Assembly (NCBI RefSeq): GCF_004138485.1
Contig: NZ_RYEV01000006.1
Location: 62,001 to 126,000, forward strand
Source of the DNA: Peristeroidobacter soli
GTDB lineage: Bacteria; Pseudomonadota; Gammaproteobacteria; Steroidobacterales; Steroidobacteraceae
Direction: 5' to 3'
DNA: 64,000 nucleotides
The number at the start of each line of letters is the position of its first letter. Within the stretch, counting starts at the first letter, position 1. The position numbers and the translations under genes were made by a program. This document shows, piece after piece, positions 1-64,000 of this stretch. The notes under the pieces are model-generated. The model made no database searches, was not told where the DNA came from, and saw only the letters and a list, made by a program, of their open reading frames with translations.

Positions 1-142
1 AGCAGAATAAGTCGGGCGGTCACCGTGCGTGAGACCTCGCCAGCGGTTCTGGACGGGCGAACAAGAGATCCAGCCGGTGTCGCAAAAACCGCGCGGCGCC
101 GGTGTGACATGCTGAATTCGAGCTTTCATCGCGAATCCACTC
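1..142. other. Leading non-coding or gene-edge sequence
   Basis: No convincing coding region or known element was recognised in this stretch before the Rieske oxygenase gene. The oxygenase frame is closed by a stop codon at 113-115, so that gene does not extend further upstream. The piece could hold the end of a gene lying outside the window, but this cannot be shown. Confidence 0.4.
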
Positions 143-1138
143 GTGAACAACAATTCAACGCGCCGTCCATTCACTCCCGTGCCTCACGAAGGCGACGATG
201 GGTTATTCCGCCAGACCTGGTACGCGCTGTGTCGCTCCAGCGACTTGCCGGCCGGCAGCGTGCTCGGCCGGGATTTCCTCGACGGACGGGTCGCGATATT
301 TCGCGGCGCCGACGGTCAGGCGCAGGTCGTGAGCGCCTACTGTCCACACCTCGGCGCGGACCTCAGCGTCGGCTGCGTGACGGGCAACTCGTTGCGTTGT
401 GCTTTCCATCACTGGGAGTTCGGTCCGGATGGACGTTGTCAGCGCACCGGCACCGGCGATCCGACCCCACCGCACGCACGCGTGTTCAAGTTCCCCACCG
501 TGGAGCGCTTCGGCGTGGTGTGGGCGTTCAACGGCGAGCAACCGTTGTTCGAGCTGGTCGAGCCGAGTCGGCCTTGGAACAACCTGGTCTGGTCCACGGC
601 CCCGGCGTTTCAGTTGAAGACCGATCCGTGGATCGTCTGCTGTAACACGCCCGACTGGTCGCACTTCGCTACCGTGCACCGCTTCGGCTTCGAGTCCGAG
701 GGACAGCACGAGACGCTGCGGTTCGAGGAGTTCGGCGTGCGGCGCACGTTCCAGGCGCAACTGGAGTTCGGCGAAGGGCCGCAGATCGATTTCGAAGTGA
801 CGGTGCGCGGGACCAATCTGGTGCTGATCGAAGGCTCGATCGGCGGTCAGTGGTTCGGAGTCGCGGCGTCGTTGGGGCTGCCGCGTCCTGGCTTGTGCGA
901 TTTCTTCATCACAACGATGGTCGATCGCACCGAGGATCCGAGCGAGGAGGCGGCTACTGCGCGTCTGCAGGACTACGTCGCGATCTCCAAGCGGATGGCG
1001 GCCGAAGACTCACCGATCTGGGACACGATTCATTTCAAGCCGGGCGCGCTGACCAAATCAGATCGCGCGCTGGCGCGCTACCTCGAACAGTTGCGCAGGT
1101 TTCCGCGCGCGCATCCCTCCAAAGACTTCATCAACTGA
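143..1138 (+). CDS. Rieske [2Fe-2S] non-heme iron oxygenase
   Basis: A 331-residue oxygenase-component protein. The N-terminal Rieske domain has Cys67-Pro-His69 and Cys86-x2-His89, the complete set of [2Fe-2S] ligands. In the C-terminal catalytic domain, Asp171, His174 and His179 in the stretch NTPDWSHFATVH match the iron-site pattern of ring-hydroxylating and demethylating oxygenases. The family inserts one or two oxygen atoms into aromatic, steroid-like or N/O-methylated substrates with electrons from a separate reductase, and no reductase or ferredoxin gene is adjacent. The frame opens after a stop at 113-115, so the start is GTG at 143 or GTG at 179. The next gene, an SDR, begins 7 bases downstream, so the two are probably co-transcribed. 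The substrate cannot be read from the sequence. Confidence 0.85.
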   Translation: MNNNSTRRPFTPVPHEGDDGLFRQTWYALCRSSDLPAGSVLGRDFLDGRVAIFRGADGQAQVVSAYCPHLGADLSVGCVTGNSLRCAFHHWEFGPDGRCQRTGTGDPTPPHARVFKFPTVERFGVVWAFNGEQPLFELVEPSRPWNNLVWSTAPAFQLKTDPWIVCCNTPDWSHFATVHRFGFESEGQHETLRFEEFGVRRTFQAQLEFGEGPQIDFEVTVRGTNLVLIEGSIGGQWFGVAASLGLPRPGLCDFFITTMVDRTEDPSEEAATARLQDYVAISKRMAAEDSPIWDTIHFKPGALTKSDRALARYLEQLRRFPRAHPSKDFIN

Positions 1139-1145
1139 GGCGCGC

Positions 1146-1940
1146 ATGAGCCACGACTTCAAGGGTAAGCGGGTGCTGGTCACGGGCGGCAGTCGCGGTA
1201 TCGGTCTCTCGGTAGCGGATGCCTTTCTCGCCGCCGGTGCGGAGGTGGTCGTCCTGGCTGAGTCGGAAGAGGTGCACGCTTCAGCTCGTGCGCTTTCTGA
1301 CAAGCATCGCAGGCCCGTTGGCGCGCTCCTGTGCGACATCACGAACCGGAAGCGCTTGCGGGCGGCGCTCAGTGAGTTGGGCTCGCTCGATGTGCTGGTC
1401 GCGAACGCGGGCACGGGCGACATCACCAGCCTGTCGGGGCCGGAGGACGAGATCGACGATCTGTTCGAACGGATCATTCGTATCAATCTCATCGGCGCTT
1501 TCAACACAGTGCGCGCGTCGCTGCCGCTGCTGCGTGCCGGATCGCGAATCATCTTCACGACTTCTGTGCATGGTCAGTCGATCGCACCTCCCAACATGAG
1601 CGGCTACGCGGCGTCGAAGGGTGGGCTCGAAGCCATGATGCGATCGTTCGCCCGCGAGCTGGGGCCGAGCGGTATCAATGTGAACGCCGTGGCGCCGGGC
1701 ATGGTGACGACCGAGCTGACGCTGGGCGCGATTCGCAAGTTGTTCTCGGCGCAGATTGGCAGCGGCGCCGAGGTGAATGAAGCGGACATGATCAAGCAGC
1801 TCAACACCTCGCAGGCCATTCATTTCACGCCGATTGATCCGGCGCGGCTGGCGCAGGCGTATTTGTTCCTCGCATCGCCGGCTGGCGCGGAGATCACGGG
1901 CCAGAGCCTCAACGTCGATCACGGGATGGCGATGAAGTGA
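1146..1940 (+). CDS. SDR-family NAD(P)-dependent oxidoreductase
   Basis: A 264-residue classical short-chain dehydrogenase. The cofactor-binding glycine motif TGGSRGIG is at residues 13-20, the NAG structural motif at 87-89, catalytic Ser140, and the YxxxK pair Tyr154/Lys158. The family oxidises or reduces an alcohol/ketone with NAD(P). It directly follows the Rieske oxygenase, which suggests it dehydrogenates the hydroxylated product of that enzyme or prepares its substrate. Its C-terminus ends in the NVDHGMAMK type common in FabG-like SDRs. The 3-prime end lies inside a short imperfect duplication shared with the start of the next gene. Substrate unknown. Confidence 0.85.
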   Translation: MSHDFKGKRVLVTGGSRGIGLSVADAFLAAGAEVVVLAESEEVHASARALSDKHRRPVGALLCDITNRKRLRAALSELGSLDVLVANAGTGDITSLSGPEDEIDDLFERIIRINLIGAFNTVRASLPLLRAGSRIIFTTSVHGQSIAPPNMSGYAASKGGLEAMMRSFARELGPSGINVNAVAPGMVTTELTLGAIRKLFSAQIGSGAEVNEADMIKQLNTSQAIHFTPIDPARLAQAYLFLASPAGAEITGQSLNVDHGMAMK

Positions 1941-2070
1941 GCACGATCTCAGCAGCAACAACCTCGGTTCCAAATTGGCTGAACGCGTCGGTTCTGTTCA
2001 AGTGAAGTAAGCACGATGTCAGCAACAACAGCCTCCATTGCCAAGCTGACCGAGCGCGGCAGCGCTATTC
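1932..2070 (+). repeat. Imperfect tandem duplication around a gene start
   Basis: The stretch starting at about 1932 (gaagtgagcacgatctcagc) is nearly repeated at about 2006 (gaagtaagcacgatgtcagc), and similarity fades over the next 40 bases. In the second copy ATG at 2016 starts the serine hydrolase. In the first copy the equivalent codon is ATC and a short open stretch then ends in TGA at 2003-2005. It looks like a decayed copy of the leader and first codons of the downstream gene. Confidence 0.5.
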
Positions 2071-3146
2071 AGAAGCGTCTGACCGTGGCCGCCGACGAGA
2101 TGGTCAATCGCGGCCTGATCGGCGTCGCCGCTCGCATCACATTTCCGTCCGGCGATCAGGTCGCTATCGCGTCGGGCGCGGCGGACATGGAGCGTTCGCG
2201 CGCGCTTGGCGGCGATGAACTGTTCGCTATTGCCAGCCAATCGAAGATGTTCACCGCCGCGTGCGTGCAACTGCTGGCGCGTGATGGGGCCATCAAACTG
2301 TCCGATCCTGTCGCGGAGTACGTGCCTAACGTGCCGGCCGTGGATGCCGATGCGACCATCGATCAGCTCCTCAATCACACCAGCGGCATTGGCAACTTCA
2401 TTCACGCGATGACAGTGTTGCCCCATCCCTGGCCGCGCATGTCCTACGACGACCTGATGGCGCTCGCACGGATGCACGGCCGCCAGTTCCGCGCCGGCGC
2501 ACGGCTCGATTACAACAATACCGACGTCGTCGTTCTGGCCAAGCTGTGCGAGAACGTGTCCGGTCAGCGCTTCGACCGATTGCTGAGCGAGCGCATTCTG
2601 CGACCCCTTGGCATGAACGAAACATTTGTCGCCGCCGGCGATGAATGGCCTCGCGAGCGCATGGCGCGCGGTTACTACATCCCCGGTCAAGGCTACGATG
2701 GTCCACCAATCGATGTGACCACGCTGGCGGATTACTCGATTGCATCCGCGGCTGGAAACATCGTGTCGTCGCTGCATGACATGACGATCTGGTCGCGCTG
2801 TCTCCTTGGAACGGAGCCGAAGTTTCCGCTGGGGTTCGCGGACTTCACCAGTAACGTTGCCGACGCGGGGCTTGGCTCGCCCAGCTGGTTCATGCCTCGC
2901 ACCTATGCGCGCGGTGTCGAGTCCTGGGTGTGGGGCGGGCGGCCATTCTGGGGACATCGCGGCTCCTTCTTCGGCTACCACTCGGGCACGTTCGTTGATC
3001 CCCTCTCGGGCGTGGCGTTCAGCATGTTTCTCACGATGTGCACGGCGGGCAGCTTCATGCGTTTCATCGATCTGCAGGCTCACGACTACATGAGCTTCAT
3101 GGCGTCGTGCGCGCACTCGGCGATCGATGCGCTGGAGTTGGCCTGA
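2016..3146 (+). CDS. Serine hydrolase, class C beta-lactamase/esterase fold
   Basis: A 376-residue protein of the beta-lactamase/penicillin-binding-protein-like esterase family. Ser74-Gln-Ser-Lys77 is the SxxK nucleophile motif, a YNN triad follows in the middle (DYNNTDVVVLAK), and HRG near residue 310 stands in the KTG-box position. No clear signal peptide was seen, so it is probably cytoplasmic. Members hydrolyse esters, amides or D-amino-acid peptides, and true beta-lactam activity is not implied. It sits between the SDR and a DUF2817 hydrolase in the same direction, with only 2 bases before the latter, so it belongs to the same accessory operon. Substrate unknown. Confidence 0.8.
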   Translation: MSATTASIAKLTERGSAIQKRLTVAADEMVNRGLIGVAARITFPSGDQVAIASGAADMERSRALGGDELFAIASQSKMFTAACVQLLARDGAIKLSDPVAEYVPNVPAVDADATIDQLLNHTSGIGNFIHAMTVLPHPWPRMSYDDLMALARMHGRQFRAGARLDYNNTDVVVLAKLCENVSGQRFDRLLSERILRPLGMNETFVAAGDEWPRERMARGYYIPGQGYDGPPIDVTTLADYSIASAAGNIVSSLHDMTIWSRCLLGTEPKFPLGFADFTSNVADAGLGSPSWFMPRTYARGVESWVWGGRPFWGHRGSFFGYHSGTFVDPLSGVAFSMFLTMCTAGSFMRFIDLQAHDYMSFMASCAHSAIDALELA

Positions 3147-3148
3147 GC

Positions 3149-4213
3149 ATGTTCCCCGCCGACTATCGCGCCAGTCGCAACGCCTTCTTCGATGCCTGCC
3201 GGCAAGCGGGCGGCAAGATGGAATCGCACGAGCATCCGCTGCGCGGCGCTGATGGCGACGTGGTGGCGACTGACGTGGCGTCGTTCGGCGCGGCGAGCGC
3301 CTCGCAAGTGTTGATGATCGTCTGCGGCACGCATGGGGTCGAAGGGCTGTGCGGATCGGGCATGCAGCTGGGCCTGCTTCAACGTGGGTTCTGCAATCGC
3401 ATTCCTCAGCAGGCTCGCATCGTATTCGTGCATGCGCTGAATCCGCACGGCTTCCTGGAACTGCGACGGACGAACGAAGACAACGTCGATTTGAACCGCA
3501 ACTTCATCGATCACTCATGCGCCTACCCGGACGATGCCGCGTACGCCGAAGTTCATCCGATGCTCGTGCCCGCCGACTGGGACGGCAGCGCGCGGCGTGA
3601 AGCGGATGCGCGCATCGAGGAGTTTGTGCGCATTCGAGGTGCCAGCGCGCTCCAGGCCGCCATCAGTCGCGGCCAATACACGTTCAGCGACGGATTGTTT
3701 TACGGCGGCCGCGCGCCGAGTTGGTCCAATGGATTGTGGCGTCGCTTGTTGCAGAAGTACGCCGCTCAGGCGCAGTCGCTCGCGGTCGTCGATTTTCATT
3801 CGGGGCTGGGACGTCGCGGCGCCTGCGAGCTGATCTCGGGCGCCACCGCGAATTCCCAGGAGCATCGACTGGCGAACACATGGTTTGGCGACGGCATCGT
3901 GTTCCCCGGGCTCACATCGACCGCGCCAGCGGCAGCTGGTTACATGGGCTCGTCGCTGGTCGAGACACTGCCCGAGGTGGCCAGCGCGCTGGTCGTCGCC
4001 GAGATCGGCACGGTGTCGTTCGATCAGATCCTGCTGGCCTTGCGAGCGGACAACTGGCTGCACGCGCGCGGCCAACGGAGTTCGAAGCAATGGCGCAAGA
4101 TCAAGGCGCTGATGGAGGAGTCGTTCGTCGGCCGTGACCGCCCCTGGCAGGATGAGGTGGTCGAGCATGCTGCCCGGGTTTGCGGCCGGGCGCTGGCCGG
4201 CCTGTTGACGTAA
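3149..4213 (+). CDS. DUF2817 / M14-like zinc carboxypeptidase-fold protein
   Basis: A 354-residue protein of the DUF2817 family, related to M14 metallocarboxypeptidases and succinylglutamate desuccinylases. The sequence shows CGTHGVEG (His and Glu as likely zinc ligands), the DNVDLNRNF segment characteristic of the family, and a later VDFHSGLG with the third histidine ligand. The start is ATG 3149, two bases after the preceding stop; a longer open frame upstream overlaps the serine hydrolase and is not likely used. It probably hydrolyses an amide or peptide bond. With the preceding hydrolase it suggests degradation of an amide- or ester-bearing compound. No signal peptide is seen. Confidence 0.8.
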   Translation: MFPADYRASRNAFFDACRQAGGKMESHEHPLRGADGDVVATDVASFGAASASQVLMIVCGTHGVEGLCGSGMQLGLLQRGFCNRIPQQARIVFVHALNPHGFLELRRTNEDNVDLNRNFIDHSCAYPDDAAYAEVHPMLVPADWDGSARREADARIEEFVRIRGASALQAAISRGQYTFSDGLFYGGRAPSWSNGLWRRLLQKYAAQAQSLAVVDFHSGLGRRGACELISGATANSQEHRLANTWFGDGIVFPGLTSTAPAAAGYMGSSLVETLPEVASALVVAEIGTVSFDQILLALRADNWLHARGQRSSKQWRKIKALMEESFVGRDRPWQDEVVEHAARVCGRALAGLLT

Positions 4214-4245
4214 TCGCACCACGCGGAGCTAACTGCAAACTCGAC

Positions 4246-4267
4246 GGCCGGAGTGCTAATTCCGGCC
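4246..4267. repeat. Short hairpin between DUF2817 gene and sigma factor gene
   Basis: ggccgga at 4246-4252 pairs with tccggcc at 4261-4267 around an 8-base loop. It lies 33 bases after the DUF2817 stop and could end that operon, but no run of T follows. Confidence 0.35.
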
Positions 4268-4287
4268 CGGCCGCCCGTCTTACACTG

Positions 4288-4332
4288 GCACCGATCCGCC
4301 CTCGGATTGCTTCCGAGCGATATGATCGGTGC
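4288..4332 (+). promoter_or_regulatory. Hairpin covering the 5-prime end of the ECF sigma gene
   Basis: gcaccgat at 4288-4295 is the exact reverse complement of atcggtgc at 4325-4332. Inside it ctcgg (4301-4305) can pair with ccgag (4313-4317). The outer right arm overlaps the upstream candidate start ATG 4322 and stops 4 bases before ATG 4337. In mRNA this fold could mask the ribosome-binding region. The function is inferred; only the complementarity is seen. Confidence 0.35.
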
Positions 4333-4336
4333 CGTC

Positions 4337-4885
4337 ATGCTTGCACACATCGAGTCTTCACCCGAGCCCGCCGAGGAGAGTGAGCGGAAGGTGCATTCCC
4401 GACGGATCGGCGAAATCTTCCAGGAGCACAACCACCGCCTGTTGCGCTTCCTGATGGGCCGCCTCACTTCCGAGCAGGACGCGCGCGAAGTGGCCCAGGA
4501 AGCCTATGTCAAACTGCTGCAGCTGGACCGCCCGGAGGCGGTGGGCTTCCTCAAGGCCTTTCTATTCAAGACGGCCGCGAACCTGGCCATCGATCGCGTG
4601 CGCCGCAAGCGTACCGTCGAGCAGCGCGGTCATTACTTGTTCGACTTCGATTTGCAGCCGTCGCCGGAAGCCACGGTCGCGGAGGCGCAGGACGCTCGCG
4701 TGACGCTGGAAGCGCTGGCCGAATTGCCGGCGGCGTGCCGTTCGGCGTTCCTGCTGAGCCGGATCGATGGCCTGTCGAGCATGGAGATCGCGCAGCGGCT
4801 CGGCGTCACGGATCGGGCTGTTCGTAAATATCTGGCCCGGGCACTATTGCATCTGCAGGCGCGTTTCGACCAGCTACAGTCATAG
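4337..4885 (+). CDS. ECF-type RNA polymerase sigma factor, FecI-like
   Basis: A 182-residue ECF sigma factor. Region 2 (about residues 20-85) includes LTSEQDAREVAQEAYVKLLQ and the FLFKTAANLAIDRVRR helix. Region 4 (about 120-175) has LPAACRSAFLLSRIDGLSSM followed by a helix-turn-helix ending VRKYLARALLHL, typical of FecI-type factors. ATG 4337 is chosen because conserved sequence begins just after it; ATG 4322, five codons earlier, is also in frame. The FecR-like gene starts 3 bases after its stop and a TonB receptor with an STN domain follows. This is the standard outer-membrane signalling arrangement in which ligand binding releases the sigma factor to transcribe the receptor operon. No Fur box was recognised. 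Confidence 0.88.
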   Translation: MLAHIESSPEPAEESERKVHSRRIGEIFQEHNHRLLRFLMGRLTSEQDAREVAQEAYVKLLQLDRPEAVGFLKAFLFKTAANLAIDRVRRKRTVEQRGHYLFDFDLQPSPEATVAEAQDARVTLEALAELPAACRSAFLLSRIDGLSSMEIAQRLGVTDRAVRKYLARALLHLQARFDQLQS

Positions 4886-4888
4886 CGC

Positions 4889-5851
4889 ATGAAGCGTGAA
4901 CACATCCAGGCCGAGGCAGCCGAATGGATCGTGACTTTGAACGATCCCGCCGCCACCGAGGCCGACTTTGCGGACTGGCAGGCATGGATGAATCAGAATC
5001 CAGCGCATGCCGATGCTTTCCAGCGCCTGCAGGAAACGTGGCGGCGCGCGGGCGCGGTGGCTCATGCGCCGATCCAGAACGCCGATGAGGTGATTGCGAT
5101 TGCGCCGCCGGCCGAGTCTCGGGCCACGCGGTTCCAGCATCGTTGGGCGGTGGCCGCCGTCGCGTTGTTCGGCGTGATCGGAGTGGCTGTCACGGTCTGG
5201 CAGTCGCAATCGCAGACCATCGCGACCGTGACTGCCGAGACGCGCTCCATGCAGTTGGAAGATGGCTCCCGGGTTTCGCTCGGGCCCGAGACGCGCATGG
5301 AAGTGCAGTTCTCCGAGAACCAGCGCTCATTGCAGCTGGAAGGCGGCGAGGCGTATTTCGAAGTGGCGCACGCGCCGGAGCGCCCGTTTTCCGTGACGAC
5401 GCCGGCGGGCACGGTCACTGCGATCGGAACTGCGTTCGTGGTGAATGCCGATCCTGAGCGACTCGTCGTCAGCGTCACCGAAGGCAAAGTGCGCGTCGAC
5501 TTGCCCGGCGCTTCAGGAAAGAGCGCGCCGGTGATGGTGACTGCCGGCCGCAGGCTGGCGTGGAATGAAGGCAAGGTGCGAACGTCGACGCTCGCGCCGA
5601 GCGCGGACGCCGTGAGCTTCCAGCAGGGCAAGTTGCATTACGACGGCGAGCCGCTGAGCTCCGTGATCGCCGACATCAATCGTTACTCGACGTCGAAACT
5701 GCGTATCGATGACGCCGAGGTACGTGAGATGCGTTATACCGGCACAGTGTTTACCGATTCCCTGGATGTGTGGTTGGCCTCGCTGCCGGGCGTGTTCCCG
5801 GTGCGCATCGAAGAGCGAGGCGGCGAGCGGATCTTGGCCGCCAGCAAATAG
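4889..5851 (+). CDS. FecR-family anti-sigma / sigma-regulator protein
   Basis: A 320-residue inner-membrane signal transducer. An N-terminal cytoplasmic DUF4880 segment (about 1-50, with AEAAEWIVTLNDPAATEADF) is expected to hold the sigma factor. One membrane segment (about 84-103, AVAAVALFGVIGVAVTVW) follows, then the periplasmic FecR domain (about 110-215, with EDGSRVSLGP and GEAYFEVAH). A C-terminal part of about 250-310 resembles an STN fold. The arrangement places it between the periplasmic STN domain of the downstream TonB receptor and the upstream ECF factor. Length and order are usual for the family. Confidence 0.9.
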   Translation: MKREHIQAEAAEWIVTLNDPAATEADFADWQAWMNQNPAHADAFQRLQETWRRAGAVAHAPIQNADEVIAIAPPAESRATRFQHRWAVAAVALFGVIGVAVTVWQSQSQTIATVTAETRSMQLEDGSRVSLGPETRMEVQFSENQRSLQLEGGEAYFEVAHAPERPFSVTTPAGTVTAIGTAFVVNADPERLVVSVTEGKVRVDLPGASGKSAPVMVTAGRRLAWNEGKVRTSTLAPSADAVSFQQGKLHYDGEPLSSVIADINRYSTSKLRIDDAEVREMRYTGTVFTDSLDVWLASLPGVFPVRIEERGGERILAASK

Positions 5852-5943
5852 TTCAGCCCTTGCGTTCCGCTGGAACGACCCCGCGCGTCTTAGCACACAC
5901 GGCCCGGCAAACAACGGGTGGGCCGAATAACACGGGGAGTCTC

Positions 5944-8475
5944 ATGCGTTCAGTCGGTACCCGGCATCTGCCGGTCACACGCGTCGCCGTCGCGGTCGCT
6001 CTGGCCTTGCAAGGCGCGGCAGCGTGGGCGGATCTCAACGGCGTAGCGTCGTTCAACATTCCAGCCCAGCCGCTGTCCACGGCGCTGATTCAGTTTTCCA
6101 ACCAGGCCGACGTGCAAGTGGTGAGCAATGCCGACCAGCTTGGCGAGCTGACCAGCGCCGGCCTGTCCGGCAAGCACTCGGGCCGCGAGGCGTTGCAGCT
6201 GCTGTTGCGCGAACATTCGCTGCAGTTCCAGGAAATCACCAATCGTTCGGTGCGCATCATGCCGGTCAAGGTCGCCGCCGCCGGCAACAACGCGGCCGCC
6301 GAGAGCGAACAGATCGAAGAAGTGGTCGTGCAGAGCACGCTGCTGTTCGTGCAGAACGACGCGTTCGGCGCCACCAAGATGGGCCTGAGCATCCTCGATA
6401 CGCCGCAGACGGTGACGGTGATCACCGAAGACATGATGGAGCTGATGAACGTCAACACGCTCGACGACATCAATCGGGTGTTGCCCGGCTCCTCGCGCAC
6501 TTTCGACTTCGTCGGCAACCAGAATTTCTATTTTCGCGGCTTCCAGGTCGACCTGGACACCGGGCTGCGTATCGACGGTTTTCGTTTCGACAGCGAAAAC
6601 CAGCTGAATCCGGCGCTGTTCGAGCGCATCGAAGTGATTCAGGGCGCGACCTCGACCATGTACGGCCAGAACACGCCGGCCGGCATGGTGAACGCGGTGT
6701 CGAAGATTCCGCAGCCGACCTTCAAGGCCGAAGTCGGCCTGGAAGGCGGCAGCAACGAGTTCTACGACGTCGATGGCGACGTGACCGGTCCGCTGCTGGG
6801 CAGCGACAAGTGGTCGTATCGGCTGCTCGGCAACTACCAGAGCTACGGCACGCATTGGGATCAGGTCGAGGACGATCGCTGGATCGTGTCGCCGTCGGTG
6901 CGCTACCAGGACGAGAACACCAATTTCATCGCGCGTTTCGTTTATCAGGAACGCGAGGCGACGCAGTTTCGCAGCTCGTATCTGCAGTTCGACCGCGCAG
7001 TGCCCGGCGCGCTGACGCCCGCGCAGGCTATTGCGGCCGGTGCTGAAATCGTTTCGTTGAAGGTGCCGAACTCGCGCTTTCTCGGCATGCCGTGGGGCTT
7101 TCAGAACGAAGACATCCTGACCGCGCAGACTCAGCTCGATCACACGTTCGACAATCGCTGGACCGTGCGCGGCAATCTGCAGTACAGCCGGGAAGGCCGC
7201 GATACCTCGCTGTACGCCGTCGGCGGTCCGTTCGCTTCCGATGGCCGTGCTGCCTATGAGTACGTGCAGGATCTGTATTCGACCTCGAAGTCGTACAGTG
7301 GCGAAGTGAATCTGTATGGTCCGTTCCAGGCGTTCGGTCGCGAGCACACGGCGTTCATCGGTATCGATTACGGCGCGCAGAACACGGACCCGGCCGTGAA
7401 TCTGCTCGCGTACACCGCGCTCAACTACGGGACCACGCGCTTCAATGCGTTCACGCCGGACTATGGTTTGACGACGCAGGCTCAGGCCGACGCGTTCATG
7501 GCGACGCAGCCACTGAACTTCACCGAGAGCAACGACAAGTACCTGGGCATCACGGCGCAGGTGATGTTGAAACCCATCGATCGATTGACGTTGAGCCTCG
7601 GCGGTCGCTACTCGTATGACACGGTCAAGACCCGCACGGGGCGCGCGATCGGTCTGCAGGCGGCCAAGGCGGCGTTTGCCGCCGCCGATGCGACGCTGAC
7701 GGACTTCGACGATTTCGTGCATCAGATCGGCGCGACGTTCGAAGTGGCCGATCACATGAATCTCTACGCCTCGTACGGACAAGGCTTCTCGCCGGTGACC
7801 AACCGGCGCTGGGTGCCGAACGATCCGAGCGGCGAGCTGATCGGCGCGGAGCTCAGCCGCAACTATGAAGTGGGCTTCAAGGCCGACTTCAACGCGGGCT
7901 GGGGCCTTCGCGTCGCGTTGTTCGACACGCGTCGGACCAATATTTCGCAGTCCGATCCGGATCTGACTCACACCTGCGGCGCCGGTGCGTGCTCGTTGCC
8001 GATCGGCGAGCAGGTCGCACAGGGCGTGGAGGGTGTGATTCAAGGCCGCCTCACGCCGGCGATCAATGCGTTCCTGGCGGCGAGCTATCTCGATACCTTT
8101 TATAAGGGCGACCTGAAGGGCATCCGCCCGAACAACACGCCGCGCTTCAGCACCAGCGCGTTCGCGAGCTATGAGTTTCTGGAGAGCAAGCTGCTGCGTG
8201 GGTTGGGGGTGAGCTTGGGTGTGACCTACAAGACGGACCTGGTCGCTCCGGACACCACGCTGCGGCGGAATGGCGTCGTATATGTGTACGAAGTGGGCGA
8301 TGTCACGGAGATGGATGCGCGTGTGTTCTACAACTGGCAGAACATGAACTTCTATCTGTTGGCGACCAATGTGCTCGACGAGCAGTACGTGGCGGCGTCG
8401 AATTTGAACCTTGGCTTGAACATGCACACCAACCCGGGCCGCGAGTATCGGGCGGGTGTGAAATGGAAGTTCTGA
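5944..8475 (+). CDS. TonB-dependent siderophore-type receptor with N-terminal STN domain
   Basis: An 843-residue outer-membrane transporter. A signal peptide (about 1-29) precedes an STN signalling domain (about 36-105, beginning FNIPAQPLSTALIQFSNQA), a TonB-box-like EEVVVQST, the plug domain (LDTPQTVTVITEDMMELM, then ERIEVIQGATSTMYGQNTPA), and a 22-strand barrel ending in ...YRAGVKWKF with the terminal aromatic residue needed for BAM insertion. ATG 5944 follows a good GGGGAG ribosome-binding site; an upstream reading lacks a signal peptide. The STN domain ties it to the FecI/FecR-like pair just upstream. A Fes-like esterase three genes downstream favours a ferric siderophore as cargo. A polypeptide or antibiotic-like ligand is possible given the two other hydrolases. 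Confidence 0.9.
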   Translation: MRSVGTRHLPVTRVAVAVALALQGAAAWADLNGVASFNIPAQPLSTALIQFSNQADVQVVSNADQLGELTSAGLSGKHSGREALQLLLREHSLQFQEITNRSVRIMPVKVAAAGNNAAAESEQIEEVVVQSTLLFVQNDAFGATKMGLSILDTPQTVTVITEDMMELMNVNTLDDINRVLPGSSRTFDFVGNQNFYFRGFQVDLDTGLRIDGFRFDSENQLNPALFERIEVIQGATSTMYGQNTPAGMVNAVSKIPQPTFKAEVGLEGGSNEFYDVDGDVTGPLLGSDKWSYRLLGNYQSYGTHWDQVEDDRWIVSPSVRYQDENTNFIARFVYQEREATQFRSSYLQFDRAVPGALTPAQAIAAGAEIVSLKVPNSRFLGMPWGFQNEDILTAQTQLDHTFDNRWTVRGNLQYSREGRDTSLYAVGGPFASDGRAAYEYVQDLYSTSKSYSGEVNLYGPFQAFGREHTAFIGIDYGAQNTDPAVNLLAYTALNYGTTRFNAFTPDYGLTTQAQADAFMATQPLNFTESNDKYLGITAQVMLKPIDRLTLSLGGRYSYDTVKTRTGRAIGLQAAKAAFAAADATLTDFDDFVHQIGATFEVADHMNLYASYGQGFSPVTNRRWVPNDPSGELIGAELSRNYEVGFKADFNAGWGLRVALFDTRRTNISQSDPDLTHTCGAGACSLPIGEQVAQGVEGVIQGRLTPAINAFLAASYLDTFYKGDLKGIRPNNTPRFSTSAFASYEFLESKLLRGLGVSLGVTYKTDLVAPDTTLRRNGVVYVYEVGDVTEMDARVFYNWQNMNFYLLATNVLDEQYVAASNLNLGLNMHTNPGREYRAGVKWKF

Positions 8476-8485
8476 TGGCGGCGTG

Positions 8486-10282
8486 ATGATTCGCGTGCCG
8501 CGTCGAATGCGAGTGATCGCGATGGCCTGCATCGCTCTATGGAGCGGCGCAGGCCTCGGCGCGGCCGCGCCCTTGCCGACTGAGCTGATTATTCGAGATG
8601 TGACTGTCATCGACCCGTCCAGCGGGCAGATGCTGGATCACCGGTCGGTTCATATCGCGGCCGGGAAGATAATCAAGATCGAGCCGGCGCTGGTACGGAA
8701 TGCCTCGGGTTCGATCGCAGCCGATGGGATCGAGGTTGAGCCGGCGCTGGTACGGAATGCCTCGGGTTCGATTGCAGCCGATGGGATCGAGGTTGAGCCG
8801 GTGCTGGTACGGAATGCCTCGGGTTCGATCGCAGCCGATGGGATCGAGGTCGAGCCGGCGCGGGTACGGAAGGGCGCGGGGCGGAATGCAAGCGCGGGTC
8901 CTTCCGGTCCGGGCCAGGGCGGCGGGACTCAAAACAATCATGCTGCTGCGTTATTAGTCGATGCAGAACGCAACTCCGATGCAGCCACGGTATTGGACGG
9001 CGCTGGAAAGTTCCTGATTCCGGGGCTGTGGGACATGCACAGTCATCTTCGCGATTACGTCGAGTATGCATTGCCGATGCATATCGCCTTTGGTGTCACC
9101 GGCATTCGTGACATGAGCGGCGACTGTCCCGATCCAAAAGCCCCTGCCGCTTTCTGCATCGACGACGTTCGGCAGCTGAACTCGCGCGTCAGTGCTGGTA
9201 CAGAGCCCGGCCCGCGAGTGTTGTGGGCCTCGAGCGATTTTGTCCACGGGCCGGAGCTGCGTTCCAGCCTGCCGGGGACGATGCCGAAGTATCTATATCC
9301 GGCTACCGCCGAAGAAGGCCGCCTGGTCGCGGAACATTGGCAAGCTCGCAGCGTCGATTTCATCAAAACTTATAACGGCATTCCGCCCGCCGCCTACTTC
9401 GCCTTGGCAGACCGCGCGCGCGAGTTGGGCATCGAAGTGTCGGGCCACGTGCCGCTTGGCGTATCCACTTCCGAAGCTGCGGCTCACGGCCATAAAACCA
9501 TAGAGCACGCGCGCAGTATTCTCTATGACTGCAGCGACTACGGCCCCGAGTATCGAGCCGCGATGGCCGCCGTCGCATCGGGCGTACCGAATGCGAACAC
9601 ACCTGACTCCACCGAACGAATGCGACGCACGGTGAATGAGTTCGATGCGCAGCGTTGCGAGGCGATTCTTTCCGATCTGGCAAAGCGAGGTGTGTACTAC
9701 ACGCCAACTCATCTCACGCGCGAATCGGATGCGCGCGCCAGTGACGCCGCTTATCGCAACGATCCGCGCTTGAAGTATGTGATTCCGAAGTGGCGTGAGT
9801 ACTGGGAATCCAACTTGAACTCGGCGGCGTCGAAGTCGGCGGAGGTTCGCGAGCTGTACCAGCGTTTCCACGAACTGGGCCTGCGGGTCACCGGAATGGC
9901 GCACGCCGCGGGCGTGAAGATCCTGGCGGGGACCGATGCATTCGACACGATGATCTTCCCCGGCGCGAGTTTGCACGATGAGTTCGCTCTGCTTCACAAG
10001 GCAGGTTTATCGCCGATGGAAGTCTTGCGAACAGCGACGACAAATGCCGCCGAGTACCTCGGCCTGCAGCGTCAATACGGCGCGGTCCGCGAAGGCTGGA
10101 CAGCCGATCTGGTCCTGCTGAACGCGAACCCGCTCCACGATATTCGCAACACGCGGGAGATCGCCGCCGTGATCGTTGGCGGCCGATGGTACGAGCGAGC
10201 CCAGCTCGACGGGTTCCTGCGCGATGCCGAGCGATATGTAGAGCAGGCCAAGGCCAACGTTGCTCCTTCCGTTGAACACTGA
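8486..10282 (+). CDS. Exported amidohydrolase with a tandem-repeat insertion
   Basis: A 598-residue metal-dependent amidohydrolase (imidazolonepropionase/prolidase-like branch). A basic start and hydrophobic segment (MRVIAMACIALWSGAGLG) act as export signal. The beta-sandwich edge LIIRDVTVIDPSSGQML follows, then an insertion of roughly 80-100 residues. The metal site then begins with LIPGLWDMHSHL (HxH), followed by GHVPLG and IEHAR histidine regions and GTDAFD for the catalytic aspartate. The insertion holds three near-identical 19-residue units plus a fragment and a low-complexity tail, and it lies in the loop between the sandwich domain and the barrel. ATG 8486 comes 10 bases after the receptor stop; GTG 8483 is an alternative. 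Substrate unknown; context suggests processing of the imported ligand. Confidence 0.85.
   Translation: MIRVPRRMRVIAMACIALWSGAGLGAAAPLPTELIIRDVTVIDPSSGQMLDHRSVHIAAGKIIKIEPALVRNASGSIAADGIEVEPALVRNASGSIAADGIEVEPVLVRNASGSIAADGIEVEPARVRKGAGRNASAGPSGPGQGGGTQNNHAAALLVDAERNSDAATVLDGAGKFLIPGLWDMHSHLRDYVEYALPMHIAFGVTGIRDMSGDCPDPKAPAAFCIDDVRQLNSRVSAGTEPGPRVLWASSDFVHGPELRSSLPGTMPKYLYPATAEEGRLVAEHWQARSVDFIKTYNGIPPAAYFALADRARELGIEVSGHVPLGVSTSEAAAHGHKTIEHARSILYDCSDYGPEYRAAMAAVASGVPNANTPDSTERMRRTVNEFDAQRCEAILSDLAKRGVYYTPTHLTRESDARASDAAYRNDPRLKYVIPKWREYWESNLNSAASKSAEVRELYQRFHELGLRVTGMAHAAGVKILAGTDAFDTMIFPGASLHDEFALLHKAGLSPMEVLRTATTNAAEYLGLQRQYGAVREGWTADLVLLNANPLHDIRNTREIAAVIVGGRWYERAQLDGFLRDAERYVEQAKANVAPSVEH
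8681..8870 (+). repeat. 57-bp in-frame tandem repeat, 3.3 copies
   Basis: Copies run 8681-8737, 8738-8794 and 8795-8851, with a partial fourth at 8852-8870. Copies 1 and 2 differ at one base and copies 1 and 3 at two. Each encodes a 19-residue unit beginning EPALVRNASGSIAADG. The near-identity at DNA level shows recent expansion. Each unit contains TCGATC and GATCGA in inverted orientation. Confidence 0.95.
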
Positions 10283-10288
10283 ACTCAC

Positions 10289-11794
10289 ATGACAAATTTC
10301 GAGAAGCATTCAGTCCTCGTCGCGATTGCTCTACTGCTGCCGATGCAGCCTCTGTTCGCAGCGGATGCTCGCATACGCGCCGCAGAGACCGGTCTGCGGG
10401 ATGCGGTGGAGGTGCAGGACGGGGTGCAGGAGCGGTGGACGATTGCGGATCGGATGAAACATTGGGGTGTGCCGGGCGTCAGCGTCGCGGTGATTCGCGA
10501 TGGCAAAGTTGCGTGGGCCAAGGGCTATGGATTGAAGCAGGCGGGCACGACCGACAAGATCGATACAGACACGGTCTTCTCTGTCGGTTCAGTCAGCAAA
10601 GTCGGAGCCGCCGCCGTGACGTTACGGCTGGTCGACGCCGGCCAGCTCGATCTTGATCGCGATGTGAACGAGTACCTGACCCGCTGGAAGATCCCGCCCA
10701 ACTCCTTCTCTTCCGCACGCCCGGTAACATTACGCGGCATTCTTTCGCACACTGCCGGTTTGAACGTACACGGCTTCCCGGACTTCAAGCCGGACGCGCC
10801 GGTGCCAACGATCCTCGAAACATTGCAAGGCAAAGCGCCCGCCGTGACGGAGCCGGTGCAAGTTACGCATCTTCCAGGCACGAAGCTGGTGTACTCGGGC
10901 GGCGGCACCACCATCGAGCAATTGATCATCGAGGAGCGCACGGGCCTGGATTTCCCGGCCGCCGCGCGACGTCATGTATTCGATCCGCTCGGCATGAAAC
11001 GGAGCACATATCAGAACCCGCTGCCAGCCTCGCATGGAAACATCGCCAAAGCCCACGATCGCGACGGCAAGCCCACCGCCTTGCCGCGCGGTTGGGAGAC
11101 GATGCCGGAACTGGCCGCCTCAGGCCTGTGGACGACGCCGAGCGATTACGCAAAGTTGATGATCGCACTGATGGATTCCTATCAGGGCGACGCGAACTCA
11201 TTCCTCACTCAGGAGCTGGCCGTGCAGATGATGACGGAAGTCGGCCCCAGTCGCGCCGGCCTCGGTCCGTTCCTCGATGGTCATGGCCTGTCGCGTCGGT
11301 TCGCGCACTCGGGCTCGAACGATTCCTACAAGGCCTACATCGAAGGCTATCCGGCCAAGGGCGACGGCCTGGTCATCTTCACCAACGGCCGTCGCGGATT
11401 TCGGGTGATCAATGAACTGCGTCGTGCCATCGCGATTGCAGAGGGATGGCCGTTTACTGGCGTGACTACAGTGCCGGCCGTGACGCTGTCAGCGCCGCAA
11501 CTCGCGGAGTTGACTGGCCTCTATATGGTCGCGCCCGCCGGTGGGGTCGTGAATACGCGCCACGGTGTCGCCGCGGAGGCGGCATACAAAGTGTCTGCTG
11601 ACGGCACGCGCCTGCGCATCAGCGACGCGAGTGGAGTGGGGCAGATCGAGTTGATCGCCGAGGATCGCACGCACTTCGTCGCCGACGAAGATGTCGACGT
11701 GCGAGTCGAGTTCGTCCGTGGCTACGACGGCGGCATCGAACGGCTGATTCATCGCTACGGCGAGTACGCGGTCGAAGCGGTCAAGCAGAAATGA
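10289..11794 (+). CDS. Exported serine hydrolase, class C beta-lactamase fold
   Basis: A 501-residue protein with a signal peptide (about 1-24, MTNFEKHSVLVAIALLLPMQPLFAAD split at the usual A-x-A site). The class C fold shows SVSK as the SxxK nucleophile, YSGG as the YxN equivalent, and HSGSNDSYKAY in the KTG-box position. A C-terminal lipocalin-like extension (about 395-500) is usual in the longer periplasmic members. The ATG is 6 bases after the amidohydrolase stop and its own stop overlaps the next start by 4 bases, so it is in the same operon. It is likely a periplasmic esterase, D-peptidase or amidase; whether it acts on beta-lactams is not indicated. Confidence 0.82.
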   Translation: MTNFEKHSVLVAIALLLPMQPLFAADARIRAAETGLRDAVEVQDGVQERWTIADRMKHWGVPGVSVAVIRDGKVAWAKGYGLKQAGTTDKIDTDTVFSVGSVSKVGAAAVTLRLVDAGQLDLDRDVNEYLTRWKIPPNSFSSARPVTLRGILSHTAGLNVHGFPDFKPDAPVPTILETLQGKAPAVTEPVQVTHLPGTKLVYSGGGTTIEQLIIEERTGLDFPAAARRHVFDPLGMKRSTYQNPLPASHGNIAKAHDRDGKPTALPRGWETMPELAASGLWTTPSDYAKLMIALMDSYQGDANSFLTQELAVQMMTEVGPSRAGLGPFLDGHGLSRRFAHSGSNDSYKAYIEGYPAKGDGLVIFTNGRRGFRVINELRRAIAIAEGWPFTGVTTVPAVTLSAPQLAELTGLYMVAPAGGVVNTRHGVAAEAAYKVSADGTRLRISDASGVGQIELIAEDRTHFVADEDVDVRVEFVRGYDGGIERLIHRYGEYAVEAVKQK

Positions 11795-13074
11795 TGCGGG
11801 CTTTTATCGCATCCGTTCTGTCGTTACTCGCGGTGCTCGCGCAGGCGGCCGAAAGCCCACGCATGCAACGATTGGAGCAGTCGTTGAAAGCGGAAGGCGC
11901 GAAGGCGACCGACGCGTTCTGGCGTGAGATCGACGCCGCCGGCACGCCGTTGATCGAGCGCATGCCAGGTCGAGTCGATCGCATGTGGGTAACGTTCCTT
12001 TGGCGTCAAACGGCGCAACGTGACGCAACCGAGGTCGGTGTCGTCGGCATTTTCAATCAAACGCCCTGGCAGTCGAACGATGTGCTGACACGGCTCGCGA
12101 ACAGCGATGTTTGGTATCGCACCTACGAGCTGGAGACGGACGCGCGAGCGCCGTATGCATTCTCCTGGCCGGAAGGGCGCGTCACGGATGAGAAGCCGCT
12201 GCGAAAGGAATGGCGCGTCGGTGGGATGAGAGAAATATTCCGAGACCCGCGCGCTCGTCACGAAATCCCCGAGGTGTTCTTCGCCCGCGAGACACCCGTC
12301 GACGAAGACTATTTCGAGGGCCCGGACGCAAAGCCCGAACGCTGGCTGAAAGCACGCGCCGGCGTCCCGCGCGGCACAGTCTCCGAACGCGAAATCACCA
12401 GTCGCATCCTGAACAACACGCGCGAGGTGGCGATCTACACACCGCCCGGCCACAGCAAAGATAACGGCCCATACGCGTTCGTCGTGTTGTTCGACGGCCT
12501 CTCATATCTATACAGCGCCGCCATCCCGACGCAGCTCGACAACATGCGAGCCGATGGCGTGCTGCCGCCGGTGGTCGCCATCATGGTCGATTACATCGAC
12601 GCCGCGCATCGACAGTGCGAGCTCACCGGTGAGCCTGAATTCGGGCGCTTCATCGCTGAAGAGCTCGTGCCAGACTTGCGGGAAGAGCTGCATTTGACGC
12701 GCGATCCGCGCAAAGCCGTCGTCGCGGGTGCGAGTCGTGGCGGTCTCGCGGCGAGTTATATCGCCGTTCGTCACCCGCGGACCTTCGGGAACGTGTTGGC
12801 GCAGTCCGGTTCATTTTCATGGGCGCCGAAGGGTGAGCCCGATGGCGCGCTGTTGCGGGAACTGGCGGAGCAACCTGCATTGCCCGTGCGCTTTCATGTG
12901 GTGGCGGGGACCTGGGAGACCCCTGATCGGATGCTTCGCTACAGCCGCGCGCTGCGCGATCTACTGGAAAACAAGCGCTATCAGGTCAGTTATGGCGAGT
13001 ATCCAGGTGGCCACACGTTCCTGAACTGGCGAGCGACGCTGCCGGACGGCTTGATTGCCCTGATGCGTCCGTAG
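11791..13074 (+). CDS. Enterochelin esterase (Fes)-like hydrolase
   Basis: A 427-residue protein with a short hydrophobic signal (MMRAFIASVLSLLAVLAQAAE), an N-terminal Fes-type domain (about 60-200) and a C-terminal esterase D alpha/beta-hydrolase (about 215-425). The nucleophile elbow is GASRGG and the catalytic histidine lies in YPGGHTFLNW. Fes enzymes cleave the trilactone backbone of catecholate siderophores to free iron. A signal peptide implies a periplasmic, IroE-like role rather than the cytoplasmic Fes. ATG 11791 or ATG 11794 starts it, overlapping the preceding stop. With the signalling TonB receptor upstream this is the best pointer to catecholate siderophore use. Confidence 0.82.
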   Translation: MMRAFIASVLSLLAVLAQAAESPRMQRLEQSLKAEGAKATDAFWREIDAAGTPLIERMPGRVDRMWVTFLWRQTAQRDATEVGVVGIFNQTPWQSNDVLTRLANSDVWYRTYELETDARAPYAFSWPEGRVTDEKPLRKEWRVGGMREIFRDPRARHEIPEVFFARETPVDEDYFEGPDAKPERWLKARAGVPRGTVSEREITSRILNNTREVAIYTPPGHSKDNGPYAFVVLFDGLSYLYSAAIPTQLDNMRADGVLPPVVAIMVDYIDAAHRQCELTGEPEFGRFIAEELVPDLREELHLTRDPRKAVVAGASRGGLAASYIAVRHPRTFGNVLAQSGSFSWAPKGEPDGALLRELAEQPALPVRFHVVAGTWETPDRMLRYSRALRDLLENKRYQVSYGEYPGGHTFLNWRATLPDGLIALMRP

Positions 13075-13106
13075 ACGGCCGGAGGGGCCGCTGCCGAGCC
13101 AGGGGT

Positions 13107-13137
13107 GGGGAATGGCGCCAGGCGCCGACATTGCCCC
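13107..13137. terminator. Hairpin after the Fes-like gene
   Basis: ggggaatg at the left and cattgcccc at the right flank an inner gcgcc-a-ggcgc stem. It lies 33 bases past the Fes-like stop and ahead of the transglycosylase gene. There is no T-run, so it may be a Rho-dependent or simple structural boundary. Confidence 0.35.
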
Positions 13138-13193
13138 GAGCCGGGGTTTCGGGTCCAATGCCCGACCTCGCCGGGTTGCCATCAGGAAGCAGG

Positions 13194-14624
13194 GTGAAAA
13201 TAACCCTCGCCATCATTGCGATGCTGCTGTTGGGGACGTGTTCCCAGCCGCCCAGTGTCATGGAGCAGATCTTGCGCAGTGGGGAGCTGCGCGTCGTGAC
13301 TCGCAATCTGCCCAGCGCCTATTACCTGGGCGCGGACGGGCCGCAGGGGCCCGAGTTCGATCTGGCCGCGCGCTTTGCCGCCGAGCTGGGCGTCAAGCTG
13401 TTCATCTATTCCGTGCCTACCGTTGCCGACGTCGTGCGCGAGCTCGAATCGCGACGTGCCCACATCGCCGCGGCGGGTTTGACGCGTGGCCTGCGGCTGC
13501 CGGGACAAACAGGCTTCGGTCCGCCGTATCAACAGGTGCGCGAGCATCTGATCTTCCGCCAGGGCGATCCGCGACCGCGACGGCTCGATCAAACCTACGA
13601 CGGTCACATCGAAGTCGTCGCCAGCAGTGCGCACGCCGCCACGCTGGAGCAGCTGCGCGTCTATTACAGCAATCTGTCGTGGGTCGAAAACCCTTCCGTC
13701 GAAACGGAAGAGTTGTTGTATCGCTTGTCCCGACGCGAGTTCGACTACACCGTCGCGGATTCGAACGAGTTCGCCATCGGTCGCGCCTTCCATCCCGAGA
13801 TTCGAGTCGCATTCGATCTGTCGGGCGGCAAGGCGCTGGCGTGGGCGGTCGATGCACGCGATCCCAGCTTGCTCAAGCGCGTGACCGCATTCTTCTCATC
13901 GGCACGCGCCGAGGGCCGGCTCGCATCCATTCTGGATACGTATTACGGCGGCACCGATCGCTTCGATTACATTCAGGCGCGCGTGTTCATGGAGCACATC
14001 GAATCGCGCCTGCCGCAGTATCGGCACTGGTTCAAGGAGGCGGCCGGCTCGATCGGAGTCGATTGGCGCTTGCTGGCGGCGGTGGGTTATCAGGAATCGC
14101 ATTGGGACCCGGGCGCGACGTCACATACCGGCGTGCGTGGCTTGATGATGCTCACGGAAGAAACGGCGCAGGCGTTGAACGTCGGCGACCGGCTCGATCC
14201 GCGCGCCAGCATTTTCGGAGGTGCGAAATATTTCGTCTGGCTGCGCGATCAGATTCCCAAGCGCATTCTGGAGCCGGATCGCACCTGGTTCACGCTGGCC
14301 GCCTACAACGTCGGCGTCGGCCATCTCGAAGACGCGCGCATCCTGACGCAGATGCATGGAAAGAATCCGGACTCATGGAACGACGTGCGTGAGCATTTAC
14401 CATTGCTGACGCAGGAGAAATGGTATTCGCGAGTGAAGCGCGGTTATGCGAGAGGCTGGGAGCCAGTGCGCTTCGTCGAGAACATCCGAGGTTACATCGA
14501 CATCCTGGATTGGGTTGCGACCGACACGGGGCCGGCAGCACAACGCGAGGCCGCGCCGGCGGCGACTACCACGAGCACGGCGCCCACGACCAATTCCAAC
14601 AGCATGCTGACGCCGAGGCGCTGA
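13194..14624 (+). CDS. MltF-like membrane-bound lytic murein transglycosylase
   Basis: A 476-residue lipoprotein. GTG 13194 follows an AGGA site at a good distance and gives a lipoprotein signal with box LLGTC (lipidated Cys about residue 16); ATG 13158 would put 12 extra residues ahead of it. A solute-binding-protein-type (SBP_bac_3) domain spans about 20-250. A C-terminal SLT domain follows (about 275-440), with the catalytic glutamate in VGYQESHWDP and the family segment TGVRGLMMLT (the usual form is GxMQLT). It cleaves the MurNAc-GlcNAc bond of peptidoglycan to form 1,6-anhydro ends. In the usual MltF the SBP domain regulates activity through muropeptides. A Thr/Ala/Pro-rich tail ends the protein. 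Confidence 0.9.
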   Translation: MKITLAIIAMLLLGTCSQPPSVMEQILRSGELRVVTRNLPSAYYLGADGPQGPEFDLAARFAAELGVKLFIYSVPTVADVVRELESRRAHIAAAGLTRGLRLPGQTGFGPPYQQVREHLIFRQGDPRPRRLDQTYDGHIEVVASSAHAATLEQLRVYYSNLSWVENPSVETEELLYRLSRREFDYTVADSNEFAIGRAFHPEIRVAFDLSGGKALAWAVDARDPSLLKRVTAFFSSARAEGRLASILDTYYGGTDRFDYIQARVFMEHIESRLPQYRHWFKEAAGSIGVDWRLLAAVGYQESHWDPGATSHTGVRGLMMLTEETAQALNVGDRLDPRASIFGGAKYFVWLRDQIPKRILEPDRTWFTLAAYNVGVGHLEDARILTQMHGKNPDSWNDVREHLPLLTQEKWYSRVKRGYARGWEPVRFVENIRGYIDILDWVATDTGPAAQREAAPAATTTSTAPTTNSNSMLTPRR

Positions 14625-14695
14625 TCCGATGATCGAAAGCGGCCGAGGCCCTTGCGATGCGCCCGGCAAAAGACGCGACTTTTACTGGGCTGGCC

Positions 14696-16117
14696 TCAGC
14701 GCTTCTTCTGCTGTGCCTTCTCGGCGTAGGTGCGGGACAGCTCTTCGGCGAACAGCGTCGGCAGATTCTGCTCGTTGCGCTGATTGAGCACGTGATAGAA
14801 CTCGGTGTAGAGATCCCAATACTTCATCTTGTTGGCCGCGCCGAGCAGCGCGCCACGCTTCAAGCCGCGATCGAAACGTTCCTGCAGTTCACCGGGCTCG
14901 ATACGATTCATGACTTCGTCGATCGCGGCCTGGATGGCGCCTGACAGCGCCTGCTGATGGGTGCGCAGATCGGCGAACGAATCGCGGATCGCGTCCACCG
15001 GGCCGAGATAGCGCGTGTTGTTGTGGCCGTCGAACAGCTTCACCAATGCTTCATCGACGCTCGCCGAGAACTTCAGCGGATTGTTGTCGGCCGGCTGAAT
15101 CGTCGTCTGGCTCAGGCGCAGGCGGTTCTTCTGATCGGAGCGGCTCTTGAGCACGTCCATCAAGCCGAGCACCACTTCGCGAGTCATCTGACCGGCGAGC
15201 TGGAGCAACGCGTGCTGGGTTTCCAGCGGGATCGAGGCAGGATCGATGCCAGCGCCGCGACAGAACGCTTCGACGCCATTGGCCGGCTCGAGCGCGGTCG
15301 GGTTGTCGGTGGCGCGGCGAGCGGGCGTCGGCGCGGGTGCCGGCTTCTCGACCGGTTTGGCCAGCGACGCGGGATTGGTCAACGCCTGCAGCGATTTGCG
15401 ATCGTACGGCTTGGTCTGCATCTGCCAGTCGTCGGACTTGCTGCCCGGTACGATGGTGCGCTGATCGCCTTCGTCCGGCGCATCCAGCAGTGAAGCAAAG
15501 CCGCTGCGCGCCGGCTTGCCGGGCACGGTGTTGTTCGTAAGACCCGGACGCGTGGGTTGCAGATCGATGCCCAGCGCCTTGTTGATATCGAAGCCGCCGG
15601 CGCCGATCGCGGCGGCAGTGGCCGGAGCGGCGGCGGTCGAGGCGGGGGCCGGCTTGATGGCCGCATCGGTCAACAGGTCGGTGAGGTCCAGTTCTTCGCC
15701 CAGGTCCATGATTTCCGGCACGGGTGAGCCGCGTCGCGACGGGACCTTCGCGGGTACCGGCAGCTGGCCGCTGGCATCCGAGGGGAAATCCTGGCGTTCG
15801 TCGATGCTGACGATAATTTCATAGTCGCCGAGCCGCAGCCGATCCCCGTCTTTCAGAGGATATGCGCCGTCGACCGAGGCGGGCACGTCGGAGCCGTTGA
15901 TGAAGACTCCGTTGGTGCTGGTATCCTCCAGCATCCATTGGCCGGCACGAAACTCCACCTTGCAGTGGTGGCTGGAGATGTAGCGATCCGGGTCCGGCAG
16001 GATCCAGTCGTTGTCCGCGGCACGGCCGATCCGTCCGCCGGTGACGCCGAACAGGCGCGAGCTGCGCTTGCCGAGCGCCTTGTAGTGATCGCTGATGATG
16101 CGGAGTTTCAGTGCCAT
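14696..16117 (-). CDS. FHA-domain protein, TagH-like (type VI secretion-associated)
   Basis: A 473-residue protein. The N-terminal FHA domain (about 10-105) has the phosphothreonine-binding motifs GRIGRAADNDW, ISSHHCKVEF and TSTNGVFING. A long Pro/Ala/Thr-rich linker precedes a C-terminal helical domain (about 290-473) that resembles the TagH C-terminus of type VI secretion FHA proteins, with LKSRSDQKNRLRL, NPLKFS and WDLYTEFYHVLN. TagH is normally phosphorylated by PpkA to switch secretion on. No other type VI gene is in this window, so the protein is an orphan here. MALKL... at 16117 is chosen because the FHA domain begins just after it. The nearest kinase in the window is 39 kb away (55377). 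Confidence 0.82.
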   Translation of the reverse strand: MALKLRIISDHYKALGKRSSRLFGVTGGRIGRAADNDWILPDPDRYISSHHCKVEFRAGQWMLEDTSTNGVFINGSDVPASVDGAYPLKDGDRLRLGDYEIIVSIDERQDFPSDASGQLPVPAKVPSRRGSPVPEIMDLGEELDLTDLLTDAAIKPAPASTAAAPATAAAIGAGGFDINKALGIDLQPTRPGLTNNTVPGKPARSGFASLLDAPDEGDQRTIVPGSKSDDWQMQTKPYDRKSLQALTNPASLAKPVEKPAPAPTPARRATDNPTALEPANGVEAFCRGAGIDPASIPLETQHALLQLAGQMTREVVLGLMDVLKSRSDQKNRLRLSQTTIQPADNNPLKFSASVDEALVKLFDGHNNTRYLGPVDAIRDSFADLRTHQQALSGAIQAAIDEVMNRIEPGELQERFDRGLKRGALLGAANKMKYWDLYTEFYHVLNQRNEQNLPTLFAEELSRTYAEKAQQKKR

Positions 16118-16233
16118 TGACCGAGAATTCAGGAGATTGCTGACGCGGTAGCGATCGCGGGATACCAGGACAAAATGAACGGTAATGTTACATAGCCTGG
16201 ACCCGCAGCCTACCAACGAGGCCCGATAGCAAG

Positions 16234-16563
16234 ATGGCAGCCAGTCACATTTTCAAGGTCGTGTTTGTCAACCAGGGCAAGGTCTACGAGATCTATGCCC
16301 GTAAGGTGAGTCACGGCTCGTTGTTCGGCTTCGTGGAGGTCGAGGAGCTGGTATTCGGTGAGCGTTCAGCCGTAGTGGTCGACCCTACGGAAGAAAAGGT
16401 AAAAGCCGAATTCGAAGGCGTAAAACGCACTTATCTGCCCATGCATTCGGTGTTGCGCATCGATGAGGTGCGGCAGCAAGGCGTGAGCAAGATCAGCACC
16501 TTCGAAGGCTCCAACGTCACGCCGTTTCCGATGCCGGTGTACACGCCCGGCGACAAGAAGTAA
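16234..16563 (+). CDS. DUF1820 family protein
   Basis: A 109-residue protein covering the whole DUF1820 family, a small conserved protein of Gammaproteobacteria with no assigned function. Characteristic sequence includes FKVVFVNQGKVYEIYARKV near the start and GFVEVEELVFGE in the middle. It is divergent from the FHA gene, with 116 bases between them, and ends just before a long hairpin. No membrane segment or signal is seen, so it is probably cytoplasmic. Confidence 0.85.
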   Translation: MAASHIFKVVFVNQGKVYEIYARKVSHGSLFGFVEVEELVFGERSAVVVDPTEEKVKAEFEGVKRTYLPMHSVLRIDEVRQQGVSKISTFEGSNVTPFPMPVYTPGDKK

Positions 16564-16566
16564 GAG

Positions 16567-16625
16567 GCCCTCAATCGCCGTACGGCTCGGATCGGAGCTG
16601 TTCGAGCCATACGGCGATTGAGGGC
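16567..16625. terminator. Long stem-loop between DUF1820 and purL
   Basis: The 23-base arm 16567-16589 is the reverse complement of 16603-16625 except at one position, around a 13-base loop. It directly follows the DUF1820 stop. There is no T-tract, so classical intrinsic termination is uncertain. Confidence 0.5.
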
Positions 16626-16630
16626 GTCTC

Positions 16631-16678
16631 ATTCCGGCGGCCGGAATCGGGCCTCCGGAAATCAAGCGGTATTTCCGG
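16631..16678. repeat. Two further palindromes upstream of purL
   Basis: attccggc-g-gccggaat is a perfect palindrome at 16631-16647. ccggaaat (16655-16662) pairs perfectly with atttccgg (16671-16678) around an 8-base loop. Together with the preceding stem this forms a chain of three hairpins ending 38 bases before the purL start. A leader-RNA role for purL is possible but unproven. Confidence 0.5.
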
Positions 16679-16716
16679 TATGATTCGCGCCCGTTCCGCT
16701 GCCCCCGCCGCACCGC

Positions 16717-19700
16717 ATGCTGACACTGTCTGGCGCGCCTGCACTGTCCGATTTTCGCACCGCCCGCCTGCTCGCCGCCCTTCGATCGCGCCTCCCCGCG
16801 GTCCAGTCCCTGACCACGCGCTTTACGCATTTTGTTCAAGCGCAACGGGTACTTACCGCTGACGAACGGGGCGTGCTCGGGGCCCTCCTGACCTACGGGC
16901 CGGCACAACCGAGCGCCGCGCACGCGGCCTCCGACCAGCTCATAGTGATCATTCCACGCCCAGGCACGATCTCGCCCTGGTCGAGCAAGGCCACCGACAT
17001 CGCGCAGGTCTGCGGGCTGCAGGCCATCGAGCGCATCGAACGGGGCATCGCTTATTTCGTCCGCGGCTCCCAGCCGCTGTCGAAGGCCGATCTCGAAGCC
17101 ATCGCGCCGCTGCTTCACGACCGGATGACCGAGGCTGCCGTGTTCTCCTACGACGACGCGGCTCAATTGTTCGATCACCAGTCGCCGCGTCGCCTGAACA
17201 CGGTGCCGCTGCTGGCTCGTGGCCGCGAGGCGCTCGCTGAAGCGAACGAATCGCTCGGCCTGGCGCTGTCGGCGGACGAGATCGACTATCTCGCCGACAA
17301 CTTCAAAAAGCTCGACCGCGATCCGACCGACGTCGAATTGATGATGTTCGCGCAGGCGAACTCCGAGCACTGCCGGCACAAGATCTTCAACGCGGACTGG
17401 ATCATCGACGGCGAGCGTCAGCCGAAGTCGCTGTTCGCCATGATCAAGAACACGTACGCGAAGAATTCGCGTGGCGTGCTTTCCGCGTATCGCGACAACG
17501 CGGCAGTGATCGAAGGACCGCTCGGTCGTCGCTGGTTCGCCGATGTGAATCAGCATACGTACGCGTTCAACGACGAGCCCATCGACATCCTGATGAAGGT
17601 GGAGACCCACAATCATCCGACCGCGATCTCGCCCTTCCCGGGCGCGGCGACGGGCTCGGGCGGTGAGATTCGCGACGAAGGTGCGACCGGTCGCGGCGGC
17701 AAGCCGAAAGCGGGGCTCGCGGGCTTCTCGGTATCTCACCTGCGCATTCCCGGCTTCGAACAGCCGTGGGAACAGGATTTCGGCAAGCCGGGGCGCATCG
17801 CGTCGGCGCTCGACATCATGGTCGAAGGTCCGCTCGGTGCCGCGGCGTTCAACAACGAGTTCGGTCGACCCAACATTCTGGGCTACTTCCGCACGTTCGA
17901 ACTGGAAGCCGAAAAGTCGGGTGCACGCGCCACGCTGCGCGGTTATCACAAGCCCATCATGATCGCGGGCGGCGTCGGCAACGTTCGTCGCATGCACGTC
18001 GAGAAGTCGGACATTCCTCCGGGGGCGAAGATCGTCGTGCTCGGCGGTCCGGCGATGCTCATTGGTTTGGGCGGTGGCGCGGCTTCGTCTGTCGGCAGCG
18101 GCGCGAGCACCGAAGATCTGGATTTCGCGTCCGTGCAGCGTGGCAATCCCGAGATTCAACGTCGCGCGCAGGAAGTCATCGATCAGTGCTGGGCGATGGG
18201 CCAGGACAATCCCATCCTGCTGATTCACGACGTCGGCGCGGGCGGCATCTCCAACGCGATTCCCGAGTCGATCGCGCACACCGAGGGTCGCGGCGGTCGG
18301 ATCGATCTGCGCACGGTGCCTTCGGTCGAGCCGGGCATGTCGCCGGTCGAGATCTGGTGTAACGAGGCGCAAGAGCGCTACGTGCTGCTGATCGACGCCA
18401 AGGACGTGCAACGCTTCTCCGAGCTGTGCGAGCGCGAGCGTTGCCCGTTCTCGGTGGTCGGCGATATCACCGACGATGGCTGGCTGAAGGTCGGCGATCC
18501 GTTGCTGAAGGAGCCGCCGGTGGATCTGCCGCTCAACGTCATGCTCGGCAAGCCGCCGAAGATGACGCGCGATGTGAAGAAGCTGGCGCCGCTCGGCGAC
18601 GACTTCGCCGCCGCCAATCTGGATGTGCGGGACGCTGCGTATCGGCTGCTGCGCTTCCCGGCGATCGCGGATAAAACATTCCTGATCACGATCGGCGACC
18701 GGACGGTCGGCGGCATGATCAGCCGCGATCCGATGGTGGGCCCGTGGCAGGTACCGGTCAGCGATGTCGCGGTGACGATCAGCGATTACACGTCGGCGAC
18801 GGGTGAGGCGATGTCGATGGGTGAGCGTACGCCGCTCGCGCTGTTGAATGCGCCGGCGTCCGGTCGCATGGCGGTGGGCGAGGCGGTTACAAACATCGCC
18901 GCTGCCGACGTTGCCGCGCTCGATCAGGTGCGCCTGTCCGCGAACTGGATGGCTGCCTGCGGCGAGCCCGGTGAAGATGCGGATCTGTATGCGACGGTGC
19001 AGGCGGTCGGTGAGGAATTCTGCCCGGCGTTGGGCATCACCATTCCGGTCGGCAAGGATTCGTTGTCGATGAAGACGACCTGGCAGGGCGAGCAAGGTCC
19101 TCGCCGCATGGTCGCGCCGCTGTCTTTGATCGTTTCGGCGTTCGCGCCGGTGCGCGATGTCCGTCGCACGCTCACGCCGCAACTGCGGCCGGAGCTCGAC
19201 AGCTCGCTGGTCTCGATCGATCTGGGCGCCGGTCGCGATCGGCTCGGCGGCTCCTGTCTCGCGCAGGTGTTCGGCAAGCTCGGCCACGAGGCGCCGGATT
19301 GTGACGATCCGAAAGCGCTCGCGAATTTCTTCGCGGCCATCGTCGAGCTGCGTGCTGCCGGTTCGATCGTTGCTTATCACGACCGCTCGGACGGCGGTCT
19401 GTTCGCGACGCTCGCGGAAATGACGTTCGCGGGCCACTGCGGCGTCGACGTCGATCTCGGCGTGGAAGTGCGCGACCCGAACGCGGCGCTGTTCAGCGAA
19501 GAGCTGGGCGCGGTGCTGCAGGTTCGTACGGCCGATGTGAAGTCGGTGTTGAGCGTGCTGGATCGTCACGGTCTGGCGACGATGAGCCGTGTCATCGGCA
19601 AGGTCACGAACGAAGATCGCGTGCGCATTCGTACGGGCGGCGAGTCGCTGCTCGATGAGTCGCGAACCGATCTGCATCGCGCCTGGTCGGAGACCAGCTT

Positions 19701-20619
19701 CCGCATGACGCAGCTTCGCGATAATCCGCGGGGCGCGCAGGAACAGTTCGAGACGGTCACCGATCCAAACAATCCGGGTCTGAACGTCAAACTCAGCTTC
19801 GATCTGAATCAGGACATCGCGGCGCCGTTCATCGCCAAGGGCGCGCGCCCCAAGGTGGCGATCCTGCGTGAGCAGGGTGTGAACAGCCACGTGGAGATGG
19901 CGGCTGCGTTCCATCGCGCCGGCTTCGCGCCGTTCGACGTTCACATGACCGATCTGGTCGCGGGTCGTTTCGATCTGAACGATTTCCGCGGCATGGTCAT
20001 CTGCGGCGGCTTCTCATACGGCGATGTGCTCGGCGCCGGCGAGGGCTGGGCGAAGTCGATTCTGTTCAACTCGCGGCTGCGTGACTCGTTCACGAAGTTC
20101 TTCCATCGGCCGGAGACGTTCTCACTCGGTGTCTGCAACGGCTGTCAGATGATGGCGGCGCTGCGCGAATTGATTCCGGGCACGGAGAACTGGCCGAAGT
20201 TCGTGCGCAATCGCTCGGAGCAGTTCGAGGGTCGCTTGAGTCTCGTCGAAGTGGTGAAGTCGCCGTCGCTGTTCTTTGCCGGCATGGAAGGATCGCGTAT
20301 GCCGATCGCCGTCGCGCACGGCGAGGGTTATGCGGACTTCGCGGGGCGCGGCGATATCGATGCGCTGATCGGCGCGAATCTCATGTCGCTACGCTTCGTC
20401 GACAACCAGGGCAGCGCGACGGAACGTTATCCCGCGAACCCGAACGGCTCGCCTCGCGGCCTGACGGGCATCACGACCCCGGATGGTCGCGTCACGTTGA
20501 CGATGCCGCATCCGGAGCGCGTGTATCGCACGTTCCAGAACTCGTGGCATCCGGATGGCTGGGCGGAAGACAGCCCGTGGATGCGGATCTTCCGTAACGC
20601 GCGAGTCTGGGTGGGCTGA
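16717..20619 (+). CDS. purL: Phosphoribosylformylglycinamidine synthase (single-chain)
   Basis: A 1300-residue enzyme, close to the roughly 1295 residues usual in Gammaproteobacteria. It converts formylglycinamide ribonucleotide, glutamine and ATP to formylglycinamidine ribonucleotide in de novo purine synthesis. In order it has an N-terminal PurS-like domain (1-150), the linker and first AIR-synthetase-like half with [16 protein letters not shown] and [26 protein letters not shown] (given here in part: [19 protein letters not shown]), a second half with GVPVGKDS-type GKDSLSMKT, and a C-terminal class I glutaminase. The glutaminase nucleophile is the Cys of LGVCNGCQM, with its His/Glu in MPHPERV. 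It stands alone after a complex hairpin leader. All key residues seen are intact. Confidence 0.97.
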
Positions 20620-20692
20620 TTTTCGCCTGCGCGAGATGCCGTCGCTCGATGCGCTGACACCGGCGCGGAGGATCGATTAGAGTACGGCGGCA

Positions 20693-21457
20693 ATGTCTCG
20701 TTATATCGTCAAGCCGTTGTTGAAAGCGATCGAGGTGCTGAAATGTGTCGGGCAGCTGCCCGAACCGCAGTCCTTGAAGGAAATCGCGCTGCGCGTCGGT
20801 CTGCCCAAGACCACGGTGTTTCGATATCTGCGCACGCTGGAAGCCGCCGGCATGATCGTTCACGACACGGAGCGCGACCGGTTCCGGATCGATGTCCGCA
20901 TCATCGGCATGATCAATCTCGGCAGCGAGATGGAGCGGCTGCGCAACGTGTGTCTGCCGCACATGCAGACGCTGTGCCGGCTCTGCGGCGAGACCGTCAA
21001 CCTCGGGGTTCTGGAGGGGTCGGACATCGTCTATCTGGAGATCCTGCAGGCGCCGCAGGCCGCCAAGCTGCAGGCGCGAATCGGCGGGCGCCACCCGAGC
21101 CATACCACCTCCATCGGAAAAGTAATGCTGGCCAACATGACGTCGGAGGCACGCGCGGCGGCCTTGCCTCGCGTGCTTCGTCAACGTACGCGACGGACGA
21201 TTCTGGAGCGACAAAGCCTGTTTCTGGAGCTCGATAAAATTCAACGCCTCGGCTATGCCGAGGACGACAGCGAGAACGAAGACGGCGCGCTGTGCCTGGG
21301 GGCGCCGGTCTTCGATGCCTCGGGTGAGGTGATCGCGGGGCTGAGCATTTCGGCACCGACCGTCGGCGCGTCGGCCGATTGGAAACGAGAGATGACCGCC
21401 CATGTCATCGCCGAGGCGCGTTCCATATCGACGGAGCTCGGCTTCGTAGCTGGCTGA
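20693..21457 (+). CDS. IclR-family transcriptional regulator
   Basis: A 254-residue regulator. The N-terminal winged helix-turn-helix (about 8-65, with SLKEIALRVGLPKTTVFRYL) binds DNA. The IclR effector domain (about 75-250) includes GRHPSHTTSIGKVMLANM and ends with APTVGASADWKREM...; it senses a small metabolite. Its stop is 11 bases before a 19-bp near-palindrome that recurs 6.2 kb downstream in front of the GH39 and TonB-receptor operons. The gene is therefore the obvious candidate regulator of the whole 21549-37532 catabolic region. IclR proteins can repress or activate; the sign is not deducible here. Confidence 0.92.
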   Translation: MSRYIVKPLLKAIEVLKCVGQLPEPQSLKEIALRVGLPKTTVFRYLRTLEAAGMIVHDTERDRFRIDVRIIGMINLGSEMERLRNVCLPHMQTLCRLCGETVNLGVLEGSDIVYLEILQAPQAAKLQARIGGRHPSHTTSIGKVMLANMTSEARAAALPRVLRQRTRRTILERQSLFLELDKIQRLGYAEDDSENEDGALCLGAPVFDASGEVIAGLSISAPTVGASADWKREMTAHVIAEARSISTELGFVAG

Positions 21458-21467
21458 TTGCCGGCGG

Positions 21468-21486
21468 CATTTCACGTCGCGAAACA
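21468..21486. promoter_or_regulatory. Candidate IclR operator, site 1
   Basis: catttcacgtcgcgaaaca, with core TTTC...GAAA at 21470-21484, is a near-perfect 7-1-7 palindrome (one mispaired position). It is 63 bases before the aminotransferase start. Site 2 at 27706-27724 matches it at 17 of 19 positions, differing only in the two central bases. IclR-family operators are typically 15-bp-type palindromes with TTTC/GAAA-like ends. Binding by the adjacent IclR protein is inferred. Confidence 0.65.
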
Positions 21487-21548
21487 TCGGCCGCTCGTAT
21501 TTTTCCGTGGCTTGAGCCATTTATGCAGCACCGTAAGGTCGCTCGCCA

Positions 21549-22859
21549 ATGGACTCACTCATGTCACTCAACTCGTTCGATCTCTCCAAGGCACGGATGG
21601 CCGCCGCCGCGAAGTTTCTCGCCGGCGGCGTCAGCAGCAACTTCCGCCTCAACATCTCGCCCACGCCCCTGGTGATCGACAACGGTTACGGGCCGTATGT
21701 CGTCGACGTCGATGGCCATCATCTGATCGACTATTACCTGGGCATGGGCCCGATGATTCTCGGGCATGCTCCCAAGGCGGTCATCGAGGCGGCGCGCTCG
21801 CAGCTCGATCGCGGCATCATCTTCGCCAGCCAGACGGAAGTGGAGTTCGAAGCCGCGCGGCTGGTTTGCGAGCTGGTGCCGTGCGCCGAGCGCGTGCGAT
21901 TCGGTTCGTCGGGCACCGAAGTGATCCAGGCGGCGCTGCGTCTGGCTCGTGCCGCGACCGGCAAGCAGACTGTCGTCAAGTTCGAAGGTCACTATCACGG
22001 CTGGCTCGACAATGTGCAGTGGAGCGTCGCGCCGTCGGCCGCCGCGTGCGGTCCGATCGAACATCCCAACAAGGTGCCCGGCACGCCGGGGCAGGACCTC
22101 CAGTGCGGCACGAATGTAGACGTGCTCGGCTGGAACGATCTCGGTGCCGTCGAGCGGCGTCTCGCTCGAGGCGATGTCGCGGCGGTCATCATGGAACCCG
22201 CGATGTGCAATACCAGCGCCATCGCGCCGAACCCGGGTTATCTGGAAGGCGTGCGCGCGGCTTGCAGCAAGGCGGGCGCGATCTTGATCTTCGACGAAGT
22301 CATCACCGGCTTTCGTCTGTCGGCCGGCGGTGCGCAAGGCCTGTTCGGTGTCAAACCGGATCTGGCCACGTTCGGTAAGGCGATCGCGAGCGGATTTCCC
22401 GTCGCGGCGCTCGCGGGGCGCGCGGACCTGATGGATCTGTTTGCCAGCGGCGGCGTCATGCACGGTGGCACGTACAACGCCCATCCGGTCAACATGGCGG
22501 CCACCGTTGCCACGCTTCGCACGCTCGCACAGGGTGACGTCTATGCCGCGGTCGAGAAGCACGGCCGACGTTTGATGGCAGGCATCGAAGAGACCCTGCA
22601 GCACTATGGCATTCCCGCGCGCATCCAGGGCTTCCCTGGCATCTTCCACGTCGCTTTCGGTGTGACGACGCCGATTGTTTCCTTTCGCGATACGTTCCAC
22701 ATCGATCGCGCCCGTTACATCAGATTCACCACCGCATTGATCGAGCGAGGTGTGCGGGCGTTGGAGCGCGGCGCGTGGTTCCTGTCATCGGAGCACGATG
22801 AGAGCGTGATCGCGGCGACACTGGATGCCGTGTCGGGAGCCGCCAAGGCTGTGGCGTGA
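21549..22859 (+). CDS. Class III PLP aminotransferase, glutamate-1-semialdehyde aminomutase-like
   Basis: A 436-residue fold-type I PLP enzyme resembling HemL. Visible are the early FLAGGVSSNFR, GSSGTEVIQAALRLARA for phosphate binding, KFEGHYHGW, FDEVITGFR containing the PLP-ring aspartate, and FGKAIASGFPVAA with the Schiff-base lysine. True HemL moves an amino group within glutamate-1-semialdehyde for heme synthesis. The location at the head of a sugar-type catabolic operon next to an IclR regulator argues for a paralogue acting on an amino sugar, amino acid or amino-acid-like compound. ATG 21549 is chosen; ATG 21561 is possible. Its stop overlaps the GTG of the following SDR. Confidence 0.85.
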   Translation: MDSLMSLNSFDLSKARMAAAAKFLAGGVSSNFRLNISPTPLVIDNGYGPYVVDVDGHHLIDYYLGMGPMILGHAPKAVIEAARSQLDRGIIFASQTEVEFEAARLVCELVPCAERVRFGSSGTEVIQAALRLARAATGKQTVVKFEGHYHGWLDNVQWSVAPSAAACGPIEHPNKVPGTPGQDLQCGTNVDVLGWNDLGAVERRLARGDVAAVIMEPAMCNTSAIAPNPGYLEGVRAACSKAGAILIFDEVITGFRLSAGGAQGLFGVKPDLATFGKAIASGFPVAALAGRADLMDLFASGGVMHGGTYNAHPVNMAATVATLRTLAQGDVYAAVEKHGRRLMAGIEETLQHYGIPARIQGFPGIFHVAFGVTTPIVSFRDTFHIDRARYIRFTTALIERGVRALERGAWFLSSEHDESVIAATLDAVSGAAKAVA

Positions 22860-23617
22860 GCGAGGCCTCGTATCCCAGTCTCAGGAATCGTCACGTCGTC
22901 GTCACTGGCGGTGCAGATGGCATTGGTGCGGCGTTGGTGGCGGCATTTGCCCGCCAGGGTGCAAGGGTCACCTTTCTCGACATCGACGATGACAGGGCGC
23001 GAGCCACGCTGGCTCGCGTCGAGGAACGAGGCGGCGCAGGTCGTTACATACATTGCGACCTGACCGACGTTGCCGCGCTCCAATCGACATTGCGGGATGC
23101 CATGCGCGAATGGGGGCCGGTCACCGTGCTGGTCAACAACGCAGCCAATGACGAGCGCCGCGACTGGCAGGTCGTGACCAGCGAGGAATGGGATCGGCAG
23201 ATCGGTGTCAATTTGAAACAGCAGTTCTTCGCCATTCAGGCAGTGGCGCCGGCGATGGCCGAGGCTGGCGGCGGTTCGATCGTCAACATGGGCTCGATCA
23301 TCTGGAAGCTCGGCAGCGGCGGCTTGCCCTGTTATGCAACGGCCAAAGCCGCCATCGTCGGGCTGACGCGCTCGTTCGCGCGAGACCTCGGCTCGTCGAA
23401 CATCCGCGTCAACTCGGTGTTGCCTGGCGCCATCATGACCCGGAGGCAGATCGAGCTGAGGCTCACGCCGGACGCGGAGCAGAGCATCCTTCGCGGGCAA
23501 TGTCTCAAACGGATGCTCGTGCCGGCGGATGTGGCACCCATCGTGCTGTTCCTGGCCGCCGACGACGCGGCCGCCTGCACCAACCAGAACTATGTCGTCG
23601 ACGGTGGCTGGAGCTGA
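22856..23617 (+). CDS. SDR dehydrogenase, sugar 1-dehydrogenase (XylB)-like
   Basis: A 253-residue classical SDR. It has VTGGADGIGAAL for NAD(P), an acidic residue set after beta-2 (FLDIDDDRARAT) favouring NAD, NNAANDERR, and the catalytic Tyr/Lys in CYATAKAAIVG. Several stretches (YPSL near the start, FARQGA.V.FLDI, NNA.ND.R, QCLKR..VP, VDGGW at the end) resemble Caulobacter D-xylose 1-dehydrogenase as recalled. The likely reaction is oxidation of an aldose at C1 to the lactone. GTG 22856 starts it, overlapping the previous stop, and its own stop overlaps the ATG of the dehydratase by one base, so the coupling is tight. Confidence 0.85.
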   Translation: MSEASYPSLRNRHVVVTGGADGIGAALVAAFARQGARVTFLDIDDDRARATLARVEERGGAGRYIHCDLTDVAALQSTLRDAMREWGPVTVLVNNAANDERRDWQVVTSEEWDRQIGVNLKQQFFAIQAVAPAMAEAGGGSIVNMGSIIWKLGSGGLPCYATAKAAIVGLTRSFARDLGSSNIRVNSVLPGAIMTRRQIELRLTPDAEQSILRGQCLKRMLVPADVAPIVLFLAADDAAACTNQNYVVDGGWS

Positions 23618-25341
23618 TGACCAAGCAACGAAAACTGCGCTCGACCCACTGGTTCGGCGCGCACAGCAAGGATGGTTTCATTCACCGCAGCTGGTTGAAG
23701 AACCAGGGCTACCCGTCCGATCTGTTCGACGGGCGGCCGGTGATCGGCATCTGCAATACCTGGTCAGAGCTCACGCCCTGCAACGGCCATTTTCGGGCGC
23801 TCGCCGAACACATCAAACGCGGCGTCTACGATGCCGGCGGCTTTCCGCTGGAGTTTCCGGTCATGTCGACCGGCGAGGCGCTGGTGCGGCCCACCGCGAT
23901 GTTGTTTCGAAATCTGATGAGCATGGACGTGGAGGAGACCATCCGCGCCAATCCGGTCGACGGCGTCGTGTTGATCACCGGCTGCGACAAGACCGCGGTC
24001 GGACCCTTGATGGGCGCGGCCAGTTGCAATCTGCCCATGATCGTCGTGCCCGGCGGTCCGATGTTGAACGGCAAGTTTCGCGGCTGCGATCTCGGCTCGG
24101 GAACGTCGGTCTGGGAATTCAGCGAGGAAGTGCGCGCGGGCCGGATGAGCATGAGCGATTTCATGGCGGCGGAAGAAGGCATGTCGCGCTCGGCCGGCCA
24201 CTGCAACACCATGGGCACGGCCTCGACCATGGCGTGCATGGCCGAGGCGCTCGGCTTGACGTTGCCCGGGGCAGCGGCGATTCCTGCTGTCGATGCCCGC
24301 CGCAATGTGAGTGCGCGGCTGACCGGCAGGCGCATCGTCGAGATGGTGAACGAGGAGCTCACGCCGCACAAAATTCTGACGCGAGCCGCGTTCCAAAATG
24401 CGATTCGCACCTTGGGAGCGATTTCCGGCTCCACCAACGCGGTCGTGCATCTGCTGGCCATCGCCGGCCGGATCGAAACGCCACTCACGCTCGACGATTT
24501 CGATCGCTGGGGGCGCGCAGTGCCGACGCTGCTGGATGTGCAGCCGGCCGGCGCACTGTTGATGGAAGAGTTCTATTACGCCGGCGGTTTGCCCGGCGTG
24601 TTACGCCGGCTCCACGAAGCCGGGTTGTTGAATCCCGATGCGTTGACCGCCAATGGTCGAACGCTGGTGGACAACAGCGCGACCGCGCCTGTTCACAACG
24701 ACGCGGTCATCCGTCGCTTGCATCAGCCACTGGTCGAAGAAGGTGGGATTGCGGTGTTACGCGGTAATCTCACTCCAGCCGGCGCCATTCTGAAGCCCGC
24801 CGCCGCGACGCCGGCTCTGTTGCAACATCAGGGCCGCGCTGTCGTGTTCGAGAACATCGAGGATTACAAACAACGCATCGACGATCCCGATCTGCCGGTC
24901 GATGAAAGCAGCGTGCTGGTGCTGAAGAACTGCGGACCGATGGCCTATCCCGGCATGGCCGAAGTCGGGAACATGGGACTGCCTCGCAAGCTGCTGGAGC
25001 GTGGCGTTCGCGACATGGTGCGCATTTCGGATGCGCGAATGAGCGGCACGGCGTACGGCACGGTGGTTCTGCACGCAGCGCCTGAGGCTGCGGCGGGAGG
25101 CACGCTTGCGTTGGTGCGGACTGGAGATGGGATCGAGCTCGATCTGGCAGGCCGTCGTCTGCATCTGGATGTGAGCGATGTCGAACTGGCGCGACGTAGA
25201 GCGCAATGGCAGCCGCCCCGTAACGAGCAGCGTGGCTACGCGCAGCTCTACGTCGATCACGTGCTCCAGGCCGACCGCGGCGTCGACTTCGATTTCCTGG
25301 TCGGCTGCCGCGGCGTCGAGGTGGCTCGCGAAAGCCACTGA
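23617..25341 (+). CDS. IlvD/Edd-family sugar-acid dehydratase
   Basis: A 574-residue [2Fe-2S]/Mg dehydratase. Candidate cluster ligands are Cys55 (TPCNGHF), Cys123 (TGCDKT) and Cys196 (GHCNTMGT), at the same spacing as in bacterial pentonate dehydratases. ISGSTNAVVHL and RISDARMSGTAYG are family signatures. The NTWSELTPCN and RSTHWFG starts place it in the L-arabinonate/D-xylonate/galactonate branch rather than IlvD proper. It removes water from an aldonate to give the 2-keto-3-deoxy acid. It follows an SDR predicted to make the aldonolactone; no lactonase gene is seen. ATG 23617 is used, because the upstream open frame runs inside the SDR gene. Confidence 0.9.
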   Translation: MTKQRKLRSTHWFGAHSKDGFIHRSWLKNQGYPSDLFDGRPVIGICNTWSELTPCNGHFRALAEHIKRGVYDAGGFPLEFPVMSTGEALVRPTAMLFRNLMSMDVEETIRANPVDGVVLITGCDKTAVGPLMGAASCNLPMIVVPGGPMLNGKFRGCDLGSGTSVWEFSEEVRAGRMSMSDFMAAEEGMSRSAGHCNTMGTASTMACMAEALGLTLPGAAAIPAVDARRNVSARLTGRRIVEMVNEELTPHKILTRAAFQNAIRTLGAISGSTNAVVHLLAIAGRIETPLTLDDFDRWGRAVPTLLDVQPAGALLMEEFYYAGGLPGVLRRLHEAGLLNPDALTANGRTLVDNSATAPVHNDAVIRRLHQPLVEEGGIAVLRGNLTPAGAILKPAAATPALLQHQGRAVVFENIEDYKQRIDDPDLPVDESSVLVLKNCGPMAYPGMAEVGNMGLPRKLLERGVRDMVRISDARMSGTAYGTVVLHAAPEAAAGGTLALVRTGDGIELDLAGRRLHLDVSDVELARRRAQWQPPRNEQRGYAQLYVDHVLQADRGVDFDFLVGCRGVEVARESH

Positions 25342-25344
25342 GTA

Positions 25345-25372
25345 GTCAGCCGCGCTATCGGGCGCGGCTGAC
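25345..25372. terminator. Convergent hairpin between dehydratase and FAH genes
   Basis: An 11-bp perfect stem (gtcagccgcgc at 25345-25355 with gcgcggctgac at 25362-25372) has a 6-base loop. It starts 4 bases after the dehydratase stop, and its right part covers the last codons of the minus-strand gene. It may serve both operons. No T-run is present on either side. Confidence 0.5.
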
Positions 25373-26203
25373 GAATTGGTGTTGTTGGGTGCCGAGCCCT
25401 TCGATCCCAAGCGAGACGCGGTCGCCGCTGCGGAGGAAGCGCGGCGGCTTGCGGCTCATGCCCACGCCGGAGGGCGTGCCGGTGGTGATGATATCGCCGG
25501 CACGTAACAACATGAGCCGCGACAGGTACGCGACCAACTGATCCGGCGTGAAAATCATCTGGCGAGTGTTGCTCGACTGCACGGTCTCGTCGTTCACTCG
25601 CAACCACATCGACAGCGCGGTCGCGTCGGGCACGCTATCCACGTCGACCAGCCACGGCCCGAGCGGACCGAAGCCGGGAAAGCTCTTGCCCTTGACCCAT
25701 TGGCCGCCGTGCTCCAGCTGGAACTTGCGTTCTGAAATGTCATGGCAAACGCAGTAGCCAGCGATGAACTCGCGAGCCTGCGAGGGCTCGATTTCGTAAC
25801 AATCCTGCGAGATCACTATCGCGAGCTCGCACTCCCAGTCCGTCGCCGTGGAGCCCGCGGGCAGCGGCACATCGTCGTTCGGCCCGGCGATACACGAGAC
25901 GGCTTTGTTGAATACGATGGGCTCGCCCGGCACGGCGGCGCCGATTTCGTGGGCATGATCGCGATAGTTGAGCCCGATGGCGAGGAAATTGCTGGTGCCG
26001 GCGACGCATGGCCCGAGCCGTGCGCCGGCCTCGACCAGCGGCAACCGTTGCGGATCCAGTTCGCGCAGCCGGCGCATCACGCGTGGTGCGAGGAACTCGC
26101 CGCCGACGTCGCCGATCTCGGCGGATAGATCTCGTAAGGAACCATCGGCGGCGACCAGGCCCGGTCGCTCCTGACCGGCCACACCATATCTGATCAGTTT
26201 CAT
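25355..26203 (-). CDS. Fumarylacetoacetate hydrolase (FAH) family protein
   Basis: A 282-residue FAH-fold enzyme with a short N-terminal domain and the catalytic domain from about residue 75. It has AIGLNYRDHAHEIG, a metal site with DWECELAIVI, CHDISERKFQ, KSFPGFGPLGPW and GDIITTGTPSGVG, as in the acylpyruvase/2,4-diketo-acid hydrolase group. Members cleave C-C bonds of diketo acids or dehydrate 2-keto-3-deoxy acids. It lies 18 bases downstream of the GH39 gene, in the same minus-strand operon whose promoter region holds IclR site 2. Context therefore gives it the last carbon-splitting step after the IlvD/Edd dehydratase. The exact reaction (hydrolase versus dehydratase) is not resolved. Confidence 0.85.
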   Translation of the reverse strand: MKLIRYGVAGQERPGLVAADGSLRDLSAEIGDVGGEFLAPRVMRRLRELDPQRLPLVEAGARLGPCVAGTSNFLAIGLNYRDHAHEIGAAVPGEPIVFNKAVSCIAGPNDDVPLPAGSTATDWECELAIVISQDCYEIEPSQAREFIAGYCVCHDISERKFQLEHGGQWVKGKSFPGFGPLGPWLVDVDSVPDATALSMWLRVNDETVQSSNTRQMIFTPDQLVAYLSRLMLLRAGDIITTGTPSGVGMSRKPPRFLRSGDRVSLGIEGLGTQQHQFVSRAR

Positions 26204-26221
26204 TCGATCGATCTCCGTAAC

Positions 26222-27634
26222 TTATTGGGCACGCAGCTTCACGAGCGTGACAGAGGGGGCGGCGACGTTGGTGATCGTGAGTAGTTCGCCCGCTTTGAGC
26301 GAGCGGGTCTCGGTCTGCTCGAGGTTGTGGCTCGCATCGATGCGATAGATCGCGGCGGAGGTGGCGCCCTTCCAGGGAACGTTCTTCAGCGCGATGGTGT
26401 ACGCCGAATGGTTCGAGACCTGGTTGCTGATCATTACCGAGGCGGATTTGCGATCTTCAGCCAGGCCGGCGAGCACCGCGAACGATGCTTCGTCACTCGT
26501 CTCGGCGCCATCGGCCTGCACGCGTAGCGGCGTGTCGAGCATCCAGCGAAAGGCGCGGAATGGATAGAAGTTCTTGTAAGGCACGCCGTGGTTGTCGTAC
26601 ATGCCCCAGAAAAATGCGGTGCCGGTGTAGTAGTTGGCGACGTCCACCTTGGAGTCCTGCAGGAAAGTGAGCATCGCGCCGGCATAGGCCGCGCCTTCGA
26701 GGCCGTGAATGCGCTCGAAGATCTGCTGGGTATAGAGCGGCTCGACATGCATCCGATTCCAGTCGCCGGGAAAGTAGTTCCACTCGTTCAGATGAATCTC
26801 GGCCTTCGGGTAGCCGCCGCTGTCCGTCAGCGCGCGAATGTGGTCGGCCCGGCGCGCGACCAGGAAGGGGCGGGTGCCGTAGTTGTGCCAGGAGACGAAG
26901 TCGATCGGCACGCCGCGTTGCTTGTTATAAGCGAGAAAGTCCTTGAGGAACTGGTCGTTCGAAGCCAGTGCCGGGCCGCCGACTTTCAGCGTGGCGTCGT
27001 AGCGTTTGAGCGCGGTGGCGGTGGTGGCGTACAGCCGGTAGTACTGCTCGGCCGTGCCGCTCCAGAAGTTCGGCACGTCCGGCTCATTCCAAACTTCCCA
27101 ATAACGAATGCCGAAGCGGTGACCGTCGGCCCAGCCCTCGTTGTAGTGACGCACGATGTTGACCGCGACCTTGGCCCACTTGTCGTAGTCGGCCGGCGGA
27201 TGACTGTAGTACTTCACCTTGGTGAGCTCGGCGCTCTCGCCGATGCGGAAAATGATCTCGGCCTTCAGATCCACCAGCGACTGGATGTAGCGGTCGGTCT
27301 TGCTGAAGTCGTAGTTCTTCGGGTCGTCCGGATCGGCGGAGAAATCGCGGAAGATCACGTGCATGTCGCCGGCGGCTTCGTAGACCCAGGGAGTGTCGTG
27401 GGTGCGGATGTAATGGAAGCCCAGCTCGCGATATTGCTCGGTGAGATCCACCGAGCCACGCACGGCGAGTGGACCGCTGTGGACGTCGTGTAGCGGACGG
27501 ATGCGCCCGGTTTGTTTGCGCAGATCGACGTTGATCGGTTTCGTCTCGTCGTCGGTTTGCTGCGCGTTGCCAACGCCGGTGAATGCGAGTGCGGCGAGCG
27601 TGCACGCGGCAGCTAAGATGCGGAATGATCTCAC
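26222..27634 (-). CDS. Exported glycoside hydrolase, GH39-like (beta-xylosidase type)
   Basis: A 470-residue enzyme with a signal peptide (VRSFRILAAACTLAALAFTG, then cleavage near GNAQQ). GTG 27634 is preferred because AAGGA lies 7 bases upstream; ATG 27679 adds 15 residues without a better site. The TIM barrel shows YWEVWNEPD with the acid/base glutamate and EIHLNEWNYF with the probable nucleophile glutamate. A beta-sandwich C-terminal domain follows from about residue 370. GH39 holds beta-xylosidases and alpha-L-iduronidases plus rarer specificities. It is the first gene of a minus operon with the FAH gene, divergent from the TonB receptor. It should release the sugar oxidised by the SDR and dehydratase. 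Confidence 0.85.
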   Translation of the reverse strand: MRSFRILAAACTLAALAFTGVGNAQQTDDETKPINVDLRKQTGRIRPLHDVHSGPLAVRGSVDLTEQYRELGFHYIRTHDTPWVYEAAGDMHVIFRDFSADPDDPKNYDFSKTDRYIQSLVDLKAEIIFRIGESAELTKVKYYSHPPADYDKWAKVAVNIVRHYNEGWADGHRFGIRYWEVWNEPDVPNFWSGTAEQYYRLYATTATALKRYDATLKVGGPALASNDQFLKDFLAYNKQRGVPIDFVSWHNYGTRPFLVARRADHIRALTDSGGYPKAEIHLNEWNYFPGDWNRMHVEPLYTQQIFERIHGLEGAAYAGAMLTFLQDSKVDVANYYTGTAFFWGMYDNHGVPYKNFYPFRAFRWMLDTPLRVQADGAETSDEASFAVLAGLAEDRKSASVMISNQVSNHSAYTIALKNVPWKGATSAAIYRIDASHNLEQTETRSLKAGELLTITNVAAPSVTLVKLRAQ

Positions 27635-27705
27635 GAGGTTTCCTTGGTGACGCCAGGTGGTTCGCGAGGACCTTATCACGGGCCCCCGCCCGCGGCAGTC
27701 GGCGC

Positions 27706-27724
27706 CATTTCACGCGGCGAAACA
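27706..27724. promoter_or_regulatory. Candidate IclR operator, site 2
   Basis: catttcacgcggcgaaaca lies in the 177-bp divergent region between the GH39 gene (start 27634) and the TonB receptor (start 27812). It matches site 1 (21468-21486) at 17 of 19 positions; only the two central bases differ. Placement between divergent operons would let one bound dimer affect both. The role is inferred. Confidence 0.65.
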
Positions 27725-27811
27725 GGCTGAACTGGTATTCCCGGAAGCGCTCGCTGACACTCGTTGACACAGGGGCAGGCGTCATCGAGCGTCAATATGG
27801 GGTACACGAGA

Positions 27812-30157
27812 ATGTCACGACAGCATCACCGTCGATTGCAGAAGATCGCCGCGTTGGCTCTGGCTTCGCCCGGGCTATCGCTCTACATGGGGGCAGCCAG
27901 CGCCGCGGAGGAGCGCTCGGCGCAGATCGAAGAGATCATCGTCACCGCGCAGAAGCGGGCCGAGGGTTCCAGCAAAGTACCGATCAGCTTGAGCGTCTAC
28001 GACGCCGAGACCCTGGACCGGATCGGTGCGCGGGACTTCAACGATGTAGTAAAGGTGACGCCCGGCATCGAGTTCAGCGACGACCGCGGCGCCAAGAAGA
28101 ACATCACCATCCGCGGCATCTACTCACAGGCCGGCTCGGCCACCTCCGGAATCTACATCGACGACGTGCCCGTGCAGGTACGCGTCGGCATCTTGAATCT
28201 GGTCGGCGTGGGCACGCCGCGTATCTTCGATCTGGAGCGCGTCGAGATCCTGCGCGGCCCGCAGGGCACTTTGTTTGGAGCCAGCGCCCAAGGCGGCGCA
28301 GTTCGATTCATCACGGCACAACCGAGCTTGACGGACTTCAGCGGCTACTCGCGTGCGGATATCTCCAGCACCGAAGGCGGCGAGCTCGGCTACGAGGCCG
28401 GCGTGTCGCTGGGTGGCCCGATCGTGGAGAACAAGGCGGGCTATCGGGTCAGCGCCTGGTATCGCCGCGATGGCGGTTACATCGATCACGACAGCTTCCT
28501 GCCCGGCGGCGCCGTCGAGAAGGACGCCAACTGGTCGGAGTCGACAGTGGTGCGTGGGGCGCTGACGTTCGCGCCGACCGAGTCGCTGCGAATCACGCCA
28601 TCGATGTTCCTGCAGAAGGTGAACATCAACGACAGCGGCTTCTTCGATCCCAGCGCCTCCAACGTGGACGACACCGATTTCGTCAACAAGAACGCGTTGC
28701 TGACGCCGGCCGATGACAAGTTCTATCTGCCGTCGCTGAAGATCGAGGCGGACCTCGGGCCGGTGAGCTTGACCGCGCTGACCGGTTACATGCGCCGCGA
28801 GAACGACTACGCGCTCGACTATACAAACGTGGTGGCGAGCTTCTTCGGTCTGGCGGCGGCACGCTCCATTTCGGAAGCCTCGCCGGTGCCTTACTCGAAC
28901 CATCAGGATGTTTACAGTCAGGAGCTGCGTCTGCAGTCCTCCGATCCGGACGCGCGGTTGAAATGGACCGTCGGCGGCTTCTATTCGTACCTGCGCCAGG
29001 AGGTCCACCAGCAGATCGTGAGTCCGGCGCTGCCGGCGATGACCCAGGAGCTGTGGGGCATGACGGTGCCGTACGCCTGGGGCGCCGACATGGTCAACGG
29101 CGATCGTTCGTTCGATGCGACCAATATCCTGCGCGATCGTCAGCTCGCCGGATTTGCGCAGTTCGACTATCGCGTGCTCGACAAGCTGACATTGATTGCG
29201 GGTACACGCGTCGCACGGCAACGCAGCGGCTACTCGTACAATGCGGCGGGCCCGGTCAACGGCGGCACGACGGCGCGCTCGGGCGAGCAGGAAGAGACTG
29301 CGATGACGCCGAAGTTCGGCATCAACTATCAGGTGAACGATAGCAACCTGCTGTACGCGAGCGCTGCCAAGGGCAATCGCATGGGCGGCGCCAATACGCC
29401 ATTGCAACCGACCCCGCAATGTACCGCGCAGCTGCAGGAGATCGGTGTGACCAGCACGCCGAGCTCTTACGATTCCGACGAGCTGTGGAGCTACGAGGTC
29501 GGCTCGAAGAATCGCCTGTTCGGTAACCGTCTGGCGATCGAGGGCAGCGCCTACTACATCGACTGGAAGGACATCCAGCAGTCGATCTATGTGCCGGACT
29601 GCCTGGCCTCGTTCGTTGCCAACGTCGGCAAGGCCGAGGTGAAAGGCTTCGACCTGCTGGTCAACGCGCGACTCACCGAGAGCTTCCATCTGGGACTGAA
29701 CGTCGGCTATACCGATGCCAAGGTGGCCGAGACCGCCGGCGTCCCCGGCACCAACATCGTCTATGCGTACAAGGGCGACCAGCTCGACATGTTCCATTCA
29801 CCCTGGCTGTTCGCCGCGTCGCTGGAATATGCCTTCGGGCTCGGCGGCTACGAGGCCTACCTGCGCGTCGACGATCAGTATCGGCCCAAGAACCCCGGCC
29901 CGTTCACCAGCCTGGATCATCCTGGCACGCCGAACTATTCGACGCTGTACCAGCCGAACCCGTCGCAGAACATCCTCAACTTCCGCGCCGGCATGATGGT
30001 GAACGGTATGGAGCTGTCGTTGTACGTCAACAACGCGCTCAACGATCATCCATTCCTCTATGACCTGGCCGCGCTGGGCGTGGGCGGCTCGGCGCTGGGC
30101 TCGACCTTTACAGTTCGGCCCCGTACCGTCGGCATGGGCATGTTGTATCGCTGGTAA
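27812..30157 (+). CDS. TonB-dependent receptor (carbohydrate-type, no STN)
   Basis: A 781-residue outer-membrane receptor. A signal peptide (about 1-33) starts with the basic MSRQHHRRLQK. A TonB box, EEIIVTAQKR, is followed by the plug (VPISLSVYDAETLDRIGARD, then ERVEILRGPQGTLFGASAQG) and a barrel ending in GMGMLYRW with a terminal aromatic residue. EEIIVTAQKR is typical of receptors serving carbohydrate or aromatic substrates in Sphingomonadales, Caulobacter and Steroidobacter. ATG 27812 is chosen for its signal peptide; ATG 27797 is in frame. Its stop overlaps the start of the ABC binding protein by one base, so outer- and inner-membrane uptake are co-expressed. There is no sigma/anti-sigma pair beside it, so control by the IclR protein is more likely. 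Confidence 0.9.
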   Translation: MSRQHHRRLQKIAALALASPGLSLYMGAASAAEERSAQIEEIIVTAQKRAEGSSKVPISLSVYDAETLDRIGARDFNDVVKVTPGIEFSDDRGAKKNITIRGIYSQAGSATSGIYIDDVPVQVRVGILNLVGVGTPRIFDLERVEILRGPQGTLFGASAQGGAVRFITAQPSLTDFSGYSRADISSTEGGELGYEAGVSLGGPIVENKAGYRVSAWYRRDGGYIDHDSFLPGGAVEKDANWSESTVVRGALTFAPTESLRITPSMFLQKVNINDSGFFDPSASNVDDTDFVNKNALLTPADDKFYLPSLKIEADLGPVSLTALTGYMRRENDYALDYTNVVASFFGLAAARSISEASPVPYSNHQDVYSQELRLQSSDPDARLKWTVGGFYSYLRQEVHQQIVSPALPAMTQELWGMTVPYAWGADMVNGDRSFDATNILRDRQLAGFAQFDYRVLDKLTLIAGTRVARQRSGYSYNAAGPVNGGTTARSGEQEETAMTPKFGINYQVNDSNLLYASAAKGNRMGGANTPLQPTPQCTAQLQEIGVTSTPSSYDSDELWSYEVGSKNRLFGNRLAIEGSAYYIDWKDIQQSIYVPDCLASFVANVGKAEVKGFDLLVNARLTESFHLGLNVGYTDAKVAETAGVPGTNIVYAYKGDQLDMFHSPWLFAASLEYAFGLGGYEAYLRVDDQYRPKNPGPFTSLDHPGTPNYSTLYQPNPSQNILNFRAGMMVNGMELSLYVNNALNDHPFLYDLAALGVGGSALGSTFTVRPRTVGMGMLYRW

Positions 30158-31449
30158 TGATGAAGTCTCTGATCGTTCTGTTCAGCCTGCTGTTTGCAGC
30201 GGTCGCCAGTGCGCCGCTGCAGGCAGCGGGCCGGTTCGAGGGTGTGACGCTGATCCACATGGTGCAGGCAGGCGCCGCGCAGCGCCTGGCCGGCTATCGA
30301 ACCTTCGCGCGGGAGTTTCAGGCCGCCACCGGAGCGCAGGTCCTGTTCGTCGAAACGCCTTGGGAACAGATGCAGGATCAGATGATGAGCGACTTCATCG
30401 GCCGGGCCGGCAGCTACGACGTGTTCGATGTCGATGAGGCCTGGGACGCGAATATTCGGGCTTATCTGCAAACGCTCGATCCCTATGTCGCCGGTTCCGG
30501 ATTCGATATCGACGACTATCGCGGCTTGAACGGCTTGCTGGGTCTGGATCCCGGCGCGCGTCGGCGCTACGGAATTCCGCTGACGGGCCGTTCGATGGTG
30601 TTGTTCTATCGTGCCGATGTCCTCGCCGCCGCGGGGATTGCGCCACCGCGCAACTGGGACGAGCTGATCGCCGCCGCGCGCGCCGTCACGACCAAGAAAT
30701 TTCACGGCATCGTCGCGGCCGGCGTCAACGTGCAGCTCAATAAATATTTTTTCTCGGCGTACAAGGCGGGCGAGCGTCGTTCGCTGTTCAGCGCCGACGG
30801 TCGGCCGCAGTTCGGGGGTGAGGAGGGCGCACGCGCACTCGACCGGCTCAAGCAACTGTTTGCCTATGCGCCGCCCGGCGTATTCGCAATGGACATTGCG
30901 GAAGCCGATCAGGTGTTTCTCAACGGCGAGGCCGCGTTCCTGCTGGAATGGCCCGACTACATCCAGCCGAATCTCGACGATCCGAAGAAATCGCGCATCG
31001 TCGGTAAGTGGGCCGCGATGCAGCCGCCGGGGCCGGGTGGCTACGCCGGCTGGCATCTCGCGGCCTCCGGATATTCCGAGCACAAGGACGCGGCGTGGGC
31101 CTGGATCGAATTTGTCACCAGTGCGCGCAATGCCAAGCGGTTGATGGTGGAGCACGGCATCTATGCCACGCGCAGCTCGGTGCTCGCCGATCCGGAAGTC
31201 GCCACGCGCTTTCCGGGCATCGACGCGGTCAGGGCCGCGGCAGCCGCGTCGTTCCGACCCGGTTTCGAAGGTCATCCCAAGGGTATCGGCTGGTTCGTGC
31301 AGGCCGGCGCCATCTGGTCGGAAGCGTTGACCGGACAGATGACATCCCAACAAGCGGCGCGTTCGGCGGCCACGCTGTGGAGCAAGCTGTTCGATTCCAT
31401 GCCGGGACCGGCCAATCACGACTACTCCGATATCGACGCGCTCCAATGA
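30157..31449 (+). CDS. ABC transporter sugar-binding protein
   Basis: A 430-residue periplasmic binding protein of the extracellular solute-binding family 1. A signal peptide (MMKSLIVLFSLLFAAVASAP) with signal-peptidase-I-type cleavage near LQAAG precedes two lobes. GLDPGARRRYGIPLTGRSMV and LEWPDYIQPN are typical of oligosaccharide/glycerol-phosphate-type binders. It overlaps the TonB receptor by one base at its start and the first permease by four bases at its end. It delivers the substrate to the permease pair; the binding specificity cannot be read. The YSEHKDAAWAWIEFV segment matches family 1 closing regions. Confidence 0.88.
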   Translation: MMKSLIVLFSLLFAAVASAPLQAAGRFEGVTLIHMVQAGAAQRLAGYRTFAREFQAATGAQVLFVETPWEQMQDQMMSDFIGRAGSYDVFDVDEAWDANIRAYLQTLDPYVAGSGFDIDDYRGLNGLLGLDPGARRRYGIPLTGRSMVLFYRADVLAAAGIAPPRNWDELIAAARAVTTKKFHGIVAAGVNVQLNKYFFSAYKAGERRSLFSADGRPQFGGEEGARALDRLKQLFAYAPPGVFAMDIAEADQVFLNGEAAFLLEWPDYIQPNLDDPKKSRIVGKWAAMQPPGPGGYAGWHLAASGYSEHKDAAWAWIEFVTSARNAKRLMVEHGIYATRSSVLADPEVATRFPGIDAVRAAAAASFRPGFEGHPKGIGWFVQAGAIWSEALTGQMTSQQAARSAATLWSKLFDSMPGPANHDYSDIDALQ

Positions 31450-32369
31450 TGCTCACTGCACGATTGCGCACCTGGCTTCGAGACGATCGGATCGCGGCGC
31501 TGCTGTTCATCTCGCCCTGCATCCTCGCGCTCTGCGTCGCCTATCTGTTTCCGCTGATCTATTCGGCGTACCTGAGCTTTTGCGAGTGGGACATTCGCAC
31601 GCCGGGCGCGCCGATCGAGCTGTCGGGCGTGGACAACTATCGCGATGTGCTCGCCGACGGGCAGTTCTGGTCGTCGGTGGGACGCTCGCTGGTGTTCACG
31701 CTGGTGGCGCTGCCGGCCGAGCTGCTGCTCGGCACGTTAGTGGCGCTGCTGCTGACCAACGAGCGCTTGAGCGGACGTCTCACGGGTCTGTCGCGCGTAG
31801 TGCTGCTCGTGCCGCTCATGGTGCCGCCGGTGGTCACCGGCATTCTGTGGCGCTTGCTGTTCAATGTTCAGTACGGCCCGCTGAACGCGGCGTTGGGGTT
31901 CTTCGGGTTGAATCCGCAGCCCTGGATTTCCCAGCCGGACACCGCCATGGCCGCGGTGCTGGTGGTGGAGATTCTCACCAACACGTCGATCGTGGCCATG
32001 ATCCTGATGGGCGGCATGATGGCGCTGCCCCAGGAGCCGATTCGAGCTGCGCAGATGGATGGCGCCTCGCCGCTGCGCGTGCTGCTGGAAATCAAACTGC
32101 CCATGCTCGCGCATCTGTATCTGATCGTCGGTTTGATCCGGCTGATGGATCTGTTGAAGACTTTCGACTTCATCTACGCCATGACCTTCGGCGGACCGGG
32201 CGTGAGCACGCAGACGCTGAACATCTATATCGTGCGCCTGGGCAGCCGCTTTCTGGAATATCCGGCGGCGGCCGCGGCTTCGTGGATCTTCCTCCTCATG
32301 CTGCTGCCGCCTTCGATCTATCTGCTGCTCAAAGCGGTGCCGCGCAACCAGGCGTACTTGAATGATTGA
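31446..32369 (+). CDS. Sugar ABC transporter permease (MalF/UgpA type)
   Basis: A 307-residue inner-membrane protein with about six transmembrane helices, starting RIAALLFISPCILALCVAYL. The EAA coupling loop is PIRAAQMDGASPLRVLLEIK, which docks on the ATPase. ATG 31446 overlaps the binding-protein stop by 4 bases; a longer open frame upstream is inside the preceding gene. It pairs with the next permease. Confidence 0.9.
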   Translation: MMLTARLRTWLRDDRIAALLFISPCILALCVAYLFPLIYSAYLSFCEWDIRTPGAPIELSGVDNYRDVLADGQFWSSVGRSLVFTLVALPAELLLGTLVALLLTNERLSGRLTGLSRVVLLVPLMVPPVVTGILWRLLFNVQYGPLNAALGFFGLNPQPWISQPDTAMAAVLVVEILTNTSIVAMILMGGMMALPQEPIRAAQMDGASPLRVLLEIKLPMLAHLYLIVGLIRLMDLLKTFDFIYAMTFGGPGVSTQTLNIYIVRLGSRFLEYPAAAAASWIFLLMLLPPSIYLLLKAVPRNQAYLND

Positions 32370-33243
32370 CGCAATCGACGCTGGCGAGCACACGCTCAGG
32401 CGGCGCCGGCAACTCAGAGACTCTGTGCGCGCCGCGGGCCTGTATCTGTGCCTCGGGCTATTGTTGTTCGTGCTGTTGTTTCCAGTGTACTGGCTGCTGT
32501 TGAGCTCGCTGAAACATCAGTCGGATTTCTTCACCTCGCCGCCGGTGTTCCTGACTACGCAGCTGACGACCGAGCACTACCAGGCGGTGCTCGCCGATCC
32601 GTTCAATCGCCGTTATCTGCTGAATACGGCGATCGTGGCCGTGGTGAGCACCTTGCTCGCGACGCTGGTCGGCACTGCCGCCGCGTACATCCTGGCGCGG
32701 ATCCGTCTGCCGATCCGCCTCAACAGGGTGTTGCTGGTCTGGATTCTGGTGAACCGACTGTTCCCGCCGATCAGCTTCGCCATTCCCTACTACCTGCTGA
32801 TTCGCGAGCTCGGCCTCATCGACACGCTGGCGGCGCTGATTCTCTCCAACACCGCGGCGGCGATTCCGTTCGTGGTGTGGACCATGCTCGGTTATTTCCA
32901 GGATCTGCCGAAAGAAGTCGAGCGTGCCGCCATGATCGACGGCTGCACGCTGTGGCAGCGTTTCGTGCGCGTCGTCATGCCCATGTCCACGACCAGCATG
33001 GTGATCACCGCCATCTTCGTCTTCATCTATGCCTGGAACGAATTGTTGTACGCGCTGACGTTGACGGTGCTCAAGGCGAGGACCGTGCCGGTGGCGATCG
33101 CGGGCTACGTTGGCGACAACGCGCTCGCCTGGGGACAGATGAGCGCGTTCGGCGTGATCTCCTTCGTGCCGGTCATGATCGCGGTGTTGGCTGTGCAGCG
33201 ACACATCGTGCGCGGTCTGACGTTCGGTGCGGTCAAATCATAG
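32362..33243 (+). CDS. Sugar ABC transporter permease (MalG/UgpE type)
   Basis: A 293-residue inner-membrane protein with about six helices. The first long hydrophobic helix is LYLCLGLLLFVLLFPVYWLL and the EAA loop is KEVERAAMIDGCTLWQRFVR. It overlaps the first permease by 8 bases. It forms the heterodimeric channel with it and binds the ATPase encoded 25 bases downstream. Confidence 0.9.
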   Translation: MIDAIDAGEHTLRRRRQLRDSVRAAGLYLCLGLLLFVLLFPVYWLLLSSLKHQSDFFTSPPVFLTTQLTTEHYQAVLADPFNRRYLLNTAIVAVVSTLLATLVGTAAAYILARIRLPIRLNRVLLVWILVNRLFPPISFAIPYYLLIRELGLIDTLAALILSNTAAAIPFVVWTMLGYFQDLPKEVERAAMIDGCTLWQRFVRVVMPMSTTSMVITAIFVFIYAWNELLYALTLTVLKARTVPVAIAGYVGDNALAWGQMSAFGVISFVPVMIAVLAVQRHIVRGLTFGAVKS

Positions 33244-33268
33244 TAAGCGGGGGCGTGAGCGCGACAGC

Positions 33269-34348
33269 ATGGCAGGCATTGAGCTGAATAGAATTAGCAA
33301 GACGTTCGGTGCGACACATGTGATCGACGACGTGTCGGTCAGCGTGGCGCCGCATGAGTTCGTCACGCTGCTGGGTCCCAGCGGTTGTGGCAAGAGCACG
33401 CTGCTGAACATTGCGGCCGGACTCGAACGGCCCACCGACGGTCGCGTGCTGATCGGCGGCCGCAATGTCACCGACCTGTCGGCGCGCGATCGCAATGTCG
33501 CCATGGTGTTCCAGAGCTACGCGCTCTATCCGCACATGACCGTCGCGCAAAATCTGGCGTTCCCGCTGCGCATTCAGCGCCTGCCGCGCACGGAAATCTC
33601 TCAGCGCGTGCGTGCGGTTGCCGAGACCATCGAGTTGGGAGGGCTGCTGGATCGCAAACCTGCGCAGTTGTCGGGTGGCCAGCGCCAGCGTGTCGCCATC
33701 GGTCGCGCGATCATTCGTTCGCCGGCGATTTGTTTACTCGATGAGCCGTTGTCCAACATCGACGCTGCCCTGCGCGTACGCATGCGCGGCGAGCTCAAGC
33801 TGCTGTTCAACAAGATGGGTACGACGATCATGTTCGTCACGCACGATCAGGTGGAGGCGATGACGTTGAGCGATCGCATCATCGTGCTCAACGGCGGCAA
33901 GGTTCAGCAGCAGGGCACGCCGTTGGAAATCTATCGCAATCCGGCCAACGTGTTCGTCGCCCGCTTCATCGGCAGTCCTCACATGAACATCCTGCAGGCG
34001 CAGCTCGATAGCGGCGTCGTCAGCGTGGCAGGGCTGAGATTGCCGCTATCCGGTCATGCCGGACGCAGCGGCGCGGTGCAGTTGGGGCTGCGGCCGGAGG
34101 ACGTGCAGCTGGGCCGTTTCGAGAAGTGCGTGAGCGTGCCCGCGCAGGTCAAGCTGGTCGAACATCTGGGGCATGGCGCCATCGTTCACTACGCGCTGGA
34201 CGATCTGCCGCCCATCGTCGGTCTGGAGACGCGCGACACGGATATTCGCGCCGGCTGGCAAGGAAACATTCATATCAATCTGGACGGGATCAAACTGTTC
34301 GACGCGGTCACTGGCCTGGCGTGGCCGGATCGGAAGGGGATGGCATGA
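33269..34348 (+). CDS. Sugar ABC transporter ATPase (MalK/UgpC type)
   Basis: A 359-residue ATPase. The nucleotide-binding domain (about 1-235) has Walker A GPSGCGKST, Q-loop VFQSYALYPHMT, signature LSGGQRQRVA, Walker B ICLLDEPLSN and the switch histidine in FVTHDQVEA. The C-terminal part (about 240-355) is a TOBE/MalK-like regulatory domain. ATG 33269 is used; upstream codons in frame lack a proper site. It energises import through the two permeases. The stop overlaps the next ATG by 4 bases. Confidence 0.92.
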   Translation: MAGIELNRISKTFGATHVIDDVSVSVAPHEFVTLLGPSGCGKSTLLNIAAGLERPTDGRVLIGGRNVTDLSARDRNVAMVFQSYALYPHMTVAQNLAFPLRIQRLPRTEISQRVRAVAETIELGGLLDRKPAQLSGGQRQRVAIGRAIIRSPAICLLDEPLSNIDAALRVRMRGELKLLFNKMGTTIMFVTHDQVEAMTLSDRIIVLNGGKVQQQGTPLEIYRNPANVFVARFIGSPHMNILQAQLDSGVVSVAGLRLPLSGHAGRSGAVQLGLRPEDVQLGRFEKCVSVPAQVKLVEHLGHGAIVHYALDDLPPIVGLETRDTDIRAGWQGNIHINLDGIKLFDAVTGLAWPDRKGMA

Positions 34349-35826
34349 GTCGGCGCGTTGCAGTCGGCCTGCTGATGCAGGAGTCCAATTCGTTCTCGCC
34401 GCTCGCGACCACGGTGGCGACGTTCGAAAACTACTTCCTGCATCGGGGCGAGGCAATCTTCGGTGCCGGGTTCGAGCGGGCACACATCGAGATTCATGGT
34501 TTCATCTCGGAGCTGCGTGCCGCGGGCGTGACGCCAGTACCGTTGCTGGCCGCTGGTGCTTTCGCCGGTGGCCCGCTGACCGAAGCGGCATTCGATGCAC
34601 TGGTCGGTGAGATGGAATCGCGGTTGCGCGAGGCACTGCCCGTCGATGGACTGCTGTTGGCTTTGCATGGCGCCCTGGTGGTGGAAGGTGGGGCGAGGCG
34701 GGGTGATGCGGAAATCATCGCCCGTCTGCGCCGCATCCTGCCGCCAGACGTTCCCATCGGCATCACCTTCGATCTGCATGGACACATCACGCCGGAGATG
34801 CTGCAGCCCAATTGTTTCCACGTCGGTTATCAGCAGTATCCGCATATCGATATTTACGAAACCGGCCAACGTGCCGCGCGCTTGATGGTCGACACGCTCG
34901 ATGGCAAGCGACGTCCCGTCATGGCCCTCGCGAAGTGTCCGATGGTCGTGAGTGCGGTGTGTGCTCGCACCACGGACGGAGGGTTGGTTCCTGTGGTCGC
35001 TGCCGCTCGCCGTGCTGAGTTGAGCGGGCGTGTGTTACATGCGTCGCTGTTTCCGGTGCAACCATGGATCGATGTGCCGGACCTGGGGTTCGCGGCGCTG
35101 GTATGCGCGGACGGCGACGTGGCCGTGGCGGAACAGGTTGCAGCTGAGCTGGCGCAAGCAGCTTGGAATCAGCGAGATCAGTTCACGCCCGAATTGGTCG
35201 AGCTGGATGACGCGATTCGTATCGGTCTGTCATCGGAGGGCTTGACTGTCGTCAGCGATGCCGGCGACGCGCCAAGCGGCGGCTCGGCGGCCGACAGCAC
35301 TGCGGTACTGCGTGCGCTATTGGCGGCCGGAGCCGAGCGCGGCAAACGGCTCGTCTATCTCTCGATCTGCGATCCAGCCGTCGTGACCGTGGCCCAGCGA
35401 ATGGGCGTGGGCGCCAGTATTGAAGTCGACATCGGCCATTACTATTCGCGCAGCGACGGTGCTCCGTTGCGGATCAGTGCCACGGTGCAGCTGCTGTCCG
35501 ATGGTCGATATCACATGCGCGATCAGGACATGGAGATCGGCATGGGCCGGACGGTGGTACTCGCGGTGGGTGCGCTCCGGTTACTGGTGCGGACGCTGCC
35601 GTCCTTCGAATGGGATGTGGCCATGTATCTGTCGCAGGGACTGGATCCCGCTGCCGCGGCGCTGATCTTCGTGAAATCGCCGGGGGGCTTTCGTCATTCG
35701 TTCGGCAAATGGGCACAGCGCATTTTGATCGCCGACACTCCGGGGCCGACCTGCGCCAATATGAAACGAATTCCGTTCACCCGGGTGACGCGGCCGCTGT
35801 ACCCATTGGATTCGTTGCCCGAGTGA
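34345..35826 (+). CDS. M81-family (MlrC, microcystinase-like) metallohydrolase
   Basis: A 493-residue protein of the MlrC/M81 family. It starts GLLMQESNSFSPL and carries the metal-site segments ITFDLHGHITPEM, YPHIDIYETG and SDAGDAPSGGSAADST, as in microcystin-degrading MlrC homologues. The C-terminal MlrC domain covers about 300-480. The family is thought to cleave peptide or amide bonds, and most members outside the mlr cluster have unknown substrates. It is locked into the uptake operon by 4-base overlaps on both sides. This suggests that the imported molecule carries an amide or peptide-like bond, or that it is an amidase acting on an intermediate. It has no signal peptide and is cytoplasmic. 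Confidence 0.85.
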   Translation: MSRRVAVGLLMQESNSFSPLATTVATFENYFLHRGEAIFGAGFERAHIEIHGFISELRAAGVTPVPLLAAGAFAGGPLTEAAFDALVGEMESRLREALPVDGLLLALHGALVVEGGARRGDAEIIARLRRILPPDVPIGITFDLHGHITPEMLQPNCFHVGYQQYPHIDIYETGQRAARLMVDTLDGKRRPVMALAKCPMVVSAVCARTTDGGLVPVVAAARRAELSGRVLHASLFPVQPWIDVPDLGFAALVCADGDVAVAEQVAAELAQAAWNQRDQFTPELVELDDAIRIGLSSEGLTVVSDAGDAPSGGSAADSTAVLRALLAAGAERGKRLVYLSICDPAVVTVAQRMGVGASIEVDIGHYYSRSDGAPLRISATVQLLSDGRYHMRDQDMEIGMGRTVVLAVGALRLLVRTLPSFEWDVAMYLSQGLDPAAAALIFVKSPGGFRHSFGKWAQRILIADTPGPTCANMKRIPFTRVTRPLYPLDSLPE

Positions 35827-37532
35827 GCGAGATCATCACCGGCGAACGGCGCCGCTTCATCGAGTTGCTCGAGCAGATCGTGGGACGCCGACACGTGCTG
35901 ACCGGTGCGGCGGCGACGCGGCGGTATCGAACGGGATTGCGTTGCGGTGCTGGTCCGGCGCTGGCCGTCGTGAGGCCGGGGACGTTGGTCGAGCAGTGGC
36001 GCGTGCTGCAGGCCTGTGTCCGTGCCAACAAGATCGTCATCGTGCAGGCGGCCAACACCGGGCTGACCGGCGGCTCGACTCCCGATGGCGAGGGCTATGA
36101 CCGCGATATCGTGATCGTCAATACGCTGCGTATCGCGCGTGTCCGGCTCATCGATCAGGGACGGCAGGTCATCTGCCACGCCGGCGCGACGTTGTTTCAG
36201 CTCGAAAAGATATTACGGCCGTTGGGGCGGGAGCCACATTCCGTGATCGGCTCATCCTGCATCGGCGCTTCGGTCGTGGGGGGCGTATGTAACAGCTCGG
36301 GTGGCTCATTGATTCGCCGGGGGCCGGCCTATACTGAAATGGCGCTGTATGCGCAGGTCGATTCCAACGGCGAGATTCGACTCGTCAATCACCTGGGCGT
36401 GCGCCTGGGCGACGATCCCGAGAGCATGTTGCGTCGGCTGGATGGCGATGCGTTCACCGAAGCGGACGTCGACTATTCCACCGGGCGCAGCGCTTCATGC
36501 CGGGACTATGTCGGAGAGCTGCGCGACATCGATGCATCGAGTCCGGCGAGATTCAATGCGGATGCCCGGCGGCTGTTCGAAACATCCGGCAGCGCGGGCA
36601 AGGTCATGGTGTTCGCTGTTCGGCTCGATACGTTCTCGAGCGAACCAGCGACGACGGTGTTTTACATCGGCACCGACGATCCGGAAGAGCTCACGACCCT
36701 ACGACGCTACATGCTCGAACACTGCCGGGAGTTGCCCATCGAGGCGGAGTATCTGCATCGAACCGCCTTCGATATCGCCGTGCGCTATGGCAAGGATACT
36801 TTCCTGGCGATTCGCTGGCTCGGCGCGGCCCGGTTGCCGAAGTTGTTTGCTTTCAAAGGCTGGATCGATTCGCTGGCCGCGCGGCTGCGAATATTGCCGC
36901 CCGACTTCAGCGATAAGCTGCTGCAAGCCGCGGCGTGCGTGTTACCCAACCATTTGCCAGCGCGCCTGCGCCAGTATCGTGATCGTTATCGTCATCATCT
37001 GATGCTGAAGGTGGCCGCTGATCGCGTCGATGAAACACGCGAGATTCTGGCGACCGTCTTCCAGTCGGCGCAGGACTCTTGTTTTGAGTGCACCGAAGCG
37101 GAGGGCAAGGCGGCGTTCCTGCACCGCTTCGTCACCGCCGGCGCCGCGATCCGCTATCGTGCGCTCCACCGGAAGCAGATTGCGGACATCATTGCTCTGG
37201 ACATCGCGCTTCGTCGCAATGAGTTGCAGTGGTTCGAGCAGCTCCCGGAATCGATCGCCGGGCAGATCAGTCACGCGCTGTACTACGGACATTTCTTCTG
37301 TCATGTCCTGCATCAGGATTATCTGGTGCACGCGGGGACGGATGTGCATCGGCTGAAACAATGGATGCTGCAGCAACTCGATGAACGCGGTGCCGAGTAT
37401 CCGGCCGAGCACAATGTCGGCCACAGCTACCCGGCCAAACCGGCCCTGGTCCGGCACTACCGCGAGCTCGATCCGGCCAATTGTTTCAATCCCGGCGTCG
37501 GACACACGTCCAGGCACGCCCATTGGGAGTGA
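35823..37532 (+). CDS. dld: Quinone-dependent D-lactate dehydrogenase (Dld) family flavoprotein
   Basis: A 569-residue FAD-dependent dehydrogenase, near the 571 residues of E. coli Dld. The PCMH FAD domain (about 25-215) has QAANTGLTGGSTP and SVIGSSCIGASVVGGVCNSS. The Dld-specific substrate and membrane-binding parts follow, and the end EHNVGHSYPAKPALVRHYRE is diagnostic of this family. It oxidises D-lactate to pyruvate and passes electrons to quinone at the inner membrane. GTG 35823 overlaps the M81 stop by 4 bases. Being last in the TonB/ABC operon implies that the catabolic pathway produces D-lactate or another 2-hydroxy acid such as glycolate, which would fit FAH-type cleavage of a diketo acid. 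Confidence 0.88.
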   Translation: MSEIITGERRRFIELLEQIVGRRHVLTGAAATRRYRTGLRCGAGPALAVVRPGTLVEQWRVLQACVRANKIVIVQAANTGLTGGSTPDGEGYDRDIVIVNTLRIARVRLIDQGRQVICHAGATLFQLEKILRPLGREPHSVIGSSCIGASVVGGVCNSSGGSLIRRGPAYTEMALYAQVDSNGEIRLVNHLGVRLGDDPESMLRRLDGDAFTEADVDYSTGRSASCRDYVGELRDIDASSPARFNADARRLFETSGSAGKVMVFAVRLDTFSSEPATTVFYIGTDDPEELTTLRRYMLEHCRELPIEAEYLHRTAFDIAVRYGKDTFLAIRWLGAARLPKLFAFKGWIDSLAARLRILPPDFSDKLLQAAACVLPNHLPARLRQYRDRYRHHLMLKVAADRVDETREILATVFQSAQDSCFECTEAEGKAAFLHRFVTAGAAIRYRALHRKQIADIIALDIALRRNELQWFEQLPESIAGQISHALYYGHFFCHVLHQDYLVHAGTDVHRLKQWMLQQLDERGAEYPAEHNVGHSYPAKPALVRHYRELDPANCFNPGVGHTSRHAHWE

Positions 37533-37623
37533 TGCGAATCCCGATAGAAGACCTGGACGTCGACGAGCGAGAAGTGGGGACATGCACCTTGTGCGTATGC
37601 CGCGCTGCTGTGGTTCGCAGGCA

Positions 37624-37629
37624 TATACT
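37624..37629 (+). promoter_or_regulatory. Possible -10 element upstream of yidB-like gene
   Basis: TATACT at 37624-37629, 33 bases before the gene start and in the 129-bp gap after dld. No good -35 hexamer was found at the right distance, so confidence is low. Confidence 0.3.
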
Positions 37630-37661
37630 GCGCTCCCTCGTCTCAACGTGGAGAACTCGCC

Positions 37662-38087
37662 ATGGGTTTACTCGATCAAATCAGTGGTGCGCTCGGTGGG
37701 CTCGGACAGGGTCAATCGGGTAGTCAAGCCGCCGGCGGCGGTAGCGGCGCGGCGTTGCTGCCGCACCTGCTTTCCATGTTCAGTCAGCCCGGCGCGCTCA
37801 GCAATCTCGCCAATGGTTTTCAGAGCGCAGGGCTCGGCAACGTACTGCAGTCCTGGATCGGCACCGGCCAGAACCTGCCCATCTCGGGCGATCAAGTGAA
37901 GCAGGTACTGGGCACAGGAAATGTCGCGGATCTGGGCGCGCGCGCCGGCCTGAATGAATCGGAGGCGTCCAACGCGCTCGCGGGCCTGTTGCCACAAGTG
38001 GTCGACAAGCTCACGCCCAACGGCAGCGTGCCGTCCGAGGGTGAACTGGGCTCAGCGCTCTCGTCGTTGGGCAAACTGTTTCATTGA
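37662..38087 (+). CDS. DUF937 / YidB-like protein
   Basis: A 141-residue protein of the YidB/DUF937 family. It begins MGLLDQISGALGGLGQG, continues with a Gly/Ser-rich linker, then a helical domain with LSNLANGFQSAGLGNVLQSW and VKQVLGTGNVADLGARAGL. Function is not established; in E. coli yidB is dispensable. A GGAG site lies about 9 bases ahead of the ATG. It converges on the membrane protein gene with only 5 bases between stops. Confidence 0.88.
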   Translation: MGLLDQISGALGGLGQGQSGSQAAGGGSGAALLPHLLSMFSQPGALSNLANGFQSAGLGNVLQSWIGTGQNLPISGDQVKQVLGTGNVADLGARAGLNESEASNALAGLLPQVVDKLTPNGSVPSEGELGSALSSLGKLFH

Positions 38088-38092
38088 GCAGT

Positions 38093-38746
38093 TTATTTCC
38101 AGCTGCCGGCGGCCTGCTGAGCCGCCGTATTCACCGGCCGGGCGATCAAACCGGTTTGTGAGATCTTGACCTCGTAACGCGCGCCGTCGGACATGGGCAT
38201 GTACGCGGCGTTACCGTAGACGGCGTCGACGAAGGGCAGGCGATCGGGCTTGTCCAGCGTGAGCTGCCACAGGTCCAGCCCGGGATTCTCGGCCAGTGGA
38301 TATACCGTGCGTTCGGCGGTGCGCTCTTGCGCGATGTCGCGATAGCGGCCGCTGACGCGCTCCAGTCGATACTGCGCGTCGAGGCCGAACAGGTTGGCCC
38401 AGCCTTTCCACTTCAGCACGCGCGCGTCGAGTTGCCACTCGTCGCCGGACAGAACGAACATCTGGATTTCGCCGTTCGGCACTTGCGTGAGCGTGGCGTT
38501 GAACGTCTGCGGGCCGCGCTGCTCGAACACGATCTCCGCGACGGGGCGCTCGAGGGTCAGTTGCGCGTAGGTGCGCAGATTCAGCGAAACCACGAACAGC
38601 AGCGCCGCGACCGCGAGGAATAGCGAGCCGGTGAAAGCGCTGCCGCCGGCGGCGAGGAAGCGGGCGCGGAACAGCCGCTGACACGCCAGTATCAGCAGCA
38701 ACAAACCGAAGATGGCAATGATCAGAATGACTGCGTTCGAGATCAC
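38093..38746 (-). CDS. Small membrane protein of unknown function
   Basis: A 217-residue protein not recognised as a named family. Two N-terminal hydrophobic helices (about 3-22 and 40-58, e.g. AVILIIAIFGLLLLILAC) precede a soluble, probably periplasmic domain of about 150 residues with WQLDARVLKWKGWANLFGLD and YRLERVSGRYRDI. Similar xanthomonad proteins are often loosely labelled multidrug transporter, which the topology does not support. It lies 39 bases downstream of ettA on the same strand and may be co-transcribed. Confidence 0.6.
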   Translation of the reverse strand: MISNAVILIIAIFGLLLLILACQRLFRARFLAAGGSAFTGSLFLAVAALLFVVSLNLRTYAQLTLERPVAEIVFEQRGPQTFNATLTQVPNGEIQMFVLSGDEWQLDARVLKWKGWANLFGLDAQYRLERVSGRYRDIAQERTAERTVYPLAENPGLDLWQLTLDKPDRLPFVDAVYGNAAYMPMSDGARYEVKISQTGLIARPVNTAAQQAAGSWK

Positions 38747-38785
38747 GCTTGCGCCGTCCTTGTCATTGCCATCGTTTCAGTCTTC

Positions 38786-40462
<1,677 letters not shown>

Positions 40463-40668
40463 AAGCTGAAGTGGCTCGCTCGCGGGCTCGGTGTGTTCGG
40501 GGCGCGCAAATTGCGCAAGGGGCCGGAATGATACAGCGGATTGGCGGCTTTGCGGCTTCGCGAGCCACGCCGGATTGCGGGTAAATCCTGACCGATCGGT
40601 GTGGGACGAGCGATGACTGTCGCCAGGTGGCTACCGACATCGAGCAGAGTCGTGCAGCATTGGGCCCG
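40463..40668. other. Divergent intergenic region ettA / mrpA
   Basis: This 206-bp region carries promoters for both operons. gcgcaa-type inverted repeats occur at about 40504-40518 (gcgcaaattgcgc). ATGATA at 40528-40533 reads TATCAT on the minus strand as an ettA -10 candidate. No convincing -35 or regulator site was identified. Confidence 0.4.
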
Positions 40669-43569
40669 ATGACGCTGTACCTCATATTGATCTTACCGTT
40701 CGTCGGCGCCCTGGGCGCGGCGCTCCTGCGGGCCAATGCCCGCAACGTGGAAGCCTGGCTCGCGGGCCTGGTCGCGCTGTCGTGCGCGGCGATATTGGCG
40801 ACGTTCTACCCGGACATGGTCGCCGGGCGCGTCGTGAAGGTCGCGGTCGACTGGCTGCCCCAATATGGCCTGACGTTCGGGCTGCGCCTCGACGGGTTCG
40901 CCTGGATGTTCGCCATGATGGTGACCGTCATCGGCGCGCTGGTGGTGGTGTATGCGCGCTATTACATGTCGCCGGCCGATCCGGTGCCGCGCTTCTTCTC
41001 GTTCCTGCTGGCGTTCATGGGCTCGATGCTCGGTGTGGTGCTGTCGGGCAATCTGATCCAGCTGGTGATGTTCTGGGAGCTGACCAGCTTCACCTCGTTC
41101 GTGCTGATTGCTTACTGGTATCACCGCACCGACGCACGAGCCGGCGCGCGCATGGCGCTGACCGTGACGGCCGCCGGTGGCATGTGCTTGCTGGCCTCGG
41201 TGCTGATGATGGGGCACATCGCGGGCAGCTATGACCTCGATCAAGTGATCGCGGCGGCGGATGCGATCCGCGCGAGCGAGCTTTACCCGTGGATTCTGTC
41301 GCTGGCGTTGCTCGGTGCATTCACCAAGAGCGCGCAGTTTCCATTTCACTTCTGGCTGCCTCGCGCGATGGCGGCGCCGACGCCGGTGTCGGCCTATCTG
41401 CACTCGGCGACCATGGTCAAAGCCGGTGTATTCCTGCTGGCGCGACTGTGGCCGGTGCTGTCGGGCACCGATCTTTGGTTCGCCATCGTGTGCAGCGCTG
41501 GCCTGGCGTCGCTGCTGGTCGGCGCATATGCCGCGACCTTCCAGCGCGACATGAAGGGCGTGCTGGCGTATTCCACCATCAGCCACCTCGGGCTCATCAC
41601 GCTGCTGTTGGGCATGAACAGCACGCTCGCGCTGGTCGCCGCCGTGTTCCACATGCTCAATCACGCGACCTTCAAGGCGTCGCTGTTCATGGCCGCGGGC
41701 ATCGTCGATCACGAGACCGGCACGCGGGATTTGAAACGCCTCGGCGGCCTGTATCACGCGATGCCGATCACCGCGACACTGGCGCTGGTCGCTGCTGCGG
41801 CCATGGCGGGCGTGCCGCTGTTGAACGGGTTCCTGTCGAAGGAAATGTTCTTCGCGGAAACCATCTTCGCCGGCGAGGAGCTGTGGTTGCGGATCACGCT
41901 GCCGGCGACCGCGACCCTGGCGGGCATGTTCAGTGTCGCGTACTCGGCGCGCTTCATTCGGCAGGTGTTCTTTGGCACCGCGCCCGGTGAATTGCCCCGT
42001 ACGCCACACGAGCCGACGCGCTGGATGCTGCTGCCGAGCGCGATGCTGGTGCTGGCGTGTTTGCTGGTGGGCATGTTGCCTGGACGCACGGTCGGACCGG
42101 TGCTGGATCTTGCGACCCGTGCGATCTTGAGCGACGGCCGCGTGCCCAAGTACAGCCTCGCGGTGTGGCATGGCTTGAACTTGCCGTTGCTGATGAGCGC
42201 GGCCGCCTTCGTGGGTGGCCTCGCGATTCATGCCTGGCTGACGCGGCTCGGTCACCCGGAGGGCGTGCTGGCGCCGCTGTTCCGTCGCTTCGATGGCAAG
42301 CGAGCATTCACGATCGTGCAGATCCGAATGATCCGCGCCGCGGGCGCATTGGTTCGTCTCCTCTCTTCGTCGCGACTGCAGACGCAATTGGCACTCATCA
42401 TCGTCGCGGTCATCGCGGCTGCGATGGTCGCGACGCTGGGAGAATTGAACTTCGATGCCAGCACTGCCTTGACCCAGATCGATCCGGCCTTCGCGTTGCT
42501 GTGGCTGGTCGGTGCGGCATGCGCGGTCGGCGCGGCGTTGCAGGCGAAGTTCCATCGTCTCGCGGCATTGATCATGGTCGGCTGCGCCGGCCTGGTCACA
42601 TCGCTCACGTTTGCATGGTTCTCCGCGCCGGATCTGGCGCTGACCCAAGTGAGCGTCGAAGTCGTGACGACGGTGTTGTTGCTGCTCGGCTTGCGCTGGA
42701 TGCCGAAACGCATGCCGCTGGAGCTGCAGAATCGGGATTCGGTGCGCGCGCGTGCTCGTCGCATTCGCGATGCCACGCTCGCCGTCGTTGCAGGCATCGG
42801 TATGGCGGTGCTGGCTTACGTGGTGCTCACCAAACCGGCTGGGCCGGGCATTCGCGATTTCATCGTGAGAAACACGCTGCCGGGCGGAGGCGGGCACAAC
42901 ATCGTCAACGTGATCCTGGTCGATTTCCGCGGCTTCGATACGTTCGGCGAGATCACGGTGCTCGGCATCGTCGCGCTGACGATCTACAAGTTGTTGCGTC
43001 GATTCCGGCCGGCGCCGGAGGTCGTCACGAACTCAGCGGACAAACGCGATCCAGCGCGCGAGCTGCCCGATCCACGCGATCCAGTACCGAAGGGTGCGAT
43101 GCTCGTGCCGGCGATCATCGGGCGCTTGCTGTTGCCGATGGCCGGCGTGGTCTCGATCTTCTTCCTGTTACGCGGTCACAACGCGCCCGGCGGCGGATTC
43201 GTCGGCGGCCTGGTGATGGCGACGGGATTCATCGCGCAGTATCTGGTCAACGGCACGCTGTGGGTGGAGTCCCGGCTGCGTATTCATCCGCAATATTGGA
43301 TAGGCGGCGGCCTGCTGTGCGCGGCCGGTGCGGGCTGTCTCGCGTGGTTCGCTTCGCTGCCGTTCATGTCCGCCATCGTTTGGGAACCGAAGTTGCCGTT
43401 GTTGGGCAAGCTGCATCTGTCGAGTGTGCTGGTATTCGATCTCGGTGTGTATCTGCTCGTCGTGGGCACCACGACTCTCATGTTGATTGCCTTGGCGCAT
43501 CAGTCGCTGCGCAGTCATCGCCGCGCGGGGGAGACCGAGGACATGACCAGCGTCAGGATGGTTCGCTGA
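40669..43569 (+). CDS. mrpA: Mrp-type Na+(K+)/H+ antiporter, fused subunits A and B
   Basis: A 966-residue polytopic membrane protein related to NuoL. Residues about 1-770 are MrpA, with the proton-channel core FWELTSFTSFVLIAYWYH, the KSAQFPFHFWLPRAM helix and HSATMVKAGVFLLARL. The C-terminal part (about 800-960) is an MrpB domain, RGHNAPGGGFVGGLVMATGF. A/B fusion is normal for the group 2 (Pha/Mnh-like) operons. The complex expels monovalent cations using proton influx, for pH and salt tolerance. ATG 40669 begins MTLYLILILPFVG; the earlier GTG 40627 adds a polar stretch and is less likely. Its stop overlaps the subunit C start. Confidence 0.93.
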   Translation: MTLYLILILPFVGALGAALLRANARNVEAWLAGLVALSCAAILATFYPDMVAGRVVKVAVDWLPQYGLTFGLRLDGFAWMFAMMVTVIGALVVVYARYYMSPADPVPRFFSFLLAFMGSMLGVVLSGNLIQLVMFWELTSFTSFVLIAYWYHRTDARAGARMALTVTAAGGMCLLASVLMMGHIAGSYDLDQVIAAADAIRASELYPWILSLALLGAFTKSAQFPFHFWLPRAMAAPTPVSAYLHSATMVKAGVFLLARLWPVLSGTDLWFAIVCSAGLASLLVGAYAATFQRDMKGVLAYSTISHLGLITLLLGMNSTLALVAAVFHMLNHATFKASLFMAAGIVDHETGTRDLKRLGGLYHAMPITATLALVAAAAMAGVPLLNGFLSKEMFFAETIFAGEELWLRITLPATATLAGMFSVAYSARFIRQVFFGTAPGELPRTPHEPTRWMLLPSAMLVLACLLVGMLPGRTVGPVLDLATRAILSDGRVPKYSLAVWHGLNLPLLMSAAAFVGGLAIHAWLTRLGHPEGVLAPLFRRFDGKRAFTIVQIRMIRAAGALVRLLSSSRLQTQLALIIVAVIAAAMVATLGELNFDASTALTQIDPAFALLWLVGAACAVGAALQAKFHRLAALIMVGCAGLVTSLTFAWFSAPDLALTQVSVEVVTTVLLLLGLRWMPKRMPLELQNRDSVRARARRIRDATLAVVAGIGMAVLAYVVLTKPAGPGIRDFIVRNTLPGGGGHNIVNVILVDFRGFDTFGEITVLGIVALTIYKLLRRFRPAPEVVTNSADKRDPARELPDPRDPVPKGAMLVPAIIGRLLLPMAGVVSIFFLLRGHNAPGGGFVGGLVMATGFIAQYLVNGTLWVESRLRIHPQYWIGGGLLCAAGAGCLAWFASLPFMSAIVWEPKLPLLGKLHLSSVLVFDLGVYLLVVGTTTLMLIALAHQSLRSHRRAGETEDMTSVRMVR

Positions 43570-43913
43570 TGGAACTGATTTATTCCCTTGCGATCGGAGT
43601 GTTCTTCGCATGCGGTGTGTGGTTGCTGCTGCGGCCACGTACCTTTCAGGTGATTCTCGGTCTGGCGCTGCTGTCCTATGCGACCAACTTGTTCATTTTC
43701 GCGATGGGGCGGCTGACGCTCGACCGGCCGCCGCTGATCGATCCCAACGTGGTGGCGGACGCGTCGCTCTATGACGATCCGATTCCGCAGGCGCTGGTGT
43801 TGACCGCCATCGTCATCGGCTTCGCGACCACGGCGCTGTTCCTGGTGATGTTGATCGCTTCGCGCGGCTTTACCGGCACCGACCATGTCGACGGCGTGGA
43901 GAAGGGCGAATGA
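43569..43913 (+). CDS. mrpC: Mrp antiporter subunit C
   Basis: A 114-residue NuoK-like subunit with three helices: LIYSLAIGVFFACGVWLLL, ILGLALLSYATNLFIFAMG, and ALVLTAIVIGFATTALFLVM. It starts in a one-base overlap with subunit A and overlaps subunit D by 4 bases, indicating translational coupling across the antiporter operon. Confidence 0.92.
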   Translation: MELIYSLAIGVFFACGVWLLLRPRTFQVILGLALLSYATNLFIFAMGRLTLDRPPLIDPNVVADASLYDDPIPQALVLTAIVIGFATTALFLVMLIASRGFTGTDHVDGVEKGE

Positions 43914-45535
43914 GCACGCTGCTTCGACACCTGCCGGTTTTGCCTATCGTGCTGCCGCTCATCAGCGGCGCGCTGCTGCTGTTCCTGCCGCAAACGCGCA
44001 CGGTGTTGCGGTCGTCGATCGCGTTACTCACGACACTGGCGCAGGTGGCGATTGCCGCGTACCTGGTGTATCGGCTGATCTATCCGCAGCCGGGATTGCT
44101 CGAGCACGGTGTCGAGGTGTACGCGCTGGGCGGGTGGATCGCGCCCTACGGTATCGTCCTGGTCGTCGATCGATTGTCGGCGTTGATGCTGGCGTTGAAT
44201 GCGGCCATCGCGTTACCCGTGCTGGTCTATTCGCTGGCCAGTTGGGACCGCATCGGCGTGCATTACCACTCCATGCTGCAGTTCCTGTTGATGGGGCTGA
44301 ACGGCGCGTTTCTCACCGGCGATCTGTTCAACCTGTTCGTGTTTTTCGAGATCCTGTTGTCGGCGTCCTACGGTCTGTTGTTGCATGGCTCGAACTCCGT
44401 GCGCGTGAAGGCCGGTTTGCACTACGTGGCGGTGAACCTGACGGGCTCGCTGATTTTCCTGATCGGCGTGGCGTTGATCTATGGCGTCGCCGGCACGCTG
44501 AACATGGCGGATCTGGGCGTGCAATGGGCCGCCATGGCACCGAACGATCGCAGTCTGTTCGAAGCGGGTGTCGGCATTCTGGGCATCGCGTTTCTGATCA
44601 AGGCGGGCATCTGGCCGCTCAACTTCTGGCTGCCGACGACCTATACCGCCGCGAGCCCGCCGGTCGCGGCGATGTTCGCGATCATGACCAAGGTCGGCGT
44701 TTATTCACTGTTGCGCATGGGCTCGTTGCTGGCGGTTCCTGAAACGCCGGCGCCGTTCGCCGGGCCCTGGCTGTTCTATGGCACGGTCGCGACGATGTGG
44801 TTCGGCATCGTCGGCATGCTCGCGGCGAAACAGTTGACGCGTCTGGTCGCGTTCTCGGTGATTGCTTCCTCAGGGACGTTGCTTGCGGTGGTTGCGCTGG
44901 GTGTCACGTCGGCGATCGCGCCGGTGCTGTTGTATTTGATTGCGTCGGTGCCCGCGGGTACGGCGTTCTTCCTGATTGCCGGCATGACCGAGCGATTGCG
45001 CGTCAATGCCGTCACCGAGACGATGGCGCCGCAGCCGACGACATACACGGCCTTCATGGCGGGCGAACCGCACGAGGTCGGCGACAACGAGCTCGACGAA
45101 GTCGGCGTCGCGATTCCCGCGGCGCTGGCGTTTCTCGGCATGGCGTTCGTGAGTTGCACGGTTCTCACCACCGGTCTGCCGCCGCTGGTGGGATTCATCG
45201 CGAAGTTCTCCATGATCTCGGCGCTGCTCGGCGCGGCGATGGATCAATCTTCCATGGATGCGTGGCTGTTGATTGTTTCATTGCTCGCGGCGGGCTTCGC
45301 GGGATTGTTTGCTTTTACCAAGCGCGGCATGCGCAGCTTCTGGTCGACGGGAGCGACGACGCCCCGGCTGCGTTTCATCGAGGCCATGCCGGTCGCGTTC
45401 CTGATCCTGCTGTCCGTGGCGATGACGGTCCTGGCAGGGCCGGTGATGTCATATCTCGATCTCGCCGCGGAATGGCTGCATGAGCCCAGCTTCTATATTC
45501 GCGCTGTGCTGCCGACGCGGGAGGTGCTGCCATGA
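43910..45535 (+). CDS. mrpD: Mrp antiporter subunit D
   Basis: A 541-residue NuoM/NuoN-like subunit with about 14 helices. The conserved lysine helix is AFLIKAGIWPLNFWLPTTY, followed by the TAASPPVAAMFAIMTKVGVY segment. It forms the second proton-translocation module of the complex. About 35 polar residues near 365-400 form an extra-membranous loop. It overlaps C and E by 4 bases each. Confidence 0.92.
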   Translation: MSTLLRHLPVLPIVLPLISGALLLFLPQTRTVLRSSIALLTTLAQVAIAAYLVYRLIYPQPGLLEHGVEVYALGGWIAPYGIVLVVDRLSALMLALNAAIALPVLVYSLASWDRIGVHYHSMLQFLLMGLNGAFLTGDLFNLFVFFEILLSASYGLLLHGSNSVRVKAGLHYVAVNLTGSLIFLIGVALIYGVAGTLNMADLGVQWAAMAPNDRSLFEAGVGILGIAFLIKAGIWPLNFWLPTTYTAASPPVAAMFAIMTKVGVYSLLRMGSLLAVPETPAPFAGPWLFYGTVATMWFGIVGMLAAKQLTRLVAFSVIASSGTLLAVVALGVTSAIAPVLLYLIASVPAGTAFFLIAGMTERLRVNAVTETMAPQPTTYTAFMAGEPHEVGDNELDEVGVAIPAALAFLGMAFVSCTVLTTGLPPLVGFIAKFSMISALLGAAMDQSSMDAWLLIVSLLAAGFAGLFAFTKRGMRSFWSTGATTPRLRFIEAMPVAFLILLSVAMTVLAGPVMSYLDLAAEWLHEPSFYIRAVLPTREVLP

Positions 45536-46017
45536 TGCGCATCCCAGTGTTGTTGCCGCTCGGGCTAACGGTGCTGTGGCTCGTGCTCACCGAGACGCTG
45601 ACCTTCGGCAACGTCCTGCTGGGCCTGGTGGTGGGTTTCGGCATGGTGCTGAGCTTTCAGAAGCTGCGACCGGTCCGGCCGCGTCTCGGCCGGGTGCGCG
45701 TGGCGTTCGGCCTGGCGTTCAAGGTGCTGGTGGACATCGTCAAATCGAACTTCGCCGTGGGCCGCATCGTGCTCGGCATGACGGGCGGTCGCGAAGTGCG
45801 AAGCGGCTTTCTGGATATTCCATTGGACATGCGCGATCCGCACGGGTTGGCTGTGCTGGCGATGATCGTGACCGCCACACCCGGCACCGTCTGGTCGGGC
45901 CTCACCGATGACTCATCGGTGCTGAAACTGCACGTGCTGGATCTGCAGGATCCCGAAGAATGGATTCGCACGATCAAACAGCGCTACGAGCGGCCCCTGC
46001 GGGAGATCTTCGAATGA
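45532..46017 (+). CDS. mrpE: Mrp antiporter subunit E
   Basis: A 161-residue subunit with N-terminal helices (LLPLGLTVLWLVLTETLTFG, then VLLGLVVGFGMVLSF). The MrpE core includes VAFGLAFKVLVDIVKSNFAV and ATPGTVWSGLTDDS. The C-terminal cytoplasmic tail LHVLDLQDPEEW is typical. It overlaps subunits D and F by 4 bases. Confidence 0.9.
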   Translation: MMRIPVLLPLGLTVLWLVLTETLTFGNVLLGLVVGFGMVLSFQKLRPVRPRLGRVRVAFGLAFKVLVDIVKSNFAVGRIVLGMTGGREVRSGFLDIPLDMRDPHGLAVLAMIVTATPGTVWSGLTDDSSVLKLHVLDLQDPEEWIRTIKQRYERPLREIFE

Positions 46018-46295
46018 ACGCCGTACTGAACGGGGCGGTGTGGTTCGCGCAGTTGTGTTTCGCCCTGGCGATGGTGAATGCCGCGATCGCCATGATGCGA
46101 GGGCCGACCGCGCAGGACCGGGTGCTCGCGCTCGACACGCTCTATATCAACGGCATGTTGACGTTGCTGCTGTTCGGCGTGCGCTGGACGTCGGTGGTGC
46201 ACTTCGAGGTCGCCATGCTGATCGCGCTGTTCGGTTTCGTCGGCTCGGCGTCGCTGGCGATGTTTCTATATCGGGGCGAGGTGATCGAGCCATGA
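46014..46295 (+). CDS. mrpF: Mrp antiporter subunit F
   Basis: A 93-residue three-helix subunit. MMRGPTAQDRVLALDTLYIN is the conserved MrpF loop. The start ATG overlaps the subunit E stop by 4 bases and its own stop overlaps the subunit G start by 4 bases. Confidence 0.9.
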   Translation: MNAVLNGAVWFAQLCFALAMVNAAIAMMRGPTAQDRVLALDTLYINGMLTLLLFGVRWTSVVHFEVAMLIALFGFVGSASLAMFLYRGEVIEP

Positions 46296-46609
46296 TGCCG
46301 GATATTCCAACCTGGGTCGCGGTGCCGGCCACTCTCCTGCTGATCGTCGGCGGGCTGCTGACGCTGGTGGGCTCCATCGGATTGTTACGGCTGCCGAATT
46401 TCTTCATGCGCATCCACAGTGTTTCCATGGGCAACACGCTGGGCGTGGGCTGCGTGCTGGTGGCTTCGATGCTGATCGCGTCGGCGGTGGCTCACCGGCC
46501 GGTCATTCATGAGCTGTTGATCACCCTGTTCGTGGTGGTCACCGCGCCCATTACCGCCATCGTGCTGATGCAGGCCGCGATTCGCAGGACCAAGCCGCCG
46601 AAGCCGTGA
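46292..46609 (+). CDS. mrpG: Mrp antiporter subunit G
   Basis: A 105-residue three-helix subunit closing the operon. GSIGLLRLPNFFMRIHSVSM is the MrpG signature (LPDxYxRxHA-like), followed by GVGCVLVASMLIAS and a basic cytoplasmic tail. The operon therefore contains AB fusion, C, D, E, F and G, which is a complete complex. Confidence 0.9.
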   Translation: MMPDIPTWVAVPATLLLIVGGLLTLVGSIGLLRLPNFFMRIHSVSMGNTLGVGCVLVASMLIASAVAHRPVIHELLITLFVVVTAPITAIVLMQAAIRRTKPPKP

Positions 46610-46685
46610 TTTGCCCCGACGTTCCGGGTACAGTGCGGCATCCGTTTCTTGGCGTGGCATCGATGTTCGCTCGGGGAGTTTCGCC

Positions 46686-47678
46686 GTGACTGAGTCCAGC
46701 CGCAGCGTCCTGCTCGTCTCCGGCGACGAAATCGCCCGCTATGGCTTCGGCGACGGACACCCGTTCGGGACCGATCGTCACGAAGCGTTCATGCGTGAGC
46801 TGCACCAGTGCGGCATGGACGGGCGGGTCCTGCGTGGCAGTGCCCGGCTGGCTACTCGTGAAGAGCTCGAGTGGTTTCATACGCCGGCCTACGTGGACCT
46901 GGTGCGCGACCGGTCCGTCACCGGCCATGGTTATCTCGATGCCAGCGATACGCCGGCATTCCGCGGCGTTTTCGAGGCGGCCAGCCACGTCGTCGGCGGC
47001 ACTTTGACGGCGGTCGAAGCCGTCATGAGCGGCAAAGCACGGCGGGCCTTCATTCCCATCGCCGGTCTGCATCACGCGGCCCCCGAGCGGGCGGCCGGAT
47101 TCTGCGTGTTCAACGACTGCGGCGTCGCCGTCCATTATTTACGGCGACGGCATCAGCTCAAGCGCGTCGCTTATGTGGACATCGACGCCCATCACGGCGA
47201 TGGCGTGTTCTATGCGTTCGAGGACGATCCGGATCTGCTGTTCGCCGACATGCACGAGGATGGCCGGTATCTCTATCCCGGCACCGGCCATGCGAACGAA
47301 ACCGGGGCCGGGCCGGCGCGCGGCACCAAGCTCAATATTCCGCTGCCGCCGGGCGCGGAGGACGACGAGTATTACCAGGCCTGGGCCCGGATCGAAGCGT
47401 ACCTGCTGGCCGCCCGGCCCGAATTCATCCTGCTCCAATGCGGCGCGGACAGCCTGGCCGGGGATCCAATAACCCATCTGCGCTTCAGCGAGGGGGCCCA
47501 TGCTCATGCGGCGGCCCGCGTGTGCGCCATCGCCGACCAGCTCGGCCATGGCCGTGTGGTCGCCATGGGCGGCGGAGGCTACAACCGCCGCAATCTGGCC
47601 CGGGCCTGGACCCGGGTGGTGGAGTCCTTCCTGGATGCCGAGGAACAGCGGGAAGCCGTCCACCTGGAAGCCTCCTAG
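46686..47678 (+). CDS. Histone-deacetylase-family (AcuC/acetylpolyamine deacetylase-like) hydrolase
   Basis: A 330-residue zinc deacylase of the HDAC superfamily. LHHAAPERAAGFCVFNDCGV carries the catalytic histidine pair and the FCVFND strand. YVDIDAHHGDGV supplies the zinc Asp and His, and the later QCGADSLAGDP supplies the second zinc Asp. MGGGGYN is the glycine loop of the family. GTG 46686 is chosen because GGGGAG lies about 8 bases upstream. Bacterial relatives remove acetyl groups from polyamines, acetoin-related proteins or small amides; the substrate is unknown here. It follows the Mrp operon after 76 bases and precedes glyA. Confidence 0.85.
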   Translation: MTESSRSVLLVSGDEIARYGFGDGHPFGTDRHEAFMRELHQCGMDGRVLRGSARLATREELEWFHTPAYVDLVRDRSVTGHGYLDASDTPAFRGVFEAASHVVGGTLTAVEAVMSGKARRAFIPIAGLHHAAPERAAGFCVFNDCGVAVHYLRRRHQLKRVAYVDIDAHHGDGVFYAFEDDPDLLFADMHEDGRYLYPGTGHANETGAGPARGTKLNIPLPPGAEDDEYYQAWARIEAYLLAARPEFILLQCGADSLAGDPITHLRFSEGAHAHAAARVCAIADQLGHGRVVAMGGGGYNRRNLARAWTRVVESFLDAEEQREAVHLEAS

Positions 47679-47737
47679 CCGACTGTACCTGTCCGGCTCC
47701 GCTGCACGTGTTGCCGCCCGCAGGGCCTGCTTTCCCG

Positions 47738-47743
47738 TACAAT
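47738..47743 (+). promoter_or_regulatory. -10-like element for glyA
   Basis: TACAAT lies 25 bases upstream of the glyA start. A weak TTGCCG at 47711-47716 is too far (21-base spacer) to be a secure -35. It supports a promoter separating glyA from the deacetylase gene. Confidence 0.4.
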
Positions 47744-47768
47744 CGGCGCCCCCACTGCCGAGGTATCC

Positions 47769-49025
47769 ATGTTCCCCGCCAACGCCAACATTGCCGGTTT
47801 CGATCCGGAGTTGCAGGTTGCGCTCGACGCCGAGCGTGCCCGTCAGGAAGCCCATATCGAGCTGATCGCGTCGGAAAACTACGCCAGCCCCCGCGTGCTC
47901 GAAGCCCAGGGCTCGGTGCTGACCAACAAGTACGCCGAAGGCTATCCGGGCAAGCGGTATTACGGCGGTTGCGAGCACGTCGACGTGGCCGAACAGCTGG
48001 CCATCGACCGCGCCAAGAAACTGTTCGGCGCCGCTTATGCCAACGTCCAGCCGCACTCCGGCTCGCAGGCCAATGCCGCCGCCTATCTGGCGCTGATCAA
48101 CCCGGGCGACACCATCATGGGCATGAGCCTGGATCATGGCGGCCACCTGACTCACGGCGCCAAGGTGAATTTCTCGGGCAAGCTGTTCAAGGCCGTGCAG
48201 TACGGTCTGAATCCGGCGACCGGTGAAATCGACTACGACCAGGCCGAGCGTCTGGCGCAGGAACATCGTCCGCGTCTGGTCATCGCCGGCTTCTCGGCGT
48301 ACTCGCGCGTCGTCGATTGGGAACGTTTCCGCAAGATCGCCGACGGCGTCGGTGCGTATTTCCTGGTCGACATGGCCCATGTCGCAGGTCTGGTCGCCGC
48401 GGGTGTGTATCCGAGCCCGGTGGGCATCGCCGACGTGACGACCACGACGACTCACAAGACGCTGCGCGGCCCGCGCGGCGGCCTGATCCTGGCGCGTGAG
48501 AACGAAGAGATTCAGAAAAAGCTCAACTCGCTGGTGTTCCCGGGCACGCAGGGCGGCCCGCTGATGCACGTGATCGCCGCCAAGGCGGTGGCGCTGCTCG
48601 AAGCGCTGCAGCCCGACTTCGTCACTTATCAGAAGCAGGTCGTCGCCAACGCGCGCGCCATGGCTGCCGCTTTCATCAAGCGCAACTACAAGGTTGTGTC
48701 GGGCGGCACGGACAATCATTTGTTCCTGCTCGATCTGATCGGCCGTGACATCACGGGCAAGGATGCGGACGCAGCGTTGGGTCGTGCTCACATCACGGTG
48801 AACAAGAACGCGGTGCCGAACGATCCGCGCTCGCCGTTCGTCACCAGCGGTCTGCGCATCGGCACGCCGGCGTCGACCACTCGCGGCTTCAAGGAAGCGG
48901 AAGTGACCGACGTGGCCAACTGGATCGCCGACATTCTCGATGAGAATGGCAGCGAGGCCGCGGTCAACCGGACGCGGGCCAAGGTTGAAGAGATCTGCCG
49001 CAAGTTCCCGGTCTACTCGCGATAG
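47769..49025 (+). CDS. glyA: Serine hydroxymethyltransferase
   Basis: A 418-residue PLP enzyme of the usual length. It interconverts serine and glycine with tetrahydrofolate, making 5,10-methylene-THF for thymidylate and purines. [20 protein letters not shown] and [15 protein letters not shown] are family hallmarks, and the Schiff-base lysine is in [14 protein letters not shown]. It heads the housekeeping string glyA-nrdR-rib genes typical of Gammaproteobacteria. A 145-bp gap with repeats separates it from nrdR. Confidence 0.98.
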
Positions 49026-49054
49026 GTTGATGTGAGCTGTACACGGGCCACCCC

Positions 49055-49125
49055 GGGTACATGGATGTACCCCGCCGCCACAGGCGGCGAGCGAGAGGCA
49101 AAAGTCGCGCCTTTTGCCGGCTCGC
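49055..49125. repeat. REP-like multi-hairpin element between glyA and nrdR
   Basis: Three consecutive stems are seen. gggtacat (49055-49062) pairs with atgtaccc (49065-49072). gccgcc (49074-49079) pairs with ggcggc (49083-49088). ggcaaaag (49097-49104) pairs with cttttgcc (49111-49118), with gcgag/ctcgc (49091-49095 and 49121-49125) extending the last. The gtacatggatgtac type of palindrome is common in dispersed intergenic repeats of Gammaproteobacteria. It may also help terminate glyA. Confidence 0.65.
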
Positions 49126-49169
49126 CCGAGGGTCGTGGCAGGATGCCCGATCCCGAGTTTTAATCAGCC

Positions 49170-49679
49170 ATGCACTGTCCGTTTTGTAATCACGAAGAAA
49201 CAAAGGTCATCGATTCGCGGCTGGCGGGCGAAGGGCAGCAGATTCGCCGCCGCCGCGAATGTCTGGAGTGCGGCGAGCGCTTCACGACCTTCGAGACCGC
49301 CGAGCTGGTCATGCCTCGCATCATCAAGAGCGACGGCAGCCGCGCGCCTTTCGACGAGCAGAAGCTGCGCAACAGCTTGCTCAAGGCGCTGGAAAAGCGG
49401 CCGGTGTCGAGCGAGGCGCTGGATGCCGCCGTCGTGCACATCTGTCACAAGCTGCGTGCGCTGGGCGAGCGTGAAGTGGCGGCGCGACAGATCGGCGAGA
49501 TGGCGATGGAAGAGCTGCACTCGCTGGACGAAGTCGCGTACGTGCGGTTCGCTTCCGTGTATCGAAGTTTTCAGGACGTCGACGCGTTCCGCGAGGAGAT
49601 CGAACGCATGCGGGCCCGCGTTCGCGATACCGAAGGGCAGCTGCCGCTGTGGAACGGCGGCGAAGCCAAGAAGAAGTAG
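49170..49679 (+). CDS. nrdR: Transcriptional repressor NrdR
   Basis: A 169-residue repressor of ribonucleotide reductase genes. An N-terminal zinc ribbon has CPFC (Cys3, Cys6) and CLECGERF as the second cysteine pair. An ATP-cone follows (about 49-139), [20 protein letters not shown]. It senses dATP/ATP and binds NrdR boxes. It is 2 bases upstream of the ribD start, in the classic nrdR-ribD pairing. No NrdR box was looked for successfully in this window. Confidence 0.97.
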
Positions 49680-49681
49680 CC

Positions 49682-50902
49682 GTGTTTTCTTTGTTCGACG
49701 AGCGAATGATGCAGCGGGCGATCGAGCTCGCCGCGCTCGGTCGTCACACCACTCAGCCCAATCCCTGCGTCGGCTGTCTCGTTACTCAGGGTGAGCAGAT
49801 CGTCGGCGAGGGCTGGCATCGCAAGTGGGGCGAGCCGCACGCTGAGCCTCTGGCTCTGCAGGCGGCGGGCGAGCGGACCCAAGGTTCGACGGTGTATGTC
49901 ACGCTCGAACCGCATTCCTATCAGGGGCGCACGCCGCCGTGCACGGACGCGTTGATTCGCGCCGGCGTGCGACGGGTCGTGATTGGCGTGCTCGATGCGA
50001 ATCCCAAGGTCAGTGGCGATGGCGTGCGTCAGCTCGAGGCCGCGGGCATCGAGGTGCAGGTTGGATTGCTTGCCGAGGCTTGTGGTGAGTTGAACCTCGG
50101 CTTCGAGAAACGAATGATCACTGGCCGGCCGCGCGTGATCGTGAAAACCGCGATCAGCCTGGATGGACGCATCGCGCTCGCGAATGGCCAGAGCAAATGG
50201 ATTACCGGCGCGGCGGCTCGTGCGGACGTGCAGCGTCTGCGTTCGCGAATGAGCGCGGTGTTGACGGGCATCGATACGGTGCTCGCGGATGATCCACAGT
50301 TGAATGTTCGCAACCCGTCGATTGATATGCTCGGTCGTCAGCCGCTGCGCGTCGTGCTCGACAGCAAACTGCGCATGCCGCCTGGCGCGGCGATGCTGAA
50401 GCTGGCGGGGGAGACGGTGGTGTTTACCGCTGCGGGCTCCGATGTGGCATCGAGCAGCCGGTTGATTGCCGGCGCGACGCCGAACGGCCAAGCGTCATCT
50501 TCAGTCAGCGCCGCGCGAAGCGCAGGCGCGGCCGAAGGCGGTGCGGCGAATGCCGCCGCTGATCGACTGCGCGAGGCCGGAGCGGAGGTGACTGTAGCGG
50601 CGGTGGATGCGGACGGTCGCATCGACCTGGGTTTCGTGATGGACGAGTTGGGGCGCCGGCTATGCAACGACGTGCTGGTCGAGGCAGGGCCGACGTTGGT
50701 CGGGCGCATTCTGCAGCTCGGCCTGGCGGACGAGATAATCGCCTACGTCGCGCCCGTGCTGCTCGGCCCCGACGCGCGCGCCATGGCCAATCTGCCTGCA
50801 TTGCAGGCGCTGGATCAGGCGCAACGCTATACAATGCACGCCGTCGACCGCATCGGTGACGACGTGCGATTGACCCTGCGGCAGTCCGGCAAGGCGCCAT
50901 AG
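49682..50902 (+). CDS. ribD: Bifunctional riboflavin deaminase/reductase RibD with an odd zinc site and insertion
   Basis: A 406-residue enzyme catalysing two early riboflavin steps, deamination then NADPH reduction of the pyrimidine. The N-terminal deaminase has His53-Ala-Glu55. In the second zinc motif LEPHSYQGRTPPC the first ligand, Cys in most RibD, is His78; Cys87 is kept at the usual spacing. The reductase domain begins VIVKTAISLDGRIALANGQS. At about residues 252-299 a Ser/Ala/Gly-rich stretch (ASSSVSAARSAGAAEGGAAN) enlarges the usual loop before EAGAEV; typical RibD is about 365-380 residues. GTG 49682, 2 bases after nrdR, is chosen; ATG 49706 and ATG 49709 are alternatives. Confidence 0.92.
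   Translation: MFSLFDERMMQRAIELAALGRHTTQPNPCVGCLVTQGEQIVGEGWHRKWGEPHAEPLALQAAGERTQGSTVYVTLEPHSYQGRTPPCTDALIRAGVRRVVIGVLDANPKVSGDGVRQLEAAGIEVQVGLLAEACGELNLGFEKRMITGRPRVIVKTAISLDGRIALANGQSKWITGAAARADVQRLRSRMSAVLTGIDTVLADDPQLNVRNPSIDMLGRQPLRVVLDSKLRMPPGAAMLKLAGETVVFTAAGSDVASSSRLIAGATPNGQASSSVSAARSAGAAEGGAANAAADRLREAGAEVTVAAVDADGRIDLGFVMDELGRRLCNDVLVEAGPTLVGRILQLGLADEIIAYVAPVLLGPDARAMANLPALQALDQAQRYTMHAVDRIGDDVRLTLRQSGKAP
50492..50574. repeat. Palindrome-rich insertion inside ribD
   Basis: Within the extra ribD segment gccgcgc and gcgcggc (near 50511-50533) form a 7-bp stem with a 9-base loop. gcggc/gccgc (near 50542-50556) forms a second. The edges cagtcagcg and cgctgatcgactg are imperfectly complementary. 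This resembles an in-frame REP-type insertion, but no second copy was found in the window. Confidence 0.35.
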
Positions 50903-51043
50903 TCGTTTTCAATCAGCGACTGCTCGCAATGCCCAGCGGCTTTGACCAGTCTATGATCGCGCGCCCGCCCGAAGTCGCGAGTGGCGACACCGGGTCGTTC
51001 GTAATTTTCGATGGTTGTTTTCGCATCCGGCGATAGGCTCGAA

Positions 51044-51637
51044 ATGTTTACTGGCATCGTGCAATCTGTTGGCGAAGTTCGCGCCGTGACGTCGCGGGGC
51101 GGAGATGTCGAATTGCTGATCGGCGCCCCCGGGCTCGACCTGAAATCGGTCGGCCTCGGCGACAGCATCAGCTGCAGCGGTTGCTGTCTCACCGTGACGC
51201 GCATCGAAGGCGATGCCTTCGCCGCCGACGCCTCGTTGGAGACATTGAACGTGACCACGCTCGGTCAGTGGTGCGCCGGCCAGAAGCTCAATCTGGAAAA
51301 AGCGCTGTGCGCCGGTCAGCCGCTCGGCGGTCACTATGTCACCGGCCATGTCGACGGCATCGCCACTGTGACCGAACGCGTCAACGACGCGCGGTCGATT
51401 CGCGTGCAGTTCGAAGTGCCGGCACCGCTCGCGAAATACATCGCTCGCAAGGGCTCGGTCTGCATCGACGGCGTGAGCCTCACGGTGAACGACGTCGACG
51501 GCGCGAAATTCTCCGTCAACCTGATTCCCCATACGCTCGAAGTCACCACCTTGAACGAGTACCGCGTCGGCACGCGCGTGAACTTCGAGGTGGATATCAT
51601 CGCGCGCTACCTCGAACGCCTGAACGCCCCCGCCTGA
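51044..51637 (+). CDS. ribE: Riboflavin synthase, alpha chain
   Basis: A 197-residue enzyme of two lumazine-binding repeats. The N-terminal half starts MFTGIVQSVGEV and the second half contains GHYVTGHVDGIATVTERV and GVSLTVNDVDG. It dismutates two 6,7-dimethyl-8-ribityllumazine to riboflavin. ATG 51044 gives the invariant MFTGI start; the open frame upstream is not conserved. The 141-bp gap after ribD shows no FMN riboswitch. ribBA begins 7 bases downstream. Confidence 0.96.
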   Translation: MFTGIVQSVGEVRAVTSRGGDVELLIGAPGLDLKSVGLGDSISCSGCCLTVTRIEGDAFAADASLETLNVTTLGQWCAGQKLNLEKALCAGQPLGGHYVTGHVDGIATVTERVNDARSIRVQFEVPAPLAKYIARKGSVCIDGVSLTVNDVDGAKFSVNLIPHTLEVTTLNEYRVGTRVNFEVDIIARYLERLNAPA

Positions 51638-51644
51638 GACTCGC

Positions 51645-52751
51645 ATGAAGCTGAACACTATCGATGAGATCCTCGCCGACATCCGCGCCGGCAAGATGGT
51701 CATCATCATGGACGATGAGGATCGTGAGAACGAAGGCGATTTGGTGATGGCCGGCGAGTTCGTTCGTCCCGAGGATGTGAACTTCATGGTGCGCTATGCG
51801 CGCGGCCTGATCTGTCTCACGCTGACTCGCGAGCGTTGCAAACAACTGCGCCTGCCGTTGATGGTGAGCGAAACTCACATCGATCATCGCACCAATTTCA
51901 CGCTGTCCATCGAAGCGGCCGAAGGGGTGACGACTGGCATCTCGGCGCACGATCGTGCCGCGACGATTCGCGCGGCCGTGCGTAAGGATGCGAAGCCGGA
52001 AGATCTGCGTCAGCCGGGTCACATCTTCCCCATCATGGCGCAGCTCGGCGGCGTGCTCACGCGTGCCGGTCATACCGAAGCAGGTTGCGATTTGACACGT
52101 CTGGCCGGCGTGGAACCCGCCGCCGCCATCGTCGAGATCTTGAATGACGACGGCACCATGGCGCGTCGGCCCGATCTGGAGAAGTTCGCCAAGCAGCACG
52201 ACCTCAAGATCGGCACCATCGCCGACCTGATCCGCTATCGCCTGGACAAGGAACGCTCGGTGGAGCGTATTTCAGAGCAGCAGGTGCAGACCGAGTTCGG
52301 TCCGTTCCGCATGTTCTGCTACGAAGATCATGTGAATCGCACCGTGCACCTGGCGCTGGTGGCGGGTGAGTTGCCCAACGACAGGCCGCCGCTGGTGCGG
52401 GTGCATTTGAAGAACACGCTGGGCGACGTGGTCGGCATTCACGACCCCGCGCTCGGCTGGCCGTTGCGCTCGGCCATGGCTCGCGTGGCCAAGGAGGGCA
52501 ATGGCGTGATCGTGATCCTGCGGCCCGACGAGACGCCGCGCGATCTGATGGACGCCGTGCAGGCGATCAGCCAGACGGGCGCGGGCCAGGCGCCGCGCAA
52601 GGTCGGTCCCGAAGTACTGCGAACCTACGGCATTGGAGCCCAGATCCTGCGCGATCTGGGCGTGAGCCGGATGCGGGTGCTGTCGGCGCCCAAGCAGATG
52701 CAGGGCCTGTCGGGCTTCGACCTGGAAGTGGTCGAGTACGTCCACGGCTGA
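51645..52751 (+). CDS. ribB: 3,4-dihydroxy-2-butanone 4-phosphate synthase with degenerate GTP cyclohydrolase II-like domain
   Basis: A 368-residue protein. The N-terminal DHBP synthase domain (1-200) is complete: MDDEDRENEGDLVMAGEFV, the catalytic RAGHTEAGCDLTRLAG, and GISAHDRAAT. The C-terminal half (about 205-368) has the RibA fold but lacks the three zinc cysteines of GTP cyclohydrolase II. Where ECLTGDVFGS...RCDCG is expected it reads VHLKNTLGDVVGIHD. Such RibB-RibA-like hybrids are common in Gammaproteobacteria, which usually also have a separate RibA. It is therefore predicted to make only the four-carbon unit for RibH. Often annotated ribBA. Confidence 0.93.
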   Translation: MKLNTIDEILADIRAGKMVIIMDDEDRENEGDLVMAGEFVRPEDVNFMVRYARGLICLTLTRERCKQLRLPLMVSETHIDHRTNFTLSIEAAEGVTTGISAHDRAATIRAAVRKDAKPEDLRQPGHIFPIMAQLGGVLTRAGHTEAGCDLTRLAGVEPAAAIVEILNDDGTMARRPDLEKFAKQHDLKIGTIADLIRYRLDKERSVERISEQQVQTEFGPFRMFCYEDHVNRTVHLALVAGELPNDRPPLVRVHLKNTLGDVVGIHDPALGWPLRSAMARVAKEGNGVIVILRPDETPRDLMDAVQAISQTGAGQAPRKVGPEVLRTYGIGAQILRDLGVSRMRVLSAPKQMQGLSGFDLEVVEYVHG

Positions 52752-52761
52752 CTACCAACCA

Positions 52762-52777
52762 CTAACCGCCAACCGCT
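52762..52777 (+). repeat. Copy of dispersed repeat ctaaccgccaaccgct
   Basis: ctaaccgccaaccgct here, 10 bases past the ribBA stop, is identical to 58366-58381. It is flanked by related actaccaacc units. Such aaccgc-type repeats occur between genes in related genomes. Confidence 0.6.
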
Positions 52778-52868
52778 TCGGAAAGAGGGGCCAGGGGCAT
52801 CCTAGGCCCGGGGTGCCCATTTCCGTATACTTCGCCCCCCGTCCCGCGGCTATTACCAGCCTGACCCC

Positions 52869-53345
52869 ATGGATTCCATCAAGACCCTCGAAGGCGACCT
52901 GCAATGTCGCGAGCTGCGTTTCGCCATCCTGGCGTCGCGCTTCAATGAGTTCATCGTCGATCAGCTGGTGAAGGGCGCGGTCGACTCGTTGCGCCGGCAT
53001 GGCGCCAGCGACAAGCAGATCGAGATCGTGCGCGCGCCGGGTGCGTTCGACCTGCCGGTCGTGGCCCGCAAGCTGGCGTTGAGCAAGCGTTATGACGCCA
53101 TCATCGCGCTCGGCGCGGTCATCAAAGGCGCCACCGCGCACTTCGATTATGTCGCGGGCGAATGCGCCGGCGGCCTCGGTCGCGTGGCCAACGACACCGG
53201 CGTTCCGGTCTCGTTTGGCGTGCTGACGACGGACACCATCGAGCAGGCGGTCGAGCGTGCCGGCACCAAGGCGGGTAACAAGGGCGCGGACGCGGCCGTA
53301 ACCGCGATCGAGCTCGCCAATCTGTTGCGCAAGATCGAAGCTTGA
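52869..53345 (+). CDS. ribH: 6,7-dimethyl-8-ribityllumazine synthase
   Basis: A 158-residue lumazine synthase that condenses the RibB product with the ribitylaminopyrimidine. Key motifs are [15 protein letters not shown] and [18 protein letters not shown] with the catalytic histidine, and [11 protein letters not shown]. Its TGA shares one base with the nusB ATG. Confidence 0.97.
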
Positions 53346-53803
53346 TGACCGACGAGGCTCCCAAAGAAATCCCCCGTGGCACCGGCTCCCGCGCGCGTTC
53401 GCTCGCGCGCAAGCTGGCGATGCAGGCGTTGTATCAATGGCAGTTGACGCAACAGACGGCGGTCGAGATCAAGCAGCAGTATCTGGAGAGTGACGATTCG
53501 GCGGGCGTCGACGAGGATCATTTCGTCGAGCTGCTCACGCAGGTCATCGAGCGTCACGAGGAGATCACGAGCGCGTTGAAGCCGTTCGTCGATCGTCCGC
53601 TCGAGCAGCTCGACCCGGTCGAAGCCGCGATCCTGATGGTCGGCATGTACGAGCTGAAGAACCGTCTGGATATTCCCTATCGGGTCGTGATCAACGAAGG
53701 CGTCGATCTGTGCAAGCGCTTCGGCGCCACCGACGCGCACAAGTACATCAACGCCGTGCTCGACCGGGCCGCTCGCGAGCTGCGCGCCGCCGAGCGGCAG
53801 TAA
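53345..53803 (+). CDS. nusB: Transcription antitermination factor NusB
   Basis: A 152-residue all-helical protein that binds boxA RNA with NusE during rRNA transcription. ARSLARKLAMQALYQWQLT, LDPVEAAILMVGMYELKN and PYRVVINEGVDLCKRFGATD are the conserved segments. The start overlaps ribH by one base. The position next to ribH is usual in Gammaproteobacteria. Confidence 0.96.
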   Translation: MTDEAPKEIPRGTGSRARSLARKLAMQALYQWQLTQQTAVEIKQQYLESDDSAGVDEDHFVELLTQVIERHEEITSALKPFVDRPLEQLDPVEAAILMVGMYELKNRLDIPYRVVINEGVDLCKRFGATDAHKYINAVLDRAARELRAAERQ

Positions 53804-53829
53804 GTCGACTACGGCGCCACCCACCGCCC

Positions 53830-53854
53830 GGGGACAGATTTTAAATCTGTCCCC
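53830..53854. repeat. 25-bp perfect palindrome (ggggacagattt type)
   Basis: The 12-base arm ggggacagattt at 53830-53841 and its exact complement at 53843-53854 surround one central base, in the 79-bp gap between nusB and thiL. This sequence type is a known dispersed intergenic palindrome in Xanthomonadales and relatives. No other copy occurs in this window. Confidence 0.8.
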
Positions 53855-53882
53855 ATTCCGACCTGTCAGCTACTCTTCCTTC

Positions 53883-54848
53883 ATGAGCCTCGGAGAGTTC
53901 GACATCATCGCCCGGTATTTCGCTCGCAAGAGCGGGCGGAGCGATGTGTTGCTCGGTGTCGGCGACGATGCGGCTGTGCTCGATACGCACGCCGGCCGCA
54001 AGCTGGTCGTGGCGATGGACACCGTCGTCGAGGGCGTTCATTTTCCTCCCGAGACCGACGCCGCCGACATCGGCTATCGCGCCCTCGCCGTGAATCTCAG
54101 CGACATCGCTGCGATGGGCGCCGAGCCCGCCTGGATGACCTTGTCTCTTTCGCTGCCGCGCGCGAGCGAGCAATGGCTCAATGGTTTTGCGGGCGGGCTG
54201 TTCGAACTGGCGGATGACTACAAAGTCGCGCTCGTCGGTGGCGATACGGTGCGTGGGCCGTTGGTGATCACGGTACAGATTGCCGGCTGGGTCGAGTCCG
54301 ATGCGTGGCTCACGCGTTCGGGCGCCAGACCGGGCGATTTGTTATTCGTCTCCGGCATTCCAGGCGAGGCGGCCGCCGGTCTCGCGGTGATTCAACGACG
54401 CATTCTGGGCGGCGAGGCCGCCGCCTTTCTCAGGCATCGTTTCCTCCGACCGCGACCGCGAATCGAGTTGGGTCGGCAGTTGCGAACGGTTGCAACAGCA
54501 GCCATGGATGTTTCCGACGGTCTGCTGACCGATCTCAAGAAGCTCTGCGCGGCGAGTGGTGTCGGCGCGCAGCTGAATGTGGATTTGTTACCTGAGTCCG
54601 CCGCCATGCGCGAGCTGTTCGAAGCGGAGGATGGATTGCAGTACGCACTCGCCGGCGGCGACGACTACGAGTTGTTGTTCACCTTGCCGGCCGATCGTGC
54701 TGCCGCGGTGGTGAGCTCGTTGCAGCTTCAGCAGCGAGTGACTCAAATCGGCGTCATTACGGCCGATACGGATGTGGTGTGCCTGCGGAACGGTCAGCCG
54801 TTCAGGATCAAACGCGCCGGCTACGATCATTTCGCGGCTGGCCAGTAG
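53883..54848 (+). CDS. thiL: Thiamine-monophosphate kinase
   Basis: A 321-residue AIR-synthetase-like kinase that makes thiamine diphosphate from thiamine monophosphate and ATP. LGEFDIIARYFAR starts it, VGDDAAVLDTHAG and AMDTVVEGVHFPPETDAADI give the Mg/ATP aspartates, and MDVSDGLLTDLKKLC and GGDDYELLFT follow. The order nusB-thiL-pgpA is standard. The pgpA start is one base after its stop. Confidence 0.96.
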   Translation: MSLGEFDIIARYFARKSGRSDVLLGVGDDAAVLDTHAGRKLVVAMDTVVEGVHFPPETDAADIGYRALAVNLSDIAAMGAEPAWMTLSLSLPRASEQWLNGFAGGLFELADDYKVALVGGDTVRGPLVITVQIAGWVESDAWLTRSGARPGDLLFVSGIPGEAAAGLAVIQRRILGGEAAAFLRHRFLRPRPRIELGRQLRTVATAAMDVSDGLLTDLKKLCAASGVGAQLNVDLLPESAAMRELFEAEDGLQYALAGGDDYELLFTLPADRAAAVVSSLQLQQRVTQIGVITADTDVVCLRNGQPFRIKRAGYDHFAAGQ

Positions 54849-54849
54849 A

Positions 54850-55338
54850 ATGATCAAGGCCATGAGGTGGAGCGCCGACCCGAAACTGATGCGCGACCCC
54901 GTGCATCTGGTCGCCTTCGGCTTCGGCAGCGGCCTGAGTCCCTGGGCTCCGGGCACGTTTGGCACCTTGATGGCAATCCCAATCGTGCTTTTTGTGATGC
55001 AGTTCGGCTTTGCCGCGCATGTAGCTTTCGCCCTGTTTGCCGCTATCTTCGGTATCTACGTGTGCGGTGAGAGCGCCAGACGGCTCGGCGTGCACGATCA
55101 TCCTGGTATCGTATGGGACGAGATCACCGGCTTCGCCATCACCATGTTGACGGTGCCTGCGAATCCGACCTCGGTGGTCGCTGGTTTTGCTTTATTCCGG
55201 CTGTTCGATATCTGGAAGCCCTGGCCGATCCGGGAGGCTGATCACAGTCTCCACGGCGGACTGGGAATTATGCTTGATGACGTTATTGCGGGCATTTTCG
55301 CGGCAGTGATTTTGCTCGGCATTCGATACATCATGTAA
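54850..55338 (+). CDS. pgpA: Phosphatidylglycerophosphatase A
   Basis: A 162-residue inner-membrane enzyme removing phosphate from phosphatidylglycerophosphate in phospholipid synthesis. LVAFGFGSGLSPWAPGTFGT contains the conserved N-terminal motif, and DHPGIVWDEITGFAITM and WKPWPIREADHSLHGGLGIM the acidic catalytic sites. Four hydrophobic helices are seen. ATG 54850 is used; ATG 54862 is in frame. Confidence 0.95.
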   Translation: MIKAMRWSADPKLMRDPVHLVAFGFGSGLSPWAPGTFGTLMAIPIVLFVMQFGFAAHVAFALFAAIFGIYVCGESARRLGVHDHPGIVWDEITGFAITMLTVPANPTSVVAGFALFRLFDIWKPWPIREADHSLHGGLGIMLDDVIAGIFAAVILLGIRYIM

Positions 55339-55376
55339 CGACGAACAGTGAGCCCGAAGTGAGCCCGAGCAGTGAG

Positions 55377-56672
55377 ATGGGCGGTCTGATGGCACAGCGC
55401 AACGCCACACGCGAGCAGCGCATTCCCGAGAAGATCGGGAAATATGTCATCGTCAAGGAAGTCGGTCGCGGCAGCACCGGCGTCGTCTACCTTTCTCACG
55501 ATCCTTACTATCGACGGGACGTCGCGATCAAGGTCTACAACCTCGAGTCGCACGACGAAGACCGCGCGCGCGTGACGCGCAAGATGTTCCTTTCCGAAGC
55601 GCACATGGTCGGCATGCTCCAGCATCCGAACATTCTGCCCATCTTCGACGCCGGCGAGGAAAACGGTCACTACTACATCGTCACCGAACACGTGCACGGC
55701 GCGCGCACGCTGTCGGCGTACTGCAAACCGGACAATCTGCTGCCCGTCGATGACGTGGTGGAGATCATGTACAAGTGCGCCAAGGCGCTGCACTACGCGC
55801 ACAGCCGCGGCGTGATCCATCGCGACATCAAGCCGTCGAACATCATGCTCACACAGGCCAACGACGTGCGCATCATCGACTTCGGCATCGCGCTGGTCGC
55901 AGACTCGGATATTTCCCGGATCGAGGGCATCGCCGGCAGCCCTTCCTACATGTCGCCGGAACAGGTTCAGTCGTTGGAGATCACCAATCGGTCGGATCTC
56001 TACTCACTGGGCGCGGTGCTGTACGAAATGTTGACGGGCTTCCGTCCGTTCCGCGGCGGCAATCTTTCCAAACTGTTGCATCAGATCGTTTACGCCACGG
56101 CGCAGCCGATTCATGCGCTCCGTCCGGATATTCCGGAAGTGCTGGAGGCGGCGATCGCCAAGGCGCTGCAGAAGGATCCGGCCAAGCGTTATCGCAACGG
56201 CCTGGAGCTGGCGGCCGATCTCACCCGCGTTCATCAGGTGCTGCGCGATGGCACGTCGAAGCTGGATCGTCAGGAACAGTTTTCGATCCTGCGCACGCTC
56301 AAGTTCTTCCACGACTTCTCGCAGTCGGAGATTCTCGAAGTGCTGCGCGCGAGCACGTGGCAGGATTACGATCAGGGTGAGGAGATCGTCAAGGAAGGCG
56401 AAATGGATGATCGCTTCTACGTCATCGTGTCGGGCAACGTCGCGGTGATGCGTGCTGGCAATGTGGTCGGTCAGCTCGAAGCGGGCGACTGCTTCGGTGA
56501 GACCAGCTACGTGCGCGGCGCGAAGCGTCTGGCGACCATCAAGGCGCTGACGGGTGTGACCTTGATGAAGGTCAGCTCGACGTTGCTGGAGCAGAGCTCG
56601 GCGGCGTGTCAGCTGCGCTTCAACAAGGTGTTCCTGAGAAGCCTGATCAGCCGACTGCAGAGCGCCAGCTGA
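55377..56672 (+). CDS. Ser/Thr protein kinase fused to a cyclic-nucleotide-binding domain
   Basis: A 431-residue soluble protein. The N-terminal Hanks-type kinase (about 20-280) has glycine loop GRGSTGVVYL, Lys52 in VAIKVY, catalytic HRDIKPSN (Asp150), DFGIAL (Asp168) and SPEQ in place of APE. A C-terminal cNMP/CRP-type domain (about 305-425, with YDQGEEIVKEGEMDDRFYVI and LEAGDCFGE) follows directly, with no membrane segment. It could phosphorylate targets in response to cAMP or another ligand. It follows pgpA by 38 bases and ends at a strong terminator. ATG 55377 is used, but GTG 55359 and ATG 55389 are possible. The only FHA partner in the window is the TagH-like protein at 14696-16117. Confidence 0.9.
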   Translation: MGGLMAQRNATREQRIPEKIGKYVIVKEVGRGSTGVVYLSHDPYYRRDVAIKVYNLESHDEDRARVTRKMFLSEAHMVGMLQHPNILPIFDAGEENGHYYIVTEHVHGARTLSAYCKPDNLLPVDDVVEIMYKCAKALHYAHSRGVIHRDIKPSNIMLTQANDVRIIDFGIALVADSDISRIEGIAGSPSYMSPEQVQSLEITNRSDLYSLGAVLYEMLTGFRPFRGGNLSKLLHQIVYATAQPIHALRPDIPEVLEAAIAKALQKDPAKRYRNGLELAADLTRVHQVLRDGTSKLDRQEQFSILRTLKFFHDFSQSEILEVLRASTWQDYDQGEEIVKEGEMDDRFYVIVSGNVAVMRAGNVVGQLEAGDCFGETSYVRGAKRLATIKALTGVTLMKVSSTLLEQSSAACQLRFNKVFLRSLISRLQSAS

Positions 56673-56694
56673 TAACGCAGCCGTTGTTCATTGC

Positions 56695-56723
56695 AAAAAA
56701 GCCGGGCTTCGCCCGGCTTTTTT
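56695..56723. terminator. Bidirectional intrinsic terminator
   Basis: gccggg pairs with cccggc around a cttcg loop, flanked by six A on the left and six T on the right. It terminates the kinase transcript and, read on the minus strand, the folE2-HEXXH transcript. Confidence 0.92.
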
Positions 56724-56744
56724 GTTGGCAAGTGAGGATGGCTT

Positions 56745-57287
56745 TTACAGCCCGGCGGCTTCCATCAACGCCGGCACTACACGCTCGAGATGCTGACTCA
56801 CGATAGGCTCGGCCCGAAACAGCCTGGGCTCCTTCGTAAATATTCCCTCGAGCGTGTGCGCTATCTCTTCCAAGGGATTGTTCTCGTAGCCGCCGCCGGC
56901 GAGATGTCCCAGCGCATAGGCCAGGATGAATCGATCGGCGCCCAGGTGGTGCCACTGGATCGTGTGCACGAGCTCATGGAAGTGCAGCGACTCATCCTTC
57001 GCCCGTGCCCGGACGACGAAGTACACGTCGCCATAGGTCAGGCCGGCACCGTTGAGCTGCTCGAAATCGGCGAATTGATGCAGACCCATCGCCGTGAGCG
57101 GTGGCTTGGGTATCACGTCCACCTCGATCACCGACGCCCGCTTCAGCGTCTCCGCATCGAAGTAGTGCCGCAACCTCGCGAACCCATACGAACTCAGCGG
57201 CCTCGCCGTCGGGCGATGCTGTTCCACAGTGGTGTCGATCCACTTGCGGATGGCTGGGAGCCGGCTCTGGAGGGCTGAGATATCCAT
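56745..57287 (-). CDS. HEXXH-motif putative zinc protease
   Basis: A 180-residue protein with HFHELVHTIQWHHLGADRFI, where HELVH is a zincin-type HEXXH motif and the later ENNPLEEIAHTLE may supply the third ligand. It has no signal peptide and no membrane segment. The family was not recognised; it resembles small DUF-type zincins found beside housekeeping genes. It is 63 bases downstream of folE2 on the same strand and shares the bidirectional terminator. Confidence 0.6.
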   Translation of the reverse strand: MDISALQSRLPAIRKWIDTTVEQHRPTARPLSSYGFARLRHYFDAETLKRASVIEVDVIPKPPLTAMGLHQFADFEQLNGAGLTYGDVYFVVRARAKDESLHFHELVHTIQWHHLGADRFILAYALGHLAGGGYENNPLEEIAHTLEGIFTKEPRLFRAEPIVSQHLERVVPALMEAAGL

Positions 57288-57350
57288 GCAGGGCTCTTTA
57301 TGCCCTGTCGGTAAACGGCTTACAAGGCACCAAGGTCCGATGGCGGGCGA

Positions 57351-58181
57351 TCAGCCGACGACCTCGTCCTTGTCCCTCTCAATCAGCGCATACGCCGAGT
57401 GATTGTGGATGGACTCGAAGTTTTCCGCCTCGACGACATAGGCGCGAACGCGGTCTTCGTCATTCATGCGGACGGCCACGTCGCGGACGATGTCTTCGAC
57501 GAACTTCGGGTTCTCGTAGGCGCGTTCGGTGACGTGCTTTTCATCGGCGCGTTTCAAGATGCCGTAGACCTCGCAGGAGGCTTCGGACTCGGCGATGTCG
57601 ATCAGTTCTTCCAGCCACATGTGGCCATCGACCTTGGCCTTGATGGTGATGTGGGAGCGCTGGTTGTGGGCGCCGTACTTGGAGATGTCTTTGGAGCAGG
57701 GGCACAGGCTGGTGGCGGCGACCACGACCTTGAGCCACAGCTCGGAAACGCCATTGTGGAGCTCGCCGATCAAGGAGGCTTGATAGTTCATCAAGCTTTC
57801 AACCCTGGAGACTGGCGCCTGCTTCATCACGAAGAACGGAAACGCCATTTCGATGTGACCGGTCTGCGCATTCAGCTTCTCGGTCATCTGCGCCAGGATG
57901 TCGCGGAACGATTCGACGGAGATCTCACGCTCGTTGCCATGGAGCAGCTCGACGAAGCGTGACATGTGCGTGCCCTTGAAGTTGTGGGGCAGGGCCACGT
58001 ACATGTTGAAGTTGGCGATGGTGTGCTGTTCGCCGCTGGAACGGTCCTTCACCCGCACCGGGTGATACACGTCCTTGATGCCGACCTTGTTGATCGGAAT
58101 ACGGCGGGAATCGGCGCGTGCCTGCACGTCCTCGATGGAGGTCGGGGGCGGGGAGGCGACGCTTTTGGGCAATGTCGACAT
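57351..58181 (-). CDS. folE2: GTP cyclohydrolase FolE2
   Basis: A 276-residue type IB GTP cyclohydrolase, first enzyme of folate and queuosine synthesis. It is the metal-flexible form usually used when zinc is scarce. [15 protein letters not shown] starts the core, the catalytic cysteine lies in [10 protein letters not shown], and [12 protein letters not shown] and [10 protein letters not shown] are family hallmarks. ATG 58181 (MSTLPKSV) is used; ATG 58226 adds 15 arginine-rich residues without a clear site. No Zur box was recognised upstream. Confidence 0.95.
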
Positions 58182-58305
58182 ACAGGATTTCCGGACCGGG
58201 CCGGAGCGCCGGCCTGAGATTGCCATCGATTTGGTCAGGCGCAGTATAGATCAAGGGGCCGGGAGGCCGTTTGCCCGCCCTGGAAATACTGAAATGCCAA
58301 AAATG

Positions 58306-58389
58306 AAGCGGTTTGCGGTTAGCGGCTGGGGGTTAGTCAAGACAACCGAGCCTCTGAACCAACCCCTAACCGCCAACCGCTAACCGCTT
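58306..58389. repeat. Long imperfect inverted repeat of aaccgc type between dxs and folE2
   Basis: 58306-58334 and 58361-58389 are complementary at 25 of 29 positions around a 26-base loop. The right arm contains ctaaccgccaaccgct, also found at 52762-52777. The right arm also encodes the last residues and stop of dxs (minus strand), so the Dxs end (LAVGG) is repeat-derived. It can act as a hairpin after dxs. Confidence 0.7.
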
Positions 58390-60255
58390 TTCGCCCTGCC
58401 ACCATCGGGTAATCGCCGACTCCAGCGACGCCAGGTCCAGCCCGGCGGCCGCCAGGCAGTCCTCGCGGGAGCCGTGTTCCATGAAGCGGTCGGGGATGCC
58501 CAAGTTCAGGGTGGGTGGAATATGTCCGTGGGCGGCCAGGCACTCGGCAATGGCCGAGCCGGCGCCGCCGGCCACGACGTTCTCTTCGACCGTCACGATG
58601 GCGCGGTGATTGGCCGCCACGCGCACGATCAGCTCTTCATCCAGGGGCTTGATGAAACGCAGGTTCACGACGGTCGCGTCGATCTTTTCGGCGATCCGTT
58701 CGCACAGCGGGACCATCGCGCCGACGGCGAAGATCGCCAGCCCGCAGCGGCCTTCGCGCCGGATCTGCGCCTTGCCGATCGGCAGGGCACGCATGGTCGA
58801 TTCAATCGTCGTGCCGGGCCCCTGGCCACGCGGATAACGCACGGCGGCCGGCAGGTTGGACTGCACGGCGGTGTACAGCATCTGACGGCACTCGTTCTCG
58901 TCGGCTGGCGCCATCACCAGCAGATTCGGAATACAGCGCATGAACGACAGGTCGTAACTGCCCTGGTGAGTCGCGCCGTCGCCGCCGACCAGGCCGGCGC
59001 GATCGATCGCGAATGTCACGGGCAGATTCTGAATCGCGACATCGTGAATCAATTGATCGTACGCACGCTGCAGAAAGGTCGAATAGATCGCGACCACCGG
59101 CCGCAACCCTTCGCACGCCATGCCGGCAGCCAGCGTCACCGCATGCTGTTCGGCAATCGCCACGTCGAAGTAACGATCCGCGAAACGTTTGGAATATTCG
59201 ACCAGGCCGGAGCCTTCGCGCATCGCCGGCGTGATCGCGACCACTTTCGGGTCGGCCGCCGCCATGTCGCACAGCCACTGGCCGAACACTTGAGAGTAGC
59301 TCGGGCCGCTGGCCTTCTCTTTGAAGATCACGCCGCTCTTGGGATCGAACGGACCCGGGCCATGCCATTTGATGGGATCGGCCTCGGCCGGCGCATAGCC
59401 CTTGCCCTTGCGCGTGATCACATGCAGGAACTGCGGGCCTTTCAGATCGCGCACGTTGCGCAAGGTCGCGACCAGCGCATTCACGTCGTGGCCGTCGATG
59501 GGCCCGATGTAGTTGAAACCCATTTCCTCGAAGATCGTCCCGGGCAACACCATGCCTTTCATGTGCTCTTCGGAACGACGCGCCAGTTCCCACACGGTGG
59601 GCATCCGGCTCAGCACTTTCTTGCTGCCTTCACGCAGCGTTGCATACAACTTGCCGGACAGCACGCGCGCGAAGTAATTCGAGAACGCGCCGACGTTCTC
59701 CGAGATCGACATGTCGTTGTCGTTGAGGATCACCAGCATGTCCACGTCGAGGCTGCCGGCGTGATTCAGCGCTTCGAACGCCATGCCGGCGCTCATCGCG
59801 CCATCGCCGATCACGGCCACGACCCGACGATCTTCCTTCTTGGCGGCGGCGCCAATGGCCATGCCGAGCGCGGCGCTGATCGAAGTGCTGGAATGGCCGA
59901 CGCCGAACGTGTCGTATTCGCTTTCGCTGCGCGTTGGAAACGGCGCGAGCCCATCCTTTTGTTTGATGGTGTGCAGCTGATCGCGACGGCCGGTCAGCAC
60001 CTTATGCGGATACGCCTGATGGCCCACGTCCCACACCAGCCGGTCGTGCGGAGTATCGAAGACATAATGCAAGGCGACCGTGAGTTCGACCGTGCCGAGG
60101 CCGGCGGCGAAGTGGCCGCCCATCTGGCTGACGGTGTCGATCAGGTACTGGCGCAGTTCCGAGGTGACTTGCGGCAACTCGGCGGCCGACAGCTTGCGCA
60201 GATCGGCGGGGGAGTTGATCGCAGCCAACAACGGATGAGGCGTGGCGGAATTCAT
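58366..60255 (-). CDS. dxs: 1-deoxy-D-xylulose-5-phosphate synthase
   Basis: A 629-residue thiamine-diphosphate enzyme, first step of the MEP isoprenoid pathway (pyruvate + glyceraldehyde-3-phosphate). [20 protein letters not shown]-like start, [17 protein letters not shown], the ThDP motif [20 protein letters not shown] with [28 protein letters not shown] and [20 protein letters not shown] are all intact. It is last in a minus-strand operon xseB-ispA-dxs. The last few residues come from an intergenic repeat. Confidence 0.97.
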
Positions 60256-60337
60256 GGCCGGCGAAGTCTACAGGAAACCGGACGGGCGATTGCTGGCGCA
60301 GTCGGGGCGGACCAGGGATGAATTCTGGCGCCCAAGA

Positions 60338-61288
60338 TCAGTATTTCCGCAGGACCAGCCAATCCGACATCGCGGCCAGGGGCGCGCTCTGGAAACCGGC
60401 CGCATCCAGCTTGGCGAGTGCCGCGAGAGCGCGTGCATGCAGCTCGTGCATGCGCTGTCGCGACGGTTCGATGCCGGCGACGGAAGGATAGGTGGGTTTA
60501 TCGAGCGCCTTGTCGGCGCCGGTGGCTTTGCCGATGACCGCGACATCGCCTTCGACATCCAGCAAGTCATCCTGAATCTGAAATGCGAGTCCGATGGCGC
60601 GAGCATATTCATCCAATACACGCGTGACGCTCTCGGAAGGTTGCGGTGCGCAGGCCGCGGCCATCATCACGCACGCATGAATGAGCGCGCCGGTCTTGCG
60701 AACATGCATCTCTTCGACTTCAGCCAACGACAGTTTGCGGCCGATGGCGGCGAGATCGAGCGCCTGGCCGCCCGCCATGCCGCTCGTGCCGCTCGCAATC
60801 GCGAGCAACTGAACGAGCTTGAGTCGCACGCTCGGCGCGGCCGGCAGTCCAGGACCGTCGGCGAGCAGTTCGAACGCCAGACACTGCAACGAGTCGCCGA
60901 CCAGAATCGCGGTCGCTTCATCGAATTTCTTGTGACAGGTCGGCAGCCCGCGGCGCAGGTCGTCGTTATCCATCGCCGGCAAGTCGTCATGGACCAGCGA
61001 ATACGCATGGATCAACTCGACCGCGCACGCCGCGCCGTCGAGGATCGATTCGGGGATGCCGATGGCCGCGCCAGTTGCATAAACCAGCGCCGGGCGTACG
61101 CGTTTACCGCCGCCGAGCACGCTGTAGCGAATCGCTTCGTGCAGGCGTTGCGGTTGAATCTCGGGAGACGGCAGTCGCGCCAGGAGCTCTCGCTCGATGC
61201 GGGTCTGCCATTGTTTGAGCTGAGCCGCAAAGTCCGGGGGCCGGCCCGCGGCGGGCGAGGGCAGGACGACGCTGGATTGGACCGCCAT
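60338..61288 (-). CDS. ispA: Farnesyl diphosphate synthase / polyprenyl synthetase
   Basis: A 316-residue prenyltransferase making farnesyl diphosphate. The first aspartate-rich motif is LVHDDLPAMDNDD and the second QIQDDLLDVEGD. The GGGKRVRPALVYA substrate site is near the start. It lies 4 bases after xseB and 82 bases before dxs. Confidence 0.96.
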   Translation of the reverse strand: MAVQSSVVLPSPAAGRPPDFAAQLKQWQTRIERELLARLPSPEIQPQRLHEAIRYSVLGGGKRVRPALVYATGAAIGIPESILDGAACAVELIHAYSLVHDDLPAMDNDDLRRGLPTCHKKFDEATAILVGDSLQCLAFELLADGPGLPAAPSVRLKLVQLLAIASGTSGMAGGQALDLAAIGRKLSLAEVEEMHVRKTGALIHACVMMAAACAPQPSESVTRVLDEYARAIGLAFQIQDDLLDVEGDVAVIGKATGADKALDKPTYPSVAGIEPSRQRMHELHARALAALAKLDAAGFQSAPLAAMSDWLVLRKY

Positions 61289-61292
61289 GCGG

Positions 61293-61589
61293 TTAGCGCT
61301 CGTCGTCCGTGTCGGCGTCGAACGGGGCCGCGGCGAAATCGCCCTCCGCGCCGCTGCGACGAAGGAGAATCTCTACTTTCTGTTCGGCCTGCTTGAGCGC
61401 ACTCTGGCACGAGCGGGTCAACTGCACGCCGCGCTCGAAGTGGCGCAGCGAGTCGTCCAGCGACAGATCGCCATGCTCGAGCTTGTCGACGATGGCTTCG
61501 AGCTCGGCCAGCGAGCGTTCGAAGTCCGCAGTCGTCTCGGCAGTTTCGGTGGAAGGGGGTTTGCTGGTCACGATGGGCGTGGGCGTCAT
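61293..61589 (-). CDS. xseB: Exodeoxyribonuclease VII small subunit
   Basis: A 98-residue protein of the usual 80-100 size. [20 protein letters not shown] and [20 protein letters not shown] are the XseB coiled-coil. With the large subunit XseA (not in the window) it degrades single-stranded DNA. ATG 61589 is used; an upstream ATG adds an arginine-rich stretch. The xseB-ispA-dxs order is typical. Confidence 0.94.
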
Positions 61590-61657
61590 TGGCGGCGCGG
61601 CAAGCTTATAGCTTCTCGGTCGACAGCGACAGTTGCCGCCAACCACCGGTATCGGCG

Positions 61658-61686
61658 TTGACTCCGCGCGCGGCCAGGACTAGATT
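61658..61686 (+). promoter_or_regulatory. Promoter for the rubrerythrin gene
   Basis: TTGACT at 61658-61663 and TAGATT at 61681-61686 are separated by exactly 17 bases. They match the sigma-70 hexamers at 5/6 and 4/6 positions. The start of transcription would fall near 61693, next to the palindrome at 61695-61711. Confidence 0.6.
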
Positions 61687-61694
61687 CTGGCTCG

Positions 61695-61711
61695 ATTAGA
61701 CTATGTCTAAT
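61695..61711. promoter_or_regulatory. Perfect 7-3-7 palindrome, likely repressor operator
   Basis: attagac-tat-gtctaat is a perfect palindrome in a GC-rich surround, sitting just after the -10 at the predicted transcription start and 50 bases before rubrerythrin. That placement suits a repressor. Rrf2-type regulators often accompany rubrerythrin-Fe-S-DUF3501 clusters, but the protein that binds here is unknown. Confidence 0.6.
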
Positions 61712-61761
61712 GGTGAGTGTTTTTGCCACTTCCTACCCGCCGGCAATTGAGGTGAGCTGCA

Positions 61762-62178
61762 ATGAAGAGTCTGAAAGGGTCGAGCACCGAAAAGAATTTG
61801 AAGGACGCCTTCGCGGGCGAATCCCAAGCCAATCGTCGCTACCTTTATTTCGCAGCCAAGGCGGACGTCGAAGGCTTCAACGATGTCGCCGCGGTGTTCC
61901 GTTCGACGGCCGAGGGTGAAACCGGCCATGCGCACGGGCATCTGGAATACCTGGAGGCTGTCGGCGATCCGGCGACGGGTCTGCCGATCGGTCCTACCGG
62001 AGCGAATCTGAAGGCGGCCATCGCCGGCGAGACGCACGAGTACACCGACATGTACCCGGGCATGGCCAAGCAGGCTCGCGACGAGGGCTTCGAGGAAATC
62101 GCCGACTGGTTCGAGACGCTGGCCAAGGCCGAGCGCTCGCACGCCAATCGCTTCCAGAAGGCGCTCGACACGCTGTAA
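61762..62178 (+). CDS. Rubrerythrin-family protein (ferritin-like domain only)
   Basis: A 138-residue four-helix di-iron protein. AFAGESQANRRYLYFAAKAD and TAEGETGHAHGHLEYL supply glutamate/histidine ligands from the first helix pair. AAIAGETHEYTDMYPGMAKQ and LAKAERSHANRFQKAL supply those of the second. It lacks the C-terminal rubredoxin Fe(Cys)4 domain of classical rubrerythrins, so electrons must come from another protein. The family reduces hydrogen peroxide. It has its own promoter/operator and is followed by a GlpC-like Fe-S protein and DUF3501, a recurring oxidative-stress cluster. Confidence 0.9.
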   Translation: MKSLKGSSTEKNLKDAFAGESQANRRYLYFAAKADVEGFNDVAAVFRSTAEGETGHAHGHLEYLEAVGDPATGLPIGPTGANLKAAIAGETHEYTDMYPGMAKQARDEGFEEIADWFETLAKAERSHANRFQKALDTL

Positions 62179-62220
62179 TCATCCGCTCGCGCGCAGCGTG
62201 CGCGCATGCGGTCCAATGAA

Positions 62221-62260
62221 AAGCCGGCCGGCAGGGAGATCTCTGCCGGCCGTTGGCTTT
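62221..62260 (+). terminator. Hairpin between rubrerythrin and Fe-S protein genes
   Basis: A 10-bp stem (cggccggcag with ctgccggccg) with an 8-base loop is flanked by aag...cttt that extends it after a small bulge. It lies 43 bases past the rubrerythrin stop. It may partially terminate or protect the first transcript. The T-run is short. Confidence 0.5.
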
Positions 62261-62325
62261 CGGGATCGCGCGTTTCATTCGTTTCATTTCTTTCACTCAG
62301 TCCCAGCCATTCGCCAGGTAACTGC

Positions 62326-63699
62326 GTGTCCGAACAAAAAATAGCCCGCGAGGGCAGTCTCGAGGCGCCGACCCGGCATCCGATCGCGTGGCGGGATCCG
62401 GACTACGGCAACGAAGCGTCGCTCTTCAAAGAACTGGAGCGCGTTTTCGACATCTGTCACGGCTGCCGCCGCTGCTTCAGCCTGTGCAACTCATTCCCAA
62501 CGCTGTTCGACGCGGTCGATGCATCCTCGACTGGCGAAGTGGATGGCGTGGACAAGAAAGTCTATTGGGAGGTCGTCGACCATTGTTACCTCTGCGACAT
62601 GTGCTACATGACCAAGTGTCCGTACGTGCCGCCGCATCCGTGGAACGTCGACTTCCCGCACTTGATGCTGCGAGCCAAGGCATACAAGTTCAACAACGCT
62701 CCCGCGGGCGCGAAGCCGGTAACGACGCGGGACAAGATTCTCAGTTCCACCGATCTGGTCGGCAGCATCGCCGGCATTCCGGTCGTCGCCGAAGCGGTGA
62801 ACGCGATCAACAAGACCGACCTCGGTCGCAAGATGCTGGATAAGACCCTCGGCGTGCATCCGAAAGCGCCGATACCGGAATATCACAGCAACACCTATCG
62901 CAAGCGGCACGCGAGCCGGGAACATCCGACCTTCGACCCGAAACCCGCCGGCGATACTCGTGGCAAAGTGGTGCTGTTCGCGACCTGCTACGGCAATCGC
63001 AACGAGCCGCAGCTCGGCGAAGATCTCACCGCGATCTTCGAGCACAACGGCATCCCGGTGCGGATCGCGGGCCAGGAGAAGTGCTGTGGCATGCCGAAGC
63101 TGGAGCTGGGCGATCTGAAGGCCATCGAACGGCTGAAGAACGAGAACATTCCGGAACTGGCGAAACTGGTGGACCAGGGCTGGGATATCGTCACCCCGGT
63201 GCCTTCCTGCACGCTGATGTTCAAGCAGGAACTGCCGCTGATGTTTCCCGACGATCCGCAGGTCCTCAAGGTGCGCGACGCGATGTTCGATCCGTTCGAA
63301 TATCTGTGGGCGCGCTACAAGGAGAATCTGCTGAACACCGAGTTCCCGCACCGGCTGGGCAAGATCAGTTATCACGTGCCCTGTCACTTGCGCGTGCAGA
63401 ATCTGGGTTTGAAGACCAGGGATGTGCTGATGCTGGTGCCGCAGACGCAGGTCGATGCGATCGAACGCTGCTCGGGGCACAACGGCACCTATGGGGTGAA
63501 AAAGGAATACCGGGAGGTGTCGATGAAGATCGGCAAGCCGGTGATCCGCCGCGTCAACGACGCGGGCGCCGACTACTACTCCAGCGACTGTCCGATGGCC
63601 GGCCACCAGATCGAGTCCGGCCTCCCCGGTGCCGACACCGGCACGGCCGCGCCGCCAGTGCATCCCCTCACTCTATTGCGGAGGGCTTATGGGATCTGA
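62326..63699 (+). CDS. GlpC/heterodisulfide-reductase-like Fe-S oxidoreductase
   Basis: A 457-residue protein. Two 4Fe-4S motifs near the start have Cys44/47/50/54 (CHGCRRCFSLC) and Cys87/90/93/97 (CYLCDMCYMTKC). Two C-terminal CCG-type domains follow, with EKCCGMPKLE, VPSCTLMFKQ, HVPCHLR and SDCPMAGHQ. The layout is that of GlpC and HdrD-like electron carriers. Here it probably feeds electrons to rubrerythrin, which lacks its own rubredoxin domain. GTG 62326 follows an AGGT site; the upstream ATG 62206 would read through the terminator hairpin and is unlikely. The next gene overlaps it by 11 bases. Confidence 0.88.
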   Translation: MSEQKIAREGSLEAPTRHPIAWRDPDYGNEASLFKELERVFDICHGCRRCFSLCNSFPTLFDAVDASSTGEVDGVDKKVYWEVVDHCYLCDMCYMTKCPYVPPHPWNVDFPHLMLRAKAYKFNNAPAGAKPVTTRDKILSSTDLVGSIAGIPVVAEAVNAINKTDLGRKMLDKTLGVHPKAPIPEYHSNTYRKRHASREHPTFDPKPAGDTRGKVVLFATCYGNRNEPQLGEDLTAIFEHNGIPVRIAGQEKCCGMPKLELGDLKAIERLKNENIPELAKLVDQGWDIVTPVPSCTLMFKQELPLMFPDDPQVLKVRDAMFDPFEYLWARYKENLLNTEFPHRLGKISYHVPCHLRVQNLGLKTRDVLMLVPQTQVDAIERCSGHNGTYGVKKEYREVSMKIGKPVIRRVNDAGADYYSSDCPMAGHQIESGLPGADTGTAAPPVHPLTLLRRAYGI

Positions 63700-64000
63700 T
63701 TCCGTTCAGCGCGGGCAACTGGCTCGCGCGGATTTGATGAGCTTGGAGCAGTACTCCACGGCGCGGAAGGAATTTCGCACCAGGGTGCTCGACCACAAGC
63801 GCAATCGCTTGATTCCGATCGGGCCGAATGTGACTTGGGCGTTCGAGGACCGGCTCACCATTCAATATCAGGTGCAGGAGATGCTGCGAGTGGAGCGCAT
63901 CTTCGAAGCGGCGGGCATTCAGGATGAGCTCGATGCTTACAACCCGCTGATTCCGGACGGCTCGAACTGGAAAGTGACCTTTCTGATCGAGTTTCCGGAT
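63689..64000 (+). CDS. DUF3501 family protein (cut by window end)
   Basis: The open frame from ATG 63689, after GGAGGG, runs to the window edge (104 codons seen). It translates to a start MGSDSVQRGQLARADLMSLE, then EQYSTARKEFRTRVLDHKRN and IPIGPNVTWAFEDRLTIQYQ, matching the DUF3501 family. Its function is unknown, but it regularly follows rubrerythrin and GlpC-like genes. It overlaps the preceding gene by 11 bases, so it is translated from the same transcript. Members are about 190-200 residues, so roughly half is visible. Confidence 0.85.
   Translation, partial: MGSDSVQRGQLARADLMSLEQYSTARKEFRTRVLDHKRNRLIPIGPNVTWAFEDRLTIQYQVQEMLRVERIFEAAGIQDELDAYNPLIPDGSNWKVTFLIEFPD

Follow-up and report, generated by a model that had tools for sequence, protein, structure and literature searches.

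An important question raised by this locus is whether two matching near-palindromes, first picked out by eye in the gaps between three operons, are the operators of a single regulator, and whether that regulator is the IclR-family protein encoded beside them. The window, by which we mean the whole stretch of Peristeroidobacter soli DNA that was analysed (64,000 nucleotides), carries CATTTCACGTCGCGAAACA at 21468..21486 and CATTTCACGCGGCGAAACA at 27706..27724, both read on the plus strand. The two have the same bases except for two central ones, and their positions and identity are as the first-pass annotation had reported. Taking the sequence and comparative data together, these near-palindromes are very probably the operators of the IclR-family protein at 20693..21457, which would govern all three operons.

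The regulator gene, iclR (20693..21457, plus strand), encodes the presumed binder, a 254-aa protein that passes the Pfam models HTH_IclR (54.3 bits, cut-off 22) and IclR_C (145.5 bits, cut-off 24). Downstream of it on the same strand lies operon 1, which begins with a class III aminotransferase resembling glutamate-semialdehyde aminomutase (21549..22859) and continues with an SDR dehydrogenase (22856..23617; 325 bits to the NCBIfam D-xylose 1-dehydrogenase model, whose cut-off of 400 is unmet) and an IlvD/EDD-type dehydratase (23617..25341). The dehydratase passes the cut-off of the PRK06131 subfamily and scores 853 against 882 for L-arabinonate dehydratase. Operon 2 is on the minus strand, with a GH39 glycoside hydrolase as its first gene (26222..27634; a GTG start at 27634 is favoured over the 27679 of the ORF list) followed by an FAH-family hydrolase (25355..26203) that is nearest to 2,4-didehydro-3-deoxy-L-rhamnonate hydrolase (341 bits, cut-off 500). 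Operon 3 runs divergently on the plus strand and consists of a TonB-dependent receptor (27812..30157, starting at 27797 or 27812), an ABC importer made up of a solute-binding protein, two permeases and an ATPase (30157..34348), an M81 (MlrC-like) metallohydrolase (34345..35826) and, as its last gene, the D-lactate dehydrogenase Dld (35823..37532; 898 bits, NCBIfam cut-off 391). In each of these presumed operons adjacent genes overlap or are separated by no more than about 20 nt, and the gene set probably serves the uptake and breakdown of a sugar-containing compound.

Operator 1 lies in the gap between iclR and the aminotransferase gene, starting 11 nt past the iclR stop codon (21457), and its centre is at -72 from the aminotransferase ATG (21549). 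Operator 2 is common to the divergent GH39 and TonB promoters, its centre being at -81 from the probable GH39 start (27634) and at -97 from the probable TonB start (27812), or -82 from the alternative start at 27797. Both are partial dyads, with six of nine arm pairs palindromic in operator 1 and five of nine in operator 2. The earlier statement that there is no other copy in 64 kb held when up to 3 mismatches were allowed, as a scan of the window found nothing beyond the two 19-mers (shuffle mean 0.27). Across the whole genome (9,374,132 bases in 17 contigs) the only exact copies are these two, not the many further copies that the first-pass annotation had named as a refutation; one more place has 2 mismatches and 19 have 3, and the reversed pattern, used as a control, gave 8 matches altogether. 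The palindromic core TTTCRCGNNGYGAAA occurs exactly at three places in the genome, and the third (C3:1249256) was rejected as a site since it lies inside an ORF that reads as FecR-like when its translation is examined by eye.

Care must be taken with the argument from chance. It had been claimed that seventeen shared bases are unlikely to arise by chance, and taken alone this claim fails: the window contains 176 pairs of 19-mers (collapsed) sharing at least 17 bases. When at least five of the nine arm pairs must be palindromic in both copies, 22 pairs (uncollapsed) are left, the operator pair included, and 20 dinucleotide shuffles gave between 3 and 20 pairs as palindromic. Some of the 22 are supplied by tandemly repeated sequence near 8.7 kb. 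As the statistics of the window prove little, the case for operators is carried by position and by comparative evidence of conservation.

Most of this evidence comes from one close relative. When the regulator was searched against the family (217 genomes, E up to 1e-40), the one other match was in genome G084, whose IclR protein is 76% identical to that of the window. Nothing further was found with the regulator in the class (369 genomes) or the order (396 genomes) at E up to 1e-50, and the phylum (398 genomes, E up to 1e-40) yielded three distant matches at 35-39%. The G084 locus conserves the order iclR, aminotransferase (83%), GH39 (71%), TonB (57%), ABC importer and M81 (67%), and the motif is found in the iclR-aminotransferase gap, upstream of GH39 and, as a third copy, upstream of TonB. 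Thus the only close relative found keeps the motif at both matched places, and the loss in relatives that the first-pass annotation had named as a refutation was not seen there. The third copy, TGTTTCACACAGTGAAACA, has perfect 8-bp arms and lies within the last codons of an extra ORF between GH39 and TonB, which itself gives a partial match to a GH2 barrel (32 bits, cut-off 21). In alignments of the window with G084, the dyad is conserved amid diverged flanks together with a few short stretches, one of them -10-like. The comparison also works in both directions: when scored with a matrix built from the three G084 sites, the two best places in 464 kb of the window's genome are the window sites, and with the reverse matrix, built from the two window sites, the G084 sites take the top three ranks in 436 kb. 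The 19-mers are predicted to be IclR binding sites because this relative keeps the same motif ahead of the same genes.

The proposal that the local IclR protein controls three operons is supported by the conserved sites in G084, with a qualification at four genes. SDR, IlvD, FAH and Dld are absent from the G084 locus, so for them control is tested solely by where they stand in the window's operons. The nearest G084 IlvD gene (68%) is found elsewhere in the genome beside an SDR gene, in a stretch without a site. Two FAH genes are also located elsewhere, one in a stretch without a site; in the stretch of the other, one weak site follows the gene at a distance of about 600 nt and another lies several kb off. 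An extension of the regulon to these G084 genes was rejected, the sites being absent or weak and distant.

The predicted operators can be compared with those already described for the family. Published IclR-family operators are of two types, group 1 (GKTYCRYW3-4RYGRAMC) and group 2 (TGRAACAN1-2TGTTYCA), which have opposite half-site order (Suvorova and Gelfand 2021, PMC8222616). The majority of group 1 operators are centred at -20 to -80 from the gene start, with numbers declining to -300, and sugar and sugar-acid genes are frequent in the GTT-11-AAC subgroup (PMC8222616). With the centre left free, each window site has 1 mismatch to the group 1 consensus and the G084 sites have 0, 0 and 1. 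The window sites are like group 1 operators in their half-sites, in the odd length of the N3 centre and in their location upstream of gene starts, where their centres fall close to the main zone or slightly outside it. They differ in that both begin the left arm with A and have centres (GTC and GCG) that are not W3, that is, not A/T-rich. Within 80 bp of the window sites there is neither a second tandem site (at most 2 mismatches) nor a group 2 pair, the best stretch in group 2 order (TGRAACA then TGTTYCA) having 5 mismatches. The predicted operator pair adds a new case to a known type of IclR-family control.

Individual family members offer two further comparisons. The nearest NCBIfam model to the regulator is KdgR, the gammaproteobacterial pectin/galacturonate regulator (165.5 bits, under the cut-off of 275), followed by BhcR (152 of 350) and, in third place, pcaR_pcaU (140 against a cut-off of 284.75). 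The half-site letters GAAAC are similar to those of KdgR, whereas the motif listed for KdgR in Table 1 of the published survey, RWWGAAACGNCGTTTCAKKA, has the reverse, group 2 half-site order (PMC8222616). Judged by its scores the local regulator is KdgR-like yet not KdgR, and, going by the motif in that table, the likeness would be one of protein sequence and not of operator. Regulators of the PcaU/PobR/PcaR type are likewise IclR proteins with related outward half-sites; however, the window dyads have no third box in the PcaU/PobR style beside them (no group 2 pair under 5 mismatches), and their targets carry no aromatic-catabolism names.

More distant clusters were collected by similarity to the regulator or the aminotransferase, the motif being left unused. 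These are L121 (genome G1168), L120 (G985), L122 (G1117), L075 (a Microvirga plasmid) and L116-L119, which come from four genomes of the family with aminotransferases at 47-49%. A plasmid search with the regulator gave 22 records, all below 60% identity, of which the Microvirga neighbourhood was used; with the aminotransferase, the plasmid search returned Microvirga again and five weaker records, and the phylum search gave no new genome. A search of genome contigs with the regulator gave a single distant match in Acidobacteria (30%), where the site is absent. Five of the more distant clusters have similar palindromes next to cluster genes, and three have none at up to 1 mismatch. At this threshold, the group 1 consensus is present in 13 of the 20 gaps examined upstream of or between cluster genes at ten loci (window and G084 included), 4 of them exactly. 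This amounts to 13 sites in 4,436 bp of gaps, compared with 25 (the 13 included) over all 228,560 bp that the loci span and a background of 8 (window's genome) and 11 (G084) per 400 kb. The seven gaps without a site are purL-iclR, that of L120 (a 2-mismatch site only), three in L122, the one between the divergent M81 genes of the Microvirga locus L075, and that of L116. The gap upstream of iclR itself holds no site, its best stretch having 4 mismatches. Because some gaps had been chosen when their loci had already been scanned for the pattern, the test was repeated with mechanically set upstream regions (14,527 of 244,560 bp, or 5.9%); 10 of 26 sites fell inside these regions and 16 outside (p = 1.2e-6).

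The half-sites of these clusters also vary with their regulators. In five clusters (window, G084, L075, L120 and L121) the regulator has the recognition helix KTTxFR, and each of the five carries the half-site GCGAAAC. In L116, L117 and L118 the helix is KSSVHR; TGGAAC halves are found in L117 and L118, and L116 has no site. L119 has a TGGAAC half and no regulator on its short contig, and L122, with the helix KPTLYR, has no site. Operator and recognition helix look as though they changed together between lineages, in what are few cases, and the locus may be a small natural case of such co-change in the IclR family.

On its own, the palindrome says little about function. Allowing up to 2 mismatches, the relaxed pattern has 92 matches in the window's genome compared with 80 for the reversed control, and 82 compared with 21 in G084, and at this threshold it is useless alone. 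At up to 1 mismatch there are 5 places in the window's genome, 2 of them the operators, and 9 in G084, 3 of them the sites described above. Of the nine other places, the eight that were inspected (the ninth being G084:4279203) lie in or beside ORFs with no match to cluster proteins. Among the individual candidates, C5:193261 was rejected as lying within an open frame of 633 codons, and of two adjacent weak copies on C10, one falls inside and one just past the end of an ORF that by eye resembles an IS110-type transposase. Five of the six extra 1-mismatch places in G084 were checked and set aside, three being in coding-like open frames and two in listed ORFs; the 3-kb loci around these five showed no match to cluster proteins.

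Three other explanations have to be weighed. The sites could be true operators of a regulator encoded elsewhere, either an IclR paralogue or an unrelated binder of palindromes, with the local IclR protein being a mere neighbour. The genome offers 28 first-look candidate relatives of the regulator, many IclR proteins share the consensus (PMC8222616), and the gap upstream of iclR is without a site, all of which would suit such a regulator. Against this, iclR is the sole regulator among the genes common to the window and G084 here, and the linked regulator's recognition helix and the half-site vary together, if in few cases. A scan of 26 of the window ORFs outside the block, 20 of which have a Pfam match, likewise found no helix-turn-helix regulator. 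We consider a regulator encoded elsewhere rather unlikely. Of those ORFs, the two closest to a regulatory role encode a FecR protein and a protein kinase that carries a cyclic-nucleotide domain.

The likeness could also be an accident of two short GC-rich stretches that are no operators at all, which the window statistics alone would allow. It is hardly credible given the conservation in G084 at matched places, the reciprocal ranking and the enrichment across the more distant clusters. Alternatively, the gaps could hold a conserved promoter or RNA element in place of a protein operator, which would explain why neighbouring short stretches are conserved too, such as CCATTTATG before the aminotransferase gene and TGnTAAnGT before GH39. 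Such an element is nonetheless very improbable, as the same dyad stands ahead of three different promoters and a sigma-70-type promoter scored in neither region. Our preferred reading is still that the dyads are operators, and the local IclR protein is the likely binder because of its linkage, its co-conservation with the sites and the fit of these to the IclR-family consensus.

In the proposed mechanism, an IclR dimer, or two dimers acting as a tetramer, would bind sites of the type GTTTCRC-N3-GYGAAAC and jointly control the aminotransferase-SDR-dehydratase, GH39-FAH hydrolase and TonB-ABC-M81-Dld operons. Family names suggest a route in which a glycoside is taken up, sugar is released by GH39, oxidized by the SDR enzyme, dehydrated by IlvD and hydrolysed by FAH, and D-lactate is oxidized by Dld, while the aminotransferase and the M81 enzyme would act on an amino or amide part of the substrate. 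KdgR serves a route with 2-keto-3-deoxy acids. The inducer may be one of the intermediates formed as the sugar or sugar acid is broken down and, by analogy with KdgR, would probably be a 2-keto-3-deoxy acid. More broadly, and as a tentative proposal, the operators could mark a scattered and hitherto undescribed catabolic regulon of Pseudomonadota, composed of IclR, the GSA-type aminotransferase, M81 hydrolases and TonB/ABC import, with FAH, IlvD and SDR in the window's family. It would take up and dismantle a glycosylated amino compound such as a sugar amide or a beta-amino-acid conjugate, and the recognition helix of its regulator would have co-changed with the half-site between two lineages. 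Among the literature matches listed, which covered few subscription papers, no IclR/M81/aminotransferase regulon appeared; a search for "M81 family" together with "IclR family", of similarly limited subscription coverage, returned no paper. A motif noticed by eye has become a testable regulon, in which M81 (MlrC-like) hydrolases and a GSA-type aminotransferase are tied to one regulator.

The arrangement of the sites also gives some insight into the sign of regulation. No -35/-10 pair scored in a sigma-70-type promoter scan of both regions, and a terminator scan of them was at or below shuffle level. An extended -10-like element, TGnTAAnGT, precedes GH39 and begins 28 nt from the site edge in both genomes. 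This spacing would put the centre of operator 2 near -50 relative to the point where GH39 transcription is likely to start. Because of this position, the lack of a -35/-10 pair and the presence of one site for two divergent promoters, the sequence leans slightly towards an activator or dual regulator over a simple blocking repressor.

In G084, a close relative from the same family whose IclR cluster keeps the motif, the palindrome in its relaxed form (at most two mismatches) is four times commoner across the whole genome than the reversed control (82 versus 21), whereas the P. soli genome shows no such four-fold excess (92 versus 80). An IlvD gene of G084 (C1:927874-929577, 68% identity to the window IlvD) adjoins an SDR gene at a locus separate from the iclR cluster, and the motif is absent at this place. 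This arrangement suggests that the SDR–IlvD pair has been gained by, or dropped from, the regulon.

In the more distant genome G1168, a group 1 type palindrome separates two divergent M81 genes (locus L121, position 1752) and another lies upstream of a third (position 4625), in a cluster that includes an SBP_bac_5-type ABC importer. Three genomes of the P. soli family (G059, G096, and G011) gather TonB, aminotransferase, M81, a distant SDR, and IlvD into a single cluster with a different IclR regulator. FAH is found in two of the three clusters, and palindromes resembling GTTCCAT-N3-ATGGAAC occur in the TonB–aminotransferase gap, also in two of three.

Other repeats were seen in the window. 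A unit of ~57 bp is repeated in tandem (~3 copies, 8672-8870) within an open frame (8483-10282). Two far-apart places, 14662-14683 and 49097-49121, carry a matching inverted repeat of the type GGCAAAAG...CTTTT; these may be terminators or copies of a dispersed palindromic repeat.
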